Source: Gammaproteobacteria bacterium (GTDB taxonomy: Bacteria; Pseudomonadota; Gammaproteobacteria; Steroidobacterales; Steroidobacteraceae). Taken from it: DNA of 51,150 nt. A program made the translations under genes and the position numbers. Below, piece by piece: positions 1 through 51,150 of this stretch. The notes beneath the pieces were generated by a model, which saw nothing but the letters and a program-made list of their open reading frames with translations, was not told the DNA's origin and ran no database searches. Where the stretch lies: NCBI GenBank assembly GCA_028870705.1, contig JAGWPD010000227.1, positions 1-51,150 on the forward strand. The letters run 5' to 3'. How positions within the stretch are numbered: position 1 is the stretch's first letter; each line of letters opens with the position of its first letter.

Positions 1-127
1 ACTCCTCGTAGCTGAAGGCCTCGAGCCGGTGCCCGTTGAGCGCCATGCGCTCGCGCGCACCCTTCACCCACGGCCGCTCCGCACTCTCCTCCTTCCAGAT
101 GTGCACTTGCGAATCGACGATGAACAT
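1..127 (-). CDS. Amidohydrolase-family protein, N-terminal part only (runs off left edge)
   Basis: Reverse strand from ATG at 127 reads MFIVDSQVHIWKEESAERPWVKGARERMALNGHRLEAFSYEE; the DSQVHIW start is typical of amidohydrolase-2 proteins. Not in the ORF track because it is open at the edge. Confidence 0.65.
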   Translation of the reverse strand, partial: MFIVDSQVHIWKEESAERPWVKGARERMALNGHRLEAFSYEE

Positions 128-376
128 GCGATGGGTCCCTGCGATTCAGGCGTTGAGTTGTCATCATCTAAACATAGAACCCGAGCCGGGTTGCCTCCGG
201 CCCGTGCAACGCACAGATGCACACGAGTAGACAGTCGCGCGGGCGTGTCGACTAATCTGCATTTGTATGTTGCGCGCTTGAGCGCGCGCAGCACTGGAGC
301 ACCCGTGGCGTGCCGCATATACTCCGGCTGCTCGTGGGGTCGGCATCGACAATCATGAACACCAGAGGTACGCCCC

Positions 377-820
377 GTGCTTGACCAACGAACCGGCCCT
401 TACGGGGCGTTCATCCTCCGCTGCGTGCTCGGCGCGCTGCTGATCGTGCATTTTCTCAACAAGCTGCTGATCTTCACGCCGGCCGGAACGGCCCACATGT
501 TCGAAGGGCTCGGCTTGCCGGGCGGGCTTGCATACATCGTCATGTGCACGGAGGTCGTCACCGGCACGTGCCTGATCCTGGGCGTCTGGCCGCGCGCTGC
601 GGCATTGCTGGCGTTGCCGGTGCTGGTTGGCGCCATCGTGTTCTTCCACGTGCACAACGGCTTCGCCTACAACGCACCCAGGGGCGGAGGCTGGGAATAC
701 CCGGGCTTCTGGGCCGTGGCGCTGCTGGTGCAGGCGCTGCTGGGCGACGGCGCCTACGCCCTGGTGAACACGCCTTTGCCCGCCGCGCTGGCGCAGGTTG
801 ACCGTGGCCATAGCGCTTGA
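377..820 (+). CDS. DoxX family membrane protein
   Basis: 147 aa, about four hydrophobic segments, DoxX-like N-terminus (LRCVLGALLIVHFLNKL) and GGWEYPGFW motif. Confidence 0.75.
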   Translation: MLDQRTGPYGAFILRCVLGALLIVHFLNKLLIFTPAGTAHMFEGLGLPGGLAYIVMCTEVVTGTCLILGVWPRAAALLALPVLVGAIVFFHVHNGFAYNAPRGGGWEYPGFWAVALLVQALLGDGAYALVNTPLPAALAQVDRGHSA

Positions 821-1253
821 TTTTGAGCTGGCCAACCGGCTGGTGCTGGCCGCGCACGGTCTCGCCGTCGGGATCAACAAGCCCATCACGGTCGCGGTTG
901 TGGACGTTGGCGGCTTCGTGCTGGCGATCGGGCGCATGGATGGCGCCCACGGACTGACGCCCAACGTGGCCACTGCCAAGGCCTATACCGCCGCGGTCAT
1001 GCGCCGGCCGACCACGATGCTCAAGGCCTGGGCCGAGAGCCAGCCGATGTTGTTCAGCCAAGTCGCGCGCGTCGGCGCTCATCCGTTGATCGCGGGGGGC
1101 GGCGGCATTCCGCTCAAGACCAACGGCACGATAGTCGGCGGAATCGGTGTCTCGGGCGCAAACGGCGAAGAGGACCAGCGCGTCGCCGAAGGCGTACTAC
1201 GCGGCGCCGGCCTGGAACTCGACTTCAGCGAGTGGCATCTGCTGCGCAAGTAG
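798..1253 (+). CDS. GlcG/HbpS-family (heme-binding-like) protein
   Basis: TVAVVDVGGFVLAIGRMDGA and GGGGIPLKTNGTIVGGIGVSGA motifs; starts at TTG 798 or GTG 804, overlapping the DoxX end. Confidence 0.8.
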   Translation: MTVAIALDFELANRLVLAAHGLAVGINKPITVAVVDVGGFVLAIGRMDGAHGLTPNVATAKAYTAAVMRRPTTMLKAWAESQPMLFSQVARVGAHPLIAGGGGIPLKTNGTIVGGIGVSGANGEEDQRVAEGVLRGAGLELDFSEWHLLRK

Positions 1254-1261
1254 CACCTCTG

Positions 1262-2272
1262 ATGCGACTGCTGCTCGCCTCCACGGCCACCGCGCTGTTG
1301 TACACGCAGGGCGCACTTGCGCAGGCGCTCATCTTCAACACCTACCTGCCACCCTTCGATAGCGTTCGCAAGGTACTGGTGGAGGATTTCGCAGCGCGCA
1401 TCGGCCGGCAATCCGCCGGCGCCATCCGCGTGTCGGTACCGGCGGTGTCGCTGGCACCCTCCACGCGGCAATGGGATCTCGTCACCAGCCGCGTGGCGGA
1501 CATCGCCGTGATTCCGATCTACACGCAGCGTGCGCGCATCGTGCTGCCGCTGCTTGCGGACCTGCCTTTCAACAGCGTGTCCGCCCGATCCGCGTCAATG
1601 GCCCTCTGGCGCACGCAGGAAGTGTATTTCTCGAAGTTCGACGAGTTTCGAGGCGTCAAGCTGCTCGGCGTGTTCGTGCTGCCGCCCTCGCGGTTCGTGA
1701 GCAAGGTACGGCCGGTGAAAGCCATCGGCGATTTTCGCGGGCTCAGGACCTGGGTGCCCGCGAGCGAATTGAGCCGGTCAATCGCGGCGCTTGGTGGCGC
1801 GCCGGTCTACTCGACCCTGGGCCAGATGTTCGAATATGCATCCAAGGGCACAGTCGACGCGCTGATGACCAGTCCCAGCGCCGTGAAGCAGGCCCATATC
1901 GGCAGCTATGTGCACTACATGACCGAAGTGCCGGGCGGATTTGGCAGCGTGTCGTTCGCCGTGGTCATCAACAACGCCGCCTGGGCCGGGCTTGGCGCCA
2001 AGGGTCAGGCGGCTTTGTTGCGTGCGGCCGAAGGCCTGCCCGAGCGGGTGGGAGCGGCCCTTGATGCGCGAGACAAGGCAGGCCTTGCCGAAGTGCCGCT
2101 CGAGATAAACCGGACCCCTGGCGCCCTGACCACCCGGATCACATCGCTCCTGGCCTTCCAGGAATCGGAATGGCTGGCGGCAGCACGGAGCCGCGGCCTG
2201 GCGGATCCGGCCGCGGCACTCGCCTACTATCGCTCGCAGATGAACAAGGAAGCTGGCGGGGATCCACATTGA
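1262..2272 (+). CDS. TRAP transporter substrate-binding protein (DctP-like)
   Basis: Signal peptide MRLLLASTATALLYTQGALAQ, DctP-like body (FRGLRTWVPASELSRSIAALGGAPV), adjacent DctQ and DctM. Confidence 0.85.
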   Translation: MRLLLASTATALLYTQGALAQALIFNTYLPPFDSVRKVLVEDFAARIGRQSAGAIRVSVPAVSLAPSTRQWDLVTSRVADIAVIPIYTQRARIVLPLLADLPFNSVSARSASMALWRTQEVYFSKFDEFRGVKLLGVFVLPPSRFVSKVRPVKAIGDFRGLRTWVPASELSRSIAALGGAPVYSTLGQMFEYASKGTVDALMTSPSAVKQAHIGSYVHYMTEVPGGFGSVSFAVVINNAAWAGLGAKGQAALLRAAEGLPERVGAALDARDKAGLAEVPLEINRTPGALTTRITSLLAFQESEWLAAARSRGLADPAAALAYYRSQMNKEAGGDPH

Positions 2273-2790
2273 TGCAGCCGGGAGATGCACCGGGCGCACA
2301 AAAGGTGCTGGCAGCGGCGGAGCGCCTGGTTGTCGCGCTGGCACAATGGGCTCTCGGCGCGATGCTGGCGGTCACGATTCTCGATGTCTTCGGACGCAAT
2401 CTCGGCAGGCCGTTGCCCGGCGCCAGCGAATTGGTGTCGGCGCTGCTCGCGATCATCTTCTTCGCGGGCGCCGCACTGGCGGGACGCGACGGCGCGCATA
2501 TCGGCATCGGCATCGCAGTCGAGCACTACCGTGCGCGCTGGCTGGCATACGAGACGCTGCTCACGCGCTGCCTTTCGACGCTCGGGTTCGTATTCATGGC
2601 CTGGATGGCGCTTCACCAGGGATGGGCGCTGCAGGCGCGCGGCGTCAGGACCGAATTCCTCGATATTCCCCTGGCGCCGATAGTCTATGGGCTGGCGTTC
2701 CTGGCCGCGATCGCCGCGGCCTTCGCCGCAACGGCAGGCACATCATCGCGAGGCAAGCCTGGCGCGGACTCGCCCGGAGACGAAGCTTGA
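2272..2790 (+). CDS. TRAP transporter small permease (DctQ-like)
   Basis: Four-TM protein with VTILDVFGRNLGRPLPGASEL motif; ATG at 2272 overlaps the DctP stop. Confidence 0.85.
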   Translation: MQPGDAPGAQKVLAAAERLVVALAQWALGAMLAVTILDVFGRNLGRPLPGASELVSALLAIIFFAGAALAGRDGAHIGIGIAVEHYRARWLAYETLLTRCLSTLGFVFMAWMALHQGWALQARGVRTEFLDIPLAPIVYGLAFLAAIAAAFAATAGTSSRGKPGADSPGDEA

Positions 2791-4094
2791 TTCTTGCGGC
2801 AGTGGCCTGCGCCATGCTGCTGCTGATGCTGCTGACACGCGTGCCGCTTGGATTTACGCTGACGCTGTGCGGAATCGGCGGCATCGCCGCAGTGCATCCG
2901 CGCGGACTGCCGGCGGCGCTGGCCATTGCCGAACAGCAGTTCATCGACCTGGCGTTCAACTTCCAGTTCTCCGCGCTGGCGCTGTTCCTGACGATGGGCG
3001 TATTCGTGGTCGGCGCCGGCCTTGCCGATGACCTGTTCGACATGAGCCAACGCTGGGTCGGTCACTGGCGCGGCGGTCTGGCCGTGGCCGCCGTCGTGAC
3101 CAGCGCGGGCTTCGCAGCCATTTGCGGGTCTTCCACTGCCGCTACATCGACAATGGCCAGCGTCGCCGTTCCGGCCATGCGCCGGTTCAACTACAGCCTG
3201 CGCTTCAGCGCGGGGACAGTTGCGGCCGGCGGCACGCTCGGCATACTTGTGCCGCCCAGCAGTGCGCTGATCATCTACGGGCTGCTCACGGGAACCAGCA
3301 TCGACCGGCTGTTCATGGCGGCGCTCGTGCCGGCTGTGATCCAGGTCGCTGCCTACATCATCGCGATTGCGATCGTGGCGCGAATCTGGCCCGACTGGGC
3401 GCCGGCCGCAAGTCGCTCGAGCTGGTCAGAGCGCGGCCGTGCGCTCGGCCGCGTGTGGAGCGTGCTGGCCTTGTTCGTACTGATCATCGGCGGACTGTTT
3501 GCCGGACGCTTCACGACGACCGAAGCCGGTGGCGTCGGCGCAGGCGGTGCGATGCTCATCGCACTGCTGCGCGGCAGATTGAGCCGCCGCGTCCTGCTCG
3601 ATGGCCTGGCCAGATCGGCCCGCACCATCGGCCTCATCTACGTGGTGGCCGCGGGCGCCATGGTGCTCGGCCAGTTCGTGAACCTGGACGGCGCCCCGGC
3701 GGCCGCGCTCGAATTCATCCAGCACCTGCAGCTGGCGCCGATGGCGGTCGTCGGCATGATCCTGCTCTTATACGTCGTGCTTGGCCTGTTCATCGACGGC
3801 TACGCCATGTTGTTCCTCACGGTGCCAATCGTGTGCCCGGTGATCTCCAGCATGGGCATGGACCTGACCTGGTGGGGCATCGTGGTGATCATCACGGTCG
3901 AGATGGCGATGATCTCGCATCCCTTCGGGCTGAACATCTGCATCATGAGAGCCTTCGTGCCCGAGGCCAGTCTGCTGACCATCTTCTTGGGCGTGGTGCC
4001 ATACCTGCTCGCGGATTTGGCCAGGCTGGCGCTGGTGGTGCTGTTGCCAACCACTGTTGCGCTGGTGGCGCCGCTGTTTCAGGGCAACCTTTAG
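2787..4094 (+). CDS. TRAP transporter large permease (DctM-like)
   Basis: Polytopic DctM sequence (GSSTAATSTMASVAVPAM; GGTLGILVPPSSALIIYG). TTG start at 2787 overlaps the DctQ TGA (TTGA); the longer ORF-track start is not credible. Confidence 0.85.
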   Translation: MILAAVACAMLLLMLLTRVPLGFTLTLCGIGGIAAVHPRGLPAALAIAEQQFIDLAFNFQFSALALFLTMGVFVVGAGLADDLFDMSQRWVGHWRGGLAVAAVVTSAGFAAICGSSTAATSTMASVAVPAMRRFNYSLRFSAGTVAAGGTLGILVPPSSALIIYGLLTGTSIDRLFMAALVPAVIQVAAYIIAIAIVARIWPDWAPAASRSSWSERGRALGRVWSVLALFVLIIGGLFAGRFTTTEAGGVGAGGAMLIALLRGRLSRRVLLDGLARSARTIGLIYVVAAGAMVLGQFVNLDGAPAAALEFIQHLQLAPMAVVGMILLLYVVLGLFIDGYAMLFLTVPIVCPVISSMGMDLTWWGIVVIITVEMAMISHPFGLNICIMRAFVPEASLLTIFLGVVPYLLADLARLALVVLLPTTVALVAPLFQGNL

Positions 4095-4221
4095 AGCCTG
4101 GCACCCCGCTGGCGCGATTGGCTCGATTTCTGCAACTGAGTGGCTTCAATCCGCGACTATCTGCAGTGCATATCCGCGGACTAGCATCGGCCGGCACGCC
4201 GCCGACTGCCGGAGCCCCTGC

Positions 4222-5094
4222 ATGAAACCCTTCACAATTGGGGATATCACCGTCTCGAGCATCATCGAGCGCGAGGGGCCCATCAGGCCACCCTCGGTCA
4301 TGTTCCCGACCTCCGACACCGCCACGGCCATGCGCCATCTGCAGGGCATGGCTGCGAATGTCTGGTCGCCCACCTCCGGAATCCTCTACAACACCTACCA
4401 GACGTTCGTCCTCAGGCGCCGCGGACAGGTCATCCTGATCGACACCTGCGTAGGTGAAAACAAAGCCCGACCGCCGCACTTCAACTATTCGAAGCAGCCA
4501 TGGCTCGACGGCTTCGCCGCACAGCAGCTCTCCTTCGATGCCGTCGACGTGGTCATCAATACCCATTTGCACGTGGACCACTGCGGCTGGAATACCCGCC
4601 TGGTAAATGGCCGGTGGCTGCCAACGTTCCCCAAAGCCCAGTACTACATCGGCAGGCGCGAGTACGAATTCTGGGGCGAACAGACGAAGCGGGGCTGGGA
4701 GTTGCCGGGCCGGATCTGGACCGACAGCGCCGTCCCCGTGGTCGAATCAGGCCGCGCAAGACTCGTCGACATGGACGCCGAGCTCGAGGAGGGTGTCCGC
4801 CTGCTGCCGGCGCCCGGCCACACGCCCGGCCACTTCTGCGTCAGCGTCGTGTCCAGAGGCGAGCGCGCGGTCTTCATCGGCGATCTGATGCACCATCCCA
4901 TCCAGTGCCTGGAGCCGCAGTGGAGCAGCTGCTTCTGCGTCGACCAGGCCATGGCCAGCGAGACTCGGCGCCGGTTCTTCGAGGAGTACGCCGACACGCC
5001 GACGATCATCGTGCCCGAGCACTTTCCCTACCCGACTGCCGGCCGAATCGTCAGGCAGGGTTCGGCATTCCGGTGGAAATTCCTCGATGAATGA
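4222..5094 (+). CDS. MBL-fold metallo-hydrolase
   Basis: HTHLHVDHCGWN (HxHxDH) and APGHTPGH motifs. Confidence 0.85.
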   Translation: MKPFTIGDITVSSIIEREGPIRPPSVMFPTSDTATAMRHLQGMAANVWSPTSGILYNTYQTFVLRRRGQVILIDTCVGENKARPPHFNYSKQPWLDGFAAQQLSFDAVDVVINTHLHVDHCGWNTRLVNGRWLPTFPKAQYYIGRREYEFWGEQTKRGWELPGRIWTDSAVPVVESGRARLVDMDAELEEGVRLLPAPGHTPGHFCVSVVSRGERAVFIGDLMHHPIQCLEPQWSSCFCVDQAMASETRRRFFEEYADTPTIIVPEHFPYPTAGRIVRQGSAFRWKFLDE

Positions 5095-6256
5095 TCGCGA
5101 TGCTGCCGGGCAGGCGCCGCGCTCCGTGCTGGCTGCGTTGCTCGCCGCCACCACCCTGCCGGTCATGGCGAATTTCTGCATCGCACCGGTCCTGGCCAAG
5201 ATGCAGGCGCACTTCGCGGCGGTTGCCTATGCCGCCGTGTTGACGCCGATGGTCATGACGCTGCCGGCACTGGTCGGGACGGTGGCGGCGCCATTGTCCG
5301 GCGTGGTGGCCGACCGCGTGCCAAAGCGCACCTTGCTGCTGGTCGCCACGATCGCCTTTGGCGCCATCGGGATCCTGCCGTACTTCATGGCCTCCCTCCA
5401 TGCCATCCTGGCGACCCGCCTGTTGCTGGGAATTGCCGAGGGAACCGTGATCACCTGCTGCACGGCCCTGATCGCAGAATACTGTCAGGGCAGGCTCCGC
5501 CAGCAACTCTATGGCCTGCAACACGCGACGATGAGCGTCGCGGGCATCCTCTTCCTGCTGGCGGGCGGCATTGTCGGCGAGGCCTCCTGGCAGAATCCGT
5601 TCCTGTTGTTCGCGCTGGGATTTGTGGTCGCGGGAGTCGTCTGGACACTCCCGAGACGGGCAGCGGCTGCGCCAGCGGGCCGGGTCCACGTGGCGTTTCC
5701 GTGGAAGCTTGCGGCGCCGGTGCTGGCAGCCGCCTTCTTTGGCTGGCTCTTCTATTACCTGATCCCGGCGGGAGTGCCGTTCCTGCTGCGCGAACGCGGC
5801 CTGTTCAGCACCCGTCTCGCAGGCAGCGCCTCGGCGGCCGCATTGATGGCCTCGATGGCGGGCAGCATCGGCTATATCACCCTCGTCAGGTTCCTCTCGG
5901 CCCGGCTGCTGCTTGCTGCCGCCTATGCCGCCATGGCCGCAGGATTCGCCGTGATTGCGGCCAGCAACGGCATTCCGGCGCTGGTGGCCGGTTGCATCGT
6001 GACCGGACTGGGCTTCGGATTGGTCATGCCGAATGTCTCGGTCATGCTGCTCGGCCGCGTGCCGCCCGAAACCCGTGGCCGCGCTGCTGGCGGAATTACG
6101 ATGAGCGTCCTGACCTCGGTCTTCTGCACGCCGCTGCTGCGCCTCGGCGCCGCGCGCGCGCTGGGCGGCACCCCAGCCGTCTTTGGAGCCGGCGCGCTGA
6201 TTCTGGCCGTGGCGGCCATCGCGCTGGCGATTGCCGGACAGCGGAAGGTCGCTTGA
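5087..6256 (+). CDS. MFS transporter
   Basis: Polytopic; GVVADRVPKRTLLLV loop motif; overlaps the end of the MBL gene. Confidence 0.8.
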   Translation: MNDRDAAGQAPRSVLAALLAATTLPVMANFCIAPVLAKMQAHFAAVAYAAVLTPMVMTLPALVGTVAAPLSGVVADRVPKRTLLLVATIAFGAIGILPYFMASLHAILATRLLLGIAEGTVITCCTALIAEYCQGRLRQQLYGLQHATMSVAGILFLLAGGIVGEASWQNPFLLFALGFVVAGVVWTLPRRAAAAPAGRVHVAFPWKLAAPVLAAAFFGWLFYYLIPAGVPFLLRERGLFSTRLAGSASAAALMASMAGSIGYITLVRFLSARLLLAAAYAAMAAGFAVIAASNGIPALVAGCIVTGLGFGLVMPNVSVMLLGRVPPETRGRAAGGITMSVLTSVFCTPLLRLGAARALGGTPAVFGAGALILAVAAIALAIAGQRKVA

Positions 6257-6561
6257 TTGTCGTCGTCGCCACCGTGGAACTCAGGCCCGGCGCCCGCGAG
6301 CGCTTCCTCGCGGAACTCGCCGCACTGGCGCCCGTTGTGCTTCGGGAAACCGGGTGCATCGAATATTGGCCCACCGTGGATGTTGCGAGCGGGCTAGGCG
6401 CGCAGGTGCCGTTGCGGAGCGATGTGGTCACGATCGTCGAGAAGTGGGAGAGCCTGCCCGCGCTTGCCGCACATGCGGTGGCGCCTCACATGCAGGCGTA
6501 CCGGCTGCGTGTCGTCGACTTGGTGGCGAAGACCGCGCTGCAGGTGCTGGCGCCGCAGTAA
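6253..6561 (+). CDS. ABM-domain (antibiotic biosynthesis monooxygenase / quinol monooxygenase-like) protein
   Basis: IVVVATVELRPGARERFLAELAALAPVVLRETGCIEY followed by EKWESLPALAAHAVAPHMQAY; TTG start overlaps the MFS stop (TTGA). Confidence 0.75.
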   Translation: MIVVVATVELRPGARERFLAELAALAPVVLRETGCIEYWPTVDVASGLGAQVPLRSDVVTIVEKWESLPALAAHAVAPHMQAYRLRVVDLVAKTALQVLAPQ

Positions 6562-6584
6562 GCCTCGCGTGGCCTAGCGAGGCT
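6561..6584. terminator. Hairpin between convergent genes, possible bidirectional terminator
   Basis: AGCCTCGC-GTGGCCTA-GCGAGGCT, perfect 8-bp stem, 8-nt loop, between convergent stop codons; no T-tract. Confidence 0.35.
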
Positions 6585-7035
6585 TCGCCTGCGCAGCCTC
6601 GTTGGCGGAGCGCACCATGCCGGCCGATTCGCGCCGCCAGTCCGGGTTCTCCCAGTAGAATTCCAGCCGGTTGCCGTCGGGATCGAAGAAATACACGCTC
6701 TTGTGCCGTCCGCCCGCGTGTCCTTCCAGGTTGTCGATCTTCGCGCCCGAGCCGAGCAGTTTCTCGTGCAGCTTGTCGAGTATCTCGGGGCCGCCTTCAT
6801 ACTCCATGGCCAGGTGATTGAACCCATGCCACTGCCGGTCATGTTCCGGGGTGCCACCGACTTCGAACAGGCCGATATCGTGATGGCGTTCGCCAAAGGA
6901 GACGAACGCCATCTTGCGATCGTCGAATCGGGTGATCAGCTTCATGCCCACCACTTCGGTGTAGAACTTCACCGCCTCATCGAGGTTGTGCACATTGAAT
7001 ACGACATGATTGATGCGCTTTTTCGGTTCGTCCAT
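6574..7035 (-). CDS. VOC family protein (glyoxalase / extradiol dioxygenase-like)
   Basis: INHVVFNVHNLDEAVKFYTEVVGMKL; FNHLAMEY; FFDPDGNRLEFYWE. Confidence 0.85.
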   Translation of the reverse strand: MDEPKKRINHVVFNVHNLDEAVKFYTEVVGMKLITRFDDRKMAFVSFGERHHDIGLFEVGGTPEHDRQWHGFNHLAMEYEGGPEILDKLHEKLLGSGAKIDNLEGHAGGRHKSVYFFDPDGNRLEFYWENPDWRRESAGMVRSANEAAQAKPR

Positions 7036-7095
7036 GGCCGCTCCGGTAGATTCTGACGAGTAGAGTTGCGGGCTTGCGACGCTGACCGCCGGCGG

Positions 7096-8325
7096 TCAAC
7101 GCGCGGCCTCGGCGGGCCGTGTGGCAGCCCCTGGCGAACCGGCATCTCCAAGGCGCCGGGCAAGCACCCACAGCAGCGCCAGGCACAGAATGCAGGCCAC
7201 GACCACGTTGGTGGCCGGGCGCGTCCACTGACCGCTCGCCTGCGCCGCAAAGGCCGCTGGCGGCCCGAACAGCACACCCCAGAGCGTGATCTGCGTCACC
7301 AGGCCGCTGGTTGCGCCGATGCTGGTTGGCGCAGGCGCGGTGCGCGGCATCAGGGCCCACAGCCCGACCACGATGCCCGAGCCCAGGAAGAAAACGCTGC
7401 TGGCCGCTACGGCCAACGCGAAGGCCGGCCCTGGATAGTAAAGGGCGACGCCGCCGACCAGTGCCAGCAGGATGCCGAGTGTCGCGACCCTCAGTGGCGC
7501 GATGGACCGATTGAGCATTGGCCCGACCGCGAGGCAACCGAGTGTATTGACCACCATGCCGAGCGTGCCGATTGAAGAAGCCGCGCCCAACGAGACGCCG
7601 AAGCGCCCGCTCAGCATGTGCGGCAGCGTGGATACCACGCCCGTCTGCAGGAATGCGGCGCTCGCGAACGCCACGCCCAGCAGCCAGGGCTGCGGGCTGC
7701 GCAGCACCTGCGCGAGACCTTGCGTCCGCGAAGGCGCGGTCGCACGATCCGCCACCGGCAGCACCGCCAGCGCGAGCACAGTGAACACGGCCAGCGCCAG
7801 CGCATGGCCGCTGAACGCCCAGCGCCAGTGGTCTGTACCGGCCAGCTGGGCTGCGAGCACCAGCGGCACGGCAAAGCTCATCGGCACGAAGGAAGACCAC
7901 AGGGTCAGCGCGCTGTTGCGGCGCGGGCCATGGGTGATGCGCGTCATCATGGTCACGGACGCCACCGCGATGCACACGTAGCCGACGCCTTCTACGACGC
8001 GCGCGGCAAGCAGCGACTGCAAGGTGCCAGCCAGGGTCACACCGACATCACCAACGATGACCACCGCGCTGCCAAGCAGCAGCAGGGCACGGTCCCCGAA
8101 CCGGTCCACCAGCCATCCGGTCAGCAAAGCGCCGATCGCGACCAGCGCCGATGGCGCCGATATGACCCAGCCTCCCTGTTCGCGGGACGCATGAAACAGC
8201 CGGCCAATATCACCGATGACTGGCACTGCCTGGCTGATACACGTCGCGCCCAGCACGCCTATGACATAGATCAGCAGTATTTGTCCCCAACTTCCCTGTG
8301 CGGCAGCCCTGTCAGTCGCGTTCAT
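7096..8325 (-). CDS. MFS transporter
   Basis: ~12 hydrophobic segments; GWLVDRFGDRALLLLGS motif. Confidence 0.8.
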   Translation of the reverse strand: MNATDRAAAQGSWGQILLIYVIGVLGATCISQAVPVIGDIGRLFHASREQGGWVISAPSALVAIGALLTGWLVDRFGDRALLLLGSAVVIVGDVGVTLAGTLQSLLAARVVEGVGYVCIAVASVTMMTRITHGPRRNSALTLWSSFVPMSFAVPLVLAAQLAGTDHWRWAFSGHALALAVFTVLALAVLPVADRATAPSRTQGLAQVLRSPQPWLLGVAFASAAFLQTGVVSTLPHMLSGRFGVSLGAASSIGTLGMVVNTLGCLAVGPMLNRSIAPLRVATLGILLALVGGVALYYPGPAFALAVAASSVFFLGSGIVVGLWALMPRTAPAPTSIGATSGLVTQITLWGVLFGPPAAFAAQASGQWTRPATNVVVACILCLALLWVLARRLGDAGSPGAATRPAEAAR

Positions 8326-8361
8326 GGACCCCCTCCTGCTGTTTGTAGGCGTCGTGGAGCA

Positions 8362-9273
8362 TCAGCTGCGTTCCGGGTCGCCGGGAAACTTCAGCATCCA
8401 CAGATGGTGCGGCGGAGTCTGTTCATAGACCCGTGGCTTGAAGCTCTTGTCCATGCGGTCCATATCCGCCGCGAATTCGATGCGGCCGCCGCACGGCGCA
8501 TGGAACATCCGGAATACGTTCGAGCCGAGGTTGTGGCGACCCAGACGGCGCGACTCCTTCCAGCCACGATCGGTCATGTAGTTGCCGCCTTCGACCACTT
8601 CGTCGAAGTCACGGACTTCGAGAGCGATGTGATTCACCGCGACGCGATCGGGCCGATGGCAGAGCAGAAAGTTGTGATGTTCGATGTCGCCTTCGCACTG
8701 CATGAACGTGCCCATCGGCAGCGGCCGGTCAATGGCGCGGAAGCCGAGGCGTTCCGTGTAGAAGTCGTTGGCCCGCTCGTGGCCCTCGTTCTGGATATCC
8801 AGCGCGACGTGGATCAGGCGCAGCGGCCGTGGCCGCTGGTACGGCACGACGCCGGCGTTCAATCGTCCGACCCCACCCAGCAGATTGGTATGGCGTGGTG
8901 TGGCATTCACGACCACTGGTTGGGCGATCCTGAAGCCGATGCCGAAACCGCTCACATCGCGGCTGTGCAAGCCGCCCAACGCGTCCTCCCTGACGGTCCG
9001 ATCGCGCGCGAGTTCGCGGCCGATGCCTGCAAGCCCGGCGTCGGAGTCGACGCCCCAGATGACTTCGCGGATGTTGGGTCCGGGCGCCGCCGCGGGCGGC
9101 AGGCCGGGATCGTCGCTGCGGCACAGGCGGACGAACTGGTTCACCGGCGTGCGGAGCACCACCGAGGCGTCGGTGCTGGAGACCAGCTCCAGCCCGGCGT
9201 CAGAAAAAAAGCGCTCGCACGAGGCAAGATCCTCGACGCCGTAGACGACTTCCTCGATCCGCAAGATGGCCAT
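8362..9273 (-). CDS. Two-domain VOC / extradiol dioxygenase-like protein
   Basis: Start at ATG 9273 (MAILRIEEVVYGVEDLASCERFF); duplicated VOC fold with IHVALDI, NHIALEVRDFDEV and GGRIEFAADMD as candidate H-H-E ligands. Confidence 0.8.
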   Translation of the reverse strand: MAILRIEEVVYGVEDLASCERFFSDAGLELVSSTDASVVLRTPVNQFVRLCRSDDPGLPPAAAPGPNIREVIWGVDSDAGLAGIGRELARDRTVREDALGGLHSRDVSGFGIGFRIAQPVVVNATPRHTNLLGGVGRLNAGVVPYQRPRPLRLIHVALDIQNEGHERANDFYTERLGFRAIDRPLPMGTFMQCEGDIEHHNFLLCHRPDRVAVNHIALEVRDFDEVVEGGNYMTDRGWKESRRLGRHNLGSNVFRMFHAPCGGRIEFAADMDRMDKSFKPRVYEQTPPHHLWMLKFPGDPERS

Positions 9274-9366
9274 CAACCGTTCCGATCCAGCAGTGAACCC
9301 CTGCAATACTACCCCAGCGTGTCCGCGATGGGCCCGCAGCACAGGTCCAAAACCGGCACGAGTGGG

Positions 9367-9414
9367 TTTCGGATAAGTGACCAATCGCAGGAACCATTGG
9401 TCAGGAATCCGAAA
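9367..9414. repeat. Long near-perfect inverted repeat in a divergent intergenic region
   Basis: TTTCGGATAAGTGACCAAT - CGCAGGAACC - ATTGGTCAGGAATCCGAAA; arms match at 16 of 19 positions. Confidence 0.8.
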
Positions 9415-9494
9415 TACTGGTGTTCCAAAACCGGAGCCGCGTGACCCGGTCAGAGCGTTTAGAGTCACGCCAGCAGTCGGGTGAGGATCGAGCC

Positions 9495-10058
9495 ATGGCC
9501 ATCGCGCAGGCAGCATTGAATGATTCAGAACGGTACGACGGCGTCGCCAGGTTCCTGCACTGGGCCATGTTCATGCTGGTCGCGGCGCAGTTCACGGTGG
9601 CCTGGACCATGCCGCCGATCGAGTGGGGCACGGAGCCGGAAATCCTGATCAACCTGCACTTGTCGCTTGGCGTGCTGCTGATGATGCTCGTCATCGCCAG
9701 GCTGGCGTGGCGCCTTACACACGCGGTGCCACCACCCGTCGCAGGCACTCCCGCCTGGCAGCGCTGGGTCGCGGAGCTCACTCACTTCACCTTGTACGCA
9801 CTGCTGCTGGTACTGCCGTTGACGGGATGGGCCGCCGCGTCGGCGCGTGGCTGGGCGGTGACGTTGTTCGGAATTTTCCGGTTGCCGGGACTGGTGCCCG
9901 AGGATGCAAGGAGCGGATTCAAGGCGGGCGACATGCACGCCGACCTGCTTTCCTGGGCCTTGCTGGCGCTGGTCGGACTGCATGTCGCAGCGGGCCTTTA
10001 TCACCAATTCGTGAAGCGCGATGGCGTACTGCAGCGCATGCTTCCGCGACGGCGCTGA
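9495..10058 (+). CDS. Cytochrome b561 family protein
   Basis: YDGVARFLHWAMFMLVAAQF, NLHLSLGVLLMML, HADLLSWALLALVGLHVAAGLYHQFVKRDGVL. Confidence 0.85.
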   Translation: MAIAQAALNDSERYDGVARFLHWAMFMLVAAQFTVAWTMPPIEWGTEPEILINLHLSLGVLLMMLVIARLAWRLTHAVPPPVAGTPAWQRWVAELTHFTLYALLLVLPLTGWAAASARGWAVTLFGIFRLPGLVPEDARSGFKAGDMHADLLSWALLALVGLHVAAGLYHQFVKRDGVLQRMLPRRR

Positions 10059-10119
10059 GCGTGTCGCCTTCAACAGGATGCACATGATCATCTTCTCAAG
10101 GCCACTTTGGAGAACCGAT

Positions 10120-10566
10120 ATGAATTGTCGTGGAACCCTCGCGCGCGCCGCCGTGTTGCTCTCGGTTGCCACCGCCACGCTTGCGGTGACTGCGCCGGCG
10201 CCTTGCGCCACCGCCGCTCCGCCAGCGTCCACCGCCGCCCCGGCAACCAGCGCGACGTGGAAGGCCATAGATGACAACCTGCAGCAACTCGACGCGCTGA
10301 TCCATGCGGGCAGGCTCGGTGATCTGGGGCATGCGGCGTATGGCATTGCCAACCTGTTCAAGACCCTGCCGGCGCAGTCCGCCGCATTGCCCGCCGGCAA
10401 GCTCGCCCTGATCAGCAACAACGTGAAGGTCGTGGGCGCCCTGGTCTCCAGACTCGACAAGGCGGGCGAATCGGGCAACAAGGCCGCAGTCGATGCCGGC
10501 CTCAAATCCCTCAAGGACACGCTTGCACCATTGCGTGCGATCTATGCCTCGCCGGCAGCGAATTAG
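10120..10566 (+). CDS. Exported hypothetical protein
   Basis: Signal-peptide-like N-terminus MNCRGTLARAAVLLSVATATLAVTAPAPCATA; helical remainder, no recognised domain. Confidence 0.5.
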   Translation: MNCRGTLARAAVLLSVATATLAVTAPAPCATAAPPASTAAPATSATWKAIDDNLQQLDALIHAGRLGDLGHAAYGIANLFKTLPAQSAALPAGKLALISNNVKVVGALVSRLDKAGESGNKAAVDAGLKSLKDTLAPLRAIYASPAAN

Positions 10567-10711
10567 CGCCCGTCGGCCATGACCCGCGCAGTCGGACATA
10601 TGCGCGATTGGTGGATCGCGCGGCCGAGCGACTCAAGCGCCGCTCACGGCAGGAGCCGGGCATCCGCTCAATTGGTCAGCCCAAGCACTTCGCGCAACGA
10701 GGACGGCACGC

Positions 10712-12046
10712 ATGGCAGCACCTAACCTCCAGGAAGCCATTGAGAAAGCGGGTTCGCCGGTCAAGTTGCTGTGGAAACCCAACGCCAAGCGGTGGACGGT
10801 GCCGGTCATCAAGCCCGAGTACGTGGGCTGGCGCGAGGAACAGGCGGCCTGGCGCGATGGCGTGGCGTTGTCGGATCTTTCCCATCACATGTCTGACCTG
10901 TTCGTGGAGGGTCCGGACGCAACTCGCCTGCTCAGGACCGTAAGCGCCAATGACTATGAATCCTTCGAGATCGGGAGAGCCAAGCAATTCATTCCGGTGA
11001 CGGCCGAAGGCCATTTGATCACCGATGGGATACTGTTCCGCGAAGCTCAGGACCGCTACGTGCTGAGCGGCGTGCCCGCGGCGCAGACCTGGGTGCAATA
11101 TCACGCGCTAAAGGACGATTACGCCGTAACCTGCGCGCTGGATCCCGACTCCGGCAATCGCAAGGTCGGCAATCCGGTGCTGTTCCGCTACCAGATTCAG
11201 GGGCCGCGCGCGATCGAGATGCTGGCAAGCGCATTCGGCGGGCCATTGCCCACACCCAGATTCTTCCACAGCGCTCCGGTCACCCTGGCCGGGCGGACGT
11301 TCCGCTGTTTCCGCCACGGCATGGCCGGGCAGCCGGGCTATGAATTCATCGGCGACTGGCGGGATGCCGAGGCCGTCAAGGATCACCTGATGGAAGCGGG
11401 CAAGGCCTTCGGCATGGCGCATGTGGGCGGCTTGGCCTACTACACCAACGGCATTGAAAGCGGCTGGATCCCTACACCGACTCCGGGCATCTTCTCCGCA
11501 CCCGAGCTGGCTGATTACCGACGCTTCATCAGCCTGTTCTCATACGAAGGGCAGAAGCCTCTACATGGCAGTTATTTTTCGGAGAACATCGAGGACTATT
11601 ACGTCTCGCCGTGGGAAATGGGCTACAGCCGATCCATTTCCTTCAATCACGACTTCATCGGCCGGGCCGCGCTCGAGAAGGCCAGGGACCAGGTACGTCG
11701 TACGAAGGTGACGCTGGTCCTGAACGTCGATGACGTGCGCCGGGTATTCGGCGATGACCCCGGCTTCCTCCTGAGCTATGCCCGCTATCGCATCGAATCG
11801 GGCAACAAGCGGATAGGCATGACCTTCTACACCGGCTTCATCGATCCGGTCGGGACCGTGCTCGCACTTTCCCTGATCGACCGGCAGTACGCCCAGGCGG
11901 GCACCGAAGTCACGCTCGTATGGGGTGAGCATCCCGGATCCGGCACTGCGCCGGATGCCGACCTGGGCTTCGCCCGCCTGCGTGCGACCGTTCAACCGGC
12001 GCCCTACAACGAGTTCGCCCGCACCCGTTATCGCCAGGACGCCTGA
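10712..12046 (+). CDS. LigM/DesA-like tetrahydrofolate-dependent aromatic O-demethylase (GcvT-fold aminomethyltransferase family)
   Basis: Matches the LigM layout throughout: DLSHHMSDLFVEGPDA, AKQFIPVTAEGHLITDGILF, RYQIQGPRA, FRHGMAGQPGYEFIG, ESGWIPTPTPGIFSAPELADYR, SENIEDYYVSPWEMGY, FNHDFIGRAALE. Confidence 0.8.
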   Translation: MAAPNLQEAIEKAGSPVKLLWKPNAKRWTVPVIKPEYVGWREEQAAWRDGVALSDLSHHMSDLFVEGPDATRLLRTVSANDYESFEIGRAKQFIPVTAEGHLITDGILFREAQDRYVLSGVPAAQTWVQYHALKDDYAVTCALDPDSGNRKVGNPVLFRYQIQGPRAIEMLASAFGGPLPTPRFFHSAPVTLAGRTFRCFRHGMAGQPGYEFIGDWRDAEAVKDHLMEAGKAFGMAHVGGLAYYTNGIESGWIPTPTPGIFSAPELADYRRFISLFSYEGQKPLHGSYFSENIEDYYVSPWEMGYSRSISFNHDFIGRAALEKARDQVRRTKVTLVLNVDDVRRVFGDDPGFLLSYARYRIESGNKRIGMTFYTGFIDPVGTVLALSLIDRQYAQAGTEVTLVWGEHPGSGTAPDADLGFARLRATVQPAPYNEFARTRYRQDA

Positions 12047-12113
12047 GTCGTATGAGTACAACTGAGCACAGCCGAGTCACGCACAAGTCGCGCAGGGATC
12101 CAAGCACTGGCAA

Positions 12114-12374
12114 TCAGCGCCCTGTAGCTGCGCCGCCAGAGGATCGTCCGAACACCCCATATAGGCCGATGCACATCCACACGACATTGATGAAAGCCGA
12201 TGGATAGGCCCCATTCCATCCACTGTTGATGATGAAGCCGGCACCGGAGAGGGCGTTGAGCCAATGGTAGCGGCTGGAGCGCGCACTCAACTTCCCCGTC
12301 GTGAGAAGCACATAGGCCGACAGCATCGCAGCTGCGGCCAGCCATCCAACGATTTCGATCGAATACCGCAGCAT
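12114..12374 (-). CDS. Small membrane protein, CBU_0592-like family
   Basis: EIVGWLAAAAMLSAYVLLTTGKLSARSSRYHWLNALSGAGFIINS. Confidence 0.65.
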   Translation of the reverse strand: MLRYSIEIVGWLAAAAMLSAYVLLTTGKLSARSSRYHWLNALSGAGFIINSGWNGAYPSAFINVVWMCIGLYGVFGRSSGGAATGR

Positions 12375-12410
12375 GCGTTCTCCCCCTGATTGATTTCCTG
12401 ATGCCAGATC

Positions 12411-13067
12411 TCAAGGTCGCCGCGCACCCGGGAACAGATAACGCGCCACCCAGAGTGCGGCGAATGCGCCGAGGAGCTGCGCGATGACAAACAGCGGAAC
12501 ATCGCGCGGCCTAATGCCAGCAAAGGTGTCCGACAACGAACGGGCGATCGTGATTGCTGGATTAGCGAAGGATGTCGAGGCCGTGAACCAATACGCGGCG
12601 CCGATCCAGGCAGGGACCATCCACGGTGCATCGCGCTCACGTGCGCCGAGCACGACCGTAAGCAGCCCGAATGTGGCGACGACTTCAGATAGTCCTTGCG
12701 AGGGGCCCGCTCGCACATGTAGCGATGACTGCAACAGCGGCAGCTCGAACATTGCGTGCGCCAGCAGTGTTCCGCAACAGCAGCCCAGCACCTGAACAAA
12801 CGCGTAGGGCGCTGCTTCTCGCCACGGCAGTGTGCCGCGGACAGCCTGGATCATCGATACCGCCGGATTGAAGTGCGCACCGCTCACCGGTGACAAGAGG
12901 GCAATCAACGTGGCGAGGACCGCGACCGTCGCGGCCGTGTTGGCGAGCAGCGCCACGGCCGTGTTGCCGCCGGCCAGCCGTTGGGCCATGACCCCCGAGC
13001 CGATGACGGTCGCAGCGAGCAGTAGCGATCCCAGTGCCTCTGCCGCAAGTCGCTGACGAAAGCTCAC
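12411..13067 (-). CDS. MIP-family channel (aquaporin / aquaglyceroporin, AqpS-like)
   Basis: Two NPA boxes (HFNPAVSM, FANPAITI); GTG start at 13067 overlaps the arsC TGA (GTGA). Confidence 0.85.
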   Translation of the reverse strand: MSFRQRLAAEALGSLLLAATVIGSGVMAQRLAGGNTAVALLANTAATVAVLATLIALLSPVSGAHFNPAVSMIQAVRGTLPWREAAPYAFVQVLGCCCGTLLAHAMFELPLLQSSLHVRAGPSQGLSEVVATFGLLTVVLGARERDAPWMVPAWIGAAYWFTASTSFANPAITIARSLSDTFAGIRPRDVPLFVIAQLLGAFAALWVARYLFPGARRP

Positions 13068-13579
13068 GTTGGATACCTTGTATCCGGAGTCTTGCCGATG
13101 GCATCCAGCTGTTCCTTGAGCTTGACGCGATCGAGAGATGCGATGGGCAGACTGGTGAAGATCCTGATTCGATTGTCCAGCCGATTGAACGCTTCGCGGA
13201 AGGCCACCCACTTTTCCGTATCCGTGCCTTCCACGGCGGCGGGATCAGGTACGCCCCAATGCGCCGTCATCGGTTGTCCTGGCCAGTAGGGGCAGGCTTC
13301 GCCCGCGGCGTTGTCGCAAACGGTGAACACGAAATCGAGCGGGGCCGCGCCCGGAGCGGCGAATTCATCCCAGCTCTTGCTGCGCAAGCCGGCTGTTGGA
13401 AAGTTCATTCGCTCGAGCAGCTGCAGCGCAATGGGATGAACCTGGCTTTTGGGATGGCTGCCGGCACTGAAACCTTTGAACTTGCCGCGACCCCACTGAT
13501 TGATCAGGGCCTCAGCGATAATGCTGCGCGCTGAATTGCCGGTGCAGAGAAACAGCACGTTGCAGGGCCGGTCAGTCAC
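13064..13579 (-). CDS. arsC: Arsenate reductase, low-MW-phosphatase-fold type
   Basis: VLFLCTGNSARSIIAEALIN P-loop, GSHPKSQVHP, FVFTVCDNAAGEACPYWPGQPMTAHWGVPDPA; GTG start. Confidence 0.9.
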   Translation of the reverse strand: MTDRPCNVLFLCTGNSARSIIAEALINQWGRGKFKGFSAGSHPKSQVHPIALQLLERMNFPTAGLRSKSWDEFAAPGAAPLDFVFTVCDNAAGEACPYWPGQPMTAHWGVPDPAAVEGTDTEKWVAFREAFNRLDNRIRIFTSLPIASLDRVKLKEQLDAIGKTPDTRYPT

Positions 13580-13984
13580 GGCGACTCCAGAGCATGCTCA
13601 TTCAGAATCTTCATCATGCAGGTCGCTGACGCCGGGAACAGCGCCCGACATTCCTCGCTCCCTTGCAGCTCTTGAGGCGCATCACCCCGCTCAATGATGC
13701 GGTATCCCTGATGCGCGCAGAACTTGCGCGCGGACTGCGCAAGCAGGATCAATTGGCCAATCCGCTCCGCACGCGCAGCCTTTTCCAGCGCCTACCACCG
13801 AGCGGACCAAGCCGGCCGCGCCGAAGGGCTGCAATCCGCCCGCCGCAATGATGTTCCCGTCTTCCCGGATCACCATGAACCGTGGATTCGAGGCCGGCAT
13901 ATCGCTCGTCGGAAGACCGGCCTGCACAAGCAGTCCAACAATGGCTGCCTGATCTGCCTCCGCGGCTTTCCGAATCTCAACCAT
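13576..13984 (-). pseudogene. ArsN-like GNAT N-acetyltransferase, frameshifted / internally deleted
   Basis: N-terminal frame: MVEIRKAAEADQAAIVGLLVQAGLPTSDMPASNPRFMVIREDGNIIAAGGLQPFGAAGLVRSVVG. Second frame: KAARAERIGQLILLAQSARKFCAHQGYRIIERGDAPQELQGSEECRALFPASATCMMKIL. The acetyl-CoA loop between them is missing. Confidence 0.75.
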
Positions 13985-13997
13985 GCCAGCGCTTTGG

Positions 13998-14287
13998 TCA
14001 GGCCATGACGGGTGCACAACAGGTTGGTGCGCAACAGCGCGCATCCAGTTGTTGCCTTTCCTGCACTGACCGAATCTCGTCCGTGCCATATTCCGTGCTC
14101 TCGTCCTCCTCGATTACCGGTCCCTCGGCCTGCCACAATCGCTCGCAGACTTCGGCGAGCTCGGCGCGCTCCTCGACCTGGCGTAGTCGTCCCCGTGCAC
14201 CGCAGGGCCGGATGCACAAAGCTGGGGGTAGAAACGGATCGAGTTGTCGAGGTCTTCGACGGACACTTGAACGTGTACGCGTTTCAT
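13998..14287 (-). pseudogene. ArsI-like C-As lyase (VOC) remnant with two internal deletions
   Basis: MKRVHVQVSVEDLDNSIRFYPQLCASGPAVHGDDYA, then a frame change to VEERAELAEVCERLWQAEGPVIEE directly joined to DESTEYGTDEIRS...CCAPTCCAPVMA. Confidence 0.7.
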
Positions 14288-14634
14288 GCTCTTTTCCTCT
14301 GTTGAACGGGCACAACCATCGGTTGGCAGTCCGTACCGCACGGCGATTCGGCGAGGCTGCAGCAATTTGCGGTCAGGAAACTGACCAGGGTGTTCATGCG
14401 TGCAAAGTTGGGGCTGTAAAAGCGGTTGCGACTCTCGCGTCGGCTGACCACGAGTCCTGCCTGAGTCAGACCCCGCAGATGGAAGGAGAGCGTCGGGGCC
14501 GGAAGATCCAGTCGTTTGGCCAACTCGGACGGCGTGTACCCCTCGGGGCCCCGCTTGACGAGCATGCGGTAGACCGCAAGACGAGCCTCTGAGGCGAGCG
14601 CACTCAGGGTTACGATGGCGTCTACTGATTTCAT
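14284..14634 (-). CDS. arsR: ArsR-family transcriptional regulator
   Basis: ALASEARLAVYRMLVKRGPEGYTPSELAKRLDLPAPTLSFHLRGLTQAGLVVSRRESRNRFYSPNFARM; first gene of the ars cluster. Confidence 0.9.
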   Translation of the reverse strand: MKSVDAIVTLSALASEARLAVYRMLVKRGPEGYTPSELAKRLDLPAPTLSFHLRGLTQAGLVVSRRESRNRFYSPNFARMNTLVSFLTANCCSLAESPCGTDCQPMVVPVQQRKRA

Positions 14635-14658
14635 AATTGCAATTATATGGAATCATAT
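14633..14658. promoter_or_regulatory. Candidate ArsR operator
   Basis: Perfect palindrome ATAATTGCAATTAT (14633-14646) overlapping the arsR start codon, plus ATATG-GAAT-CATAT (14645-14658). Confidence 0.5.
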
Positions 14659-14799
14659 GAAGAGCGCAATCAGTATTGAAATGGCGCTGGCATTTATGGG
14701 CACAAGCTGTGCAACCCAGCACAGTGCGGTCTTAGTAGGGCGCCTTGGTCGCAATGCCAGGCCCTGATCTCGCGCGCAATGGGCCGCGAACTATTGGAT

Positions 14800-16038
14800 T
14801 CACGGTTTGGGTGACTCCAACCACGGCGGCTCGGTAACCGATGCACACGGCTGCGGCTGCGCCCTGATGAATGGGCCTTTCTGAGCCATCGGCACTGGCG
14901 CGCGCCGACTCCTGCGCCAGAGGCAATGCAGGGTCAACACGCCGCTGAGCGCGGCGAGCGTCGCAAAATATGCCGCAGCCCCGTTGCTGGACATCAATCC
15001 CGTGACCAACACCGGGCCGATGATCGCCCCCGCACCATCGAGCAGCAGCAGCGCACCACTGGCCGAGACCATCTGCGCGGGTTCGAGCCGGTCATTGACG
15101 TGTGAGATCCCAAGCGAATAGATCGTCAAGGCCAGCCCGCTGAACATGGCCGACAGAGTCAGGAATATTGGCCGCGGCAATGCCGGAAACATGACAATGG
15201 CTAGAGCTGCCGCAGTCGCGAGCGCGCAGACACCAGCAATCACGGCACGACGATCGAAGCGATCAGCCAGCGCGCCGACGGGATATTGAGTCGCGACGCC
15301 GGCAAGAATATTGACGGCCATGAATGTCGCGATTGCCGTCGTATCCTGCCCCGCGAGCCGCGCATATACCGGGCCGATCGAGAAGATGATTGAGCTGATT
15401 ATCCCGGCCACGATGACTGCCGCGACGCCGAGCGGCGAGAGTTGATACAGGTCGCGGATGGGCACCGCGCGGGGCACCACGACTTCCGGATCGAGTTGTG
15501 CTGATAGCAAAGTCGGCACCACGGCCACACAGATCAGGACGGATGCCAGCATGAATGGTGCGGAAGTTCCGGTATTCGACAGGATCAGCAGGAACTGCGC
15601 GGCGCCGAGCCCGACGTACAGCACGATCATGTAGGTGGCGAGCAGCCTGGATCGGTTCGTGCGCGTCGCGAGACCGTTCAACCAGCTTTCCGCTACGACG
15701 TAGATACCCGCGAAACATAGCCCGGTCACCAGGCGCATGGCAGACCACGCGACGGGACGAACGAATCCGGCCTGGACGAGGTTGGCCGCGGCGGCAATGG
15801 CTGCGAAGGCAGCAAACACGCGGACATGACCGACATTGCGGATCAGGCGCGGCGTGGCGATGGTGCCCAGGAGATAGCCGACGTAGTAACACGCCATGAC
15901 GATGCCGGTGACGATCGTCGGAAACGCCTCGGCTGTGGCACGGATACCCAGCAACGTGCCCTGCAGGCCAGCGCCCAGCATCAGTACGCCCATGCCGAGC
16001 AGCAACGGCCAGGCGCGAGTCATCATGGTCAGCGGCAT
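14800..16038 (-). CDS. MFS transporter (YcaD-like)
   Basis: 412 aa polytopic; GICFAGIYVVAESWLNGLATRTNRSRLLATYM-type motif characteristic of the YcaD group. Confidence 0.8.
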   Translation of the reverse strand: MPLTMMTRAWPLLLGMGVLMLGAGLQGTLLGIRATAEAFPTIVTGIVMACYYVGYLLGTIATPRLIRNVGHVRVFAAFAAIAAAANLVQAGFVRPVAWSAMRLVTGLCFAGIYVVAESWLNGLATRTNRSRLLATYMIVLYVGLGAAQFLLILSNTGTSAPFMLASVLICVAVVPTLLSAQLDPEVVVPRAVPIRDLYQLSPLGVAAVIVAGIISSIIFSIGPVYARLAGQDTTAIATFMAVNILAGVATQYPVGALADRFDRRAVIAGVCALATAAALAIVMFPALPRPIFLTLSAMFSGLALTIYSLGISHVNDRLEPAQMVSASGALLLLDGAGAIIGPVLVTGLMSSNGAAAYFATLAALSGVLTLHCLWRRSRRAPVPMAQKGPFIRAQPQPCASVTEPPWLESPKP

Positions 16039-16164
16039 GACATTTGATTTCGGTCTGGGCGCGTCGTCGGCAAGCGACCATTAGGCATGATTCGTTCAGC
16101 CCCATACCGGCGCGTCAGCCACGGCTTCAGCTAAGCATACGCGATCCCGCTTGCAGCAAGGCTA

Positions 16165-16360
16165 CTACCGATCCACGGCATGACCTGCATAGGGCGACCA
16201 GCCATGCATGTGTCACATGCCGTACCGGTGGCGCACGCGCTATACATCGTGCGCGACCTGCCCGGCCACACCTCGGTAGCGATGTCGCTGCGCTGTGCCC
16301 GCTTCGCACCGGACCAACGCTGCGGAGCGGTCGCCCGGCTCGGTCAGCGCCCGATGTGCT
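16165..16360 (+). pseudogene. Tyrosine recombinase (phage-type integrase) C-terminal remnant
   Basis: One frame reads DPRHDLHRATSHA (compare HDLRxT-SHA), the adjacent frame SHAVPVAHALYIVRDLPGHTSVAMSLRCARFAPDQRCGAVARL (compare LLGHSSIAMTxRYAHLAPD). Frameshifted, with catalytic Tyr replaced by Cys. Confidence 0.65.
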
Positions 16361-16452
16361 CGCTCGGCGTTCGAATACCGTATACCTGCGCGTTGAGGAA
16401 GTCGGCCAGCGAGCTACGGCGGCGCGCGACAAACGCCTATTGGCGGACCGGA

Positions 16453-16953
16453 TCAGTGGTGCAAGTCAGCCACAAGTGATTGCAACCGGCTCTCAATCGC
16501 CGCCAGGCTGCCCTCGCCCTGATAGCGGGCAACAACCCGGCCCTGTCCATCGAGCAAGTAGCTCAATGGCAATCCAAGCACGCCGCCAAAGCGCTCGCCG
16601 AGCCGCGCATCACCCATGATAACCGGGTAGGAAACCGGATTCTGTGCCAGTAAGCGCCTCACGGCACCGAGGCCGTCGTCCATCGAGACGCCGACGATAC
16701 TCAGTCCCCGAGCGCCATAGGTCTGCTGCCAAGTGGAGAATACCGGCATCTCTTCCCGGCACGGCGCGCACCAGGTCGCCCAGAAGTTCAGCAACACGAC
16801 TCTGCCGCGCAGCCCAGACAGCGCGAACGGTTTGCCGGCCACATCCGTGCCGGTGAAATCCGGCGCCGCGTCACCGACGCTCAGGGCTTGCGCGCCGCTG
16901 CCCAGCCCGAGAGCCAGGAGCGCGGCGACGGCCAGCAGGGACTTCAAGTTCAA
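16453..16953 (-). CDS. TlpA-like thiol:disulfide oxidoreductase (exported)
   Basis: Signal peptide LKSLLAVAALLALGLGSGAQA; LLNFWATWCAPCREEMPVF; TTG start overlapping the upstream stop. Confidence 0.85.
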   Translation of the reverse strand: MNLKSLLAVAALLALGLGSGAQALSVGDAAPDFTGTDVAGKPFALSGLRGRVVLLNFWATWCAPCREEMPVFSTWQQTYGARGLSIVGVSMDDGLGAVRRLLAQNPVSYPVIMGDARLGERFGGVLGLPLSYLLDGQGRVVARYQGEGSLAAIESRLQSLVADLHH

Positions 16954-17447
16954 GGTCCTGTCTCGGTGGGATATCCCTTCTCGACCCAGTCGGCACCGAA
17001 GTTTTCCGCCACGTACATGACTTTCAGGTTGCCGAAGCCGAGTTCGTGCAGGGCGTTGTAGGCGGCAGCGATATTCGGGCAGCGGCTCCACGGGCAGCAA
17101 CCACAATAGATGATGATCGCGGCGTTGCGAGGCAACTGGTTGACACGACCGCGCAGCGCCTGCAAGCCGGCGGCCGTGTTCGCCGGGCCTGCATATTCAG
17201 CACCGGGCACATGGGCCTGTTCGTAGAGTGTGCGGAAGCCGACCTGCAGGATCAGCGGCCTGGGCAAAGACACATCTTTGAGCATGGATGCGAGCTGCGC
17301 AGGCTGCACCAGGCTGGCCGCCGGAATGGTCGCTGCCGGTGATGCTGCCAGCCCGCTGACAGAATAGATCACTCCTGCCAGCAGGCACGCGAGCACGCGC
17401 GTAAACAGGCCGTGGGCCGCGCGACGCATCGGCGTTGGGTTCATCAT
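16950..17447 (-). CDS. Exported rhodanese-like protein with CGCC active-site loop
   Basis: Signal peptide; VPGAEYAGP...; AAIIIYCGCCPWSRCPNIAAAYNALHELGF. Confidence 0.75.
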   Translation of the reverse strand: MMNPTPMRRAAHGLFTRVLACLLAGVIYSVSGLAASPAATIPAASLVQPAQLASMLKDVSLPRPLILQVGFRTLYEQAHVPGAEYAGPANTAAGLQALRGRVNQLPRNAAIIIYCGCCPWSRCPNIAAAYNALHELGFGNLKVMYVAENFGADWVEKGYPTETGP

Positions 17448-17552
17448 GGGCAGTCCTTGTTACCGCAAGTCAAGCACTAATCCTATAACGGTCCGCAGCT
17501 GGCCTGGACCATTTGCGGAGCAATGCCTTACCGGCGTGATCGGTACGGACAT

Positions 17553-17575
17553 TGATTTGATTGGTGGCTAGGGTG
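17553..17575 (+). repeat. Putative attL: direct repeat of tRNA-Met 3' end
   Basis: TGATTTGATTGGTGGCTAGGGTG matches 43747-43769 (TGATTCGATTGGTGGCTAGGGTG) at 22 of 23 positions. Confidence 0.65.
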
Positions 17576-17852
17576 ACCACCACCTACTACAGCTACCTCG
17601 ATGATAGTGGATGTTCTAGTCGCCAAACGCCAGCAGCCTTGCTTCTAATCACTGAGTCCTCGGCTTCAGATCCAGGCCGAACTTTAGCGGGAGTAAGCGT
17701 AAGGTTCCGCAATGGGCGCTCCGCAACCCAAATCGTCTGGTGCGTTGATCGTATTCCAAGGGACAATCAACCGAAACTCATTGTTCTACCCGCCCCTTCC
17801 GGCGCAATTGTGGCTTCCCGCACAGCCCCGGGAGATACTCTACCAAGCGAGC

Positions 17853-18325
17853 ATGCAATCCCGCTTAGGCCAACGGATCGAGGAGCTGGTCGGCGCCTTA
17901 AATCGCCCTGGAGCGCGCTTTGCGCTGATCGGCGGCCTCGCGCTCGCGCCGCACGGAGTAATCAGGGCAACACAGGATATTGACCTTCTCACGGACCTGG
18001 CCGACGCCGACGCAATCGACGAAGAATTGCAACGTCTCGGATATCGATGTCGCGATCGCAGTGAAGATGGCGCCAACTACCTGCGCGGCGATGCGCGGGT
18101 GGATTTCTAATATGCGCATCGTCGCGACGCCCTGCATTTTCTGGAGCCGCAGTCGAGCCAAATACCGCCGTTGGGGTTTTGCGTGTTGTGAACCCCGAAG
18201 CCCCCATCGCACTGAAGGTGCAGGCCTTGGTCAACAATCCACGCTGTACTCAGGACATTACAGACATCCGGGCGTTAATCCTCAGGAACCGCGATACGCT
18301 CAACATGAGCGCAGTGCGTGAGTAA
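17853..18325 (+). pseudogene. Nucleotidyltransferase (MNT/AbiEii-like) pseudogene
   Basis: MQSRLGQRIEELVGALNRPGARFALIGGLALAPHGVIRATQDIDLLTDL...VDF* / YAHRRDALHFLEPQ... / VVNPEAPIALKVQALVNNPRCTQDITDIRALILRNRDTLNMSAVRE*. The product is split by a TAA and at least one frameshift. Confidence 0.75.
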
Positions 18326-18524
18326 TTCCGACTTTTTAACAATGGAGGAGGCACTGGGTACTCCACCTGAGGTGAGTTTGGCGGCGCCGCCCGGGCCTGA
18401 AGCGCAAGGACATTACGCAGATCCCTCGGCATGCCGAGGGAGGCTGACGCACACGGGCCGGAGCACCAGTCCGCAGCCGGACGTGTGCATAGCCACGACG
18501 ACCGGGCCAAGGCAGCAGCATCGC

Positions 18525-20204
18525 TCAATCACGAGGTCGTACCGGCGCGGGCGCAGCCAGGGTCTTCGCCGGGTGCGCCGCCAGCCAGTCCATGCGCCGG
18601 GTATCCAAATCCTCGGCATGGGTGGTGTCGTCAAAAACCAGTTTCCGCTCGCGCGTCGGCGACCAGGCAGGCCACGTGACCGCGGGCGTGTTGGGGTTTC
18701 CGGTGCTGGCGAACGCTACGAGCGCGGTCATCATATCCGCGGACAGCTCGCGGTCCCAGTCGTTCCAGGCGCGATTCGGGTGGAACATGTTGAATACGTC
18801 CTGGGTGCCCAGCCAGAACGGCACGTCGGCAGTATGATAGGCCCCAGCCGTGGTCGGGTTGAGGTCCGCCATGTTCGCGCCCGGCGCAAACGAGGGATTC
18901 AGAGCGAACATGTAGATGTAGGCCGACGAACGGCCGTACTGAGCCTGCAGCGAGGCGCAGTTGCGCGCACCGGCCTCGAGATCCGCTTCGCGCGCAGCCA
19001 GCAGCCCGACTGAGTGGATCTCGGAATCTTTGGTTACGGGGAACAACCGCAGAAACTCCGCCGCATCAGTCCCGTACAAACGTGCGGCAACGGCCTGGTA
19101 GTCGGCCACAGTCTTGGCCGTAACCAGGGGGTTGAAGGCATCGAGGTCCTCGCGATTGAATCCCACCATGATGGGCACGTCATTGAATTCGTGGGTCTGC
19201 AAGGCAGACAGGCGACTCTTCGGCATGAAGTAGCCATCGATGATCGGGCCGACGCGAATACCGGCGGTGCTGTTGCCAAGCTGGAATTCGGCCTGCAGAG
19301 CGAGAAGCTTGTCCGCGGGCACCTGGCGCATGTCGCTCAGGTTGGTGGCATTCAGGCGCTGCTGGACTTCGAGTCCGGTCTTTTCCGCCTCTTCGAGTGT
19401 CGGAATGCGGGAGCCCAATAGACCGCCGCTGGTCCAGCTGCAGCCGCTTGACATCATCGCCGCGCGAAACAACCCCCGGGACAATGGGCTGAACATCTGC
19501 TGAGTGACCGACAGTGCCCCTGCCGACTGTCCCATGATGAGGACCTTCGTCGGGTCGCCACCGAATTTGCCGATGTTGTCGTGCACCCAGCGGATGGCGG
19601 CGTTCTGGTCGAGGTAGGCGTAGTTGCCGGAATGACCGTGCTGTTCTTTGGTCAGCTCGGGGTGCGCCAGGAAGCCCAGCAGGCCGAGCCGATAGTTGAG
19701 ATTGACGAACACTGCCCGGCCGGTCCTTGCCATCGGCTCGCCGCTATACAATGCAAGGCCGCTGGAACCGATGGTGTTACCGCCGCCGTAAATGAAGACG
19801 ACGACCGGCAGATTGGATCCCTCATGCGAATCTCCCGGCGCCCAGATGTTGAGGTAGAGACAGTCTTCGCCCGTGGCTTCTTCACCGAAATAGTGGTTGA
19901 TATTGTGAGGACGCAGCACCTGGATGCACTCGGGCATCTTGCGATCGGCATTCCACACGCCTTGCCACGCGACCGATTGCGGCGGCCGCCAGCGCAGCTC
20001 CTGCACCGGCGGCTTGGCGAACGGAACGCCCAACCAGACTTTGACGCCCGAAGGCAGAACCTTGCCCGCCAGCAAGCCGCCCGACGTCCGGATCGGCGCA
20101 ATCGGGTGCTCGACAGTCTGGGCTTGCAGCGGAGCGATCGCAATCAGCGCACACACGACGGCCGTTGTGCTGATGCATGCCAGCGTACGGTTACGCCCGG
20201 GCAT
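18525..20204 (-). CDS. Type-B carboxylesterase, exported
   Basis: Signal peptide; EDCLYLNIWAP; GGGNTIGSSG; GQSAGALSV nucleophile elbow. Confidence 0.85.
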   Translation of the reverse strand: MPGRNRTLACISTTAVVCALIAIAPLQAQTVEHPIAPIRTSGGLLAGKVLPSGVKVWLGVPFAKPPVQELRWRPPQSVAWQGVWNADRKMPECIQVLRPHNINHYFGEEATGEDCLYLNIWAPGDSHEGSNLPVVVFIYGGGNTIGSSGLALYSGEPMARTGRAVFVNLNYRLGLLGFLAHPELTKEQHGHSGNYAYLDQNAAIRWVHDNIGKFGGDPTKVLIMGQSAGALSVTQQMFSPLSRGLFRAAMMSSGCSWTSGGLLGSRIPTLEEAEKTGLEVQQRLNATNLSDMRQVPADKLLALQAEFQLGNSTAGIRVGPIIDGYFMPKSRLSALQTHEFNDVPIMVGFNREDLDAFNPLVTAKTVADYQAVAARLYGTDAAEFLRLFPVTKDSEIHSVGLLAAREADLEAGARNCASLQAQYGRSSAYIYMFALNPSFAPGANMADLNPTTAGAYHTADVPFWLGTQDVFNMFHPNRAWNDWDRELSADMMTALVAFASTGNPNTPAVTWPAWSPTRERKLVFDDTTHAEDLDTRRMDWLAAHPAKTLAAPAPVRPRD

Positions 20205-20211
20205 GGTTTGC

Positions 20212-21300
20212 CTAGTGCTGCTTCGGCCGGTCGCCGATCGTGGCGTCGATAAAATCAATGGCCTGCGCGAGCGAGTTCCGGCTAGCAGACTGCGTGGCCA
20301 CTGCGGTCTTGCCTATCCAGCTGTGGCCCACTGCCGGCACTACAATCAGCCGGCTAGGTACGCCCGCGGCAAGTAGCGCCGCATGAAACTGCTGGGACTG
20401 CGCCAACGGCACCAGGGCATCTTCCGCCCCATGCATAATGAGCATGGGCGGGTCCTTGGTGTCGACGTAGTGAATCGGTGAAGCGGCGAGTAACTTTTCG
20501 GGCGGGCACACCGCGTCGCCACAGCCCAGCAGAGTCTTTACGGTCGCGTCGGCCTGGGGCATCTTACTGAAGTCATAGACGCCAAACCAGGCGACCGCGC
20601 CCTGCACGCAGTCGGACTGTTGGTCCGCGCCGGCTGCGGTGGACGCCTGAAGCTCCACCGTCGCTGTCTTGGGGACCACGCGAGCGGGAGGAGAGAACGC
20701 GGCGACTCCGCACGACACTGCGACTAGCGCTGCTAGGTGCCCCCCGGCGGATTGCCCCCATGTCATACCGCGGTTGACGTCGAGGTGGTAGGTTGCCGCA
20801 TTCGCCTTCAACCAACGGATCGCCGCCTTCACATCCTGTATTTGCGCCGGAAACGGCGCTTCGCGAGAAAAGCGGTAGCTGGCCGACGCTACGACATAGC
20901 CACGCGCCGCGAGCGACGCCAGGACGCGCGGCCAGTCGAGGTAGGCAGCGCTGCGGCGCGGACCGCCACCCATCCAACCGCCGCCATGGATGTACATGAC
21001 CCACGGACGCGGTGCGGCGCTGTCGAATCGCGCTGGCGGCAGGTACAGATCCAGCTTCATTGGACGGTAGCCGTTCAATGTCTGGTAAGTAATGTCGGGA
21101 AGGCCGCGCACACCGTCGGGAAACGATATCGAGATATTGGCGAAGGAGTCGGCGCCTACTGCCGTCACGTTCTCGCCTACAGCCGCCGCCGCGGCGATCC
21201 GCTCGCCCGTGGTGCCTGCCCCCGATGATGAGGCGAGGGTAACGGTGCCGGCGAGCATGGCCGTAATCGCCGTCGCCGCGCGGAACGAGAGTCGCTGCAT
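20212..21300 (-). CDS. Alpha/beta hydrolase (BD-FAE / acetyl-esterase-like), exported
   Basis: MYIHGGGWMGG; TWGQSAGGHLAAL; MHGAEDALVPLAQSQQF; GHSW. Confidence 0.85.
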   Translation of the reverse strand: MQRLSFRAATAITAMLAGTVTLASSSGAGTTGERIAAAAAVGENVTAVGADSFANISISFPDGVRGLPDITYQTLNGYRPMKLDLYLPPARFDSAAPRPWVMYIHGGGWMGGGPRRSAAYLDWPRVLASLAARGYVVASASYRFSREAPFPAQIQDVKAAIRWLKANAATYHLDVNRGMTWGQSAGGHLAALVAVSCGVAAFSPPARVVPKTATVELQASTAAGADQQSDCVQGAVAWFGVYDFSKMPQADATVKTLLGCGDAVCPPEKLLAASPIHYVDTKDPPMLIMHGAEDALVPLAQSQQFHAALLAAGVPSRLIVVPAVGHSWIGKTAVATQSASRNSLAQAIDFIDATIGDRPKQH

Positions 21301-21353
21301 GGTCATGCCCTCCGCAGAGTCGACCTGGCGCCGCCAGCGCAGCGCTACTGGTT

Positions 21354-24299
21354 TCAGAAGGACGCCTTCAGGCCCAGATAATATGCACGGCCGATAGCGT
21401 CATAGAGCGCCTGATCAGTTCCGTTCTGCGAGCTGGCCACGACGGGTAGTCCCTTGTCGAACAGATTGTTGATGCCGGCTCGTAACTGGACTGATGCACC
21501 CACATTGACGGTGCCAAACAGGTCCCAAAGCTGGTAGGCGGGAACTCCAATCTGGGCGTTGTTGGGAGTCAGGATGGAGCTCACATCCTTGAGAGAGCTC
21601 TGATAGCGCCACCGCAGTCCCGCCGTGTAGGCGCCAGTTCGGAACCCGAAGGACGTCAGCGCCTTCAGTTTCGGAGCCGCACGCGGCGGTACCGACCCCG
21701 GACCGGTGCCGCCGACGCTGATGCCGGTGTAATTGAACTCGGGCGCGCCAGGCAGCAGCTGGACCTTGTAGCTGTTCAGATAGCTGATGGCCGGATCAAC
21801 GTAGAACTTGCCCGCCCTGTTTCCAAAGGGCGCGTGCCTTGCCCAGTGCAGCTGCAACTCCAATCCGTCGGTCTTGAGACCGCCAAGATTCGCGTAGGGA
21901 GTCGCCACCGTCAACAGAGTACCGGTGTTGGGGTCACGATAGATGGCCTGGCAGTACAGATTCGAATTCGAATAGGTAGGGTTGGATCCATCAAGATTGA
22001 AGCACTTCGATAATACGGTGAGCCCAGGGGTAGTCGAGATCACGTTCTTGATCGAGATGTTGTAGTAGTCCAGCGAGAGTGTGAAGTCGGGGTTCAAGCC
22101 GAATACCAAGCCAAGATTGAAGGTATTGGCCTTCTCCGGCGTAAGTGTCGGGTTGCCGGCATTGGTTTGTCCGGTCGCAGTAGTCGGGAATTCATAGTTG
22201 GCTATCACACCCGACGGGACTCCCTGCGCCACGCACAGGGCCTGAACCTGTGCCGAATTGGCGCCGGTCCGGGCGGTGGAGCGGTCGTCGCAGGGATCGC
22301 CGATCGCACCAGGCGGGGTGCCAATGACAAGCTGCGAGTTCGCCCCGAGCGGCGAGTACAGCTCGCCGATATTGGGCGCGCGCACGGCACGCTGGTAGGA
22401 ACCGCGGAACAGCAATTGGTCGACCGGACGCCAGCGACCATCGAACTCGAAGCTCTGCACCGTGCCCGACCCAGAATAATCGGACACACGAGCCGCAGCG
22501 CCGACGGCGAGTTCGCGGACATGAATTCGGTTGGCCATCAGCGGCACGTCGAGCTGCGCCGCCAGCTCCTTGACCTTGATCGATCTCTCCGGAACAGCAG
22601 ATTGAACCGTGAATGCCTCGATATTGCCGCCCGGGCCCCAACCACTATTGGCGGTAGTGTCGGCATCCGGCGCGAACGAGTAGGTGTTCCGGCGATAGTC
22701 GGCGACGAATGCCACCTGTGCCGGTCCGGCTCCAAGGTCGAAAAGTTTGCCATTGATCTGGGCCTGCACCTGATCCTGGCTCAGATTTTCCTGGCTGTTC
22801 GCGTCCTTGGTCATATAGGCAATGCACGCCGCCGAAAGCGACCTGGCATTGGCATCGCCGAACGGGTTGTACCCGCCCGCGCAGATTGAGGCACCGCCGT
22901 TAGGCGCGTTGAGCAAGGTCTGCACTCGGCTTTTGAGCACCGCATCGTGCATGATCGAATTGTGCACGGAACTGTCATAGGACGCGTACACGTCGAATCC
23001 CCAACCCGGGGCGATGTCGCCCTTAATGCCGCCGAGATACTGCTGTACGACATAGTTCTCGTCCCAGTTCTTCCAGGGAATGCCGACATAGCGCGCTCTC
23101 CAGGCGAACGGGGCGCCAGCATTAGGGCGCGAAGCCAGTACGGTCCGCAGATCAGCCGGGATGAATGGATTGCTAGTCGGAATCGTGGTCAGCGCCGGAA
23201 ACTGCGTGAGGCTGCCACCGCTATTGCTGTTGACCGACAGGTTGACGTACATGAACTGCCCGTACACCGAGACCGTGGGCGCCAGGTCGTAGTCAGCCTT
23301 CCAGAATGCGGTCTTACGGTTGATGGCGTTGAGGATATTGCCTTGCTGTCCGACCGGCATGCGCACGTTGCCGCCAATAACTGCGTACCCGTTCGATCCA
23401 TTTGCCCCTTTGTAATTTGCAGCGCCGTTCTGCGTAAACAGCGTGCCATCGTTGTTGAACCCGAGTCCTCCGCCCGTGTTGAGGGGGGCGGTGATGCCGT
23501 AGGAATTGAATAGTGAAGTGAGCACCGCTGCATTGGGCGCGTTCGCTGAATCAAGCAAGTAGGTGCCATAGCCGATATACGAGGAGGGTACCTTGTCCGC
23601 GAAAAACCTGCGCGCGCTGCTCAACAGCGGATCCTGCTTTGAGTAGCTGAATGCGGTGACCATATGACCGCGGTTCTCCATGAACGCGCTGCCAAAGGCG
23701 ATCGACGCGTCGACCTTGCCCGCATCGCCCTTGGCACTTCGCGAGTCCTGCACATCGACCTTGACGCCATTGAAACCCCTTATTGTCTTGAAATTAACGA
23801 CGCCCGACATCGCGTCGGATCCGTAAACGGCTGAGGCGCCGCCGGTAATGGCATCGACCCCGGAAATGATCGCCTCAGGCAGGATGTTGACATCGACATT
23901 GCCGAATATGTCCGATACCGGCAGGCGCTTGCCGTCGAGCAGCACCAGATTGCGGTTGGTCCCGAGCCCGTGCAGATTGATGGACGCCCGACCGCCCGTG
24001 CCCTGACCGCCGGTGGTCGCATTTCCGCCAACGGTGAAGGCCGGGAGTTGATTGAGTGCATCCTGCAAATTGGATGCGCCGGTTTCCTTGATGCTCTCGG
24101 CACTGACCGTGGTGATGGGGCTGACGGAAGTATTGTTCGGGCGCTGAATCAGCGAGCCGGTGACGACCACTACTTCGAGCTCTTCTGGCTTGCTCGCCGC
24201 GGTGCCGGCCGAATCCTCGCCCGAAGCGGGCGACCCGAGAATGACGGCAAATGTAGCCAACGACGCGAACACGGTGATTCGCCTTGGATCGATACGCAT
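21354..24299 (-). CDS. TonB-dependent receptor
   Basis: 981 aa; VVVTGSLI, plug domain (INLHGLGTNRNLVLLDGKRLP, AVYGSDAMSGVVNFKT), C-terminal aromatic F (LGLKASF). Confidence 0.92.
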   Translation of the reverse strand: MRIDPRRITVFASLATFAVILGSPASGEDSAGTAASKPEELEVVVVTGSLIQRPNNTSVSPITTVSAESIKETGASNLQDALNQLPAFTVGGNATTGGQGTGGRASINLHGLGTNRNLVLLDGKRLPVSDIFGNVDVNILPEAIISGVDAITGGASAVYGSDAMSGVVNFKTIRGFNGVKVDVQDSRSAKGDAGKVDASIAFGSAFMENRGHMVTAFSYSKQDPLLSSARRFFADKVPSSYIGYGTYLLDSANAPNAAVLTSLFNSYGITAPLNTGGGLGFNNDGTLFTQNGAANYKGANGSNGYAVIGGNVRMPVGQQGNILNAINRKTAFWKADYDLAPTVSVYGQFMYVNLSVNSNSGGSLTQFPALTTIPTSNPFIPADLRTVLASRPNAGAPFAWRARYVGIPWKNWDENYVVQQYLGGIKGDIAPGWGFDVYASYDSSVHNSIMHDAVLKSRVQTLLNAPNGGASICAGGYNPFGDANARSLSAACIAYMTKDANSQENLSQDQVQAQINGKLFDLGAGPAQVAFVADYRRNTYSFAPDADTTANSGWGPGGNIEAFTVQSAVPERSIKVKELAAQLDVPLMANRIHVRELAVGAAARVSDYSGSGTVQSFEFDGRWRPVDQLLFRGSYQRAVRAPNIGELYSPLGANSQLVIGTPPGAIGDPCDDRSTARTGANSAQVQALCVAQGVPSGVIANYEFPTTATGQTNAGNPTLTPEKANTFNLGLVFGLNPDFTLSLDYYNISIKNVISTTPGLTVLSKCFNLDGSNPTYSNSNLYCQAIYRDPNTGTLLTVATPYANLGGLKTDGLELQLHWARHAPFGNRAGKFYVDPAISYLNSYKVQLLPGAPEFNYTGISVGGTGPGSVPPRAAPKLKALTSFGFRTGAYTAGLRWRYQSSLKDVSSILTPNNAQIGVPAYQLWDLFGTVNVGASVQLRAGINNLFDKGLPVVASSQNGTDQALYDAIGRAYYLGLKASF

Positions 24300-24855
24300 G
24301 ATTCCCCCTAGCTATTGATCGGCGTCCTCGGCCAGCAAGCGTGAACAATTACCTGGCCGACCAGTGCCCGCTAATTGGCCTGGCAGGCTTGAACCAGGCG
24401 CGCCGCCGCCTGATCTCCGCCCGGAAAGTGTCTCGGGTGCGTCGTGTCAGCGAGCTCGAATCAATGTATACGAACTAGATAGTGCATGTCAATAGTTGCG
24501 CGCGAGCCACGGTCGTCTGTTGCATTTCAGCGCCGCACACTGAACAGCTGCAGATCGATGCCGGTCGCCGCGTCGCGCGAGCAGGCTCATCATCTCGTCC
24601 GGCAGTGACGGTCTGGCAGCGGCCTACGGCGCGCGCTGCCGCCGGGCTAACATCTTCTGTCAGAGTGACGGTATCCGGATGACAGCTGCGATTCATTCCC
24701 GCATAGTCCGGTCCGTGAGCCAGGCTCCTGCGAGCATTAGCTGTTATACGGAAGGCGCCGTCGTGGTGAGCCTGAGCAAGGATGCATGATGCCAGTGCCG
24801 GTGATCAGCGCCACAGCGAGCGGCTGGGCGGCCACGACCTTCTGACGGGGGCACA

Positions 24856-26163
24856 ATGGCACAGACACGTGTTCGCTTCGGCATACTGGCATTGATTTCC
24901 GGCTGCGTGACGATCAACTATCTTGACCGCGCGCTGCTCGGTGTCAGCATGCCCGCAATCACCAGCGAGCTGGCGCTGCGCCCAGCGGCGGCAGGCATTG
25001 TACTGTCCGCCTTCTCCTGGACGTATTTCCTGGCACAGATTCCCGCAGGCGTCATGCTGGATCGACTGGGGGCGCGGGTGCTGTATGCCGCCTCGCTGAT
25101 CAGCTGGTCTCTTGTGACATTGTTGCATGCGCTGACCGTCGGGCTGGCTTCGCTGCTGGGTCTGAGATTTCTTCTTGGGCTCGCGGAGGCGCCATGCTTT
25201 CCCGCCAACAGCAATGTAGTAGCGATGTGGTTTCCGCGCAGCGAGCGAGCCCGCGCCATCGGCGTGTATACGGCCGCGGAATACGTTGGACTGAGTTTCT
25301 TGAGTCCGATTCTGTTCTGGATTCTCGCGACTTTTGGCTGGCGCACGCTGTTCTTCGTATCGGGCAGCCTCGGTGTGGTGTACGCATTCGTCTTCGTGCG
25401 CAGCTACCGTGATCCCGCGGAGCACGCGAAAGTGAGTCAGGAAGAGTTGGATTACATAGCCGCGGGCGGCGGCGTAACCAATAAGGTCGCGGTCACGGGC
25501 ACATTCCGCATCGGCGAGGTGTTGGATCTGCTTCGGCAACGACAGATCCTCGGGCTGTGCATTGGCCAGTTTTCCGTGTATTCCACCTTTGTGTTTTTTC
25601 TGACGTGGTTCCCTACATATCTCGCAACTGAACGCCACATGGCCTGGATCCACGTTGGAATATATTCGGCGTTACCCTACATCGCCGGGTTTTTCGGCAT
25701 ACTGTTCGCAGGTTGGTGGTCCGACTTCATGTTGCAGCGCGGCTGCTCTCTCAGCCTGGCACGTAAGCTTCCGGTGATCGTGGGATTGGTACTCGCCTCC
25801 TCCATCGTCACCGCCAACATTGCGGACTCCAACATTGTTGTCGTGGCGATTCTCTCGATTGCGTTTTTTGCCCAAGCCATGTCTTCTTCTGGCTGGTCGG
25901 TAATTTCCGAGGTGGCTCCCAAGGGAAAGCTCGGCCTGGTGGGTGGACTATTCAGCGCATCAGCGAATCTTTCTGGCATTGTCACGCCACTGGTGGTGGG
26001 CTGGATAGTGCAGGCTACGGGCTCTTTCATATACGCCCTGGCCTTCGTCGGGGCCGTGGCCATGATCGGTGCGCTATCTTGGATCTTCGTGATCGGCGAT
26101 CTAACGCCCGTTAGGCTGAATGTGCGGAGTGATGCATGGCCTGCGCCGCCGAGGCCCGAGTAG
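24856..26163 (+). CDS. MFS transporter (ACS/D-galactonate-type)
   Basis: NYLDRALLGVSMPAI; GLAEAPCFPANSNVVAMWFPRSERARAIGVY signature. Confidence 0.85.
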   Translation: MAQTRVRFGILALISGCVTINYLDRALLGVSMPAITSELALRPAAAGIVLSAFSWTYFLAQIPAGVMLDRLGARVLYAASLISWSLVTLLHALTVGLASLLGLRFLLGLAEAPCFPANSNVVAMWFPRSERARAIGVYTAAEYVGLSFLSPILFWILATFGWRTLFFVSGSLGVVYAFVFVRSYRDPAEHAKVSQEELDYIAAGGGVTNKVAVTGTFRIGEVLDLLRQRQILGLCIGQFSVYSTFVFFLTWFPTYLATERHMAWIHVGIYSALPYIAGFFGILFAGWWSDFMLQRGCSLSLARKLPVIVGLVLASSIVTANIADSNIVVVAILSIAFFAQAMSSSGWSVISEVAPKGKLGLVGGLFSASANLSGIVTPLVVGWIVQATGSFIYALAFVGAVAMIGALSWIFVIGDLTPVRLNVRSDAWPAPPRPE

Positions 26164-26251
26164 TGGACGCGTGCCGCACGCCATCGGACCACGGGCGTAA
26201 CCGCATCGTAACTCGATCAGCTGCTCAGGATTGTGTTCCAGAAGGAAGGCA

Positions 26252-27091
26252 ATGCAGTTTTCGCTGGCACATCTGACCCTGCTGGCCTGCTCGCCGCCCG
26301 AGTTCACGGAGATCGCCGCCCGGGCGGGCTACGACTTCGTCAGCCTGCGGCCCATTGCGCTGGGTACACCAGGTGAGCCGCTCCATCCGCTGGGCAGCGA
26401 CCGTGCACTGCGCAAGCGCACTCAGGCGGCGCTCGCCGCCACGGGTCTGAAGCTCCTCGATATCGAATTGGCCCGCATATTTCATGGCTGCGACATCCGA
26501 TCCTATCTGCCGGCGCTCGAAGCCGGAGCTGCACTTGGTGCAAGGCATGTGCTGACAAGCGCCTGGGTCGATGACCGCACATTCGTGCTGGAAAAGTACA
26601 TAGAGCTGTGCGAATTGGCGGCGCCGTTCAACCTGACGGTGGATTTCGAGTTTGTTCCGTTCGCCAGTTTCCGCAACCTCATCGACGTGGTGGGCATCGT
26701 CGGGGCGTCGCGCTGCGACAACGCTGGCGTGTGCATAGACACGCTGCATTTCGACCGCTCACGATGTCGCGTTACCGACCTGGATATGCTGCCGCGCAAG
26801 TGGTTTCACTATGCCCAGATCTGCGACGGCCCCGCGGAATTCACGACCGAGGAGATCGAACTCAAGTTCGTCGCTCGCGAGGGTCGACTGTACCTGGGGG
26901 AAGGGGGGATCAACGTTGCCGGCATTCTCGCACGCATGCCATTGATACCCTATTCGATCGAGTTGCCAAATCGCCAACGGCTGCAGGCGCTGGGTCCGGA
27001 GGACTTTGCGCGCCAGTGCCTGGAAACCACCCGGCAGTATCTCACGGAGCACCCGCGGACCGATGCTACGCCTGCGGCGGCTGATTCCTGA
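26252..27091 (+). CDS. Sugar phosphate isomerase/epimerase (AP-endonuclease-2-like TIM barrel)
   Basis: MQFSLAHLTLLACSPPEFTEIAARAGYDFVSLRP; VDFEFVPFASF; CIDTLHFDRS; GEGGINVAGIL. Confidence 0.8.
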   Translation: MQFSLAHLTLLACSPPEFTEIAARAGYDFVSLRPIALGTPGEPLHPLGSDRALRKRTQAALAATGLKLLDIELARIFHGCDIRSYLPALEAGAALGARHVLTSAWVDDRTFVLEKYIELCELAAPFNLTVDFEFVPFASFRNLIDVVGIVGASRCDNAGVCIDTLHFDRSRCRVTDLDMLPRKWFHYAQICDGPAEFTTEEIELKFVAREGRLYLGEGGINVAGILARMPLIPYSIELPNRQRLQALGPEDFARQCLETTRQYLTEHPRTDATPAAADS

Positions 27092-28940
27092 ACTGCGACT
27101 GCGCGCCATACTTGATGGCGCTATTGGCGAATCCGTAACCATTGTAGCCACGTCGTTCGACGATCTCGAAAAAGAACCGTTTGGCGAAGGCGCGGGTGTA
27201 GATGTGGAAATATTCGCCGGTGGCGTCGCGGTCGTAGAGTATGTTGAATTCCTTCATTCGCTGTAGTGCTTGATCGTCGAGGCCGAACTCTGCGCCGATG
27301 TGGGCATAGTAGTTGCAAGGAATGGCGAGCACCTCCATGCCTAGCGCGCGCATTTTCTTTGCGGTAAGCAAGATGTCGTCCGTGGCGAACGCGATTTGTT
27401 GCAAACCGGCGCCTCCATAGCTGTTGAGGAAGCGAGACGCCAGGGTCTGATCGCTTTCTGGCTCGTTGAGCACGATCCGCAACCGCCCCGATGCGGACTG
27501 CAGTGCCTGCGACAGGGTCAGTCCGGCCGGCTCGGCCACCTCCGTGGCTGCAACTTTGGTGGATTCGAACAACGACAGGTAGAACAGCAGCCAGGAGGGC
27601 ATCTCCTTGTCGCTCATGACTTGGGTGAAGTGATCGACCCAGCGCAGACCCACACCACTATGATCGGCCTGCTCGTTGACAGGCAGGAACTCCGTGTCCC
27701 ACATTGGTGTGGCAAAGGCGGCAGAAACGAAATAGAGCAGGCTGTTGCCCACCCCCACCACCGCGGGAATGCGGAATTCTCCCGGACCCACATCCTGGGA
27801 GTAGGTGCTGATACTCAATTTGCTGGCCCGCTCAAGGGCTGCGTGTGGATCATCGACACGCAACCCGATCGCGCAGACGGACGCGCCGTGTGCCGAGCGG
27901 AACTTCGGCGCGAAACCTTCGGATTCGCAATTGATGATCAGATTGATTTCCCCCTGGCGCCAGCGCGTAACGGCCTTGCGACGATGCCGGTCTGTCGGCA
28001 CAAAGCCCATCTTGCGCAGCATCTGTTCAAGTCGCGGCGCCTCATCGTTGCTGGCGCAGAACTCGAAGAACTCGACGTTCTGGCAGCCAATACGTGCATC
28101 GGCGATTGGCAGCGAGCGGCGCCGGCGGCTGCGTTCCAGTTGCTCGAACAGATAGGTGAGCGATCGCATGCCATCGAGCGCGATGCCCTCGGTGGGCGCG
28201 GAACGGAAGTGATCGTTGAAGATCTCCAGCGACACTGCGCCGTCGTAGCCGAGATCCTGTACCACGGCAGCGAAGTCGACCACCGCAAGATCGCCCTGTC
28301 CCGGCATGCAGCGAAAGTGCCTGCTCAGCCACTCGGCGCTGGTGGGTAGATCCGGGGCATCAGCGATCTGCACATGTAAGATTTTGGCGACGTCGATGGA
28401 GCGCAGGCTCTGCAGCGGACCACCACCCTTGAGGGTGCCGAAACTATCCAGCACCAGACCCACCGCCGGATGATCCACCTTTTGCACAATGGACCACGCA
28501 TCACGGTGATCGGATACGTACTTGCCCCAGGCGAGAGCTTCGTAACCTACGCGTAGTCCGCGCGCAGCGGCGCGCTGACCCAGTTCGCGCAGGTCGTCGG
28601 CGATCCGATCGCGGTGACCAAGGGACTCCGGATCAACGTTGGATGTGACGATCAAGAGGTCAGCCCCGAGTTCCCGAACCACTTCGAAGCGGCGCTCAGC
28701 GCGCGCGAAAGCACGCTCTCGCAGATGTGCTGGCATGCCCTCGAAGCACTCCAGCGGCTGGAGCGCGGTACAGACCAATCCCAAATCGCGGATCATCGCG
28801 CCGATGTCGCTGGCGGGATATGGCGAGGCCAACAGGTCGCTCTCGAAGATTTCAACCCCGGCGAAGCCTGCATGCGCGATGGCCGTGAGTTTGTCCTTCA
28901 GCATGCCGCTGACGGAGACGGTCGCTATGGATTTGAGCAT
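27066..28940 (-). CDS. quiC1: Two-domain 3-dehydroshikimate dehydratase (TIM-barrel isomerase + HPPD/VOC-like fusion, QuiC1 type)
   Basis: N-terminal MLKSIATVSVSGMLKDKLTAIAHAGFAGVEIFESDL; C-terminal VOC/HPPD part with FATDDILLTAKKMRALGMEVL...NYYAHIGAEFGLDD and FFFEIVERRGYNGYGFANS. Confidence 0.82.
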   Translation of the reverse strand: MLKSIATVSVSGMLKDKLTAIAHAGFAGVEIFESDLLASPYPASDIGAMIRDLGLVCTALQPLECFEGMPAHLRERAFARAERRFEVVRELGADLLIVTSNVDPESLGHRDRIADDLRELGQRAAARGLRVGYEALAWGKYVSDHRDAWSIVQKVDHPAVGLVLDSFGTLKGGGPLQSLRSIDVAKILHVQIADAPDLPTSAEWLSRHFRCMPGQGDLAVVDFAAVVQDLGYDGAVSLEIFNDHFRSAPTEGIALDGMRSLTYLFEQLERSRRRRSLPIADARIGCQNVEFFEFCASNDEAPRLEQMLRKMGFVPTDRHRRKAVTRWRQGEINLIINCESEGFAPKFRSAHGASVCAIGLRVDDPHAALERASKLSISTYSQDVGPGEFRIPAVVGVGNSLLYFVSAAFATPMWDTEFLPVNEQADHSGVGLRWVDHFTQVMSDKEMPSWLLFYLSLFESTKVAATEVAEPAGLTLSQALQSASGRLRIVLNEPESDQTLASRFLNSYGGAGLQQIAFATDDILLTAKKMRALGMEVLAIPCNYYAHIGAEFGLDDQALQRMKEFNILYDRDATGEYFHIYTRAFAKRFFFEIVERRGYNGYGFANSAIKYGAQSQFRNQPPQA

Positions 28941-29093
28941 TGTCGGACTACTTGTTGATCCGGTGCCAGCTGGGCACCCTGAAATTGCCTGTTGCCGCAG
29001 CAGCACATAGTGGCCGCGCGTGAAGCGAATGTCACGTGCTTGACGGACAAGTTAGTACACCGTAGCCTCACATGCTCCAGGGAGGCCGGTGAA

Positions 29094-30245
29094 GTGGTGG
29101 TGCGGGTGAGCCGGGTCTTGGCCGCGGTCTTTTTGTGCTGTATTGCCGCCGAAGTGCTCAGCGGAGTGCAGCGTCCTGCGCTCTCGGCGCCCGCTGCCTG
29201 CATGCCGGAGGGCAAGGCGGGGCTTCGCTATGTGTGTGGCGCCGAGCATCCTGAAGACCTGGCTCACATTCCCGGCACGCGCTGGCTCATCACGTCTGGC
29301 TTCAGCGATGGCGCGGGTCTCAAACTCATAGACACAGCTGCCGATACGCTGCATCGCTGGTATACCGGGGCGCCGGAGCAGGTGCACTACGATTCGCAAG
29401 CCTGGCCGGATTGCCCGGGGCCGCCCGATGTAGCGCGCTTCAACGCGCATGGCATACACCTGCATGATCCCCAGGACGGACGGCGCAGCCTGTATGTCGT
29501 CAATCATGGAGGCCGCGAGAGCATCGAGATATTTAGCGTCGAAACGCATGGCATCGCCGATCCGGGCCTGGTATGGAAAGGCTGCATCGTATTGCCGCCA
29601 GGCATGGCGGCCAATAGCGTATCGGTGTTTCGCGATGGAACCATACTGGCGACCGTGCTTACCCTGCCAGGCAGTACCATTGCAGATTTCGTCCGCGGTC
29701 AGAATACCGGTGTCGTGCTGCAATGGCGGCCAGGCGACAGTGGTTTCAAGTCGCTGCCAGGCACCGAGTTGCCTGGCAACAACGGCATCGAGGTCTCAGC
29801 CGACGACCAGGAATTCTACGTCGTCGCATTTGGACTGCACGCGGTTTACGTATACTCGCGATGCAATCCGCGCCACCCGCTCCGCTCGGCGGTGGCTCCG
29901 GGATTCATGCCGGACAACATTCACTGGGACGACGGCCAGCTGCTGCTCGCCGGAATGCAGCTGGACGAGCCCGCCTGCGGCGGTCTGCGCAAGGTCATCG
30001 ATGGCAAGGCTGACGAGATGCGCTGCCATCGTGGCTACGCGGTAGCGGCGCTTGATCCGGCGGCAATGCAATTCAAGGTCCTGGCAAAGTCGGGGCCGGA
30101 TCCCGATTTCAACGGCGTATCGGCTGCCGCCATCGTCAACAATGAACTATGGCTGGGTTCCTGGCAGCAGCCCGACCGCGTTGCACACCGGCCACTGCCA
30201 AGAGGGCCGAGCCTGAAAGCCGGCGCCCGGCCGCACGCGCCGTGA
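29094..30245 (+). CDS. Exported SMP-30/lactonase-like beta-propeller protein
   Basis: GTG start after GGAGG; signal-like N-terminus; repeated strands (FNAHGIHLHDPQDGRRSLYVVNHGGRESIEIF; PGNNGIEVSADDQEFYVVAF). Confidence 0.65.
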   Translation: MVVRVSRVLAAVFLCCIAAEVLSGVQRPALSAPAACMPEGKAGLRYVCGAEHPEDLAHIPGTRWLITSGFSDGAGLKLIDTAADTLHRWYTGAPEQVHYDSQAWPDCPGPPDVARFNAHGIHLHDPQDGRRSLYVVNHGGRESIEIFSVETHGIADPGLVWKGCIVLPPGMAANSVSVFRDGTILATVLTLPGSTIADFVRGQNTGVVLQWRPGDSGFKSLPGTELPGNNGIEVSADDQEFYVVAFGLHAVYVYSRCNPRHPLRSAVAPGFMPDNIHWDDGQLLLAGMQLDEPACGGLRKVIDGKADEMRCHRGYAVAALDPAAMQFKVLAKSGPDPDFNGVSAAAIVNNELWLGSWQQPDRVAHRPLPRGPSLKAGARPHAP

Positions 30246-30404
30246 AGGCTGCGCCAAGCGGGTATTCGTGCGTGCGGTCGGCGGGACCAGTGCTGCCGCG
30301 AGCATAATCCAAGGCTCTTTATCTGTAAGCGATCCGGCCAGCGGCCCTGGCGACTGTGTATCATTCAAGGACATAACTACAAACGTGCACTGCAGGGCGC
30401 ATCG

Positions 30405-31097
30405 ATGCTGAAAACAGTCAAGTCCGTACCCGCAATCGGCGCCCGGTCGCGCTCAGCCGGGCGCGCTGCTACCAGGCAGGCCGCGCGGGCCGATGGCAGC
30501 CGCGCCAACATTCTTGCCATGGCTACGCGCGAGTTTTCCGAGAAAGGCTTCACCGGCGCGCGCGTTGACGAGATTGCCGAGCGTATCGATACTTCCAAGC
30601 GAATGATCTACTACTATTTCGGGAGCAAGGAGGGCTTGTATCGCGCCGTGCTCGAGCAGTGCTATACGCAAGTCCGCCAGATCGATACGTCACTGGACCT
30701 GGACCGGCTGGCACCTGCGGCGGCACTGCGACAGCTGGTTTACGTGACTTTCGATTACCACAACAAGCATCCGGATTTCGTGCGCATCGTGATGAACGAA
30801 AATATCAACAAGGGTGCACAGATCGGCACGGTATCCAGTATCAAGACTCGCGCCAAAGTGATCATTTCAATGTTGCAGAAACTGATCAATCGAGGCGCGT
30901 CGACGGGTGTCTTTCGAGCTGACATTGACCCGGTGGACCTGCACATGGCTATCAGTGCATTGTGCTTCTACAATGTCTCCAATCGATATACCTTTGGCCG
31001 GGTGTTTCAGCGCAACATGACGGCGCCCGGCGCGCTTGCTAGCCGGCGCGAGACGGTTGCAAATATCATCGAACGCTGGTGTTGCATCAAGCCTTGA
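30405..31097 (+). CDS. TetR-family regulator (copy 1)
   Basis: ILAMATREFSEKGFTGARVDEIAERIDTSKRMIYYYFGSKEGLYRAVLE HTH. Confidence 0.9.
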   Translation: MLKTVKSVPAIGARSRSAGRAATRQAARADGSRANILAMATREFSEKGFTGARVDEIAERIDTSKRMIYYYFGSKEGLYRAVLEQCYTQVRQIDTSLDLDRLAPAAALRQLVYVTFDYHNKHPDFVRIVMNENINKGAQIGTVSSIKTRAKVIISMLQKLINRGASTGVFRADIDPVDLHMAISALCFYNVSNRYTFGRVFQRNMTAPGALASRRETVANIIERWCCIKP

Positions 31098-31965
31098 TTG
31101 TGTTTCGAAAGTTCACCAGCATGCGGGCGGAGTCGGGCACAGTGCCCGTGAACAGCCGGAAGGCCTCGGCCGCCTGAAACACCACCATTCCGCCGCCGTC
31201 AACGGTGCGGCAGCCTAGCATTCGAGCCGCACGCAGCAGCTCGGTCTCTAGCGGGAAATAGATGATTTCGGCCACCCACATCGAAGCGCGCAGGAGCGCG
31301 GCAGGCAGCGGGGTGCCCGGATACTTGGCCATGCCGACAGGAGTCGTATTGATAACGCCATCCGAGGCCGCCAGCGCTGCGGGCAATGTATCAATCAGCG
31401 TGACACGCCCCTCACCGAAGTACTTTGACAGAGTATTCCGAACCTGCGCGGCCTTGGCGCGGTCCACGTCGAAGACGTTCAGTTGCCGCGTGCCCATCTT
31501 CAGCATGGCATAGGCCACGGCGGAGCCCGCACCGCCGGCGCCCAGCTGGGTTACCACCCGATGACTCGCTCCCGGCAGGGTGCGCCGGAACCCTTCGGCG
31601 AACCCCCACCAGTCGGTGTTGTGGCCGATGCGTCGACCATTGGCGAAAATCAGGGTGTTTACCGCCCCCAATGCGGCGGCATCGGGCGAGAGTTCGTCCA
31701 CAAGTGGCAGGATCGTCTGCTTGCAGGGATGCGTAATATTGACGCCCGCAAACCCGGCCTGCTCTACTGCGCGCACCACGCGTGGCAAGGATGCAGGTCC
31801 GTCAGGCTGCTGATCGAGATCGAACAGCTGATAGCTGAGATTCAGACCCAAGGCCGCAGCTTCGTTCATGTGCAGCGCCGGGCTGCCGGAAGCCTGGATG
31901 CCCGAACCGATTAGTCCAGTGGCGATTGGCCGTTGCGACGCAACGTTCCGGTGATTCCCGTTCAT
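31087..31965 (-). CDS. Shikimate/quinate dehydrogenase (AroE family, catabolic QuiB/QsuD-like)
   Basis: GLIGSGIQASGSPALHMNEA; GFAGVNITHPCKQTILPLVDELSPDAAALGAVNTLIF; GHNTDWWGF; QLGAGGAGSAVAYAM. Confidence 0.85.
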   Translation of the reverse strand: MNGNHRNVASQRPIATGLIGSGIQASGSPALHMNEAAALGLNLSYQLFDLDQQPDGPASLPRVVRAVEQAGFAGVNITHPCKQTILPLVDELSPDAAALGAVNTLIFANGRRIGHNTDWWGFAEGFRRTLPGASHRVVTQLGAGGAGSAVAYAMLKMGTRQLNVFDVDRAKAAQVRNTLSKYFGEGRVTLIDTLPAALAASDGVINTTPVGMAKYPGTPLPAALLRASMWVAEIIYFPLETELLRAARMLGCRTVDGGGMVVFQAAEAFRLFTGTVPDSARMLVNFRNTIKA

Positions 31966-32261
31966 ATTAACTAACAAGTGCGTTCACAGCTAGGATAGCG
32001 GGGTTGCAGTGGCATAGCAACCGAGGTCCGGTCACGTGCTGGCCGGCATCGACGCACTATCTGCCCGGGCGGATGCGAGCCGACGGCAAGGATGCGGGAG
32101 CCGTGCGGATTGAGCATGATTCTCCCCAGGAGACTGGCGCCAGCGGCTTTTTCGACGGAAACTCCTGGCAGCGAATTGACGGCGCTGCAGTCCGGGGTTC
32201 CCGAACCGCCGTCTGCCAGGCAGGGTGCCCCGCCCCAACAGGGGACAGGAGCTAGGTCGAC

Positions 32262-32933
32262 ATGATATATCGAGCAGTCAGGAAGGTCTCAACGGCAGTC
32301 CGGCCCGGAAAGAAAAGAGCCTCGGGACCGGCGCAGGACTCCCGGGAGGAGATACTGGCGGTTGCGACCCAGGAATTTGCTCAACGCGGTCTGAGTGGCG
32401 CACGCGTCGACGAAATCGCTGCGCGCACCCGGACCTCCAAGCGGATGATCTATTACTACTTCAGCGGCAAGGAAGGTCTCTACCGCGCAGTGCTTGAGCG
32501 AGTTTACTCGGAGATTCGTCAGGTTGAAAGCCAGCTGGATCTGGACGGACTTGCGCCACAGGCTGCAATTGCACGCATCGTAGAGCTGACCTTCGACTAC
32601 GATGAGAGCCATCCCGAGTTCATCACGTTGGTTAACGTCGAAAACATCAACCGCGGCAAGAGCATCGGCAAGCTTTCCAGTGTTCACAAGCGATACGCGC
32701 ACATTCTCAGCGTAATGGCGCGCGTTTTGGAACGCGGTGTGGCGAGCGGTGTGTTTCGCCCGGATGTTACGCCGATAGACGTACGTCTTGTGATTGCGGC
32801 CCTGTGTTATTTCCGGGTCTCGAACCGCTATACGTTCGGCGCGCTGTTCGACTGCAATCTCGCCGAACCGGCCGTTCGCGCCCGTCATCGTCGTATGATC
32901 GTCGACGCCGTGCAGCGATTTTTGAAGGTCTGA
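32262..32933 (+). CDS. TetR-family regulator (copy 2)
   Basis: ILAVATQEFAQRGLSGARVDEIAARTRTSKRMIYYYFSGKEGLYRAVLE; collinear with copy 1 over its length. Confidence 0.9.
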   Translation: MIYRAVRKVSTAVRPGKKRASGPAQDSREEILAVATQEFAQRGLSGARVDEIAARTRTSKRMIYYYFSGKEGLYRAVLERVYSEIRQVESQLDLDGLAPQAAIARIVELTFDYDESHPEFITLVNVENINRGKSIGKLSSVHKRYAHILSVMARVLERGVASGVFRPDVTPIDVRLVIAALCYFRVSNRYTFGALFDCNLAEPAVRARHRRMIVDAVQRFLKV

Positions 32934-33005
32934 ACTGAGGTTACGCCTGCCGACGGAGGCGCCCTGGCTTCGCCTGGTGCTCCCGTCGGCGCGCCGGCGA
33001 CTACA

Positions 33006-33989
33006 TTATGCCACCGCAGGACGATGCGGCACTGCGGCGTCGGCGCTGCTGGCTGATATGTAGTCCAGAGGCAATCCCGCCGCCGGCACATAGCCATACA
33101 ACTCGTCGTCGGGCAGCGCGGCGCGCAGAATCTTGCGCACTCCCAGCAGCTTGTACAGGTCGATGCCGGTGCGCAATCCCATGGACTCGAGCATGAACAC
33201 CAGATCCTCGGTCACGATGTTGCCAGTGGCCCCAGGAGCGAACGGGCAACCGCCCAGTCCAGCCAGCGAACTATCGAAAGTGGTTACGCCCACTTCGAGA
33301 CCGGCCACGACATTGGCAAGTCCCAGACCGCGCGTATTGTGCAGATGCAGGCCTGCGAACGCTTGCGCGCCGATCGTTGAGCGCACCCGCGACACCAGCT
33401 GCTTCACCTGCTGCGGATTCGCATAACCGACGGAATCGGACAGACCTACTTCGTCGCAGCCGGCTGTCATGAGCGCCTCTGCCAGCCTTACAACCTTGTC
33501 GGCTGGCACAGCGCCCTCGTAGGTGCATCCGAAAGCCGTGGACATGCCGCCTTCGAATCGTGGTCGCCCGGCAACCGGCTGCTCACGCAGCATCGTGGCA
33601 ACGGCGCGCACCTCCTCGAGCATCTGCAGGTGCGTGCGCCGCACGTTTTTGAGACTGTGCGTCTCGGAGGCCGAGAATGGAATGGTGATCTTGTGCGCGC
33701 CAGCTCGTACTGCGGCCCGTGCGCCCTGAAGATTGGGCACCAGTACAGCAACCGTGAGTCCCGGCAGAGTCAACGCATGCGCCACCAGTTCAGCCGTATC
33801 TGCCAGCTGCGGCAGGAGTTTCGCCGGCACAAAGCTGCCGACTTCGATCTCACGCGCGCCGGCAGACACCTCCGCATCGATCCAGGCCTTCTTGTCGGCG
33901 AGCGGCATGATGTTGCCAATGCTCTGCAGGCCGTCACGCGGGCCAACCTCGCTGACCAGAATGTCAATGTCGCGCTGGGTGCCGATCAT
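33006..33989 (-). CDS. HMG-CoA lyase-like (DRE-TIM) protein
   Basis: VSEVGPRDGLQS; SLAGLGGCPFAPGATGNIVTEDLVFMLESMGL active-site Cys loop; GLHLHNTRGLGLAN. Confidence 0.88.
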   Translation of the reverse strand: MIGTQRDIDILVSEVGPRDGLQSIGNIMPLADKKAWIDAEVSAGAREIEVGSFVPAKLLPQLADTAELVAHALTLPGLTVAVLVPNLQGARAAVRAGAHKITIPFSASETHSLKNVRRTHLQMLEEVRAVATMLREQPVAGRPRFEGGMSTAFGCTYEGAVPADKVVRLAEALMTAGCDEVGLSDSVGYANPQQVKQLVSRVRSTIGAQAFAGLHLHNTRGLGLANVVAGLEVGVTTFDSSLAGLGGCPFAPGATGNIVTEDLVFMLESMGLRTGIDLYKLLGVRKILRAALPDDELYGYVPAAGLPLDYISASSADAAVPHRPAVA

Positions 33990-33998
33990 GGGTGCCGA

Positions 33999-35768
33999 TT
34001 AGCCCGTGGCTGCGTGCTCGAGATGCCTGTCGGGGCTGTAGATGTCGAGAATATTCCAATGGCCGGTCGTGGGCGTCGGATTATTTTTCATCGGTACGTC
34101 CAGTACGTAGGGACGGCCGGAAGCCAGCGCACGCCGCAGCGCAGGCCGGAGCTCGGCGGCTGAGGTGAGGCGCTCTCCCATGCAGCCGTAGGCCTTGGCA
34201 ATGTCGGCATAGTTGGGCGGTTGCTCTGCCCAGCCACCCCTGCTGGCCGGAAACAGCGTACCGTAAGTGACGCCATACGCCGCCTGCTGCAGGCCAGCGA
34301 TGGTGCCATAGGCGTTGTTGTTCATGACCAGCCAGATAATGGCGAGATTGTGCTCGGCCGCGGTGGCGAGAGCGGCGGGGTTCTGGCCGAATCCACCATC
34401 GCCGACCAGCGAAACGACAACTTTGTCCGGACAGGCCAATTTGGCGCCGATCGCGGCCGGCGGACCGAAACCCATCGTGGCAAAGCCGCCGCAGGTCAGC
34501 ACGCTGCCCGGCGTATAAATCGGAAATTGCTGCCCGACTCCATTCTTGTTCCAGCCCACGTCAGTGGTCATGATCGCATCGCGCGGCAACAACACACGCA
34601 ATTCGGCGAGAATTCGCTCGGGCATCATTGGGAAGGCATCTGACCGCTGATTCACGCTGTTTTCGGCCGCGAACGCGCGGCGAAAATCCGCTATCCGCTG
34701 GACAATCTGTGGCTCCTGGCGCCCAGCGGGGTACAGTTCGCGAGCAACTTTCAGCAGCGTGCCCAGCGCCTGCTTCAGATCCGCCACCACGCCGATCTCA
34801 GTCGGGAAATTGCGGCCAATTTCGCTGGGCTCGATGTCGATGTGGATGAGTTTGGTGGGCGGAATGTTGAATGTGTAGTCGCGATACCAGGAGCTGCAGT
34901 CGGCCTCCTTGAAACGCGTACCGACACCGAGTACCCAGTCGGCCGCGAGGCAGGTCTGATTGACAAGCGATGTACCCCAAAAGCCGGTCATGCCCAGTAC
35001 CAGCGGGTGATCGTCCGGGAGCACACCCTTGCCCATGAGGCTGTGGGCCACCGGGATCGTCAGGTGCTCGGCCAGACCGCGCAGTTCGTCCCACGCACGA
35101 GCGAGAATCATTCCCCCGCCCGCGTAAATGACCGGGTGACTGGCAGTCGCGAGATGCTTGATTATCTCGCCCGCGCTGGCCTGATCAATGGAGGGTTTGC
35201 GCAGCAAATGCGCGTTTGCCCGCAGCCGCGCGAATAGCGCGTCATCAATGACAGCCGAAAATACGTCCATCGGCACGTCGACCAGCACCGGGCCGGGCTG
35301 GCCGCTCTCCGCCAGAGCGAACGCCTTCTCGATAATTTCCGGAAATAGCTTCGGACTGTCGACTCGCCAAGCGCGCTTGACGAACGGCCGATAGATCTCC
35401 CACTGCGCGCCATCGGCGTGTAGATTGATTTCCTGATGCGGATGCTTGCCATAGTAGTGTGACGGCACGTCGCCGGCGATAACCACCATGGGAATGCAAT
35501 CCAGGGCGGCATTGGCGACGCCGGTCGCGGCGTTCGTGAGGCCAGGGCCCAGGTGTGTCAGCAGCACCGACGTCTTGCCCGAGGCGCGCGCGTAGCCATC
35601 GGCGGCATGCGCCGCAATCTGCTCGTGACGCACGTTGATGAACTCGACGTTACTCTCGGCCATCGCGGAAAGTACGGCGATATTGGTATGGCCACACAAT
35701 CCGAATACGTAGCGGATGCCGCGTTGCTCCAGGTAGCGCACCAGCAGATTGGCAACCGTGTCCTGCAT
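33999..35768 (-). CDS. Thiamine-diphosphate-dependent enzyme (acetolactate-synthase-like superfamily)
   Basis: RHEQIAAHAADGYARASGKTSVLLTHLGPGLTNA (catalytic Glu); ThDP motif LVGDGGFGQNPAALATAAEHNLAIIWLVMNNN. Confidence 0.88.
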   Translation of the reverse strand: MQDTVANLLVRYLEQRGIRYVFGLCGHTNIAVLSAMAESNVEFINVRHEQIAAHAADGYARASGKTSVLLTHLGPGLTNAATGVANAALDCIPMVVIAGDVPSHYYGKHPHQEINLHADGAQWEIYRPFVKRAWRVDSPKLFPEIIEKAFALAESGQPGPVLVDVPMDVFSAVIDDALFARLRANAHLLRKPSIDQASAGEIIKHLATASHPVIYAGGGMILARAWDELRGLAEHLTIPVAHSLMGKGVLPDDHPLVLGMTGFWGTSLVNQTCLAADWVLGVGTRFKEADCSSWYRDYTFNIPPTKLIHIDIEPSEIGRNFPTEIGVVADLKQALGTLLKVARELYPAGRQEPQIVQRIADFRRAFAAENSVNQRSDAFPMMPERILAELRVLLPRDAIMTTDVGWNKNGVGQQFPIYTPGSVLTCGGFATMGFGPPAAIGAKLACPDKVVVSLVGDGGFGQNPAALATAAEHNLAIIWLVMNNNAYGTIAGLQQAAYGVTYGTLFPASRGGWAEQPPNYADIAKAYGCMGERLTSAAELRPALRRALASGRPYVLDVPMKNNPTPTTGHWNILDIYSPDRHLEHAATG

Positions 35769-35772
35769 GAGC

Positions 35773-37209
35773 TTACGGTGCCTCGGTGTTGTAGAACTCG
35801 CCGAACAGTTCCTGGTCCGATGGGCGGTCTTCTGGAATTGGCCTGCTGACCCAGGTGGTCTGCATGAAGTGCTTTAGGTGGATGTTCTCATTGGTAATGT
35901 TGCCACCCCAGATGCCGCAGCCCAGGCTGGAGGTCATTGGCATGCCGTTGTTGAATGCTCCGGCGTTGGCTTTGGACTGGGGTTGGCGCACCATCATGCG
36001 ACTGACCGGTGCAACGCGCGCCAGGCGGTCAATGTGTTCGTCGTTGTGCGAGTAGATTCCACAGGAGTGGCCTTTGCCACCGACGTCGTAGATCTGCTGC
36101 ACCTTGCTCAGTGCGTCATCGAAACCTTCATAACGGTATACAGCCAGCAGCGTGGTGAGCTTTTCGCGTGAGTAGTTGTGCTTGGGTCCGATCTTGTCGC
36201 TTTCGACGATGATGAACTTGCGGTCGACCGGAATTTCAAACCCGGCTCGCTTGGTCACAACCTGCGGCGGACAGGCGACGGTATCGGCGAGTCGGTGACC
36301 GTCGTCATCCCACATGACCTTCTCGATCGCATCGGCCTGAGACCTGGAGGCAAGGAAGCCGCCTTCCTTCACCAGGGCAGCGAGCAACGCGTCGTAGATC
36401 CGCGAGTCGACGAGCAGATTTCCATCGGCCGAACAACCGGAGCCAAAATCCGACGTCTTCGACAAGCGTGTGTTGCGGGCCGCAATATCAATGTCCGCTG
36501 TCTCGTCAATTACCATCGTGGAGTTGCCGGCGCCGACACCGTAGGCAGGCTTACCGGAACTGTAGGCGGCACGCACCATCGGCTGGCCACCTGTTGCCAA
36601 CGTGAGATCGCAATTGGCCATGAGGTAGCCGGTCGCCGGAATACTGGGATTTTCGATACACTGGAACAGATCTGCGGGAGCTCCCTGGCGGCTGATGGCC
36701 TCGCGCATCACGCGCACCATTTCGAAGGTAGTCCGCTTGGATCGCGGGTGCGGGGAGAAGATTACCGCGTCCAGGCATTTCAGGGCATAGATGCCGGTAT
36801 AAGGAGGTGTGAGTTCCGGATTGGTTGTCGGTACCAGAGAGGCAATGACGCCGGCCGGCTTGGCGTATTTCACGATACCCTTTTCAGGCAATTCCTCAAT
36901 TACGCCCACGCTCTTCTGCCGCAGTGCGTCGCGCAGTACGCCGAGTATCTTCATGCGCTTGGAGTTGCGGCCTTCCGGGTCGCCCAAGCCACTCTCAACA
37001 ACGCTCATTTCGACAATGCGGCCAAAAGTCTTATCGTTGGCCGTCGCCCAGCCGAGGCCCCGGCAAAGCCTGTCGATCCTCTGTTGATCGTAGTGCTGCA
37101 CCACGCGCATCGCACCTCGAGCACGAGCAATCATGGCGTCGATCTCCTGGCGGGCAGCGGTTCCGAGTTCCCTGGAGGAGGAGGAGGATGTCCTAGTTAA
37201 TGAAGCCAT
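35773..37209 (-). CDS. Acylating aldehyde dehydrogenase-like (SauS/sulfoacetaldehyde-dehydrogenase group)
   Basis: KSVGVIEELPEKGIVKYAKPAGVIASLVPTTNPELTP; YSSGKPAYGVGAGNSTMVIDETADID; FGSGCSADGN catalytic-Cys region. ATG at 37209 (MASLTRTSSSSS). Confidence 0.75.
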   Translation of the reverse strand: MASLTRTSSSSSRELGTAARQEIDAMIARARGAMRVVQHYDQQRIDRLCRGLGWATANDKTFGRIVEMSVVESGLGDPEGRNSKRMKILGVLRDALRQKSVGVIEELPEKGIVKYAKPAGVIASLVPTTNPELTPPYTGIYALKCLDAVIFSPHPRSKRTTFEMVRVMREAISRQGAPADLFQCIENPSIPATGYLMANCDLTLATGGQPMVRAAYSSGKPAYGVGAGNSTMVIDETADIDIAARNTRLSKTSDFGSGCSADGNLLVDSRIYDALLAALVKEGGFLASRSQADAIEKVMWDDDGHRLADTVACPPQVVTKRAGFEIPVDRKFIIVESDKIGPKHNYSREKLTTLLAVYRYEGFDDALSKVQQIYDVGGKGHSCGIYSHNDEHIDRLARVAPVSRMMVRQPQSKANAGAFNNGMPMTSSLGCGIWGGNITNENIHLKHFMQTTWVSRPIPEDRPSDQELFGEFYNTEAP

Positions 37210-37359
37210 TGAAACTCCTCGCAACAATACCGCCTTGCGCAGAGGCTCGGCGCGCTCAATCGGCGCGGCGGATGCCATCGCCTTGCGGCGGCAATATAGC
37301 ATTCACGTACTAGATGGTGAAGGTGTACCGTGCGACGCGAAGTGGCGTTGCCCCCGTAT

Positions 37360-37379
37360 TGTACGGAAAGGTTCGTACA
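37360..37379. promoter_or_regulatory. Candidate TetR-type operator
   Basis: TGTACG-GAAAGGTT-CGTACA perfect 6-bp dyad upstream of the 37209-33006 operon. Confidence 0.4.
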
Positions 37380-37629
37380 TAGTCCAGCATGGCATCGGCT
37401 TGATCGCGCAGGCGCGTCGGCTGCGCTCAGCAGTCTCGATCACGGACGGCGGCGGACTTTACGGCTTAGCCTGATCAGGGCGTGAACGTACGCGCTCCAA
37501 CTTCCCCACTCTTGGTTAAATTGTCGCCGTAGTTTCCCAGGGCAGCAGTGCCACAAAGTCGGCAGGGCGGCCACCACCGTGGGAATCGACACTTTGCAGA
37601 CGCAAGCTCCAGGGGTACCCATGCATCAC

Positions 37630-38438
37630 CTACGCGGTGCGCCTTCGTGCCCTTTGCTGCCAATGTTGCGCCAGGCCCTTGAGGCTCGCCAACTCCACCC
37701 ATTCGTCGTCCGTGAATTGCTGCCGGGACGCCAGCGCCACAAAACGCGCGATCGTCCACGCGGGGTTCGCCCGCTCCACTCACTGCAAGGAATCGCCCGG
37801 GCGTACTGCGCCTTCGCGCGCTACCCGGTAATACCAGCCACTTCGCCCATTCCTCACCATCGCATGCACGACCTGGTCATCGTTGAAGCGTAGCGCAAAC
37901 TTGTGGCATGGCTGGCGGGGCTGGCACACGACGAGCTGCGCGGTGCCAATTACGTGCACATCTCCGATGCATACACTGGATTCATCGAGCCCGTCGATAA
38001 CGAGATTCTCACCGAGACTCCTCCGGGAACGAACAGCGCGGCGTGCGCTCGGACATCTGCTGGCCATCGCGGGTAGTTTGATACCGCATATCCGTACTCG
38101 GCCTTATCAGTCCCGCCGTGCATGCGAAGATCCGCCTGCTCATCTCCTTCCAGCCCCAACGACTGCACGAGGACGGGTCCCTCCACGGAACCATTGACAA
38201 AGCTACTGGGCACGCTCTCGGGCCCTAATGGCCACGAGCGCTCGTTCCAGCTTCCGCCCCTGTTCAGCTCCAGCGCGCAACCCATTAGCTGGATCCTGGC
38301 GCGCGGCGGGACCCTCCCAACACCATTGGCTGTAATCAACGTGCCCTCATACATCGGCGTACTGAGCGGCGCGTTCGTCGCGCAATAGTGCCAGTTCCGA
38401 ATTTCGACTCTTTCCAAGCTCACGGCAGTGACTTCCAT
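37630..38438 (-). pseudogene. MOSC-domain (YiiM-like) protein, frameshifted and nonsense-interrupted
   Basis: LGPESVPSSFVNGSVEGPVLVQSLGLEGDEQADLRMHGGTDKAEYGY...FVPGG, then next frame GENLVIDGLDESSVCIGDV...CQPRQPCHKFALRFND...GRSGWYYRVAREGAVRPGDSLQ, TGA, VERANPAWTIARFVALASRQQFTDDEWVELASLKGLAQHWQQRARRR. The upstream limit is uncertain. Confidence 0.75.
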
Positions 38439-38541
38439 CCTGCCGTAAACATAGGCCGTTACTCAGAGCATGGTGACGGGCTCGCGCAGAATTGCGGGCA
38501 CACGAGTCCGCTGCCCTGTCACTATCGAATTGCGGCGTCAT

Positions 38542-39732
38542 TTATTTTTTCCATTCATTACCCGGCATGATCCGGCGCATAAACTCGTCGAACAGCGGAA
38601 CCGTGAAGGCGGTATCGCCGTGATTTGGACTCCATGCCATTCCTTTGACTATCAACTGACTGCGCGTCGGCCCCAATTCCGTCACCTTGCGATGCAAGAC
38701 TTCGGTGATATCCCCTGAGCGATGCGGCCCAGGACCGAGCTCCGCCATAGCACGCAGGTACCGCTTCTCCAACGGCGTCAGCCGATCAAAGCGGACCCGA
38801 AAGAAACTCTCATCGAGCGCTGCAATTGTCGACTTTTCGGCGCGCTCGATATCGACTCGCGTAATGGGGGATTGAGCCGCTGCATCCCAGGCGTGTTTGC
38901 CCCACTCCTGCAGAAAATATGGATAACCATGGGTCTGTTCCACTATGCGCCGCAGTGCGGCAGGTTGAATCTCGACGCCTTGCTCCTGCAACGGCTTCGC
39001 AATTGCGCTGCCCGCGTCAGCTTTGTTGAGGGGTCCGATTTCCGGAAAATCGAATAGGCGCTCCGCGTATGACTTGGCGCGACCCATTTGTCCGCGCAGT
39101 TGCGGCAGACCTGCGCCGACCAAAACCACAGGAAGCTTGCGCTGCGCGCTGCGATGCAACGCCGTAATGAGTGCCGCAAGCTGTTCTTCCTCAACGTACT
39201 GCAGCTCGTCTACGAACAGCGCGAGCGCTGTTCCAGCCTTTTGGGCAGCGGCGCCGACAGTTTCGATCAGCGCCTGCAGGTCATGCTCAAGATCACCGTT
39301 ATCGGCCAAGCCAGGCTCTGGGTCGAAGTCGGCACCAACTTCGATGTCCTTGTATTTGATCTTCAGTGCCGCGGCGAACCCAGCCAGCGCTCTAAGCGCC
39401 CTTTCTGCCAGGGCCTTGGCCTTGGCATTTCGCGATAGACGCAGCATGGCCTGGCGCAACTGCGGCGCGAGCATGGCAGGTAGCGAGCGTGCTTCCGGTG
39501 CCTCGATGCGTACAGTCTGAATGCCGCTCGCCTCGGCGTCATCGCGCATTCGATCAAGAAGGACAGTCTTGCCAACGCCTCGAAGGCCCACCATCAGGAC
39601 GCTCTTGGTGGGTAAGCCTCGACGCACGCGCGCAAGCGCGACGCGAACGGTTTCCCGCAACTCGTCGCGACCAGCAAGTTCAGGGGGTGGCGTACCGGCC
39701 CCTGGGGCGAAGGGGTTGCTTATTGGATCCAC
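38542..39732 (-). CDS. AAA ATPase (ORC/STAND-like ATP-binding protein)
   Basis: Walker A VGLRGVGKTVLL, Walker B ALALFVDELQYVEEEQL, Q/HGYPYFLQEWG sensor-2 region. Confidence 0.82.
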   Translation of the reverse strand: MDPISNPFAPGAGTPPPELAGRDELRETVRVALARVRRGLPTKSVLMVGLRGVGKTVLLDRMRDDAEASGIQTVRIEAPEARSLPAMLAPQLRQAMLRLSRNAKAKALAERALRALAGFAAALKIKYKDIEVGADFDPEPGLADNGDLEHDLQALIETVGAAAQKAGTALALFVDELQYVEEEQLAALITALHRSAQRKLPVVLVGAGLPQLRGQMGRAKSYAERLFDFPEIGPLNKADAGSAIAKPLQEQGVEIQPAALRRIVEQTHGYPYFLQEWGKHAWDAAAQSPITRVDIERAEKSTIAALDESFFRVRFDRLTPLEKRYLRAMAELGPGPHRSGDITEVLHRKVTELGPTRSQLIVKGMAWSPNHGDTAFTVPLFDEFMRRIMPGNEWKK

Positions 39733-40171
39733 AGGTCAAATATATATATAAGTTAGTACGCTTACAAGCGCTTTATAAAGTACCTAATATCATTAACACC
39801 AAGTCTGGCAGCGGGTCCCCGATGCGTGCCACCCTGAATGTGAAGTCCCACGACTGAGGTGACATTCTGGCTCCCTTCCTGACCCGGGAGTGCGCCCGTG
39901 AGTAAGAACGAGTTGGACCGAGTGGTTCACTGGCATTCCGCTCGACACGCTTCGCGACCTGCTTTGCCAAAACATCCGCAGCAAGGTAACGGTCCGGGAA
40001 GTCCAGAGGACCACCGCGCGCCACTGCGTCACGCACGAGTCGCGCGCGTTCCAGCGCACCGCTTGCTTGCCACAGCCGTGTCAGTGGCGCAAGCCGTGGC
40101 ATGAGCTGATGCAGTGCATCGTGGAGCCCCTCAACACTGCTGGCGCGGTCTCGCAGCTACAATACCAATGC

Positions 40172-41242
40172 ATGATCCGCCGCTACGCCAAGCTATTGGA
40201 GCTGTTGCAGCGGTGGCAGCGCGCATTGCGTTTATCGTGGCGGCGCTTACCCGGCACTGCAACTCTCGAAGGTGAATGGCGCACCGGAACATACGAGGAG
40301 TCCGCACCACGCAGGCTCCTCGCGCTCCGCACGCACTTCAAGCTGCACTACCACCTGTATTTACCGCGTGACCGCCTGCGGAAGGAGCGGCTTCCCCTGC
40401 TGGTCATGTTGCACGGATGTTCACAGGATGGCGAGGCCTTCGCGACGGGCACCAGGATGAATGCCGTCGCGCAGACGCGCGGCTGTGCCGTGCTATACCC
40501 TGAACAAAGCCGCACGGCCAACGCCCGCCGTTGCTGGAACTGGTTTGATCGCGGCGTCCAGCGTGGCCACGCTGAAGCTGGACTGATTTACCGGCTGGTG
40601 CAGGAAGTGATGCGCCGCGAAGCCATTGACAGGCAACGTGTATACGTTGCCGGCATGTCGGCCGGAGCTGCCATGGCCGACATTCTCGCACTGCGATTTC
40701 CCGGGCTGTTTGCTGCAGTCGCTTTGCATTCGGGGGTGATGTACGGAGCCGCCGGTTCCGCTGGCGAAGCTCTCCGCGTCATGCGCTACGGCGCCAGTGT
40801 CTTGCCAGCTTCTGTGGTAGATCAGCTTACAGCGGAGATTGGTCAGGAGCTGAGATTGGCGCCCGCGCTGGTCATCCAGGGTCGCGCCGACATTACCGTG
40901 AATCCGCGCAATGCCGAGCAGCTTGTGGCAATGCGTCTCGCCTTGACCGGCATGACAGGCGCTGATGAACTGCCACGCGAGGCTGCAAAAGCGCTCGAAT
41001 TCGAGATAGGCGGTCGAATGGTTCTTCAGCGGGATTACTTTCGCAATGGGACACTACTGGTCCGGTTACTGCTGATCGACGGCCTGGGGCACGCCTGGAG
41101 CGGGGGCGATGCGAAGCAGAGCTTCAATGATCCGGCTGGACCGGACGCCAGTCTGATGATTGTTGATTTCCTGATGCGCCATCGACTTGCAGCGCAGGCT
41201 TCATCGCCGGTGCTGGTGACAACACCCGCCGATACGAGCTAA
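40172..41242 (+). CDS. PHB-depolymerase-family esterase
   Basis: LPLLVMLHGCSQDGEAFATGTRMNAVAQTRGCAVLYPEQ; VYVAGMSAGAAMADILA; VIQGRADITVNPRNAEQL; GLGHAWSGG. Confidence 0.88.
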   Translation: MIRRYAKLLELLQRWQRALRLSWRRLPGTATLEGEWRTGTYEESAPRRLLALRTHFKLHYHLYLPRDRLRKERLPLLVMLHGCSQDGEAFATGTRMNAVAQTRGCAVLYPEQSRTANARRCWNWFDRGVQRGHAEAGLIYRLVQEVMRREAIDRQRVYVAGMSAGAAMADILALRFPGLFAAVALHSGVMYGAAGSAGEALRVMRYGASVLPASVVDQLTAEIGQELRLAPALVIQGRADITVNPRNAEQLVAMRLALTGMTGADELPREAAKALEFEIGGRMVLQRDYFRNGTLLVRLLLIDGLGHAWSGGDAKQSFNDPAGPDASLMIVDFLMRHRLAAQASSPVLVTTPADTS

Positions 41243-42001
41243 CCCATGCACAGGGGGAGCTCAAGATCCATGGCGAAGATCCAAACGAGATGATGATGGT
41301 GATGCTCGCGGTGCCTGCCTCAGAGCTCGGCGAGGCCAATATTGCACAGCAATGAATCGCCCGAAACCTGGTCGGGTTCCTCATGCACCTTTTCATTGTC
41401 CGCAGTGAGGCGGCGGCCAACAACGCTGGGTAAATGCTGTCCACGTCGGCGGACTTCCTGCAGAGTTTCATCTACCGGTTCACGGGCCTGCGCACCCACG
41501 ACAATGGCCAGACCGAAGCCTAGCCGCCTGTCCTGTCCGACGCCCGGAAGTCCATGAAGTTGAAGAACATCACCTGTCGTGGCCGGCATCTCGACATCGT
41601 CGCGGAGCGCGACGCGAGCAGCCGAGTGAAGCTGTCGCGCAAAGTGCCATAGCTCGAATGCTCGCAGTGCCGGGAGGGTCCCTGGCCTGATTTTGCCAGG
41701 CGCCAAACACCGCGACGGCTTGGCGCCCGTTGCATTGCGCACTGCTGAGCCTCACACCCATCACGCGCGACTCCAAGCACCGCTCCCTCATGCCGACCGG
41801 GGCCGCCGCCGGTCAGGTTACTCCCGGTCTCAACGGCGTAACGGCGATCGGCTAAGTAAATCCACGGATTGCTCATTGAGTACGGATGGCAGATAAACCC
41901 CTACCTAATCTGCTTCTTCGGACGATGCCACAATGCACCGACGAGGCCGTTGGCAATACGGGGCTTAGCCGGTGTCACAACCATTCAGGAGCGCAGGAAT
42001 C

Positions 42002-43522
42002 ATGAGTGTCGCAGCACCGGTCGAAATTGGCGCCAAGGTTCAATTCAAATCCAGGTACGAAAACTTCATCGGTGGAAAATGGGCCGCACCCGTCAAGGGC
42101 GGGTACTTCGATGTCATCACACCGATCACTGGCAAGGTCTATACCAAGGCCGCGCGCTCGACTGCCGAGGATGTAGAACTCGCGTTGGACGCCGCGCATG
42201 CAGCCGCGGACGCGTGGGGACGCACGCCGGCCGCGGAGCGCGCCAATGTCCTGCTGCGAATCGCGGACCGCATTGAGCAGAACCTGGAAATGCTGGCTTA
42301 TGCGGAAACGATGGATAACGGCAAGCCGATCCGCGAGACGCTCAATGCCGATATTCCGCTGGCAGTCGACCATTTCCGCTATTTCGCCGGCTGCCTGCGG
42401 GCGCAAGAGGGCTCGCTCAGCGAGATCGACTCCAATACCGTCGCCTACCATTTTCACGAGCCGCTCGGGGTTGTTGGCCAGATCATCCCATGGAACTTCC
42501 CCATCCTGATGGCGGCCTGGAAGCTCGCGCCAGCGCTCGGCGCGGGCAACGCGGTGGTGCTCAAGCCCGCCGAGCAGACCCCAATCAGCATCATGCTGAT
42601 GGCCGAGCTCATTGCCGATCTACTGCCACCGGGCGTTCTGAACATCGTCAACGGCTTCGGCCGGGAAGCCGGCCTGCCGCTTGCGACCAGCCGCCGTATC
42701 GCGAAAATCGCATTCACCGGATCGACCACCACAGGGCGGGTGATCGCGCAGGCGGCCGCCAACAATCTGATTCCCGCGACGCTGGAACTGGGCGGGAAGT
42801 CGCCGAACATCTTCTTCCCGGATGTCACGGCCGCGGATGACGATTTTTACGACAAGGCCATTGAGGGATTGGTGCTGTTTGCCTTCAATCAGGGCGAAGT
42901 GTGCACCTGCCCATCGCGGGCGCTGATCCACGAGTCGATTTACGATCAATTCATGGGGCGAGTGCTCAGGCGCGTGGCCGCGATCAAGCAGGGCAACCCC
43001 CTGGACATGAACACCATGATCGGTGCCCAGGCGTCCAAGGAACAGCTCAGCAAGATCCTGACTTACCTGGACCTCGGCAAGCAGGAAGGCGCGCAGGTGC
43101 TTGCGGGCGGTTCACAGGCGCACCTGCCCGGCGAATTGGCGGGCGGCTACTACGTCCAGCCGACACTGTTCAAAGGGCACAACAAGATGCGTATCTTCCA
43201 GGAGGAGATCTTTGGACCGGTACTGGCGGTGACGACATTCAAAACCGAGGCCGAGGCCCTGGCGATCGCCAATGACACGCTCTACGGGCTGGGCGCCGGC
43301 GTCTGGTCGCGCGACAGCAATATCTGCTTCCGCATGGGTCGCGCGATCAAGGCCGGACGCGTCTGGACGAATTGCTATCATGCCTATCCGGCGCACGCCG
43401 CTTTTGGCGGCTACAAGGAGTCGGGAATCGGGCGCGAGACCCACAAGGTCATGCTCGATCACTACCAGCAGACCAAGAATCTCCTGGTCAGCTACAGCCC
43501 GAAGAAACTCGGGTTCTTCTAG
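42002..43522 (+). CDS. Aldehyde dehydrogenase (AcoD/ExaC-like)
   Basis: [88 protein letters not shown]-terminal KKLGFF. Confidence 0.9.
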
Positions 43523-43696
43523 GCTTCAAGGGATCGCGCCGGCAATTGGTTGGCGGGGGTGGATGGCCACCCTCCCGCGTGCTTGCCGGAGGTGATCGTG
43601 GTTCAGAAGGTCGTTGCAATGCAGGCGCCCCCGGCAGCTGATCGAATACCAGACCGGGCGCATCACTAGCGCCGAAAATCCCTTCGGAGCTAGAGT

Positions 43697-43740
43697 GTTA
43701 CCCATGTGCCCGGAATAAAACGTTACCGATCTGCTCGGAA
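43697..43740 (+). repeat. Tandem 19-bp repeat resembling an IS terminus
   Basis: GTTACCCATGTGCCCGGAA (43697-43715) and GTTACCGATCTGCTCGGAA (43722-43740), 16 of 19 identical, 25-bp period. Confidence 0.5.
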
Positions 43741-43746
43741 AGGACC

Positions 43747-43769
43747 TGATTCGATTGGTGGCTAGGGTG
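43747..43769 (+). repeat. Putative attR: tRNA-Met 3' end direct repeat
   Basis: TGATTCGATTGGTGGCTAGGGTG; partner at 17553-17575. Confidence 0.65.
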
Positions 43770-43832
43770 GGACTCGAACCCACGACCTCGGCATTATGAG
43801 TGCCACGCTCTAACCAGCTGAGCTACCTAGCC
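43756..43832 (-). tRNA. tRNA-Met (CAT, elongator type), CCA encoded
   Basis: Reverse complement GGCTAGGTAGCTCAGCTGGTTAGAGCGTGGCACTCATAATGCCGAGGTCGTGGGTTCGAGTCCCACCCTAGCCACCA folds as a cloverleaf with anticodon CAT. Confidence 0.95.
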
Positions 43833-44087
43833 TTATGCGCCCCGAAAGGGTGGCGGATTCTCCCGGCCCGCCGCCGCCCCGTCAAGGCAGCGCCTGCCTG
43901 ACGGATATTAAAAGAATTTTACAGAAGCTGCCGATCCGGGGCCGGGCGGGCCCTGCGCGGCAGAACCGGAAAATTTCACTTGGGGGCGGGCAGCGATTGC
44001 GCGCAATATCGACAGTCCGCACGCAAAGAACGCCGCGCTTTCCGAACGCGGCCCGGTGGTGGGCGAAACTCGAGGGACTTTCCGCCG

Positions 44088-44801
44088 ATGCCCGATTCGA
44101 ACGCTCGTTCAAGCATCGCCGATACCTTTACCAAGTTGCTGCGGCTCAATCTTGCCGGCGGCCCGCCGCTGGTGACGCGCGAGCAGCTGATGGCCGAATC
44201 CGAATCGCACATCGCCAGGACGGCGCGCAAGGGCAACTCGCCCGAGCAGCAGGTGGCGACGCAGATACTCGCCAATCCGACCGACTATCGCAGCTGGGAA
44301 AGCGAGCACGAGCGACTGATGGCGGCCGTGGCGCGGCCGAATCGCACCGTAGTTCAGGCGCGTGCGCTGCTGTCGACCGCGTTCGCGCTGGTGCACCGCA
44401 GGGCGCTGTTCGAGTACCTGCGCGGCCATGCGGTGCGCGGCATCAGCAGGCGCGAATTGATGCAGCATTTCCATGGCCAGAAGAGCTACAGCCAGGCGAT
44501 CGTCGCCGAGCACGGCAACTACCTGCGCAGCTCCGCCAGCCTGATGTGCGCCGAGCACTTCGGCACGACGATCCTCGCTCACCAGGCCTTCGGCGGTCCG
44601 TTCCGCCGCTACGAGCATCTCTATGCCGAGTACTTCCGCAGCTACTGCGACAGCTATCTCGCCCCACCCTCGAAGACCGAGGATGTCTCGGACAGCATGC
44701 GCGCGTTGCTGCCGCACCTGAAGCGCGATGTGCTGGACGTGCGGGCGCGGCTGCTGGCGATGCCGCCTGCGCCGCCCCCGGGCGCTCCCGGCCGCCGCTG
44801 A
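44088..44801 (+). CDS. Hypothetical protein
   Basis: Long ORF with codon-usage-consistent sequence (MPDSNARSSIADTFTKLLRLNLAGGPPLVTREQL...); ends 1 bp before the ychF stop. Confidence 0.7.
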   Translation: MPDSNARSSIADTFTKLLRLNLAGGPPLVTREQLMAESESHIARTARKGNSPEQQVATQILANPTDYRSWESEHERLMAAVARPNRTVVQARALLSTAFALVHRRALFEYLRGHAVRGISRRELMQHFHGQKSYSQAIVAEHGNYLRSSASLMCAEHFGTTILAHQAFGGPFRRYEHLYAEYFRSYCDSYLAPPSKTEDVSDSMRALLPHLKRDVLDVRARLLAMPPAPPPGAPGRR

Positions 44802-45896
44802 TCAGACGTTGAACCTGAAGTGCATGACGTCGCCCTCGCGGACGACGTATTCCTTGCCTTCCAGCCGCATCTTGCCGGCTTCCTTCGCGCCGGCTTCGCC
44901 GCGGCAGCGTACATACTCGTCATAGGATATGACCTCGGCGCGGATGAAGCCGTGCTCGAAATCGGTGTGGATCACGCCCGCCGCCTGCGGCGCGGTGCTG
45001 CCGCGGCGCACTGTCCAGGCGCGCACTTCCTTCGGGCCGGCGGTGAAATAGGTGAACAGTCCGAGCAGTTCGTAGCCCGCACGAATCACCCGGTTCAGGC
45101 CCGGCTCCTGCAGGCCCAGGTCCTTGAGGAATTCGGCGCGCTCGGCCTCCTCCAGCTGCGAGATCTCGGCCTCGATCGCGGCGCACACCGGCACCACCGT
45201 GGCGCCCTCGGCGCGCGCGCGCGCGCGCAAGGCTGCGATGTAGGCGTTGTCGACCGCGAGCGCAGCTTCGTCGACGTTGGCCACGTACATCACCGGCTTG
45301 GCAGTCAGCAACTGCAGCTCGCGCATGTCACGGCGCTCGGCGTCGGCGACCGGCACGACGCGCGCGGGCGTGCCCGCATCGAGCGCAGTGCGTACGCGCT
45401 CATAGAGCGCATGGCGCCGCGCCGCTTCCTTGTCGCCGCTTTTCATCGCCTTCGCGGCACGCTCGAGCGCCTTCTCCGCCACCGCCAGGTCGGCGAGCGC
45501 CAGCTCGGTGTTGATCACGTCCACGTCCGAATCGGGATCGACGCGTCCAGCGACGTGCACGATGTCATCATGATCGAAGCAGCGCACCACGTGCGCGATC
45601 GCGTCGGTCTCGCGGATGTGCGCCAGGAACTTGTTGCCCAGGCCTTCGCCCTGCGAGGCGCCGGCCACGAGCCCGGCGATGTCGACGAACTCGACCGTCG
45701 TCGGCACGATTTTCTCGGGGTGCACGATGCCGGCGAGCACGGCGAGCCTGGGGTCGGGCACCGGCACGATGCCGACGTTCGGGTCGATGGTGCAGAACGG
45801 GTAGTTCTCGGCTGCGATCTGCGCGCGCGTCAGCGCGTTGAACAACGTCGACTTGCCGACGTTGGGCAGGCCCACGATTCCGCACTTGATGCTCAT
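44802..45896 (-). CDS. ychF: Redox-regulated ATPase / Obg-like GTPase YchF
   Basis: [51 protein letters not shown]-terminal TGS domain. Confidence 0.97.
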
Positions 45897-46510
45897 TTCT
45901 CTCCTGGTGCGCCGGCCGCCGCTGCGGGCTCATCGCGCGTATGCAGCCGATGCATCGCCTTCTGCGCGCCCTCGCACAGCAGCTCGGGAAGCGCCGCCTG
46001 CGCGCGCTGGAGCGCGGCGTCGATCAGCGCCTGCTCCGCGGCCGTGGCGCGGTCGAGCACCGCGTCGATCACCTGGTGCTTCGTGCCAGGATGGCCGACG
46101 CCGATGCGCAGTCGCCAGAAATCCGCGCCGAGCTGCGCGATGACATCGCGCACGCCGTTGTGTCCACCGTGCCCGCCCCCTTCCTTCAGCCGCACCACGC
46201 CCGGCGGCAGGTCGATGTCATCGTGCACCACCAGCATCTCCGCCGGCGCAATGCGGTAGAACGCGGCCAGCGCCTGCACCGCCGCGCCACTACGGTTCAT
46301 GAAAGTCTGCGGCTTCATCAACCACAGCTCACGGCCGGCGACAGCGGCGCGCGCAAGCTCGCACTGATAACGCGTCTCGCGCTTCCAGCCGGCGCCGCAG
46401 CCGCGCGCGAGCTCGTCGACGTACCAGAAGCCGGCGTTGTGGCGCGTGCGCGCGTACTCGGGGCCGGGATTTCCCAGCCCCACCACCAACTTCAGTGGAA
46501 GTCCCGTCAA
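45893..46510 (-). CDS. pth: Peptidyl-tRNA hydrolase
   Basis: [72 protein letters not shown]. Start codon probably TTG. Confidence 0.96.
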
Positions 46511-46680
46511 GGGATTGCACCACCACACGCAACGCCCGACGAGCCGGAGTACCGGCGCGTGGCGCCATTCGCTGTGGGGACCGTCCGCGACATGGATGTC
46601 ACGGCCGGAGCCCCCATGGATGGGTTCACGGCGTTCCCGACAGCGAATGGTGCCACGTGACGGCGCACCGGCTTGCGTGG

Positions 46681-47418
46681 CTACTTCTTGCCGCCTTCCT
46701 TCTTCGCGTCCTTGCCCGCGTCCTTCTTGCCTTCGTCCTTCCTGGCATCCGCAGCAGGCGCGGCTGCGCCCTCGGCGGGCGCGGCAGCGACGGCGCCCTC
46801 GGCGGGCGCGGCTTCGGCCTCGGCAGTTGGCTCGGGCTCGGCAACGCGCGGCGCGTGGATCGAGACCACCGGCGGATTGGCGCCGTGCGCCAGCGCCGAG
46901 ATCGCCACGCCCGCGGGCACCTTGATGTCCTTCACGTACAGCGTGTCGTTGAGGTTCATCGCCGACAGGTCGAGCTCGATGTACTCGGGCAGATCCTTCG
47001 GCAGGCAGACCACTTCCATGTCGGCCATGTGGTGCGAGACCACGCCGCCCTGCGTCTTGACGCCCGGCGCCGCCGCCTCGCCCCTGAAGTGGATCGGCAG
47101 GTGCAGGCGGATCTTCTCGTTCTCGAGCACGCGCTGCAGGTCGAGGTGCACGACGGCGTTGCGCGCCGGGTGCATCTGCACGTCCTTGACGATCACCGGC
47201 TGCTTCTGGGCGCCGACGTTGATGCTGATGATCGACGAGTAGAACTTCTCGTCCGCCACCAGCGGCAGCAGTTTGTGATGCTCGAGCGAAAGCCGGACCG
47301 GCTCGGCGTGAGCGCCGTAGAGGATCGCGGGAACCATGCCGGAATGACGCAGGCGGCGGCTCGCACCCTTGCCCTGGTCATTACGCGGTTCCGCGCTGAG
47401 TTCGAAAGCAATACGCAT
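46681..47418 (-). CDS. rplY: 50S ribosomal protein bL25 (Ctc/general stress form) with Ala/Glu/Lys-rich C-terminal tail
   Basis: RNDQGKGASRRLRHSGMVPAILYGAHAEPVRLSLEH; position between pth and prs. Confidence 0.93.
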   Translation of the reverse strand: MRIAFELSAEPRNDQGKGASRRLRHSGMVPAILYGAHAEPVRLSLEHHKLLPLVADEKFYSSIISINVGAQKQPVIVKDVQMHPARNAVVHLDLQRVLENEKIRLHLPIHFRGEAAAPGVKTQGGVVSHHMADMEVVCLPKDLPEYIELDLSAMNLNDTLYVKDIKVPAGVAISALAHGANPPVVSIHAPRVAEPEPTAEAEAAPAEGAVAAAPAEGAAAPAADARKDEGKKDAGKDAKKEGGKK

Positions 47419-47490
47419 CTGTGAATGCTCCTTGAAGTTGACAACCAAGGGCGCGCACCGCGACCAGTGCCCGCCCGCCCAAAAACATGT

Positions 47491-48444
47491 TCAGTCGATG
47501 TACAGCGAGCTGACCGATTCCTCGTCGCGGATGCGGCGGATCGTCTCCGCCAGCAGCGCTGCGACCGAGAGCTGGCGGATGCGGCCGCACTTCCCGGCGG
47601 CCTCGCTCAGCGGAATCGTGTCGGTGACCACCAGTTCATCCAGCGCCGAGGCGGCGATGCGCTCGACTGCGCCACCCGACAGCACGGCGTGCGTGATGTA
47701 GGCGACCACGTGGATCGCGCCCTCGTCCTTAAGCGCCTGCGCCGCCAGGCACAGCGTGCCGGCGGTATCGACCATGTCGTCGATCAGCACGCAGCTCTTG
47801 CCCTTGACCTCGCCGATGATGTTCATCACCTTCGACTCGTTCGGCCGCGGACGGCGCTTGTCGATGATCGCCAGGTCCGCATCGTCGAGCCGCTTGGCGA
47901 AGGCGCGCGCGCGCACCACGCCGCCGACGTCGGGCGAGACCACGATCAGGTGCGGATAGGCCTTGCGCCACACGTCGCCCAGCAGCACCGGCGAGCCGAA
48001 CACGTTGTCGACCGGGATGCCGAAGAAACCCTGGATCTGCTCGGCGTGCAGATCGAGCGTCAGCACGCGCTCGACGCCGGCGCCGCAGATCATGTCGGCC
48101 ACCAGCTTGGCGGTGATCGCGGCGCGCGTGGCGCGCGGCCGGCGGTCCTGGCGCGCGTAGCCGAAATACGGGATCACCGCGGTGATGCTGCGCGCCGAGG
48201 CGCGGCGCGAGGCATCCGCCATCACCAGCAGCTCCATCAGGTTCTCGTTCACCGGCGGGCAGGTCGACTGCAGCAGGAACACGTCGCGCCCGCGCACGTT
48301 CTCCATCAGCTCGAGGTTCACTTCGCCGTCGCTGAAACGCGTGACCGACGCACGGCCCATCGGCAGCATCAGGTGCCGCGCAATGTCGTGGGCCAGCGCC
48401 GGATTGGCGTTGCCCGTGAACAGCGTGATCGACTGCGAATCCAC
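47491..48444 (-). CDS. prs: Ribose-phosphate pyrophosphokinase
   Basis: [70 protein letters not shown]. Confidence 0.96.
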
Positions 48445-48487
48445 TTAAAGGTCCCGTCCCCAGATTCTCAATGCCCAGACCTGCAAC

Positions 48488-48562
48488 TGGCTGGGGTGGA
48501 AGGATTCGAACCTCCGAATGGCGGGATCAAAACCCGCTGCCTTACCACTTGGCGACACCCCA
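48488..48562 (-). tRNA. tRNA-Gln (TTG), CCA encoded
   Basis: Reverse complement TGGGGTGTCGCCAAGTGGTAAGGCAGCGGGTTTTGATCCCGCCATTCGGAGGTTCGAATCCTTCCACCCCAGCCA. Confidence 0.95.
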
Positions 48563-48596
48563 AAACTGCGTGCGCCCTCGAACCCCCGGCGCGCTG

Positions 48597-49463
48597 TCAG
48601 GCAATTATCGCCAACGCGGCATCGAGGGGCGATCGATTTACACCGCGCGCCACGAAACTCGCCCATTCATCCGGCACGCGCGCCGCGACGCGCTCGGCTT
48701 CCGCCGCTGCACCGAAGGGCGCGAAGACACACGAACCCGTTCCGCTCAGCCGCGCCCGCCGTCCCAGCCATTCGAGCGCCGCCGCCACCTCGGGGTAACG
48801 GGCGCGAACCACGGCTTCGCAATCGTTCCCGCCTTCGGCCGGCGAAAAGCCGCGCATTGTGACGAGGCGGGAATTTCGTGTCAATTCAGGGGCCTGGAAT
48901 ATGCCGGCGGTCGCTACGGCAACGCCTGGATGCACGATCAGGTACCACGTATCCGGCAGCTCGACCGGCGTCAGCCGTTCCCCCCGCCCTTCCGCCCAAG
49001 CCGATGAACCAGCGAGGAAAACCGGCACGTCCGAGCCCAGTGCGAGGCCTATCCGGCCCAGCTGGCCCGGTTCCAGGTTGGTGCCCCAGAGCCGGTTGAG
49101 CACCCGCAGGACCGTGGCCGCATCCGAGCTGCCACCCCCCAGGCCGCCCCCGGTCGGAATGCGCTTGCGCACCCGCAGCCGGGCACCGCGCTCGACCCCG
49201 GTGGCCCGCTGCAGCGCAAGTGCCGCCCTGACCACCAGGTCGGATTCTGGTGCGATCGAGGCCGGACCGGCGACCCGCTCGATGCGCGGGTCCGCGGTGA
49301 CTTCGACGTGGATCTCATCACCCCAGTCCAGCAGCTGGAACAGCGTCTGCAGATCGTGGAAACCATCCTCGCGCCGGCCGAGCACATGCAGGAACAGGTT
49401 GAGCTTGGCGGGCGCCGGCCACCAACGCGGGCACATGGCCGCACCGTCAGCGCGCGCGCTCAT
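48597..49463 (-). CDS. ispE: 4-diphosphocytidyl-2-C-methyl-D-erythritol kinase
   Basis: WPAPAKLNLFLHVLGRREDGFHDLQTLFQLLDWGD; RIPTGGGLGGGSSDAATVLRVLN. Confidence 0.95.
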   Translation of the reverse strand: MSARADGAAMCPRWWPAPAKLNLFLHVLGRREDGFHDLQTLFQLLDWGDEIHVEVTADPRIERVAGPASIAPESDLVVRAALALQRATGVERGARLRVRKRIPTGGGLGGGSSDAATVLRVLNRLWGTNLEPGQLGRIGLALGSDVPVFLAGSSAWAEGRGERLTPVELPDTWYLIVHPGVAVATAGIFQAPELTRNSRLVTMRGFSPAEGGNDCEAVVRARYPEVAAALEWLGRRARLSGTGSCVFAPFGAAAEAERVAARVPDEWASFVARGVNRSPLDAALAIIA

Positions 49464-50056
49464 GGCAGCTGCCAGTTCGACACCCGCAATTTCAGGCGCA
49501 GCGCACCGCGCTGGATGGACACCCGGCGGGGCAGCCACAGCTTGCCGCTCGGCAGGTAGTCACCGTAGTCCACCTGCCAATCTGCCTGCTGCAAGCGAGC
49601 GAGCCGCTGGCTGTCATCGAGGATCTCGACCACCGCGGGATCAGCCGGGGCCGGCACGCCCAGCAGCCAGTAGCGCAGATTCGCCAGAGGCGGCTCGAAG
49701 CCGAGCAGGCGCACGAGCTCGGCGCGCGCCGCCTCGCCCTCGAGCTGCGAGCCATCGCTCGCCGTCACGTGGAGCCGCGAGCCGTCGTATGCCAGCCGCG
49801 CGCCGCCGACTCCGAGCGGCGCGCGCAGCAGTACCTCGCTCGATGCGCCCCGCTGGAGCCAGTTCACCGAGGCGCTGAATCCCTCGTTCGCGGTCGCGGC
49901 CGCCAGCTGCCCATTGAGCGTAAAGCTGTCGATGGCCTGCAAGGCGGCGCGCCGTTCGGTCCATGGCATGGTGGCGACGGGCGCCAGCGTTTGGCATCCG
50001 GCCAGCAGCAGCGCGCCTGCGGCAAGCGGCGCGATCCGGCAGAACAGCGCGCGCAT
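49460..50056 (-). CDS. lolB: Outer-membrane lipoprotein LolB
   Basis: Lipobox LLLAGC; FTLNGQLAA; adjacent to ispE. Confidence 0.88.
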   Translation of the reverse strand: MRALFCRIAPLAAGALLLAGCQTLAPVATMPWTERRAALQAIDSFTLNGQLAAATANEGFSASVNWLQRGASSEVLLRAPLGVGGARLAYDGSRLHVTASDGSQLEGEAARAELVRLLGFEPPLANLRYWLLGVPAPADPAVVEILDDSQRLARLQQADWQVDYGDYLPSGKLWLPRRVSIQRGALRLKLRVSNWQLP

Positions 50057-50072
50057 CGCCTGGGCGATCCGG

Positions 50073-51150
50073 TCAGATGGAGGTGCGTGGCGCCGGCTCG
50101 AGCGCCGGTGGCGGCCTGGGCGCCTTGAGCGTGGGCGCGTAGCGGTGCACGGTCGCGCCCAGCAGCTTGTTGTCCGGATCGGCGATCAGCGCACGCTGCC
50201 AGGCCTGTCGCGCCGCGGCCTTCTGGCCCGTGCTCCACAGCACCTCGCCCCAATGGGCGCCGATATCGCCGTCGTGCAGCAGGCGGAACGCGCGCGCCAG
50301 CGGCGCGACCGCGGCCGCATTCTGCCCGCGCCGGTACAGCACCCAGCCCAGGCTGTCGAGCAGCGCCGGATTGTCGGGCTGCGCCGCGAGCGAGCCGCGG
50401 ATCAGTTCTTCCGCGCGCTTGAGTTCGCGCCGGTGGTCGGCGAGCGTGTAGCCGAGCGCATTGGTCGCGCCCGCATCGAGCGGCCGCTCGCGATGGAGCG
50501 ACTCGAGAGCGGCGATCGCCGCGTCGATGCGGCCGGCGCGCTCGAGCAGCACCGCACGCTGGTAGGCGATCTCGGGATTGCCGGGTGCACGCTTCTGCGC
50601 GCTGTCAATGCGGCTCACGGCTTCATCGGTCGCGCCCGCGAGCGACAGCAGGTCGGCGGCGGCGAGTTCGCCGCGGATGCGCTCGTCCGGCGGGGCGCCA
50701 CGCGCCGCGTTCAGGATGCGCACCGCCGTGTCGCGCTCGCCCTGTCGATACAGGATCGCGGCGGCCCGGCGGCGGCCCTGCTGTTCGTAGGGGCTCCCCG
50801 CCAGCAGCGTGTAATCGCGGGCCGCGAGCGTATCTTCACCGCGGCGTTCGGCGATCAGTGCCAGGTAGTAGACCGCGAGTGGCGCCGAATTCGGATCGTT
50901 GAGGAGCGTCTGGCAGCGCTGCTCGGCCACGGCGTAGTCGCCGTTCTCGATCGCGACCTGCGCCAGAAGCCGCGCCACCGCGCCACCGACGTCCGCATCG
51001 GTCCGCAACCGCTCGAGCTCGGCCTGGGCGCCCGCATCATCGCCGAGCACCAGCCGCGCCTGGGCCAGCGCCAGGCGCCCGCCGGGCGCACCGGCCGCCT
51101 GCCTGGCGGCCGCTTCGGCGGCGCTCGCATTGCCGAGCACGGCCTCGGCG
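50073..51150 (-). CDS. TPR-repeat protein, partial (runs off right edge)
   Basis: Repeated TPR-like units (NPEIAYQRAVLLERAGRIDAAIAALESL; NPALLDSLGWVLYRRGQNAAAVAPLARAF). Confidence 0.85.
   Translation of the reverse strand, partial: AEAVLGNASAAEAAARQAAGAPGGRLALAQARLVLGDDAGAQAELERLRTDADVGGAVARLLAQVAIENGDYAVAEQRCQTLLNDPNSAPLAVYYLALIAERRGEDTLAARDYTLLAGSPYEQQGRRRAAAILYRQGERDTAVRILNAARGAPPDERIRGELAAADLLSLAGATDEAVSRIDSAQKRAPGNPEIAYQRAVLLERAGRIDAAIAALESLHRERPLDAGATNALGYTLADHRRELKRAEELIRGSLAAQPDNPALLDSLGWVLYRRGQNAAAVAPLARAFRLLHDGDIGAHWGEVLWSTGQKAAARQAWQRALIADPDNKLLGATVHRYAPTLKAPRPPPALEPAPRTSI

What the first reader, a model, noticed from the sequence alone, without database searches (positions are those of the whole stretch)
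33006..37379. Unusual operon: acylating-ALDH-like + ThDP C-C lyase/ligase-like + HMG-CoA-lyase-like
Seen: three tightly packed minus-strand genes (gaps of a few bp) encode a SauS-group aldehyde dehydrogenase with FGSGCSADGN, an acetolactate-synthase-superfamily ThDP enzyme and an HMG-CoA-lyase-like protein; a TetR gene converges on the end. Established: each family does C-C cleavage or aldehyde-to-acyl-CoA chemistry separately. Inference: they may form an undescribed route in which the ThDP enzyme makes an aldehyde from a 2-oxo- or 2-hydroxyacyl substrate, the ALDH converts it to an acyl-CoA, and the HMGL-like enzyme cleaves a hydroxyacyl-CoA. I cannot assign substrates. There is no CoA ligase or sulfonate gene next to it, which argues against a standard sulfoacetaldehyde pathway.
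Basis: partly seen in the sequence, partly recalled or inferred. Interest (0 to 1): 0.7.

Follow-up and report, generated by a model that had tools for sequence, protein, structure and literature searches.

The report
Quinate-type ring-opening gene cluster
The three genes are the core of a widely conserved but apparently undescribed bacterial gene cluster that most likely breaks open plant-derived quinate/shikimate-type rings directly, without first turning them into aromatic compounds, so the route would need no oxygen.

Summary
The trio is real: HMGL 33006-33989, ThDP enzyme 33999-35768, acylating ALDH 35773-37209, all minus strand, gaps 4-9 bp. It is not an isolated oddity. A scan with the ThDP enzyme gave 80 loci in several phyla. 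Of 58 loci with full flanks, 57 carry an acyl-CoA-forming gene (this ALDH, or a family-III CoA-transferase). 56 carry a retro-Claisen lyase (HMGL, or a citrate-synthase-fold citryl-CoA lyase), the two types almost never together. 56 carry quinate/shikimate genes. In 249 Rhodobacteraceae genomes the same 18 hold ThDP enzyme and ALDH, always adjacent. The ThDP family shares the active-site His of cyclohexane-1,2-dione hydrolase, absent from ALS-, Gcl- and Xsc-like paralogs. The window genome shows no protocatechuate dioxygenase. Best reading: hydroaromatic acid to ring dione (dehydrogenase plus TIM-barrel dehydratase), ThDP ring hydrolysis to a semialdehyde, ALDH to an acyl-CoA, lyase to acetyl-CoA plus a 2-oxo acid; most likely quinate via homocitryl-CoA to acetyl-CoA plus 2-oxoglutarate. 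Intermediates are inferred, not assayed. The held open-access literature has no description of it.

The parts
33006..33989 (-). HMG-CoA-lyase-like retro-Claisen lyase (327 aa, P0001)
   Evidence: PF00682; NCBIfam HMGL subfamily model 282 bits, over cut-off 246; RDG, HLHNTRG and GGCPFAPGATGN motifs intact; replaced by citryl-CoA lyase in most related loci
33999..35768 (-). ThDP-dependent enzyme (589 aa, P0002), proposed cyclic-1,2-dione hydrolase
   Evidence: three TPP_enzyme domains; no NCBIfam equivalog cut-off reached; H27, E49, Q122 align with H28, E52, Q116 of CDH and are invariant in 29 family members
35773..37209 (-). SauS/AdhE-type acylating aldehyde dehydrogenase (likely start ATG 37209; ORF open to 37302)
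   Evidence: NF047625 SauS 443 bits, cut-off 600; nearest solved structures are CoA-acylating acetaldehyde and succinate-semialdehyde dehydrogenases; FGSGCSADGN conserved across loci
37360..37379 (.). 20-bp palindrome TGTACG-N8-CGTACA upstream of the operon; possible TetR operator
   Evidence: exact copy only here; near-chance for the pattern class, so weak
32262..32933 (+). TetR regulator (TetR_C_29), convergent with the trio
31087..31977 (-). quinate/shikimate dehydrogenase
   Evidence: NCBIfam shikimate dehydrogenase 417 bits, cut-off 235; the two nearest solved structures, nearly tied, are 2nlo (shikimate dehydrogenase) and 3jyo (quinate/shikimate dehydrogenase)
30405..31097 (+). second TetR regulator (TetR_C_29)
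28992..30245 (+). ORF of unknown family; homologue in the L070 cluster (58%)
   Evidence: no Pfam or NCBIfam hit
27066..29006 (-). QuiC-like TIM-barrel + HPPD-like fusion, altered substrate residues
   Evidence: 530 bits to QuiC1 5HMQ; 596 bits against NCBIfam QuiC cut-off 1200; R64E and H168G
26231..27091 (+). TIM2: AP_endonuc_2-fold enzyme, proposed 3-dehydroquinate dehydratase to the ring dione
   Evidence: in 52 of 58 full-flank loci; E140, D170, E244 invariant; AF2 model pLDDT 94.8, nearest folds IolI, QuiC1, Lmo2234, then IolE and AsbF
24856..26163 (+). MFS transporter
   Evidence: PF07690; recurs in L070, L085, L088
21354..24299 (-). TonB-dependent receptor
   Evidence: PF00593, PF07715
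20212..21306 (-). BD-FAE-type (acetyl/feruloyl) esterase
   Evidence: PF20434; homologue in the Povalibacter cluster L085
18525..20258 (-). type-B carboxylesterase
   Evidence: PF00135; homologues in clusters L011, L085, L088

Best explanation
The trio is the lower half of a non-aromatising catabolic pathway for hydroaromatic (quinate/shikimate-type) acids. Proposed steps: (1) quinate to 3-dehydroquinate by the SDH-family dehydrogenase (Gfo/Idh/MocA enzymes in other loci; AroD/AroQ bring in 3-dehydroshikimate). (2) A TIM-barrel enzyme (TIM2, IolI/IolE/QuiC-like) removes the C5 hydroxyl, giving 1-hydroxy-3,4-dioxocyclohexane-1-carboxylate. (3) The ThDP enzyme hydrolyses the C3-C4 bond as CDH and IolD do on their diones, giving homocitrate semialdehyde. 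(4) The acylating ALDH makes homocitryl-CoA. (5) The HMGL-like lyase (or citryl-CoA lyase) splits it to acetyl-CoA and 2-oxoglutarate. Net: quinate + 2 NAD(P)+ + CoA to acetyl-CoA + 2-oxoglutarate + 2 NAD(P)H; formulae balance and no O2 is used. Shown: the genes, their co-conservation, module swapping, active-site conservation, no recognisable protocatechuate dioxygenase in the genome. Inferred: every substrate and intermediate. About 0.75 for the outline (hydroaromatic ring opening, semialdehyde, acyl-CoA, retro-Claisen), about 0.4 for the exact homocitryl-CoA chemistry.
For: Of 58 full-flank loci: acyl-CoA-forming gene in 57, lyase in 56, hydroaromatic genes in 56, TIM2 in 52, SDH or Gfo dehydrogenase in 54. 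Two unrelated lyase folds exclude each other (Fisher 5e-12), as do ALDH and CoA-transferase (6e-9). Cluster HMGLs are not one clade (AU p 1.3e-8), so the lyase was apparently recruited repeatedly: the step is a retro-Claisen on a citryl-CoA-like thioester, which fits the tertiary OH and COOH on quinate C1. ThDP and ALDH are present in the same 18 of 249 Rhodobacteraceae genomes, always adjacent; other ALDH hits are at most 41% identical. Distances covary: ThDP-ALDH r 0.96, ThDP-TIM2 r 0.93. CDH active-site His28 is invariant as H27 in the family; ALS-like, Gcl-like and Xsc-like paralogs have G/A/S there. Own genome: no PF00775, no PF07746, the only LigB-family hit looks YgiD/DODA-like. Loci occur in likely anaerobes (Desulfofustis, Desulfobulbaceae, Geobacteraceae, Clostridiales), without QuiC. 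Esterases, TonB and MFS next door fit uptake of a quinate ester such as chlorogenate.
Against: No enzyme or growth data. CDH His31, His76 and Asn484 are not conserved in the family. Homocitryl-CoA lyase activity is not known to me for HMGL, whose usual product is a 3-oxo acid. The role of the QuiC-like protein (56 loci) is unexplained. Loci without the CoA-acylating ALDH would need another aldehyde oxidation. The window genome is 93% complete, so an absent dioxygenase could be missing sequence; about half of the tested holder genomes do carry PF00775 or LigA hits. The chemical steps rest on family analogies.
Confidence: 0.58

Rival explanations
1. Same cluster logic, but the ThDP enzyme performs a retro-benzoin cleavage of an alpha-hydroxyketone (3-dehydroquinate itself), giving a dialdehyde; the ALDH thioesterifies one end and the lyase releases acetyl-CoA plus 4-hydroxy-2,5-dioxopentanoate, which is oxidised or split further.
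For: Needs no dehydratase; benzaldehyde-lyase-type ThDP enzymes are among the structural relatives.
Against: TIM2 with invariant metal ligands is present in 52 of 58 loci, which a dehydratase-free route would not explain; it leaves a reactive second aldehyde with no conserved enzyme for it.
Confidence: 0.12
2. The cluster degrades a cyclitol or C-methyl-inositol by an inositol-like route (IolG-like Gfo dehydrogenase, TIM dehydratase, IolD-like ThDP hydrolase), with the quinate-like genes as accidental or side-branch neighbours.
For: Gfo/Idh/MocA genes score best against inositol dehydrogenase or levoglucosan dehydrogenase models; TIM2's top fold match is IolI; GH motif shared with IolD-like enzymes. 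A methyl-branched tertiary alcohol would suit an HMGL.
Against: SDH, AroD/AroQ or QuiC-like genes in 56 of 58 full loci; the window cluster has an SDH and no Gfo gene; citryl-CoA lyase alternatives point to a carboxylated tertiary alcohol.
Confidence: 0.1
3. The trio is an ordinary quinate-to-protocatechuate neighbour: QuiC makes protocatechuate and the trio works on an unrelated substrate (2-oxo acid decarboxylation, acyl-CoA formation, leucine-type HMG-CoA cleavage).
For: A QuiC homologue and quinate/shikimate dehydrogenase are adjacent; the window HMGL is the only HMGL match in its genome at E 1e-30 or better and keeps canonical motifs.
Against: No protocatechuate dioxygenase found in the genome; QuiC active-site residues are altered here and metal ligands are lost in most Rhodobacteraceae loci; ThDP and lyase stay linked to hydroaromatic genes in several phyla; HMGL is swapped for a citryl-CoA lyase.
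Confidence: 0.12
4. Sulfoacetaldehyde or related sulfonate pathway (SauS + Xsc-like).
For: Best NCBIfam hit of the ALDH is SauS.
Against: ALDH 443 bits against a 600 cut-off; ThDP 289 bits against a 620 cut-off for Xsc; no sulfonate genes among the recurrent neighbours; the Xsc-like paralog lacks the GH motif.
Confidence: 0.02

Closest known systems
[quoted passage not shown]
   Same: ThDP superfamily and overall fold (TM about 0.83), active-site GHT motif (H28/H27), E52/E49, Q116/Q122 aligned; ring opening of a cyclic 1,2-dione (PMC12247030 for CDH activity)
   Different: Only distantly related (26-28% in structural alignment; 31% by search); H31, H76, N484 not conserved; 22Lin itself carries both CDH (matches 2pgn over all 589 residues) and, as a separate gene, the new family member
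myo-Inositol IolG-IolE-IolD pathway
   Same: dehydrogenase, TIM-barrel dehydratase, ThDP dione hydrolase logic; GH motif
   Different: IolD not among the 25 best models for P0002; here followed by an acylating ALDH and a retro-Claisen lyase, with shikimate-family genes
Classical quinate/shikimate catabolism (QuiA/QsuD, QuiB, QuiC, protocatechuate, beta-ketoadipate)
   Same: quinate/shikimate dehydrogenase and QuiC homologue present
   Different: no protocatechuate dioxygenase found in the window genome; QuiC active site altered or lost in many loci; ring opened before aromatisation in the proposal
SauS acylating sulfoacetaldehyde dehydrogenase
   Same: same ALDH subfamily, catalytic Cys context
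   Different: below the SauS cut-off; at most 41% identity to the other SauS/AdhE-type hits in Rhodobacteraceae; different neighbourhood
HMG-CoA lyase / citryl-CoA lyase
   Same: retro-Claisen release of acetyl-CoA; the citryl-CoA lyase in sister loci passes the NCBIfam cut-off (461 bits, cut-off 261)
   Different: here apparently interchangeable lyases of unrelated fold for one step; substrate proposed homocitryl-CoA

Membership tests
SauS (acylating sulfoacetaldehyde dehydrogenase) | NCBIfam equivalog cut-off (600 bits) | tested here: not met
   443 bits
SauS (acylating sulfoacetaldehyde dehydrogenase) | sulfonate/sulfoacetate genes adjacent | tested here: not met
   none among the recurrent neighbour families that were identified
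CoA-acylating aldehyde dehydrogenase (broad) | catalytic Cys motif and nearest relatives CoA-acylating | tested here: met
   FGSGCSADGN; nearest structures 5j78, 8cei, AdhE
Acetolactate synthase / Xsc / Gcl | NCBIfam cut-offs | tested here: not met
   ALS 420 vs 538, Xsc 289 vs 620, Gcl 323 vs 791 bits
Cyclic-dione hydrolases (CDH, IolD type) | active-site His after the first Gly (CDH H28) | tested here: met
   H27 invariant in 29 members; G/A/S in ALS-like, Gcl-like and Xsc-like paralogs
Cyclic-dione hydrolases (CDH, IolD type) | remaining CDH active-site residues H31, H76, N484 | tested here: not met
   I30, T82, I490; Q116 aligns with invariant Q122; H31, H76, Q116 as active-site residues are from memory
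Cyclic-dione hydrolases (CDH, IolD type) | ring-dione hydrolysis activity | not testable with these tools
   needs assay
HMG-CoA lyase superfamily | catalytic motifs and NCBIfam subfamily cut-off | tested here: met
   282 vs 246 bits; RDG, HxH, GGCP loop
HMG-CoA lyase (leucine pathway) | leucine/isovalerate operon context | tested here: not met
   no acyl-CoA dehydrogenase or methylcrotonyl-CoA carboxylase genes in the trio's cluster
QuiC 3-dehydroshikimate dehydratase (27066-29006) | NCBIfam equivalog cut-off 1200 bits and active-site residues R64, H168 | tested here: not met
   596 bits; R64E, H168G; metal ligands E134, D165, Q191, E239 kept
Protocatechuate-forming quinate pathway | protocatechuate ring-cleavage dioxygenase in the genome | tested here: not met
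   PF00775 0 hits, PF07746 0 hits, PF02900 one hit of YgiD/DODA type, in a 93% complete genome

The most novel reading that the evidence does not exclude
A previously undescribed, oxygen-independent, non-aromatising route for quinate and shikimate: dehydrogenation, dehydration to a ring 1,2-dione, ThDP ring hydrolysis, homocitryl-CoA formation and retro-Claisen cleavage to acetyl-CoA and 2-oxoglutarate, spread over several bacterial phyla including anaerobes, with modular replacement of the acyl-CoA-forming and lyase steps.
Probability: 0.4. Interest if true: 0.87.

Novelty: new variant of a known kind. Interest (0 to 1): 0.74.

Why it matters
Textbook bacterial quinate/shikimate catabolism goes through protocatechuate and needs O2-dependent ring cleavage. 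A ring-opening route to two central metabolites without O2 would explain how anaerobes and protocatechuate-dioxygenase-free bacteria could use abundant plant hydroaromatics. It would give functions to several families now annotated as acetolactate synthase, sulfoacetaldehyde dehydrogenase, HMG-CoA lyase, citryl-CoA lyase or 3-dehydroshikimate dehydratase, and it makes a simple growth and enzyme test possible in cultured strains such as Povalibacter uvarum, Ruegeria halocynthiae or Aromatoleum diolicum.

Tried and rejected
Sulfoacetaldehyde pathway: both enzymes below cut-offs, no sulfonate genes seen. CDH itself: 22Lin holds true CDH (matching 2pgn) as a separate gene, so P0002's family is not CDH. 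QuiC as the conserved protocatechuate maker: its dehydratase metal ligands are replaced in most Rhodobacteraceae loci. Literature searches for homocitryl-CoA, for quinate with thiamine or citryl-CoA terms, and for Aromatoleum or Ruegeria quinate use found nothing relevant; the library is open-access PMC only. Fold search of the ThDP model is unspecific: ALS, Gcl, HACL, CDH and BAL types all match, and the model has low-confidence loops, some probably at the active site. HMGL pocket comparison gave no clear specificity residue. The palindrome at 37360-37379 is too close to chance to claim as an operator.
Full report
Observation. The three ORFs are intact and tightly packed on the minus strand: HMGL-like 33006-33989, ThDP enzyme 33999-35768, SauS-type ALDH 35773-37302. 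Sequence upstream shows AGGAG before ATG 37209, so the ALDH is probably 478 aa, like its homologues (median 476). A TetR gene (32262-32933, +) converges on the operon.

Families. No curated NCBIfam cut-off among the families listed is reached by the ThDP enzyme (acetolactate synthase 420 vs 538 bits, Gcl 323 vs 791, Xsc 289 vs 620) or by the ALDH (SauS 443 vs 600); the HMGL passes the broad HMGL subfamily model (282 vs 246). Nearest solved structures of the ALDH are CoA-acylating enzymes.

Neighbourhood. Next to the trio lie a quinate/shikimate dehydrogenase (31087-31977; the two nearest solved structures, nearly tied, are a shikimate dehydrogenase entry, 2nlo, and a quinate/shikimate dehydrogenase, 3jyo), a QuiC-like TIM-HPPD fusion (27066-29006), a second TIM barrel (TIM2, 26231-27091), another TetR, an MFS transporter, a TonB receptor, a BD-FAE esterase and a type-B carboxylesterase.

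Conservation. The closest plasmid homologue of the ThDP enzyme (67%, Azoarcus KH32C) lies among a CoA-transferase, citryl-CoA lyase, shikimate dehydrogenase, AroD and HPPD/TIM genes. One genome scan returned 80 loci of 65-78% identity from Alpha-, Beta- and Gammaproteobacteria, Thermodesulfobacteriota, Bacillota and Planctomycetota. The search was by ThDP only, so the other genes are independent observations. Of 58 full-flank loci, 57 have the ALDH or a family-III CoA-transferase, 56 have HMGL or citryl-CoA lyase, 55 have both functions, 52 have TIM2, 54 have an SDH or Gfo dehydrogenase, and 56 have at least one SDH, QuiC-like or AroD/AroQ gene. Two of these loci (L085 and L091) appear to be the same Povalibacter locus, so counts are inflated by one. 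HMGL and citryl-CoA lyase exclude each other (1 locus with both, Fisher 5e-12), and so do ALDH and CoA-transferase (2 with both, 6e-9). These Fisher values ignore relatedness, since most loci are Alphaproteobacteria. In 249 Rhodobacteraceae genomes the ThDP enzyme occurs in 18, and the same 18 alone hold a 61-69% ALDH, always adjacent; all other hits are at most 41%. ALDH lies next to ThDP on the same strand in 67 of 71 loci, and distances covary (ThDP-ALDH r 0.96, ThDP-TIM2 0.93, ThDP-HMGL 0.79); such correlation is also expected from shared ancestry alone. Among 98 relatives of the window genome only two hold the ThDP enzyme, the window itself and one genome of the same family, which is probably Povalibacter uvarum, its contig being of the same length as that of L085, so the cluster is patchily distributed.

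Lyase recruitment. A tree of cluster and non-cluster HMGLs places the window and L011 HMGL apart from the large Alphaproteobacterial/desulfo clade and from a Bacillota pair; a single clade for cluster HMGLs is rejected (AU p 1.3e-8). With citryl-CoA lyase of a different fold in other loci, the same slot was apparently filled several times by retro-Claisen lyases. That is the strongest clue that the intermediate is a citryl-CoA-like thioester with a tertiary alcohol, as quinate C1 would give.

ThDP mechanism. True CDH was found as a separate gene in the 22Lin genome and matches PDB 2pgn over all 589 residues. In an alignment with it, the family has invariant H27, E49 and Q122 at CDH H28, E52 and Q116. 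Two 22Lin paralogs of acetolactate-synthase type, a Gcl-like and an Xsc-like one have G, G, A and S at the H28 position, while GHG-motif ThDP enzymes from plasmid loci, two of them beside Gfo or inositol-type genes, share the His (the paralog names are my reading of their motifs). CDH H31, H76 and N484 are not shared. PMC12247030 states that CDH cleaves cyclohexane-1,2-dione and that its H28A/N484A variant couples pyruvate with ketones. So dione hydrolysis is plausible, not shown.

TIM2 and QuiC. TIM2 has invariant E140, D170 and E244 and a confident model (pLDDT 94.8) whose nearest folds are IolI, QuiC1 and Lmo2234, with IolE and AsbF further down the list. It is the better candidate for the dehydration step. 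The QuiC-like protein keeps the dehydratase metal ligands in the window but has R64E and H168G relative to the QuiC1 active site listed in PMC7442255. In most Rhodobacteraceae loci the residues E134, D165 and E239 are replaced while the HPPD-like domain's H443, H521 and E599 stay (window: H521Q). Its role is unexplained; annotating these as 3-dehydroshikimate dehydratase is doubtful.

Genome check. The window genome (93% complete) has no PF00775 or PF07746 match, and its one LigB-family match carries a GHGSPM motif that I associate with YgiD/DODA proteins. Of 34 holder genomes tested, 15 have neither PF00775 nor PF07746. Many are draft genomes.

Chemistry (inference). Quinate C7H12O6 minus 2H gives 3-dehydroquinate; minus water gives a 3,4-dione C7H8O5; plus water with C3-C4 cleavage gives homocitrate semialdehyde C7H10O6; oxidation with CoA gives homocitryl-CoA; retro-Claisen gives acetyl-CoA and 2-oxoglutarate. 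Loci with CoA-transferase could reach the same thioester from homocitrate; some such loci (L005, L084, L085) also carry an ordinary ALDH.

Novelty. No paper in the held library mentions homocitryl-CoA, and none of my searches found this gene combination; subscription literature was not searchable, so prior description cannot be excluded. From memory only, anaerobic fermentation of quinate by cultured bacteria was reported in the 1990s; this was not checked here. Verdict: a real, widespread, apparently uncharacterised catabolic cluster; its substrate class is well supported, its exact intermediates are a testable proposal.

Noticed in passing
QuiC-like genes of Rhodobacteraceae clusters, e.g. 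L033 near 1742: QuiC homologues whose 3-dehydroshikimate dehydratase metal ligands are replaced (E134L/M, D165N, E239A) while the HPPD-like domain keeps its metal ligands; probably mis-annotated and of unknown function.
   Followed up: partly
L064:10001-11758 and L116:1372-3141 (Aromatoleum diolicum 22Lin): The CDH source strain carries both CDH (matching 2pgn) and, separately, a member of the new ThDP family in an SDH-AroD-CoA-transferase-citryl-CoA lyase cluster.
   Followed up: yes
window 37820-38438, minus strand: Remains of what reads like a MOSC-domain (YiiM-like) gene, continued in another frame upstream of the trio; looks frameshifted or decayed. Read by eye only.
   Followed up: no
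window 18525-24299: Two esterases plus a TonB receptor beside the cluster, with homologues in Povalibacter and other clusters; suggests uptake of an esterified hydroaromatic such as chlorogenate.
   Followed up: partly
window 37360-37379: Palindrome TGTACGGAAAGGTTCGTACA upstream of the ALDH; possible TetR operator, near-chance as a pattern.
   Followed up: partly
L025, L031, L034, L041: Desulfobulbales-type and Geobacteraceae clusters carry TRAP, Gfo, SDR or ADH genes but no QuiC and no SDH near the ThDP gene (contigs partly truncated); perhaps a different upper pathway or substrate.
   Followed up: no
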